A stretch of 17,437 bases of DNA from Verrucomicrobiota bacterium (GTDB taxonomy: Bacteria > Verrucomicrobiota > Verrucomicrobiia > Limisphaerales > AV2). Shown piece after piece: positions 1 through 17,437 of this stretch. The DNA is taken from the NCBI GenBank assembly GCA_003218935.1, contig QHPA01000087.1, positions 1-17,437 of the forward strand, written 5' to 3'. The notes under the pieces are model-generated. The model had not been told where the DNA came from, ran no database searches, and saw only the letters and a list, made by a program, of their open reading frames with translations. The translations under genes and the position numbers were made by a program. Every line of letters begins with the position of its first letter. The first letter of the stretch is position 1.

Positions 1-621
1 CGTGCAGCCCTGGGAAATCACGCTGACGAGTTTGATGTCGCCGCCAACGGAGACCGCTACGCCGCCTGCCTCAAAGACATCGCCGTTCAAATAAACCTGC
101 GTGATTTGCTCGCTGTAATCCCCGCTGGCCAGTCCGCCCAACATCGGCAACGGCGCATAAGCTTCGTTCCAACCCCGCAGCCAGCTCTCGGCGTCCAGAT
201 GAAACGGGTCGGCAAAGATCAGCCAGCCATTGGTCTGCTCCGGACTGATGCCTGTTTCCAGATGCCAGTAACCGGGACCGTTGAATTCCTCCACCTGCGC
301 TTGCGTGAAATGAAACGCCTTCAACTCGGCGCCGGGCAACGCGAACAAGCCGACCACGAGACCGGCCCGGTCTTCGATCTCCTGGCCGCCGGCGATGAGA
401 CCGGCGCTGGAACATCCTACGAGAAGTGGAATCTGGCTGTGGACACGGAGAATCTCCAGCACCTGGGACGCCTGAGAAAAGAATGCCGGAGTCATGAAAA
501 CCAGCCCGAGCGAGACGCGCGGCGCGCGAAGCCCGTCGCGCAACTGTTCGGCCCAGGATTGAAGTCCGGCTTCTTCAAATCCGCGCTTCCAATGAGCCGT
601 CACCGCAAACTCGTTGTGCAT
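1..621 (-). CDS. FIST N-terminal domain sensory protein (partial, 3' end outside window)
   Basis: The minus frame is open from an ATG at 621 to the left edge, giving 207 codons of the N-terminus; the stop lies outside the window. The protein starts MHNEFAVTAHWKRGFEEAG and carries the hallmarks of FIST domains: a glycine-rich strand VGCSSAGLIAGG near residues 69-80, then PMLGGLASGD and ISQGCT at the edge. FIST proteins are predicted small-ligand sensors, often linked to histidine kinases, diguanylate cyclases or chemotaxis proteins. No signal peptide or membrane segment is visible, so this part should be cytoplasmic. The FIST C-terminal half and any output domain would lie off-window. The gene diverges from the TolC-like gene across 116 bp. 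No strong Shine-Dalgarno precedes the ATG. The family call is firm; ligand and partner are unknown. Confidence 0.85.
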   Translation of the reverse strand, partial: MHNEFAVTAHWKRGFEEAGLQSWAEQLRDGLRAPRVSLGLVFMTPAFFSQASQVLEILRVHSQIPLLVGCSSAGLIAGGQEIEDRAGLVVGLFALPGAELKAFHFTQAQVEEFNGPGYWHLETGISPEQTNGWLIFADPFHLDAESWLRGWNEAYAPLPMLGGLASGDYSEQITQVYLNGDVFEAGGVAVSVGGDIKLVSVISQGCT

Positions 622-737
622 AAAAGGAAATTAGCCGGAAGCGAGCCGATGGCAAATCAGAAGCGCGACTCGGCGCACCGTGAAACCGGCGATTGAAGTT
701 TGACGAATTGGTATGAATCGTGCAGCCTGCGTTGCCC
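622..737. promoter_or_regulatory. Divergent intergenic region between the FIST and TolC-like genes
   Basis: These 116 bp separate two divergently transcribed genes, so promoters for both must lie here or overlap the gene starts. I see no convincing -35/-10 pair or operator by eye. The call rests on gene orientation only. Confidence 0.3.
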
Positions 738-2273
738 ATGTTACGCAAGACCGTTTTTATTCTGCTTCTCACGACGTTCGTTGCCGACACGCGATCCGAA
801 GGCCAGACCAACCGACTTCTTTCTTTGAGCGAGTGCATTCAACTGGCGTTGTTGCACAACTATGACGTGCAGATCGAGCGCCTTGCGCCGGAGATCGCGC
901 GATACAACCTGGACGGCGCATACGGAGCTTACGAGCCATCCTTCAACGCCAGTGCCGGCGAGCGGTTCATCAACCAGCCGGCGACATTCGATCCGAAAAA
1001 GCCGGGGATCGACGCTCCGTATGAGTTGACCACGGATTCGCTGGGGCTGGGCATAACGGGCCTGTTACCGACCGGTTTGAGTTATGACGCGGGGGGCACC
1101 GCGAGTTATCTGAGTGCCCGAACCGACTTTTCCCCGAGCCCAAAGGATGCCGTCTTGTTTCCGCCGAACGGGATTCGCGACACCAACCAGTATTTTTCAG
1201 TCTCCGCCATCACCTTGCGACAGCCGTTGCTGAGGGATTTTTGGATCGACGCCTACCGTCAGAAAATCCGGGTCAACAAAAAGAACCTGAAGATTTCCGA
1301 AATGGCATTGCGTTGGAAAATCATGAATACCATCAACGCCGTTCAACAGACCTTCTACGAACTGGTTTTCGCCCGCGAAAAAATCAGGGTTGAGGAAAAA
1401 GCCCTTGAACTTGCAACCCGGTTGCTCAAGGAAACCCGCAAGCGCGTGGAGGTGGGCGACTTGCCGCCCTTGGACGAGAAGCAGGCCGAGGCGCAGGTCC
1501 AAACCGTCCAGACGGACTTATACGCCGCAGAGCAGGCGCTGGCAGAACAGCAGAACGCTTTGAAGAACCTGATGACCGACGAGTTCCAGAGCTGGGTTGA
1601 CGTGAACGTGGAGCCCGGCGAAGGCCTGATCGCAGTCCCTCAAATATTCGACCGGTCGGACAGTTGGCGAAGCGCCATCGGCAGCAGGCCCGACCTGGTC
1701 CAGTTGAGGTTGGAGCTGGAAAAGCAGGGCATTATTGTGCGCTACCGCTTCAATCAGATTTTCCCCAGGCTGGACCTGGTTGGCGGCTACGGTCTCCAAG
1801 GCTGGAGAAACTCCCTGGGCGACACCTTCGGAGATATCCGCGATCAGAGCAATCCGATCTACTCTTACGGCGTCGAATTCAGCATTCCGTTGGGCGGCAA
1901 CCGGGCTGCGCGCAACGGCTACAGGGCCAGCCAGGCCGTAAAACAACAGGCCGCGCTTCAATTGAAAAAAGTGGAACAAGACGTCCTCGTCCAGGTGGAC
2001 GATTCCCTGAAGGCGGCCCAGTCCGCTTACCAGCGGACAAACTCAACCCGCGAAGCGCGCGTCTATGCCGAGGCGGCACTGGAGGCAGAGCAGAAGAAAC
2101 TGCAAAATGGCGTCAGCACTCCTTTTGTCGTGCTCCAACTTCAGCAAAAACTGACCGATGCGCGCACGGCCGAAATCCGCGCTCTATCCGATTATAACAA
2201 GGCGGTGGCACAGTTGGCCCTGAATGAAGGCAGCACTTTGGAGAAAAACCGCCTGAGCCTGGACGTCAAGTAG
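738..2273 (+). CDS. TolC-like outer membrane efflux protein (OEP family)
   Basis: The product (511 aa from the ATG at 738) begins MLRKTVFILLLTTFVADTRS, a basic n-region and hydrophobic core typical of a Sec signal peptide. An in-frame GTG at 720 would add six residues, but the ATG places the charged end correctly; neither has a clear Shine-Dalgarno. The mature part has the two-fold OEP architecture. The first half opens LSLSECIQLALLHNYDVQIE and contains long amphipathic helices around residues 180-290. The second half starts near RPDL (317-320), followed by an FPRLDLVGGYG strand. Length fits the family (about 420-520 aa). TolC-type proteins form trimeric outer-membrane channels joined to periplasmic adaptors. 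The adaptor gene is convergent and ends only 40 bp away (2314), suggesting that the two work together. No pump gene is in the window, so the substrate is unknown. Confidence 0.88.
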   Translation: MLRKTVFILLLTTFVADTRSEGQTNRLLSLSECIQLALLHNYDVQIERLAPEIARYNLDGAYGAYEPSFNASAGERFINQPATFDPKKPGIDAPYELTTDSLGLGITGLLPTGLSYDAGGTASYLSARTDFSPSPKDAVLFPPNGIRDTNQYFSVSAITLRQPLLRDFWIDAYRQKIRVNKKNLKISEMALRWKIMNTINAVQQTFYELVFAREKIRVEEKALELATRLLKETRKRVEVGDLPPLDEKQAEAQVQTVQTDLYAAEQALAEQQNALKNLMTDEFQSWVDVNVEPGEGLIAVPQIFDRSDSWRSAIGSRPDLVQLRLELEKQGIIVRYRFNQIFPRLDLVGGYGLQGWRNSLGDTFGDIRDQSNPIYSYGVEFSIPLGGNRAARNGYRASQAVKQQAALQLKKVEQDVLVQVDDSLKAAQSAYQRTNSTREARVYAEAALEAEQKKLQNGVSTPFVVLQLQQKLTDARTAEIRALSDYNKAVAQLALNEGSTLEKNRLSLDVK

Positions 2274-2313
2274 TGGGGTTCGGGAAGGACTCCACGCCGC
2301 CGCTGGCCGACAA

Positions 2314-3300
2314 CTACCGGATAGCCAGATCGACCACTTCGCCGGGCAGAAGTTTGAGTCCCGGCGGCAGACTGACCAGCACGGGCAGACCCAAAACCGG
2401 CGTGCGAAAATTCGATGGCGGCAGCAGGGCCGGGTCGATCGCTTCCATCTGGGTGCCGACCTGAAGGATTCTTCCTCGGCCTATGGCTCGCTTAAGCGAC
2501 CGGGCGCGAACTTCGACCGACATTCCGACGGCAGGTTCCACGATGATGGGTTGTCGGAGGTAGGCGACGATCCGATCGGCGGAGAGTGCGCTGAGAGTTA
2601 CGATCGGCTCACCAGAGGTAATCGCCTCGCCGGAGCGATGGTTGATCACGCTGACAATGCCGTCCACCGGCGCGCGCAGCGTGAGGGGACTCAACTCAGC
2701 CTCCGTCAACCGGAGCTTTTCCTCCTGCACCGCGATCGACGCCTGCAACACGTCCTGCGGCGCGGGCGGTTTTTGGCCTGACTCGGTGGAATCCTCACGG
2801 AGCTTCAGGCTCTGGAGATTTTGCTCCAGTTCGGCCACCAGTTTGGTTCGTTCCTCGACTTCGACCTGGAGTTTCTCCCGGGCCGTTTTCATCTGGTCAA
2901 AAACTTTTTCCGAAACGATTTTCTCTTTGAACAGTTCCGTGGTGCGGCGCAGATCATTCTCGGCGAGTTGCAGTTTGACGCGCGCGGTGGCCAGATCCAC
3001 CCGCTGCGACAGCCAATCGAGCCGGATGCGGTCGTAATTGAGCGCATAGCGCTGTTGATCGATGATGGGCTGCAGGTTGACCCGCAAAAGCTGGATTTCC
3101 GCCTGGATTACCGCGAGCGACGAGGCCAGAACCCTCGGATCGGTGGTGATCACTTGAGCGACGGGGTCTCCGGCCTTGACGAGCTGCATGCGTGCCAGAT
3201 TGAGCTGCGCCAGCACGCCCGGTTTGGGGCTGGTCACGTAAGCGGTGATCGGCTCCACCTGGCCCACGAGCGTCGGCGGCGTGACATACTGCCGCCACAT
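2314..3300 (-). CDS. HlyD-family periplasmic adaptor (membrane fusion protein)
   Basis: The 328-residue product from the ATG at 3300 shows the adaptor pattern: a first lipoyl half-motif at about 18-50 (VTSPKPGVLAQL), a long charged coiled-coil hairpin at about 57-203, a second lipoyl half at about 206-237 (LRAPVDGIVSVINHRSGEAI), then a beta-barrel-like C-terminus. Adaptors bridge an inner-membrane transporter to a TolC-like duct. The gene lies 26 bp after the DUF4956 stop and is probably the last cistron of the minus operon. Oddly, the N-terminus begins MWRQYVTPPTLVG with no signal peptide or membrane anchor. In-frame codons upstream do not encode a hydrophobic segment. An out-of-frame ATG at 3323 gives MNPLPVIRC before the frame would need to shift. 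A sequencing error, a real frameshift or an unusual export route are all possible. The family call is firm; start and localisation are uncertain. Confidence 0.85.
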   Translation of the reverse strand: MWRQYVTPPTLVGQVEPITAYVTSPKPGVLAQLNLARMQLVKAGDPVAQVITTDPRVLASSLAVIQAEIQLLRVNLQPIIDQQRYALNYDRIRLDWLSQRVDLATARVKLQLAENDLRRTTELFKEKIVSEKVFDQMKTAREKLQVEVEERTKLVAELEQNLQSLKLREDSTESGQKPPAPQDVLQASIAVQEEKLRLTEAELSPLTLRAPVDGIVSVINHRSGEAITSGEPIVTLSALSADRIVAYLRQPIIVEPAVGMSVEVRARSLKRAIGRGRILQVGTQMEAIDPALLPPSNFRTPVLGLPVLVSLPPGLKLLPGEVVDLAIR

Positions 3301-3326
3301 CGAATGACAGGCAAGGGATTCATCAA

Positions 3327-4013
3327 TCAGAGTTCGGATTCTTCTTCGGCTTTCAGTCCAGTCACACGCGAGACGCCTTGCATCGCGCGCAACTCGGTCA
3401 ACAAATCATCCATTCGGTCGGGGTCGCGCATCAGCAGCCGGTAGGAAAGGTCGGTGCCTTCATAGCCTTCATGCGAGCGCTGGCTGGCGCAAATGGCTTT
3501 GCGGCTGTGCCGATGCAACAGGTTCCGCAGCTCTTCCAGATCGGAGAGAGACCGCGACCAGTGCATATTGATAATCGTGTCGTAGCGGTGACGGGTGCCA
3601 AAAGAGGTGACCCAGAGATAAAAGATTACCGTGGCGGTCAACAGGCAGCCCACGATGGCGACCGGAAACCGTTGCGTGCCGCAGGCCATGCCCATGGCGA
3701 GGGACCACAGGATGTAGGTGGAATCGAACGTGTCGCGCAGAATGTTGCGGAAACGCACGATCGCGAACACGGCCATCATCCCGAATGCCGTCACCAGATT
3801 ATTCGCCATGACCGTCATCACCAGCGACACGATCATGGGGATGACAATGAGCGAGTTGACGAATGAGCGTGAGTAGGAAAGTCCGGTGTGTGTCAGCATG
3901 TAAACCCAGGCAATCGTTTGACCGATCACAAACGCCAGAAGCACGCTGAGCACCAGCGTGGGAATGCTCAGCGGCGCCGAAGCGTAATCGCTATGGTTTA
4001 GCCAGTCATTCAT
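3327..4013 (-). CDS. DUF4956 family inner-membrane protein
   Basis: The 228-residue protein has about five hydrophobic segments in its first 137 residues (roughly 14-36, 51-69, 72-87, 98-112 and 115-137). A soluble, presumably cytoplasmic tail follows. The segment FGMMAVFAIVRFRNILRDTF followed by LWSLAMGMACGT matches the DUF4956 signature (a 'VRFR' loop then a small-residue helix). The tail ends in an ACT/ferredoxin-like pattern with LLTELRAMQGVSRVTG. DUF4956 genes are commonly found beside VTC-domain polyphosphate polymerase genes in bacteria, as here: the VTC gene ends 42 bp upstream. The biochemical role is not established. In this cluster it is the only integral inner-membrane component, so it could be the partner of the HlyD-like adaptor. 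That is inference. Confidence 0.85.
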   Translation of the reverse strand: MNDWLNHSDYASAPLSIPTLVLSVLLAFVIGQTIAWVYMLTHTGLSYSRSFVNSLIVIPMIVSLVMTVMANNLVTAFGMMAVFAIVRFRNILRDTFDSTYILWSLAMGMACGTQRFPVAIVGCLLTATVIFYLWVTSFGTRHRYDTIINMHWSRSLSDLEELRNLLHRHSRKAICASQRSHEGYEGTDLSYRLLMRDPDRMDDLLTELRAMQGVSRVTGLKAEEESEL

Positions 4014-4055
4014 GGGATGCTTATGAAATTAAGCTATCTGAAACGCGGCCATTTG

Positions 4056-4871
4056 TCACGAAGGCAAACACGGCAAGTCGTTACGCCGGGTCTCTGGATC
4101 GTCCAGGCGCTCGCCCGCAAGCGCAAAGCTGGAAAATTTCTCCAATCCCATCAGCGTCACTCCGTCCACATATTTGGCCGCGCCGCATTGCATCAACCCG
4201 AAAACACGCACCAGTTCCCTGAACCAATCGGGAAAACGGTCGGTGAACTTCAGCTCCAGAACCACTTCTTTGCCAAAGACGATCACGGGCTTGCCCATGT
4301 CAAGGCTCAGGCGCGCCGCCGACTTCGGCTCTAATTTCACGTCGCGATCCATGGTCACCCGGACCGAGTTGTCTCGCGGACTGATCCAGGCTTCGCGCAG
4401 GTAGGCAATGTGCGCCTTGGGCTTGGCGCGCATATCCTGCATTAGCCTGCCGAAATTCTGCAGGAAGACCAGTTGCCGGGGGTCCCGTGAAACCAAATGC
4501 GCCGGATCGGGCAAATGCCCGGCCAGCAGCCAGTCCACCGCGTCCCGGCGCACTCCGCCGCGCTGCTTGGCAATGATGTTGTTCATTCGCCGTTTGATCT
4601 CAAAAAAGACGGGCGCCTCCGCCCGGTTGTCATAAAAACGCAATCGTAACTTGTAACGGTTTTTGTCCCCGTTGATCGTGCTGTGGTAAAGGCCCAGGCC
4701 ATCCGAGTCCAGGTACAGGCTGTGAACCGGGTAAGAGAAATTCGGGAGCGTGGCGCCGTATTCATCAATCTCCAGATAGCTGCCGACAAAATCCCGCACA
4801 GCCAGAGCGACGTCTTCTTTGATGATGTACTTCAACTCGAACCGCTGCTGCTGCATTTTGTCTTCGGCCAT
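4056..4871 (-). CDS. VTC-domain polyphosphate polymerase
   Basis: The product (271 aa from the ATG at 4871, MAEDKMQQQRFELKY) matches the catalytic VTC tunnel domain of yeast Vtc4, which makes polyphosphate from ATP. The tunnel's basic and acidic residues can be matched by eye: K14 (FELKY), R76 and R78 (KLRLRFY), K93 (FFEIKRR), K102, R159 (YLREAW), R171 (VRVTMDRD), E206 (VLELKF, the metal ligand) and K233 (AKYVDG). All candidates are present, so it should be active. There is no SPX domain and no membrane segment, as usual for bacterial members. A TTG at 4904 would extend the frame by 11 residues but is less likely; ATG at 4856 is also possible. It appears to be the first gene of the operon VTC-DUF4956-HlyD. 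The upstream side faces a 744-bp non-coding region where its promoter must lie. Confidence 0.9.
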   Translation of the reverse strand: MAEDKMQQQRFELKYIIKEDVALAVRDFVGSYLEIDEYGATLPNFSYPVHSLYLDSDGLGLYHSTINGDKNRYKLRLRFYDNRAEAPVFFEIKRRMNNIIAKQRGGVRRDAVDWLLAGHLPDPAHLVSRDPRQLVFLQNFGRLMQDMRAKPKAHIAYLREAWISPRDNSVRVTMDRDVKLEPKSAARLSLDMGKPVIVFGKEVVLELKFTDRFPDWFRELVRVFGLMQCGAAKYVDGVTLMGLEKFSSFALAGERLDDPETRRNDLPCLPS

Positions 4872-4965
4872 ACAAAGATAAATCGGCGTTCCATCTCCCG
4901 ACAAGGCGCCGCAACATCGTCACGCAACCGTCACAGCCTTGTCAAGTTTCGCTGCTGGCGGTGTC

Positions 4966-5083
4966 GGCGGGCAGTGTCTTAATTTGGTTGTAGCGGCGGT
5001 CTGTGACCGCCGAAAATGGCGCTCATAGAAGCGCCGCTACAATTCAGATTCTGAAATTAGGACACTGCCTGCCGGCGGGCAGT
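4966..5083. repeat. Nested palindromic element (REP/MITE-like)
   Basis: The outer arms 4966-4985 and 5054-5073 are inverted copies (18 of 20 match). Inside them, TTGTAGCGGCG (4988-4998) pairs perfectly with CGCCGCTACAA (5032-5042). Two inner hairpins nest within that: CGGCGGTC-TGT-GACCGCCG (4994-5012) and GGCGCT/AGCGCC (5018-5023, 5030-5035). A near-palindrome ACTGCC...GGCAGT closes the right side (5064-5083). It sits between divergent genes, where no terminator is needed, so a repeated extragenic palindrome or a non-autonomous miniature transposon fits better. Short open frames here are by-products of the symmetry. Confidence 0.75.
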
Positions 5084-5100
5084 GGAACAATTTGCATTTT

Positions 5101-5151
5101 GGTGGGGGCGAGCGTCCTCGCGAGCCGGCTCGTCAGGACCATCGCTCCACC
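5101..5151. repeat. Second extragenic inverted repeat
   Basis: The left arm at 5101-5126 (GGTGGGGGCGAGCGTCCTCG...GAGCC) and the right arm at 5127-5151 (GGCTCG...GGACC...CTCCACC) form an almost continuous imperfect hairpin of about 25 bp per arm with no real loop. It is unrelated in sequence to the palindrome at 4966-5083 and belongs to a different repeat family. There is no associated coding frame. Confidence 0.6.
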
Positions 5152-5615
5152 AAACTGTATCACTATCTGCCGACGGAATCGGTTGCTGCGAGCGTTCCCG
5201 CGCACATGCTCCAAACTGAGCGAGCGCGAATGCGTCGCTCGGCAGATTTCGTTGCCGCGCGCCTGGTCGGGCCCGCAAAACATGGCGTCGCTCCCGCCGT
5301 TTGGTTTCGACCGCGCACGAGCGGTTTTAGCAAATCGGCGCCGCACAGGGAGTTGGCAACGGACCGGCGTTCTGAAACCAGCATCCCGACCGTACCACGA
5401 AGGGCGGATTTTCGGGTTAGAACCCTTAATTGGCAGCATCAATTTTTCTATTGCCAAACTTTTGATTTTTGCTCAATTCTCGTTCGGTTTCCCAAACAAC
5501 CAATGTGCTTGGTCACACTGGCGGCCATCAACCCGGCTAACGGGTGAGTGCCCGCGGACTGGCTGGAGGGTGTGATCGCCACAAGGGCCAGGCACGGCTC
5601 ATGAGAGGACAGTTT
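5152..5615. other. Non-coding upstream region / probable leader of the secreted protein gene
   Basis: No credible gene was found. About 5152-5410 is GC-rich with several overlapping short frames and no family signal. About 5426-5510 turns AT-rich and is the likely promoter zone. Small symmetric sites are present: GGGTT-AG-AACCC (5414-5425), TTGGCA-N16-TGCCAA (5430-5435 and 5452-5457, operator-like spacing), and ACCCG-GCTAA-CGGGT (5531-5545, a leader hairpin). GAGAGGA at 5603-5609 is a good Shine-Dalgarno six bases before the ATG at 5616, which fixes the start of the next gene. No known riboswitch consensus could be matched. Confidence 0.45.
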
Positions 5616-8576
5616 ATGCGTAACCGAACGTATCAGTTCCTTCTTGCGTCTGCACTAACACTTGGCATCGCCTTCGCATGTCAGGCTGCCGTTTATCAGG
5701 AATCAGGTGGCCAGGTCGTAGTCGAAGCAGTGCATTTTGACTACCGAAACTTCGAATTCACCGACGCGGCGATTCCTCATCACTTCCATATTGTGCCCGA
5801 TGAGGACAACGTCACCAGTGCGGAACATCCATGGGGTGATGCCGGAGTCAACGTGATTGCCAATTCCCGCACCGGACGTTATGTGCAGATCGTTCCCGAC
5901 ATCGGCCAGAACAAAGGCAATTGCCCGACGTGTCCGAACGAAAACGTGGGGTTCCCGCCTTACGTGGAGTACAAGGTCAACATCACCACTCTTGGCCAAT
6001 ATCAACTCTATCTCCGACAAGTAGGTTTTGATGGGGGCAGTGATTCTTTCTTTGGTCAAATCCTGGAATTTGCGCCCCCCGGGCCCGGACCAAACTTTTA
6101 TCGTTATGCGCCAAATCCGGATTCAGGTGACTTTGCCGCGCTTCGAAATATCCCCAGCGACGTGAACACTGAAAACCAGGGTTGGAGCGGCTACGCTGCT
6201 CCGGCACCAAGAGTGGATGGCGGGGACAATATGACTGAGGTGCCCGCGGTTTACAACATCACCACACCGGGACTTTACACGATCCGCCTGAGCCAACGTG
6301 AAGACGGTGCGGCTGTCGATGCCATTATACTGCAGCTTGCCAGCCTGACGGCTCCCACAAATAGTCCCGCTCCGATTGAATCCGCGATCTCGACTGTCAA
6401 CCCGCCCTATGGGCGGGCGGTTGATCCCACTCCCGGACAACAGCAGGTTCCGCCGGACAACAACATCGGCTGTCAGCTCGTTAACGGGCCTACCAAAAAT
6501 GTCGCCACCAACACCATCCGCCTCATCGTTGACGGCGCCGCCGTCTCGCCCTCCATTACCCAGACCGGCAGCGTGACCTACGTGTCGTATTCACCATCGC
6601 CGCTGCTGACCTCGGGCAAAGCGATCAATTGGAGCGTCATTTTCAGCGACAACGGCACGCCGGCGACGTCGTACACCAATTCGTTTCCGTTCTCGGTTCT
6701 GCCTTATTCCCCCATTCCAACCAATTTCGTCGTTGCGCCGGGGCTGGTGGACACGACCAAACCCGGTTTCCTCATCCATCCCTATCAAACGGATGCGACG
6801 AGCAACCCGAACGCAGCCCAACCAAACACTCTGGCTTGGACCGAAGACCAACTCCGGGGGCTGCACGGCCCCAATGTCGCCGACCTCTCGGGCGCCGATG
6901 CAAATGGATTCTACGCGGAAACGAACGTGGTCAATTACGACCTCGCAGCCACGCCTTCGATCGCAGGCACAATTGCGGCGGATAATTTCGACGGGGACCT
7001 TCCGTTTCCCGGTATTCCCGGTCCAACAGCCCCGGACACAGGCAATTCCACGGAAGAAATTTTGACCTGGCTCGACTTGAAAGCGGGGGTTTATCGGATG
7101 GTCGTCAACAGTGATGACGGATTCAAAGTCTCAGTGGCGCCTGACCCGCGTGACACGGCCGGACTGGTCCTGGGTTCGTTTGACGGTGGTCGCGGATTTG
7201 CCGATTCTCTTTTTATATTCGTGGTCCCACAGGATGGCTTTTATCCTTTCCGCCTGCTCTGGGAGAACGGCAATGGTGATTTCACCGTTGCCGGTAACGC
7301 CGGCAGTCTGGAATGGTTCACCCAAAACGTATTTGGCAGGAAGGCACTGGTCAACAGCAACACCAACGGAACGCTGGCAACAAAGGCGTATCGCTCAGGC
7401 CCCAGTTATCCTTATGTCTCACGTTTCCTGAACTCCCTATTCGGGTTCACGATAGATTACAAGGACAATGGAGGGATCGTCCTAAACAAAGACACCTTCC
7501 AGGTCACTTTGGATGGGAGCCCGATAACGACCAGTATCGGAAAGACAAACGGAGTAACGACGATCAATTATGCGCCCGTGAGCGTTCTCGCCTCGAACTC
7601 CACACATACCATCGGGCTGGCTTTCAACGATTCGGGAGCCCCTGCCAAGACGTATACGCGCTCGATTGACTTCACCGTCCAGCCGTATGTTACGTTGCCT
7701 CCGAGCTACGCGGCAGGCACGCCGGACACCACCAAGCCAGGCTTCACGCTGCACGTATGGCGAATCGACGCGCAGGACGCCACCGGAGCCGAGATTATCG
7801 TGGACCCGAACGACACCGTTGCCCACGCGGAATTGGAACTGGCAGGCATGGTGACGAACACGGCCACGGGCCAGCCCTATACGAACTCTGCCATCCCCAA
7901 TCCAGCCGATGGCTCGTTTACTTATCTTGAGCCGACCGTGATTAACTACGATCGAGGTCCGGGCGTCACCTTGGGTCCTTTCGGCAACTTCCAGCCCGAC
8001 AACCAAATGCCTGGCATTTCCGGTTCGACCGACCTGGAAACCGCCAACGCCGCGATGGAGATACTCACGTATGTCACCCTGCCTGCAGGTCTGGTCCGGA
8101 TGGGTGTGAACAGCGACGACGGATTCCGCCTGTCGCCAGCGACCAGCGTCAGCGACTCCAGAAATGCGCTGACACTGGGGATCTTTGATGCCGGCCGCGG
8201 AGCCACAGACAGCATCTTTGACTTCTATGTCGCACAGGCCGGCACTTATCCAATGCGTCTGGTTTGGGACAATGGCGGCGGCGACTGTAACGTGGAATGG
8301 TTCTCCGTTCTTGCCGATGGCACGAAAGTCCTGATTAACGACAGCACCAATACGGCATTCAAGGCTTATCGGGCTGCAGCAACGGCGCAACTGCCTCCGC
8401 AAATCACTAGCGCCACGATCAGCACCGGCACCATCACGATCCAGTGGAGCAACGGCGGCACGCTGGAATCCACGACGAGCTTGAGCCCACCGATCAACTG
8501 GACCACCACCGGCAACAGCAGCGGCACGTTTTCCGGGGCGGCAACCGGAACAAAGTTCTATCGCGTCAATAAATAG
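5616..8576 (+). CDS. Large secreted protein with CBM-like domain and two Ig/PA14-like tandem units
   Basis: Translation from the ATG at 5616 (GAGAGGA Shine-Dalgarno, spacing 6) gives 986 aa. The frame is open back to 5544, but that extension would bury the signal peptide. Residues 1-24 (MRNRTYQFLLASALTLGIAF, cut after ACQA) are a Sec signal. Residues 28-250 form a CBM/malectin-like beta domain (GGQVVVEAVHFD ... LSQREDGAAVDAIILQ). Two tandem units follow (about 262-594 and 595-919). Each has an Ig-like part ending SVLPY/TVQPY, a TTKPGF motif (380-385, 705-710), and a PA14-like part with NSDDGF (498-503, 832-837) and YPxRLxWxNGxG. The C-terminus (about 925-986) is a short beta module ending FYRVNK, seen again in the 12548 gene. 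No catalytic site is recognised. It is probably a surface or secreted glycan-binding protein; the substrate is unknown. Confidence 0.8.
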   Translation: MRNRTYQFLLASALTLGIAFACQAAVYQESGGQVVVEAVHFDYRNFEFTDAAIPHHFHIVPDEDNVTSAEHPWGDAGVNVIANSRTGRYVQIVPDIGQNKGNCPTCPNENVGFPPYVEYKVNITTLGQYQLYLRQVGFDGGSDSFFGQILEFAPPGPGPNFYRYAPNPDSGDFAALRNIPSDVNTENQGWSGYAAPAPRVDGGDNMTEVPAVYNITTPGLYTIRLSQREDGAAVDAIILQLASLTAPTNSPAPIESAISTVNPPYGRAVDPTPGQQQVPPDNNIGCQLVNGPTKNVATNTIRLIVDGAAVSPSITQTGSVTYVSYSPSPLLTSGKAINWSVIFSDNGTPATSYTNSFPFSVLPYSPIPTNFVVAPGLVDTTKPGFLIHPYQTDATSNPNAAQPNTLAWTEDQLRGLHGPNVADLSGADANGFYAETNVVNYDLAATPSIAGTIAADNFDGDLPFPGIPGPTAPDTGNSTEEILTWLDLKAGVYRMVVNSDDGFKVSVAPDPRDTAGLVLGSFDGGRGFADSLFIFVVPQDGFYPFRLLWENGNGDFTVAGNAGSLEWFTQNVFGRKALVNSNTNGTLATKAYRSGPSYPYVSRFLNSLFGFTIDYKDNGGIVLNKDTFQVTLDGSPITTSIGKTNGVTTINYAPVSVLASNSTHTIGLAFNDSGAPAKTYTRSIDFTVQPYVTLPPSYAAGTPDTTKPGFTLHVWRIDAQDATGAEIIVDPNDTVAHAELELAGMVTNTATGQPYTNSAIPNPADGSFTYLEPTVINYDRGPGVTLGPFGNFQPDNQMPGISGSTDLETANAAMEILTYVTLPAGLVRMGVNSDDGFRLSPATSVSDSRNALTLGIFDAGRGATDSIFDFYVAQAGTYPMRLVWDNGGGDCNVEWFSVLADGTKVLINDSTNTAFKAYRAAATAQLPPQITSATISTGTITIQWSNGGTLESTTSLSPPINWTTTGNSSGTFSGAATGTKFYRVNK
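6399..7397 (+). repeat. Tandem protein unit 1 (Ig-like + PA14-like) within the secreted protein
   Basis: This encodes residues about 262-594. It shares landmarks with the next unit in the same order: Ig-like strands, a 'PY' end, TTKPGF, NYD, EEILTW, NSDDGF, DGGRG, then YPFRLLWENG. The match is at protein level and diverged; boundaries are approximate. Confidence 0.6.
7398..8372 (+). repeat. Tandem protein unit 2 (Ig-like + PA14-like) within the secreted protein
   Basis: This encodes residues about 595-919. Matching landmarks are TVQPY, TTKPGF, NYD, MEILTY, NSDDGF, DAGRG and YPMRLVWDNG. The offset between units is about 325-334 residues. It ends KVLINDSTNTAFKAYR, matching KALVNSNTNGTLATKAYR in unit 1. 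Confidence 0.6.
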
Positions 8577-8624
8577 CCCTTGATACTGATCGAATAGAAT
8601 CTGTCGCTGACGCGGCTTTGTGGG

Positions 8625-8703
8625 GGGACTGCGAGTCCCAACGCCCGACTGTTGAACGAGACGGCCTCGAGCCCCGAGGCTGAGTCGGACCACGACGTCG
8701 TGG
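8625..8703. terminator. Stem-loop cluster between convergent genes (possible bidirectional terminator)
   Basis: Three stems lie in the 140-bp gap between the convergent genes ending at 8576 (plus) and 8717 (minus): GGGACT-GCG-AGTCCC (8625-8639), GCCTCG-AGCCC-CGAGGC (8664-8680) and the perfect palindrome CCACGACGTCGTGG (8690-8703). None is followed by a T tract, so classical intrinsic termination is not shown. Position suggests a role in 3'-end formation. Confidence 0.4.
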
Positions 8704-8716
8704 CCTTGGCAACGGA

Positions 8717-9208
8717 TCAGCGGTTCACCAGGTTCACAAACCGCTGCGCCCGGTCACGCACGATCGCTGGCAGACGCGCAGGATCGAAACCTTTGCGGGC
8801 ATAATAGCCAAAATTGGTGTTCCACAACACGTACATGTCGAAGGGGGCCGGTGCCCGTCGGGCTTTGCCGCGAAAATAATTCGTCAGATAATTCCAGTGC
8901 TGCCGCGCGACCGGGAGGGACACTTCGGGATTCCGGTACTCCTTTGAATTCGAGTATAGCCTCCAAACGGCGGGATGAATCTGGAAGCGGCTCACTTCAC
9001 CGGCCCGGCCGATGCCGCGGTCGTTGTTGCCGCTTTCTATCATTCCCAACGCAAAGAAAAGTCTGGGGTCGAAATAAGACGGGTCGAAGGCGGCGTTTTC
9101 CTCCGCTGGCTGTGCCTGCGCCAGACACGAAATCTCTATTGCCATCCAGGCCGCCAGCAGGACGCAAAAAGTGCGCAAGAATTTACAACTGGATCTTAGA
9201 TTGAGCAT
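8717..9208 (-). CDS. Small exported lysozyme/transglycosylase-fold protein
   Basis: The 163-residue product begins with a signal peptide (hydrophobic core FCVLLAAWMAIEISCLAQA, cut near 30-32). A compact helical domain follows. FFALGMIESGNNDRGIGRAG (51-70) resembles the SLT/lysozyme opening, in which the helix ends in the catalytic glutamate, here E58 in MIESG. EVSRFQIHPAVWR (71-83) resembles the following G-x-Q-I-x-P strand/loop segment. The C-terminal helix pair (FDMYVLWNTNFGYYARKGFD) is also lysozyme-like. It would act in the periplasm on peptidoglycan, if active. At about 130 mature residues it is short for an SLT enzyme. It converges with the large secreted protein and has no operon partner. 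ATG at 9208 is the only start that keeps the signal. The fold call is moderate and activity is inferred. Confidence 0.65.
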   Translation of the reverse strand: MLNLRSSCKFLRTFCVLLAAWMAIEISCLAQAQPAEENAAFDPSYFDPRLFFALGMIESGNNDRGIGRAGEVSRFQIHPAVWRLYSNSKEYRNPEVSLPVARQHWNYLTNYFRGKARRAPAPFDMYVLWNTNFGYYARKGFDPARLPAIVRDRAQRFVNLVNR

Positions 9209-9703
9209 TTTACGCCGTGAGCTGAACCGCCCATCGACGACTTATTCTGGCCGAACCACGGTATAAAATCAATCCACGCGATATAGTGGGTAAACCCGGC
9301 GCCGACCCCAGCTATAGCGTTGCTTCACGGTTGATGGCGCATCCAACTTTGGCTGCGCCCGAAGGCGCTCGTGACTCCAGTCGGCGAAACGGTCGGAGAA
9401 GAATTAGAGGCTAAAGTAAAAAGCCGGCGCGGGCCGGCGCGCCTGGAACCGTGCCGACTGCGGCTGAGATCGCGAACGCTTTTGGGTTGGGCGCTGCTCT
9501 CTCCTTTCACCGCAGAATTGGCCTGTCGTCCTTGAACAGATGGTTTCCGAATTGGCTCGTTCACGCGTGGTTGGACGGCGTCTGCCGGAAAAAATTCAAT
9601 TGCGCACGCGCCGTTGAGTCAGCGCAAAACGCCGGCTGTGCTCGCGCCTGTCCGCAGCCGTTCAATGAGTTCGGTGTTGCCTCATCGTTGCGAACTTCGA
9701 ACC
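9209..9703. other. 495-bp region without a recognisable gene
   Basis: Short frames occur on both strands (for example minus 9325-9564), but they are rich in Arg/Ser/Pro, lack family motifs and lack good start sites. A 10-bp near-tandem GCCGGCGCGG/GCCGGCGCGC lies at 9423-9442. The region holds the promoter of the minus gene starting at 9208 and the 3' flank of the minus oxidoreductase gene. No RNA gene was recognised. Confidence 0.5.
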
Positions 9704-11218
9704 TCACAGCTCCCAACCTTTGCGATATTCGCGATGAACGTATTGGGCCGCTTCGGGCGCGTCCTTCGCCCGCATTTTTGCGCCGTCCCACTCGAGCCTC
9801 CTGCCGACACCGACGCGCAGCGCGACGCAGCCGAGCAGAATGATTTCCGTCAAATAAGCCGCGATATCGAAGTTGCTGTAAGCCGGCGGGCCGCCGCGAA
9901 CCGCATCGAGCCACTCCTTCTTCTGCATCTGATCGTTGTTGGAGGACGGCAGGCGCGGGAGCGTCTGCGGGACGTGCCGGATGGCTTCGTGTTCGATCTC
10001 CTGGCCGTCCACTTTGGTCTTCGACGGTGTGAATCCATTGTCGCCGGCAAGCATGAAATAAAATTGCCAGCCGTAATCGTCGGGCGTGAAGATCTTGCCT
10101 TTGTCCCCGATGAGCAGACACCCGCTGGCCGGCAGACTTCCGCGCAGCGTGACAATCTCCCTGGCGATATCCTCGTGCGGGCGCAACGGCTTGACGGATG
10201 GGTCGTTCGGATCGCCGTCATACCACCAGAATTTCAGCGGCGGCAAACCTTCGCGCGCGGGAAACTCGAATCGGATGCGTGAGGTTTTCGGATACGTTTC
10301 CTGGTGAAGTTCCGAAGTTTCTTCGCACTCGACCGCGGTCGGGTACCCAAGCTTGAGCGCGCGGAACGGCATGTTGACCGCGTGGCAGGCCATGTCGCCG
10401 AGGGCGCCGGTGCCAAAATCCTTCCAGCCACGCCAGGCGAACGGATGATAAACGCCGCTGCGACTTCTCCTGCCCTGGCTGTCCTCTGTCGGAGGATTCT
10501 CCTTGTAAGGACGCATCGGGGCGGGACCAATCCACAAGTCCCAATCGAGAGTCGGCGGAACCGGGTCTTCGCCGGGGGGGCGGTCGATCCCTTGCGGCCA
10601 AATCGGACGATTGCTCCAGACGTGCAGTTCCAGCGGCTTCCCGATGAGGCCGGCTTGAATGACTTCCACAGTACGACGAAGACTGCGGCCGGCGCTCCCC
10701 TGATTGCCCATTTGCGTGGCGACCTTTTTCTTCCTGGCGAGGTTACGCAGGTAGCGCGCCTCGTAAACCGAGTGCGTCAGCGGTTTCTGCACGTAGGCGT
10801 GCTTGCCCATCTTCATCGCCATGGCGGCGGCGAACGCGTGATGGTGGTCTGGCGTGGCAACGACGACCGCGTCGATGTTCCTGCCGATTTCGTCGAGCAT
10901 TTTGCGATAGTCGCGGAAAAGTTTTGCCTGCGAATATTTCTGCTTGCGCCCGTTTAATGTGTTCTCGTCCACGTCGCAAAGCGCCACGATGTTCTCGCCC
11001 AGTTCGGCGCAGTGATCGGTGTCACCGGCCCCTTTTCCGCCGGCGCCGATGACCGCGATGCTCAATTTTTCATTCGGCGATCGGTACCGGGCGCGCGCCG
11101 CGCCGACGGGAATCGGGACCATGACTGCACCCGCGGCCAGCGCCGATGAATAGACGAATCGGCGGCGAGTGATGAGATTTTGAGACGACGACGCTGGGGG
11201 AGGATTTCGCGTAGCCAT
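9704..11218 (-). CDS. Tat-exported Gfo/Idh/MocA family oxidoreductase
   Basis: The product from the ATG at 11218 (504 aa; a TTG two codons upstream is unlikely) begins with a twin-arginine signal: LITRRRFVYSSALAAGAVM (15-33). The nucleotide-binding Rossmann start is IAVIGAGGKGAGD (about 54-66), followed by CDVD (81-84) closing the second strand. VVVATPDHHHAFA (118-130) and YVQKPLTHS (142-150) are the family signatures. QKP replaces the more usual EKP, a variant I associate with Planctomycetes/Verrucomicrobia homologues; the lysine is kept. The C-terminal half holds FGTGALGDMACHAVNMPFRA, typical of the substrate domain. These enzymes act on sugars or inositols with NAD(P). Tat export suggests folding with its cofactor before periplasmic delivery. 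The substrate is unknown and no sugar genes flank it. It diverges from the 11336 gene by 117 bp. Confidence 0.9.
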   Translation of the reverse strand: MATRNPPPASSSQNLITRRRFVYSSALAAGAVMVPIPVGAARARYRSPNEKLSIAVIGAGGKGAGDTDHCAELGENIVALCDVDENTLNGRKQKYSQAKLFRDYRKMLDEIGRNIDAVVVATPDHHHAFAAAMAMKMGKHAYVQKPLTHSVYEARYLRNLARKKKVATQMGNQGSAGRSLRRTVEVIQAGLIGKPLELHVWSNRPIWPQGIDRPPGEDPVPPTLDWDLWIGPAPMRPYKENPPTEDSQGRRSRSGVYHPFAWRGWKDFGTGALGDMACHAVNMPFRALKLGYPTAVECEETSELHQETYPKTSRIRFEFPAREGLPPLKFWWYDGDPNDPSVKPLRPHEDIAREIVTLRGSLPASGCLLIGDKGKIFTPDDYGWQFYFMLAGDNGFTPSKTKVDGQEIEHEAIRHVPQTLPRLPSSNNDQMQKKEWLDAVRGGPPAYSNFDIAAYLTEIILLGCVALRVGVGRRLEWDGAKMRAKDAPEAAQYVHREYRKGWEL

Positions 11219-11335
11219 GCTCAATGACTAGCCATCTCCCTTGCGCCGGGCAAGGGGATTTTAGGCGCGAATAAATGCAGGGCGGCCATTTGACTGCGTG
11301 GCGAGGGAGGACGAAGTTTCTGCGAGGTGATACAA

Positions 11336-11620
11336 ATGAAAACGATAGCCAACATTGGCGGAATTCTGATGGCCCTGTCGCTCACGACGGCGCTGGGCCA
11401 GGATGACAAAAGCGAGCTCTCCGCGACAAGCCAGGGCGCAAAAGCAGAAACGGTCAAACGAGAGATGCTGTCGGCCGCTTTCAAAAGCGATGAGCCGCTG
11501 CGAACCTTCAACCCGTTCTCGGCGTCAAACTCAAAGAGCGAAACTCCATTGGCCCGCGTGCGCCTGGACCCAAACCCGCCGCCGCCACGCGGCATTGTGC
11601 TTTTCCGCCTTGGGTTTTAG
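11336..11620 (+). CDS. Small exported protein, function unknown
   Basis: This is a 94-residue protein with start ATG 11336, preceded by GAGGTGA (11324-11330) at good Shine-Dalgarno spacing. A GTG at 11327 overlaps that site and is rejected. Residues 1-22 (MKTIANIGGILMALSLTTAL, then GQ) form a signal peptide. The rest is hydrophilic and low in complexity: FNPFSASNSKSETPLARVRL, a PNPPPPR turn, and the hydrophobic end GIVLFRLGF. The pattern of a charged linker, a 'FNP' box and a hydrophobic C-terminal strand is clear, but I cannot assign a family. It is followed 107 bp later by an O-methyltransferase on the same strand, with a palindrome in the gap, so co-transcription is uncertain. Confidence 0.65.
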   Translation: MKTIANIGGILMALSLTTALGQDDKSELSATSQGAKAETVKREMLSAAFKSDEPLRTFNPFSASNSKSETPLARVRLDPNPPPPRGIVLFRLGF

Positions 11621-11666
11621 GTCCGGGCGTTGACGAACGCTGACCGACGCGCGGATAGGTTCGAGC

Positions 11667-11683
11667 GTCACCGCCGCGGTGAC
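11667..11683. repeat. 17-bp odd palindrome between small exported protein and methyltransferase genes
   Basis: GTCACCGC-C-GCGGTGAC is symmetric apart from the central base. It lies in the 106-bp gap and may be an operator or part of a terminator. No T tract follows. Confidence 0.4.
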
Positions 11684-11726
11684 CGGCGAAAAGGAGAAGT
11701 GTATCGCGACTCCAACGCTCCAGGCC

Positions 11727-12386
11727 ATGAAACTGAAATACATTGCCCTGAACGACCGGCTCTATCGCTACCTCTGCGCCTGCCGCACCGGCTCCGACGA
11801 TCCCGTCCTCGATGCGCTGCGCCGGGAAACCGAGGCTTTGGGCGGGATCAGCCGCATGCAAATCAGCCGCGAGCAAGGCAGCTTTATGACTCTTCTCGTT
11901 GCCGCAATCGGCGCGGCGTCGGCGATTGAAGTGGGCACTTTCACCGGTTACAGTTCGATCTGCATCGCGCGCGGACTGCGCGCCGATGGACGTCTGCTTT
12001 GCCTTGACGCCAGTGAGGAATGGACCACCATCGCGCGCCGGTATTGGAAACGGGCTGGTGTGCGGAAGAGGATCGAACTGCGGCTCGGCCCGGCTATCGC
12101 AACTCTGAAAAAACTCGACCGCGGGCTGGTCTTCGACTTCGCGTTCGTTGACGCCGCCAAAGAAGAATACGACGCGTACTACGAACTGATTCTTCCGCGC
12201 GTGCGATCCAACGGTCTGATTTTGTTTGACAACATGCTGTGGGGCGGGCGGCTGGGGACAACGCGGATCAACCAGGCAAGTGGTCGCGCCATCGACAAGC
12301 TCAATCACAAGCTGGCCCGCGACAAGCGTGTCGAATCCGTTCTGCTCCCCATCGCCGACGGTCTTCAACTTTGCCGAAAGCGGTGA
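11727..12386 (+). CDS. SAM-dependent O-methyltransferase (caffeoyl-CoA/catechol OMT-like, family 3)
   Basis: The product is 219 aa from the ATG at 11727, the usual family length. A GTG at 11679 would add 16 residues with no family match. The class I fold is visible: AIEVGTFTGYSSICIARGL (66-84, SAM motif I), LCLDASEEW (91-99, acidic end of strand 2), FDFAFVDAAKEEYDAYYE (136-153, with D142 as probable metal ligand), GLILFDNMLWGGRL (163-176, with D168/N169 as further ligands) and the end DGLQLCRKR. These soluble Mg-dependent enzymes methylate catechol-like hydroxyls. The substrate cannot be told from the context. An AAGGAG at 11691-11696 is too far from this ATG to serve it, so the start has modest support. 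Confidence 0.9.
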   Translation: MKLKYIALNDRLYRYLCACRTGSDDPVLDALRRETEALGGISRMQISREQGSFMTLLVAAIGAASAIEVGTFTGYSSICIARGLRADGRLLCLDASEEWTTIARRYWKRAGVRKRIELRLGPAIATLKKLDRGLVFDFAFVDAAKEEYDAYYELILPRVRSNGLILFDNMLWGGRLGTTRINQASGRAIDKLNHKLARDKRVESVLLPIADGLQLCRKR

Positions 12387-12547
12387 AGCCCTTCGCTGCT
12401 GCCGTTGCTGAACGACACCGCGTTGGCCTCTCGGAGCGCAGATTCGCCTCCAACCAAAGGACGACGCAATCAGCAAAGTCAGTGCTCACCCGGTTTGCGC
12501 GCCGCGCCGAAGAATGGTATCATCGCCTGCGCAAAGGCGTCATTCGT

Positions 12548-15500
12548 ATGCGTGCTATCTTTTCTGATGTCAGATTTGGCATCATTGCACCGTGGCTGGG
12601 GATGTTATTCAGTCTGTTTACAGCCGCCGTCGCCGGTTCCGCCCAGACCCTTGGACAACGTCTTGAGATTCTGCCGCCAGCCAGTAATGACTGGGTGCGA
12701 CTCAGCAGCTCGAATGATTTAAACACCGTCATCACGTTGCAGGCGTCCTCGAACCTGCTCGATTGGCAATGGGTCGGCACCTTGCACGACGGCCTCTTCA
12801 ACTATCCCGATGCGGCTTCGACAAATTTCCCCAAGCGCTTCTATCGTTTATGGAGCAATGTTCGCGGGCCGACCAACGACTGGAAAAACCAGATTCTTTT
12901 CCCCGATGACTCCTTTCGATCATCAGCCGCTCCTTCCCAGGACATCAGTTGGGTTAAGTTCGCGATCCTCCTGAACGACCCGGTGCGCGTGTATTATCAA
13001 GACAGCGCGAAGTTCCTTTTCCACTACGATTTCGCGGTTCAACGGCTGGAACCCTTCGTCGGAATGGATCGAGCCGCGTTCGATGCCGTCTCACTCCATC
13101 GCGCGAACCAGCAGGTGGTCCTGGGCGCGATCTTGTACCCGCCCCTGGGCTACTCTGTCGAATACGGCATCCAGTTTGTGGGCCTCGACCCTTACACACC
13201 CGAAGAAATCATCCGCTGGTTCGATCTGGTCAAAGCCACTGTGTACGCCCCCGACGGCGCGGGCGTTTATTACGTGCCGACGTTCGAACAAAGCGTATCG
13301 GCGCTCACCAATGCCGAGTACCTCGCCTCTCGTGGCGTTCCGGTCGCGTCCACCGAACGGTGGGTCGCCCTCAACGATTGTTACTCGCCCGGCTGGGCGC
13401 TCGGACGCTTGAAACACTTTCCCGCCTCCGAAATCGACGCAGCCTTTGCGGACGGAAGGCTGCGACCCGAAGACATTCTGTTGACCGACGGCGTCCCCGC
13501 CAATACACCGGTCGTCGCCGGCATCATTTCGCTCACGCCCGCCACACCCAACTCGCATGTGGCGATCATTTCCCGGTCGTTCGGCATTCCGTTCGTTTAC
13601 CTCCCGGACGAAGTCGAACGGCTGCGCGTCCAACAACTGGCCGGGCACGAGGTGATCCTGCGCGCGATCGTCGATCCCCTGGGTTCCCATGTCGAGGTCG
13701 TGGACGTGGAAGGCACGCTAGACCCGGCGCTGAGGTCCGAGCTGCTGGCGCTGAAGGCACCACAACCGATCGAGTTTGCGCCCAGGCAATCCTTCGGCGC
13801 CATCAGCGCGTCCTGCGACACGCTCGCGCCGAGCGACATTCAATACTTCGGCGGCAAAGCGGCCAATTACGGCCTGCTGCGGCGCTCGATTGCCACCAAT
13901 TGTCCTCCCGCGATCGCTTTCTCGTTTGATTTGTGGGACGCGTTCCTGGACCAGACGCTTCCCGGCGGGACAACACTGCGAGGCGAGATTGCGCGGCGCC
14001 TTGCGCCTTACACAAATTATCCGCCGGACATCGTTTCCTTGAGAACCACCCTCACCGCGATTCGCGATCTGTTCACGCACACCGCCCATTTCAGCGCCGC
14101 GCAACAACAAGCCATCATTGACGCGCTCGCTGTCTTCAACCCGAATCGCAAAATCCGCTTTCGCAGTTCGACCAATGTCGAAGACAGCGAACATTTTACC
14201 GGCGCCGGCCTTTACGACAGTTTCAGCGGCTGTCTGCTCGATGACCTGGACGGTGACACGACCGGGCCGAGCCAATGCGATCCCGATGAACCGGATGAAC
14301 GTGGCGTCTTTCGCGCCATCCAAAAAGTCTATGCCAGCTTTTACAACGACGATGCGTTTCTTGAGCGCCTCCGTCATGGAGTGGACGAGGCTAAGGTCGG
14401 GATGGGCGTCCTGGTGCATCACTCCTTTCCGGATGAAGAAGAGCTCGCCAACGGCGTCGCCACGCTGCACTATGCCCTCACGTCCACTGGCACTGAGATC
14501 ACCAGCGGCGAACTTGTTACCCAGGCCGGCGCCACGTCCGTGACCAATCCCGACGGGAGCGCGATCCCCGAAGTGGTTTCTTTCGATCGGAATCCATTCA
14601 ACCAGACTCTCGTTCGGACGCAGCGCTCCTCGCTGGTGCCGTTGGGGGGTGGCTACGTGATGGATTGGCAGGGCGAGTATTGGGCCTTTATGCGCTTGTT
14701 CACCACGGTGGGCGACAGCTTCCATCAGTTCTATCCGGCGAAGAAAAATTTCTACCTCGATTTCGAATACAAGAAGGACGCAAATCTCGGCCTGGTCGTG
14801 AAGCAGGTCCGCCAAATCCCGGACCCGACGACCACGAACAGCACCGTTGCCTACCTCATCGACCGGCCCACCACCTACGGCGTGTTGCAGGGAGGATATG
14901 CCGACGTGTTTGCCAATCACCGGTTGAAGTCAATTTTAACGCTTCATACCGCCAACATGCGCCTCAGCGACTCGAACGTCGTCCACGGCCTTTATCGCGA
15001 GGCTACCTTCGAATGCGTCGAGAATGGTGTCCGCCAATCGTTGAGCGGTCCGATGAACTCCTGGCCAGGGGCCTCCAACTCCGTTGATGGTTCACTCAAC
15101 TATTGGACGACCGGCAGCGGCACGAACCAAAGGAGCTGGCGGCTGGACACCCAGTTCCCCAGGGCTGTGACCGGCTCGCAACCGCCCGTGCTGACGCAGC
15201 AGGATTTCGATCAGGATTCTTATTCTAAATTCCTCACCGTCAGCTACGCCGTCCCTATGCCGACGCCGGGAGGCGGCACGACAAACGAGACCATTCGCCT
15301 CACGCCTTTCCCGCAGTTAACGCCTGGCGCGCTCCTTCAGGAACGCACATGGACGAATACGAACGTTGCGGTCCAGACTTCCTTCTACTTGCTCCAGCCG
15401 CGAGGGGTTTGCGTCTGTACCGCGCCGATGATTCGCTTCGTCCAGACACGGATCACCGGGTTGAGTTCCGATCCCGTCGTCCTCACCAATTACTTTTCCC

Positions 15501-15697
15501 AAACCTATGATGCCGGGCGACACAACTGGGGCGAGGAATTCATTTTCGAACCCCGCCTGGAACCCGGACTACCGCAATCAACCCTCGCCGAACTCAATGC
15601 CGCCAACGTCCAGCTTCTGTACGTCCAGACCCATGAACGTACCAACGCGACGTTCTACGTATTAGGCCTGGATGGAATGTTCCGCGCGTTGCCGTGA
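12548..15697 (+). CDS. Secreted PEP/pyruvate-dikinase-like protein with glucan-water-dikinase-type domain order
   Basis: The ATG at 12548 gives 1049 aa starting with a signal peptide (IIAPWLGMLFSLFTAAVAG, cut near SAQ). The frame is open to 12239, but that part overlaps the methyltransferase gene. Residues about 35-100 are a beta module (LQASSNLLDWQW ... KRFYRLW). Around 318-350 a phosphohistidine-swivel-like segment contains TPNSHVAIISRSFGIPFVYL with H337. An ATP-grasp domain of the PPDK N-terminal type follows (about 430-760): FGGKAANYGLL (K437), RFRSSTNVED (R539, E545, D546), GAGLYDSF, KVYASFYNDDAFLERLRHG, VGMGVLVHHSF, and closing strand LVVKQVRQIP (752-755). The order His domain then ATP-grasp, and the GLYDS motif, resemble alpha-glucan water dikinase more than PEP synthase. 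Residues 760-1049 match nothing I know. It may phosphorylate a polymer or be a binding derivative; the substrate and ATP source are unresolved. Confidence 0.75.
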   Translation: MRAIFSDVRFGIIAPWLGMLFSLFTAAVAGSAQTLGQRLEILPPASNDWVRLSSSNDLNTVITLQASSNLLDWQWVGTLHDGLFNYPDAASTNFPKRFYRLWSNVRGPTNDWKNQILFPDDSFRSSAAPSQDISWVKFAILLNDPVRVYYQDSAKFLFHYDFAVQRLEPFVGMDRAAFDAVSLHRANQQVVLGAILYPPLGYSVEYGIQFVGLDPYTPEEIIRWFDLVKATVYAPDGAGVYYVPTFEQSVSALTNAEYLASRGVPVASTERWVALNDCYSPGWALGRLKHFPASEIDAAFADGRLRPEDILLTDGVPANTPVVAGIISLTPATPNSHVAIISRSFGIPFVYLPDEVERLRVQQLAGHEVILRAIVDPLGSHVEVVDVEGTLDPALRSELLALKAPQPIEFAPRQSFGAISASCDTLAPSDIQYFGGKAANYGLLRRSIATNCPPAIAFSFDLWDAFLDQTLPGGTTLRGEIARRLAPYTNYPPDIVSLRTTLTAIRDLFTHTAHFSAAQQQAIIDALAVFNPNRKIRFRSSTNVEDSEHFTGAGLYDSFSGCLLDDLDGDTTGPSQCDPDEPDERGVFRAIQKVYASFYNDDAFLERLRHGVDEAKVGMGVLVHHSFPDEEELANGVATLHYALTSTGTEITSGELVTQAGATSVTNPDGSAIPEVVSFDRNPFNQTLVRTQRSSLVPLGGGYVMDWQGEYWAFMRLFTTVGDSFHQFYPAKKNFYLDFEYKKDANLGLVVKQVRQIPDPTTTNSTVAYLIDRPTTYGVLQGGYADVFANHRLKSILTLHTANMRLSDSNVVHGLYREATFECVENGVRQSLSGPMNSWPGASNSVDGSLNYWTTGSGTNQRSWRLDTQFPRAVTGSQPPVLTQQDFDQDSYSKFLTVSYAVPMPTPGGGTTNETIRLTPFPQLTPGALLQERTWTNTNVAVQTSFYLLQPRGVCVCTAPMIRFVQTRITGLSSDPVVLTNYFSQTYDAGRHNWGEEFIFEPRLEPGLPQSTLAELNAANVQLLYVQTHERTNATFYVLGLDGMFRALP

Positions 15698-15965
15698 AGC
15701 TCTGTTCGGAGTTTAGTTCCGCTTGAGTTCCTTCAGCAGTAGGGTGAACGCCCGGAAGCGAGTCTTCCGCCGGTCAATGCGAGAAAGACAAAGGCGCGCA
15801 TTCGTAGTTCGTCCTCGTGGTTCTTACGCGCTTACATCCGCCGAGTAATCGGATGTCACTTCAAAAAATTCGGAAAAAAGCTGATGGTGGGTCGTCACCC
15901 CAGAAAACGTGTCTTGCCGCAGTGGCGTCAAACGATTAATCTCTACCGAGCACCGAATCTGGCAA
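15698..15965. other. Intergenic region upstream of the DUF1549/DUF1553 gene
   Basis: There is no gene here. Two stem-loops are visible: CGGAAG-CGAGT-CTTCCG (15753-15769) and ACATCCG-N9-CGGATGT (15834-15856). The first may mark the end of the 12548 transcript, though no T tract follows. The second lies 110 bp before the next ATG, within a locally A-rich stretch (15860-15880) that could hold a promoter. Confidence 0.4.
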
Positions 15966-17437
15966 ATGACCAGCCGTTCAAATATTCGTATCGGTTCGCC
16001 CCTCAAGAGGTTTGTTGTCATGGTGGCGCTCGGTTCTGTCGCGATGCTTACTATCGGTCGCGCTTGGGCAAGCGGGTCCGTGTCCGAACAGGGCGAAGAC
16101 CTGAACTGGTCGAAGGAGCGTGAGTTCTGGTCGTTCCGTCGGCCGCTTCCGCGGCCACAACCGGTCGTCAAAAACAAGCGCTGGCCCCGGCAGCGGCTCG
16201 ATTATTTCATCCTCGCCCGCCTCGAGGAGAAACAGCTATCGCCGTCGATTGAACCCGGCAAACGCACGCTGATCCGGCGTGCCACGTTTGATCTCACCGG
16301 ACTGCCGCCGACGCCGCAAGAGGTGGAGGCGTATCTGAAGGACGAAAGGGATAAAGCCTACGAGCGGCTGGTGGAACGGCTGCTGTCCTCGCCGCGGTTC
16401 GGGGAGCGCATGGCCAGCCTGTGGCTTCCTCTGGCGCGTTACGCGGAGGATCAGGCTTATCAGGTCGGCAGTGACACGAAATTCTTCTACCCGAACGCCT
16501 ACAAGTATCGCGATTGGGTCATCGCCGCGTTCAACCGCGACCTGCCTTACGACCAGTTTATCAAGCTCCAGTTGGCCGCAGACAAAGTGGAGTCCACGAA
16601 CTCTCAGAACCTCGCCGCGCTCGGCTTTCTCGGTCTCGGCCCGAAGTATTACAACCGCGGACGGCTCGACGTGATGGCCGACGAATGGGAGGACCGGGTT
16701 GATACCGTGATGCGCACGTTCCTGGGCCTCACGGTTTCGTGCTCGCGCTGCCACGACCACAAGTTTGACCCCATCACCATGGAAGACTACTACGCCCTGG
16801 CCGGTGTTTTCGCCAGCACCCGGATGATCAACCGGCGGCCGGAGGGGAAATCCGAGGACGACAAGACCGAAGCGCCGAAGATGGACCCGGACACGCTGCA
16901 CATCGTCGAAGACGGTGAAGCGCAGGATTTGAACCTGTTCATTCGCGGAAACGTAAATCGCAAGGGACCGGTCGTGGCGCGTCGCTTCCTGCGGGTTCTC
17001 TCGGAAAGCGAGCCGGTCGCGTTCAAGGACGGCAGCGGACGGCGGGAACTGGCTGAGGCAATCGCTGCCTCGAACAACCCGCTTGCGTCACGTGTCATGG
17101 TGAATCGCGTATGGGGCCTGTTCTTTGGCAAGCTGCTCGTGCCGACCGCCAGCAATTTCGGCCACTCGGGTGAGCCGCCGATCTATCCCGCATTACTGGA
17201 TGACCTGGCCGCGCGCTTCATACAGAACGGCTGGTCGGTCAAATGGCTCGTGCGCGAGATCGTCCTTTCCGCGACTTACCGCCAAAGCGCGGCCACGGAT
17301 GCCCGGAGCGCCGAGCGCGATGCCGCGAATGAACTCCTCTGGCGCATGAACCTACGCCGCCTCACCGTCGAGCAATGGCGCGACGCCGTCCTGTTCGTGT
17401 CCGGTCAGCTCGACTTCAGCGGCGGGAAATCCCTTGA
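15966..17437 (+). CDS. DUF1549/DUF1553 domain protein with CxxCH motif (partial, 3' end outside window)
   Basis: The frame is open from the ATG at 15966 to the right edge (490 codons and two bases). Residues 1-36 form a long Sec signal (KRFVVMVALGSVAMLTIGRA, cut after WA). DUF1549 follows: RLDYFILARLEE (78-88), LIRRATFDLTGLPPTPQEVE (102-121), SSPRFGERMASLWLPLARYA (141-160), RDWVIAAFNRDLPYDQFIK (182-200) and CSRCHDHKFDPI (259-270), a haem-c-like CxxCH. DUF1553 starts before NRVW (380-383), with LVPTASNFGHSGEPP and LSATYRQSA. Family members reach 700-1000 aa, so much is missing. They are abundant exported proteins of Planctomycetes and Verrucomicrobia, often paired with DUF1501 proteins and linked to polysaccharide use. 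This one lacks the N-terminal planctomycete cytochrome C (PSCyt1) domain. The Shine-Dalgarno is weak. Confidence 0.88.
   Translation, partial: MTSRSNIRIGSPLKRFVVMVALGSVAMLTIGRAWASGSVSEQGEDLNWSKEREFWSFRRPLPRPQPVVKNKRWPRQRLDYFILARLEEKQLSPSIEPGKRTLIRRATFDLTGLPPTPQEVEAYLKDERDKAYERLVERLLSSPRFGERMASLWLPLARYAEDQAYQVGSDTKFFYPNAYKYRDWVIAAFNRDLPYDQFIKLQLAADKVESTNSQNLAALGFLGLGPKYYNRGRLDVMADEWEDRVDTVMRTFLGLTVSCSRCHDHKFDPITMEDYYALAGVFASTRMINRRPEGKSEDDKTEAPKMDPDTLHIVEDGEAQDLNLFIRGNVNRKGPVVARRFLRVLSESEPVAFKDGSGRRELAEAIAASNNPLASRVMVNRVWGLFFGKLLVPTASNFGHSGEPPIYPALLDDLAARFIQNGWSVKWLVREIVLSATYRQSAATDARSAERDAANELLWRMNLRRLTVEQWRDAVLFVSGQLDFSGGKSL

Follow-up and report, generated by a model that had tools for sequence, protein, structure and literature searches.

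What would a phosphohistidine dikinase do outside the cytoplasm? The question is posed by a gene in the window (the whole stretch of 17,437 nucleotides of verrucomicrobial DNA analysed here), whose product combines a signal peptide and a swivel domain, both predicted, with an ATP-grasp domain. To our knowledge, the enzymes of this superfamily (PEP synthase, PPDK, RPH, GWD and HpeHI) all act inside cells or plastids, and ATP is scarce outside the cytoplasm. A conserved and apparently intact exported family raises the question of both the origin of its ATP and its target. Based on the features in Table 1 and the comparisons below, we propose that the gene product is a phosphotransferase belonging to the PEP-synthase/PPDK/RPH/GWD superfamily, that it is exported and capable of catalysis, and that its swivel precedes its ATP-grasp domain, a reading drawn from sequence to which we assign a probability of about 0.6.

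The translation carries the landmarks listed by the first-pass annotation at the positions given there, namely TPNSHVAIISR with H337, a GGK ending in K437, RSS (539-541), VED (544-546) and GLYDS (554-558), with about 290 residues following the ATP-grasp domain. The predicted order is signal peptide, swivel, ATP-grasp and C-terminal region. The PPDK_N profile of Pfam matches residues 433-638 of the window protein well above its cut-off (E=1.5e-13; 51.2 bits, cut-off 27), in agreement with the ATP-grasp assignment made at first pass, and it matches all 41 members scanned at E up to 1. The domain outruns this match, as profile alignment to a sister family described below places its end near residue 757, with E740, Q753 and R755 included. 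The PEP-utilizers profile covers residues 322-352 in the swivel at E=8.9e-4 (19.2 bits, below the curated cut-off of 23.1) and is found in 38 of the 41 members at E up to 1. The window protein scores 30.6 bits against TIGR01418, whose cut-off is 739.75, and does not have the PEP synthase order of ATP-grasp, swivel and C-terminal PEP-binding barrel, the order of swivel and ATP-grasp being reversed.

Table 1. Positions in the window of the gene and of the observed and predicted features of its product
Feature	Position	Strand	Residues, conservation and basis
Whole gene	12548..15697	+	ORF and translation; 1049 aa plus stop
Signal peptide (predicted)	12548..12643	+	Residues 1-32; Sec-type; likely cleavage after GSA (residues 30-32)
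N-terminal module of verrucomicrobial members	12650..12868	+	Residues 35-107
Domain X	12869..13387	+	Residues 108-280; invariant K137, H159, Y242, P244, E247, Q248
Swivel / phosphohistidine domain (predicted)	13388..13777	+	About residues 281-410, limits estimated; PEP-utilizers match
His337, predicted phosphorylated histidine	13556..13558	+	Identical in 87/87 aligned members
ATP-grasp domain	13805..14818	+	Residues 420-757; PPDK_N and profile alignments
Lys437, counterpart of RPH/PPDK Lys22	13856..13858	+	87/87; alignment to PEPS
Arg539, counterpart of RPH Arg117	14162..14164	+	87/87; alignment to PEPS; PMC4844700 (available portion)
Family-specific insert	14222..14302	+	Residues 559-585; Cys562...Cys577 with Asp565/568/570
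Glu740, Gln753, Arg755, second half of predicted ATP/Mg site	14765..14812	+	Each 87/87
C-terminal domain	14825..15694	+	Residues 760-1049; no known relative by sequence

The match is not due to chance: of 7998 scored candidates, 1963 reach E<=1e-3 against residues 100-1049, and all 87 aligned members have the same catalytic residues. These members come from Verrucomicrobiota, Planctomycetota and Myxococcota, and the 120 relatives among the matches listed show 54-93% identity. Alignment A2 joins the window protein to 76 loci and to 10 of these 120 relatives; four of 80 loci were left out, namely L077 (10 internal stops), L085 (a masked stretch) and L073 and L044 (both incomplete at a contig end). 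A second alignment (A3) holds 41 of those 87 rows, a third (A4) the query and 27 of 120 listed proteins, and a fourth (A5) 25 of 120 listed proteins. Because FTGAGLYD and V[YF]ASFYND served as search patterns to recruit 76 of the 87 rows, the conservation of these two stretches is in part built in; the eight catalytic residues, which include His337 and K437 and are invariant across the three phyla, all lie outside both patterns. A check of the ATP-site residues for loss across homologues thus found none lost. The role of Lys22, the counterpart of Lys437 in RPH and PPDK, is described in the available portion of PMC4844700. No paper on the window family was found among the matches listed in searches of open-licence PubMed Central, or in the available portions of PMC12892837, PMC7569903, PMC4844700 and PMC12167813, and the family, which spans three bacterial phyla, has apparently not been studied so far.

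The same catalytic core is found in an unnamed sister family of exported 'PEP/pyruvate-binding domain-containing' proteins, typified by a 647-residue protein from Pontiellaceae (L005), which shares domain X, swivel and ATP-grasp with the window family in the same order (colinear profile match E=2e-60, extending to residue 757). The counterparts of the invariant catalytic residues, H260, K352, R446, R448, E454, E628, Q641 and R643, are each conserved in 28 of 28 aligned rows, and 81 of 116 proteins among the matches listed pass the hydrophobicity threshold for export. The sister family differs in having no C-terminal domain, in the absence of the Cys/Asp insert from the five rows shown and in reading G-A-K (19/28), G-S-K (8/28) or G-V-K (1/28) at the GGK position. 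Some of its database names read 'pyruvate,water dikinase' and are probably misleading. This conservation bears on whether the window family comprises pseudoenzymes, i.e. exported nucleotide-binders or, as the first-pass annotation had allowed, glycan-binders without phosphotransfer. Such a role would suit an exported site with little ATP, the dockerin-type tails of some members and the lack of a known substrate; however, an invariant histidine is needless for a mere binder, and as the eight catalytic residues never vary, in the window family or in the counterparts of its sister, we consider such a pseudoenzyme unlikely.

If the window protein is instead a competent phosphotransferase, as we propose, the mechanism of the superfamily suggests that its ATP-grasp domain would bind ATP and that the beta-phosphate would pass to His337, with AMP as the remaining product and Pi released on hydrolysis. 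The swivel would then rotate to a third site and pass the phosphate to an acceptor. We suggest that this site would be domain X, a candidate acceptor-binding domain, because, apart from the swivel and ATP-grasp domains, it alone is retained by the exported sister family and because both exported families have an invariant Lys and an invariant His there. Matches at planctomycete and myxobacterial loci start at residues 101-113 (except L085, at 214), and residues 35-107 are accordingly assigned to the N-terminal module of verrucomicrobial members. The insert following GLYDS, with C562, D565 and D568 in 87 of 87 members, D570 in 84 and C577 in 85, may form a disulfide and a Ca-type loop. For the C-terminal domain, which the first-pass annotation left unassigned, sequence searches of Pfam and the PDB give no convincing match, and the same holds for domain X: the best PDB matches have E-values of 1.2 and 0.11, respectively, and Pfam families match one or two scattered members each, with GH43 the strongest (0.0017, in 1 of 30). 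In L004 the C-terminal domain is encoded by its own ORF with a signal-like N-terminus beside a 775-residue catalytic ORF; this domain may be an add-on for targeting or substrate binding.

The enzyme would probably fold after Sec export and would therefore have to meet its ATP outside the cytoplasm, where lysed cells might perhaps supply it; no source of ATP was found in the surroundings of the gene. A polymer-modifying role, as envisaged at first pass, is possible, and we would guess that the acceptor sits on a polymer at the surface or outside the cell. We offer only tentatively the fuller reading that the three phyla share an extracytoplasmic phosphohistidine dikinase family, which uses outside ATP to phosphorylate a surface or environmental polymer and relies on two new domains, domain X for the acceptor and the C-terminal one for substrate binding. 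If polymers are indeed phosphorylated outside the cell, this would be an extracellular counterpart of starch phosphorylation. Alternatively, the protein could autophosphorylate at His337 and release AMP and phosphate with no acceptor at all, thereby scavenging or sensing extracellular ATP. The complete ATP site and the lack of a substrate context are compatible with this, and the ATP half-reaction persists in RPH variants whose acceptor site is broken (PMC4844700, available portion). However, the invariant counterparts of K137 and H159 of domain X in both families suggest an acceptor site, and no partner gene is conserved nearby, making an ATP consumer or sensor quite unlikely.

The domain order had led the first-pass annotation to a likeness with alpha-glucan water dikinase, and the order itself stands: in GWD and PWD the swivel is also N-terminal to the ATP-grasp domain, and the alignments of the window family to bacterial GWD (hhalign E=3.2e-12) and to a PWD-like ORF (2.5e-11) are colinear, whereas PEP synthase aligns over the ATP-grasp domain only (3.7e-6), a single local alignment being reported per pair so that a protein of reverse order aligns by one part at most. 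The ORF in question, L096:3461-6952(-), which we take to be PWD-like from the motifs of plant PWD, is swivel-first, has RSSSNAED...AGAGLYES early in its ATP-grasp domain as in the window family, matches GWD1_pHisD above the cut-off and bears an N-terminal AP_endonuc_2 domain. Bacterial GWD (L096 and relatives) shares the GAGLYDS motif and presumably the phosphohistidine chemistry with the window family; it differs in carrying Ig_N_CWD1 and GWD1_pHisD domains, and the L096 GWD adjoins starch synthase and GH57 genes. RPH and PEP synthase/PPDK have the ATP-grasp residues and the swivel histidine in common with the window family, but place the ATP domain first, use another acceptor domain and carry SFAG, with different residues after it, where the window family has GAGLYDS.

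Membership of the GWD family did not hold up. Among the 41 members, GWD1_pHisD (PF22973, cut-off 27 bits) gives an E-value of 1 or less in three, the best being 0.018, and neither Ig_N_CWD1 (PF23166) nor a starch-binding Pfam family occurs among the 22 families found in the 41 members or in the window protein. A whole-genome search placed weak GWD1_pHisD matches on the swivels of two members (G306, 16.1 bits, E 0.028; G304, 14.3 bits, E 0.18); however, at E up to 10 the profile also weakly matches 5 of 14 control genomes, none above the cut-off. GAGLYDS lies before xWAS in 116 of 116 window-family proteins and after it in 113 of 113 GWD-type proteins having both motifs; from these counts we read RSxSNxED...GAGLYDS after xWAS as a putative GWD-defining trait. 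The ATP-grasp domain is nearest to the RPH type (4.6e-12, against 5e-10 for GWD), a rough ranking as profile depths are unequal (GWD 25 rows, PWD-like 1, PEPS and RPH-type 2 each) and 'RPH-type' denotes two ATP-first proteins with a C-terminal swivel, labelled by layout only. The swivel had appeared specifically GWD-like against a two-sequence PEPS alignment (8.3e-7 versus 0.0077), but we dropped this notion when the difference vanished with 21 PEPS/RPH-type swivels (profile alignment scores of 42.0 for GWD and 43.0 for PEPS/RPH-type; means of 40.3 and 41.7 with eight random rows). The sister-family swivel leans otherwise, towards the PWD-like one (43.6, against 34.1 for GWD and 21.7 for PEPS/RPH). 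A Pfam scan of ten window ORFs shows no starch or glycogen gene. Hence, despite the shared order, the GAGLYDS-type motif and the weak profile matches, we regard a true alpha-glucan,water dikinase relocated outside the cell and acting on extracellular alpha-glucan as very improbable. The swivel-first architecture in bacteria takes several forms, namely the window family, its sister family, bacterial GWD and the PWD-like ORF, and these bear on the origin of plant GWD and PWD.

The case for export of the phosphotransferase proposed here extends beyond the window protein, which has no twin-arginine motif. By a simple hydrophobicity threshold on the N-terminus, 78 of 112 Met-start relatives among the matches listed are predicted to be exported, against 1 of 105 GWD-type proteins, bacterial GWD nearly always being without a signal peptide. 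In all ten myxobacterial loci, read by eye, a lipobox-like Cys follows a hydrophobic stretch (a pattern script flagged six; the other four read LWAC), Dockerin_1 has matches of E up to 1 in 9 of the 41 members, and a Cys pair such as that of the insert (85/87) would be expected outside the cytoplasm. Although the remaining 34 of the 112 relatives among the matches listed fall below the threshold, perhaps reflecting wrong starts, the lipobox-like Cys, the dockerin-type tails, the Cys pair and the excess of hydrophobic N-termini over GWD-type proteins make it hardly credible that the enzyme is cytoplasmic and its N-terminus a mis-start or a membrane anchor.

Gene context points to no substrate, because across 81 loci (the window plus 80 others, several with short flanks) no neighbouring family recurs at more than 6, and an operon context was dropped for the same reason. 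Sulfatase, heparinase II/III and GFO_IDH_MocA genes are neighbours in a few loci. A functional link to CotH secreted kinases was considered and dropped as well: CotH occurs in 18 of 20 genomes holding the family, with up to 39 matches each. As a description rather than a test of the link, the nearest CotH among the matches listed lies about 100 kb or more away on the chromosome-sized contigs of L017, L029, L037 and L057.

Translation of the exported-family gene yields a product of 1049 residues, here the window protein, in which all the motif landmarks reported in the first-pass annotation lie at the residue numbers it gave. Residues 1-32 look like a Sec-type signal peptide, followed by an N-terminal module (35-107), a domain here termed X (108-280), a swivel or phosphohistidine domain (about 281-410), an ATP-grasp domain (420-757) and a C-terminal domain (760-1049). 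In Pfam it matches PPDK_N over residues 433-638 (E=1.5e-13) and PEP-utilizers over residues 322-352 (E=8.9e-4, under that model's cut-off); NCBIfam PEP-synthase models match inside the ATP-grasp domain with scores far under cut-off. Among PDB sequences the sole match to the protein alone is a PEP synthase (PEPS; E=0.27), and the family profile recovers the PEP synthases 2ols (E=3.4e-6) and 9dae (E=0.0053). The window, contig C496, belongs to a 3.83 Mb draft assembly (completeness 82%), which holds one full match to the window protein and one weak partial match (E=1e-5, residues 59-151), with PPDK_N in the exported-family gene and one short fragment.

Coordinates of the exported-family gene, the comparison loci and other genes mentioned in the text
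Feature	Location	Strand	Basis or remark
Exported-family gene	window 12548-15697	+	ORF translation, 1049 residues
Apparent natural split gene, catalytic ORF and C-terminal-domain ORF	L004 306-3804	-	
Verrucomicrobial GWD-type and PWD-like genes side by side	L096 (G288:C474) 1168-11611		starch synthase and GH57 adjoining
Exported-looking protein, 1010 aa	window 5544-8576	+	
VTC, DUF4956, HlyD and OEP genes	window 2314-4904 (-) and 720-2273 (+)		
PSCyt2 and PSD1 (DUF1549/DUF1553) gene	window 15909-17435	+	cut by window end
Relative with in-frame stops	L077 8001-10858		
Core behind lamin-tail-like domains	L089 1-2850	+	Sorangium

The window protein most likely works like a swivel-first dikinase but falls outside the alpha-glucan,water dikinases (GWDs), to which it had been likened; according to a 2026 review, no experimental structure of GWD or PWD is available (PMC12892837). 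None of the 288 genomes sampled from the phylum gave a GWD1_pHisD match, and in that search the positive control was likewise silent. True bacterial GWDs were found in the genome of locus L007, and these ORFs (locus L096) served as our yardstick: a GWD of 1056 aa with Ig_N_CWD1, GWD1_pHisD (8.3e-37) and PPDK_N, and a PWD-like ORF of 1164 aa with an N-terminal AP_endonuc_2 domain followed by GWD1_pHisD and PPDK_N. Of 7996 candidates scored for the GWD-type query, at least 2541 proved to be relatives at E<=1e-3, and PF22973 is present in all 120 matches listed. In profile comparisons the exported family is colinear with GWD from the swivel to the ATP-grasp (E=3.2e-12) and matches the PWD-like ORF with E=2.5e-11, as against E=3.7e-6 for PEPS (two rows) over the ATP-grasp alone; the whole-chain scores are higher for GWD and the PWD-like ORF partly because the domain order agrees.

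Taken domain by domain, the affinities of the exported family are mixed. With profiles of unequal depth, its ATP-grasp gives E=4.6e-12 for RPH-type proteins (two ATP-first proteins named from their layout after rifampin phosphotransferase, RPH), 5e-10 for GWD, 5.7e-10 for the PWD-like ORF and 1.3e-7 for PEPS. Its swivel scores 42.0 with GWD and 43.0 with 21 PEPS/RPH-type swivels, a tie; that of the sister family, exported proteins of the type encoded at locus L005, scores 43.6 with the PWD-like ORF, 34.1 with GWD and 21.7 with PEPS/RPH. GAGLYDS or a close form occurs in 119/120 exported, 108/120 sister and 119/120 GWD-type matches listed, whereas the PEPS and RPH-type rows have SFAG followed by other residues. 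This motif precedes xWAS in 116/116 exported-family (5 unscored) and 94/94 sister-family proteins (26 unscored), and the motif of the two PEPS rows is placed as in the exported family; in the GWD-type proteins it follows xWAS in all 113 with both motifs (7 unscored). Within their ATP-grasp, the GWD-type proteins (P0245-P0364) thus have the RSxSNxED...GAGLYDS stretch at a different position from that in PEPS, in the PWD-like ORF and in the exported families. At E<=1, GWD1_pHisD matches just 3 of 41 exported-family members. The GWD-like domain order proposed in the first-pass annotation stands, and membership of the GWD family is not supported.

Among 87 aligned members H337, G435, G436, K437, R537, R539, S541, N543, E545 and D546 are invariant, as are E740, Q753 and R755 in the distal ATP-grasp, and position 738 keeps its D in 84 members, the other 3 having E; all lie outside the search patterns FTGAGLYD and V[YF]ASFYND. 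K437, R539 and E740 are matched to RPH Lys22, Arg117 and Glu297; in a study of RPH the Lys22 variant lost activity, the Arg117 variant lost rifampin phosphorylation and Glu297 is a Mg ligand replaceable without loss (PMC4844700). The ATP site and the histidine are thus strongly constrained, which argues against the non-catalytic role earlier offered as an option. After GAGLYDS the exported family carries an insert, GCLxDDLDGDxxGPSxCD (C562, D565 and D568 in 87/87, C577 in 85/87, D570 in 84/87), which is absent from five sister-family rows shown, a sixth being unmatched by the script's pattern. It may form a loop of the calcium type closed by a disulfide, in keeping with an extracytoplasmic site.

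Counting from database starts among the 120 matches listed per group, and leaving out rows without an initial Met, the N-terminal hydrophobicity threshold is passed by 78/112 exported-family, 81/116 sister-family and 1/105 GWD-type proteins; with the most hydrophobic start chosen per locus, a biased choice, 74 of 77 loci pass. All 10 myxobacterial loci show by eye a hydrophobic stretch and then a lipobox-like Cys; a script flagged 6 of these, the other four reading LWAC, and 15 of 77 loci overall. Since the twin-arginine pattern is rare (0/120 listed proteins; 5/77 loci with a looser pattern), the exported family would be expected to be exported unfolded and without bound ATP.

At E<=1e-3, at least 1963 of 7998 scored candidates are related to the window protein, and the 120 matches listed share 54-93% identity with it. 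Scanning GTDB genomes with the two search patterns located 167 places encoding a relative, and the best 80 of the 167, which were retained, come from Verrucomicrobiota, Planctomycetota (Phycisphaerae, Sedimentisphaerales) and Myxococcota (Sorangium, Polyangium, Archangium). Distribution within the window's phylum is patchy: 4 of 288 genomes are positive, counting the source genome, and one of the four is of the sister type. A quick tree built from 87 rows (12 without a group; SH-aLRT support only) puts 29 planctomycete rows on the same side of one branch (99) and 10 myxobacterial rows on the same side of another (77), whereas 36 verrucomicrobial rows require 2 changes, suggesting descent mostly along phylum lines. 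Some assemblies carry several copies, L047, L050 and L070 being from the same one. The L077 relative, with 10 in-frame stops over the match as read, is probably a decayed or frameshifted copy.

At planctomycete and myxobacterial loci the match starts at residues 101-113, except at L085 (masked stretch), where it starts at 214; the common core therefore spans about residues 108-1030, with residues 35-107 an extra module of verrucomicrobial members. The tail of the 1010-aa exported-looking protein encoded in the window, which has sub-threshold GLEYA-like matches only, looks by eye like a portion of the 60-105 stretch of the window protein. In the Pfam scan of 41 members, 9 matched Dockerin_1 with E no higher than 1, and the tails read as dockerin-like belong to planctomycete rows.

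The L005 protein (647 aa, Pontiellaceae), a distant match, has the core and lacks the C-terminal region. Its own search scored 7997 candidates and gave at least 4627 relatives at E<=1e-3; this count and that for the window protein are both lower bounds and so not closely comparable, and the lists may overlap. Several of these relatives bear the database name 'PEP/pyruvate-binding domain-containing protein' or else 'pyruvate,water dikinase'. The two family profiles are colinear to residue 757 (E=2e-60) and share domain X, whose K137 and H159 (K60 and H84 in L005) are present in 87/87 exported-family rows, with counterparts in 28/28 sister rows; E247 and Q248, invariant in the exported family, are E in 22/28 and Q in 24/28 sister rows. 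Comparison of domain X and the C-terminal domain with Pfam families and PDB sequences gave nothing convincing. At L004 the N-terminal module, X, the swivel and the ATP-grasp are encoded by a 775-aa ORF, whereas the counterpart of window-protein residues 781-1027 (22% identity, E=1e-8) lies in the adjacent ORF of 389 aa, which begins with a signal-like segment of its own, so that the C-terminal domain apparently can exist as a separate exported partner. The L089 protein, in which an X-like domain, swivel and ATP-grasp stand by eye behind lamin-tail-like domains, is probably a further swivel-first form, and a genome of the same class as the window, consisting of one contig, carries another form, of 678 aa (L113).

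At the level of sequence the window protein presents an apparent export signal, the domain order, an intact ATP site and the histidine. By analogy with the superfamily, the beta-phosphate would pass to H337 and the swivel would turn to a third site; our guess is that domain X might form this site, that the C-terminal domain might bind or target, and that the acceptor might lie outside the cytoplasm. ATP supply is the weak point of this mechanism. Elsewhere in the window, genes for VTC (polyphosphate polymerase type), DUF4956 and HlyD lie on one strand and an OEP (outer-membrane efflux) gene on the opposite one, and the PSCyt2 and PSD1 gene lies downstream of the exported-family gene.
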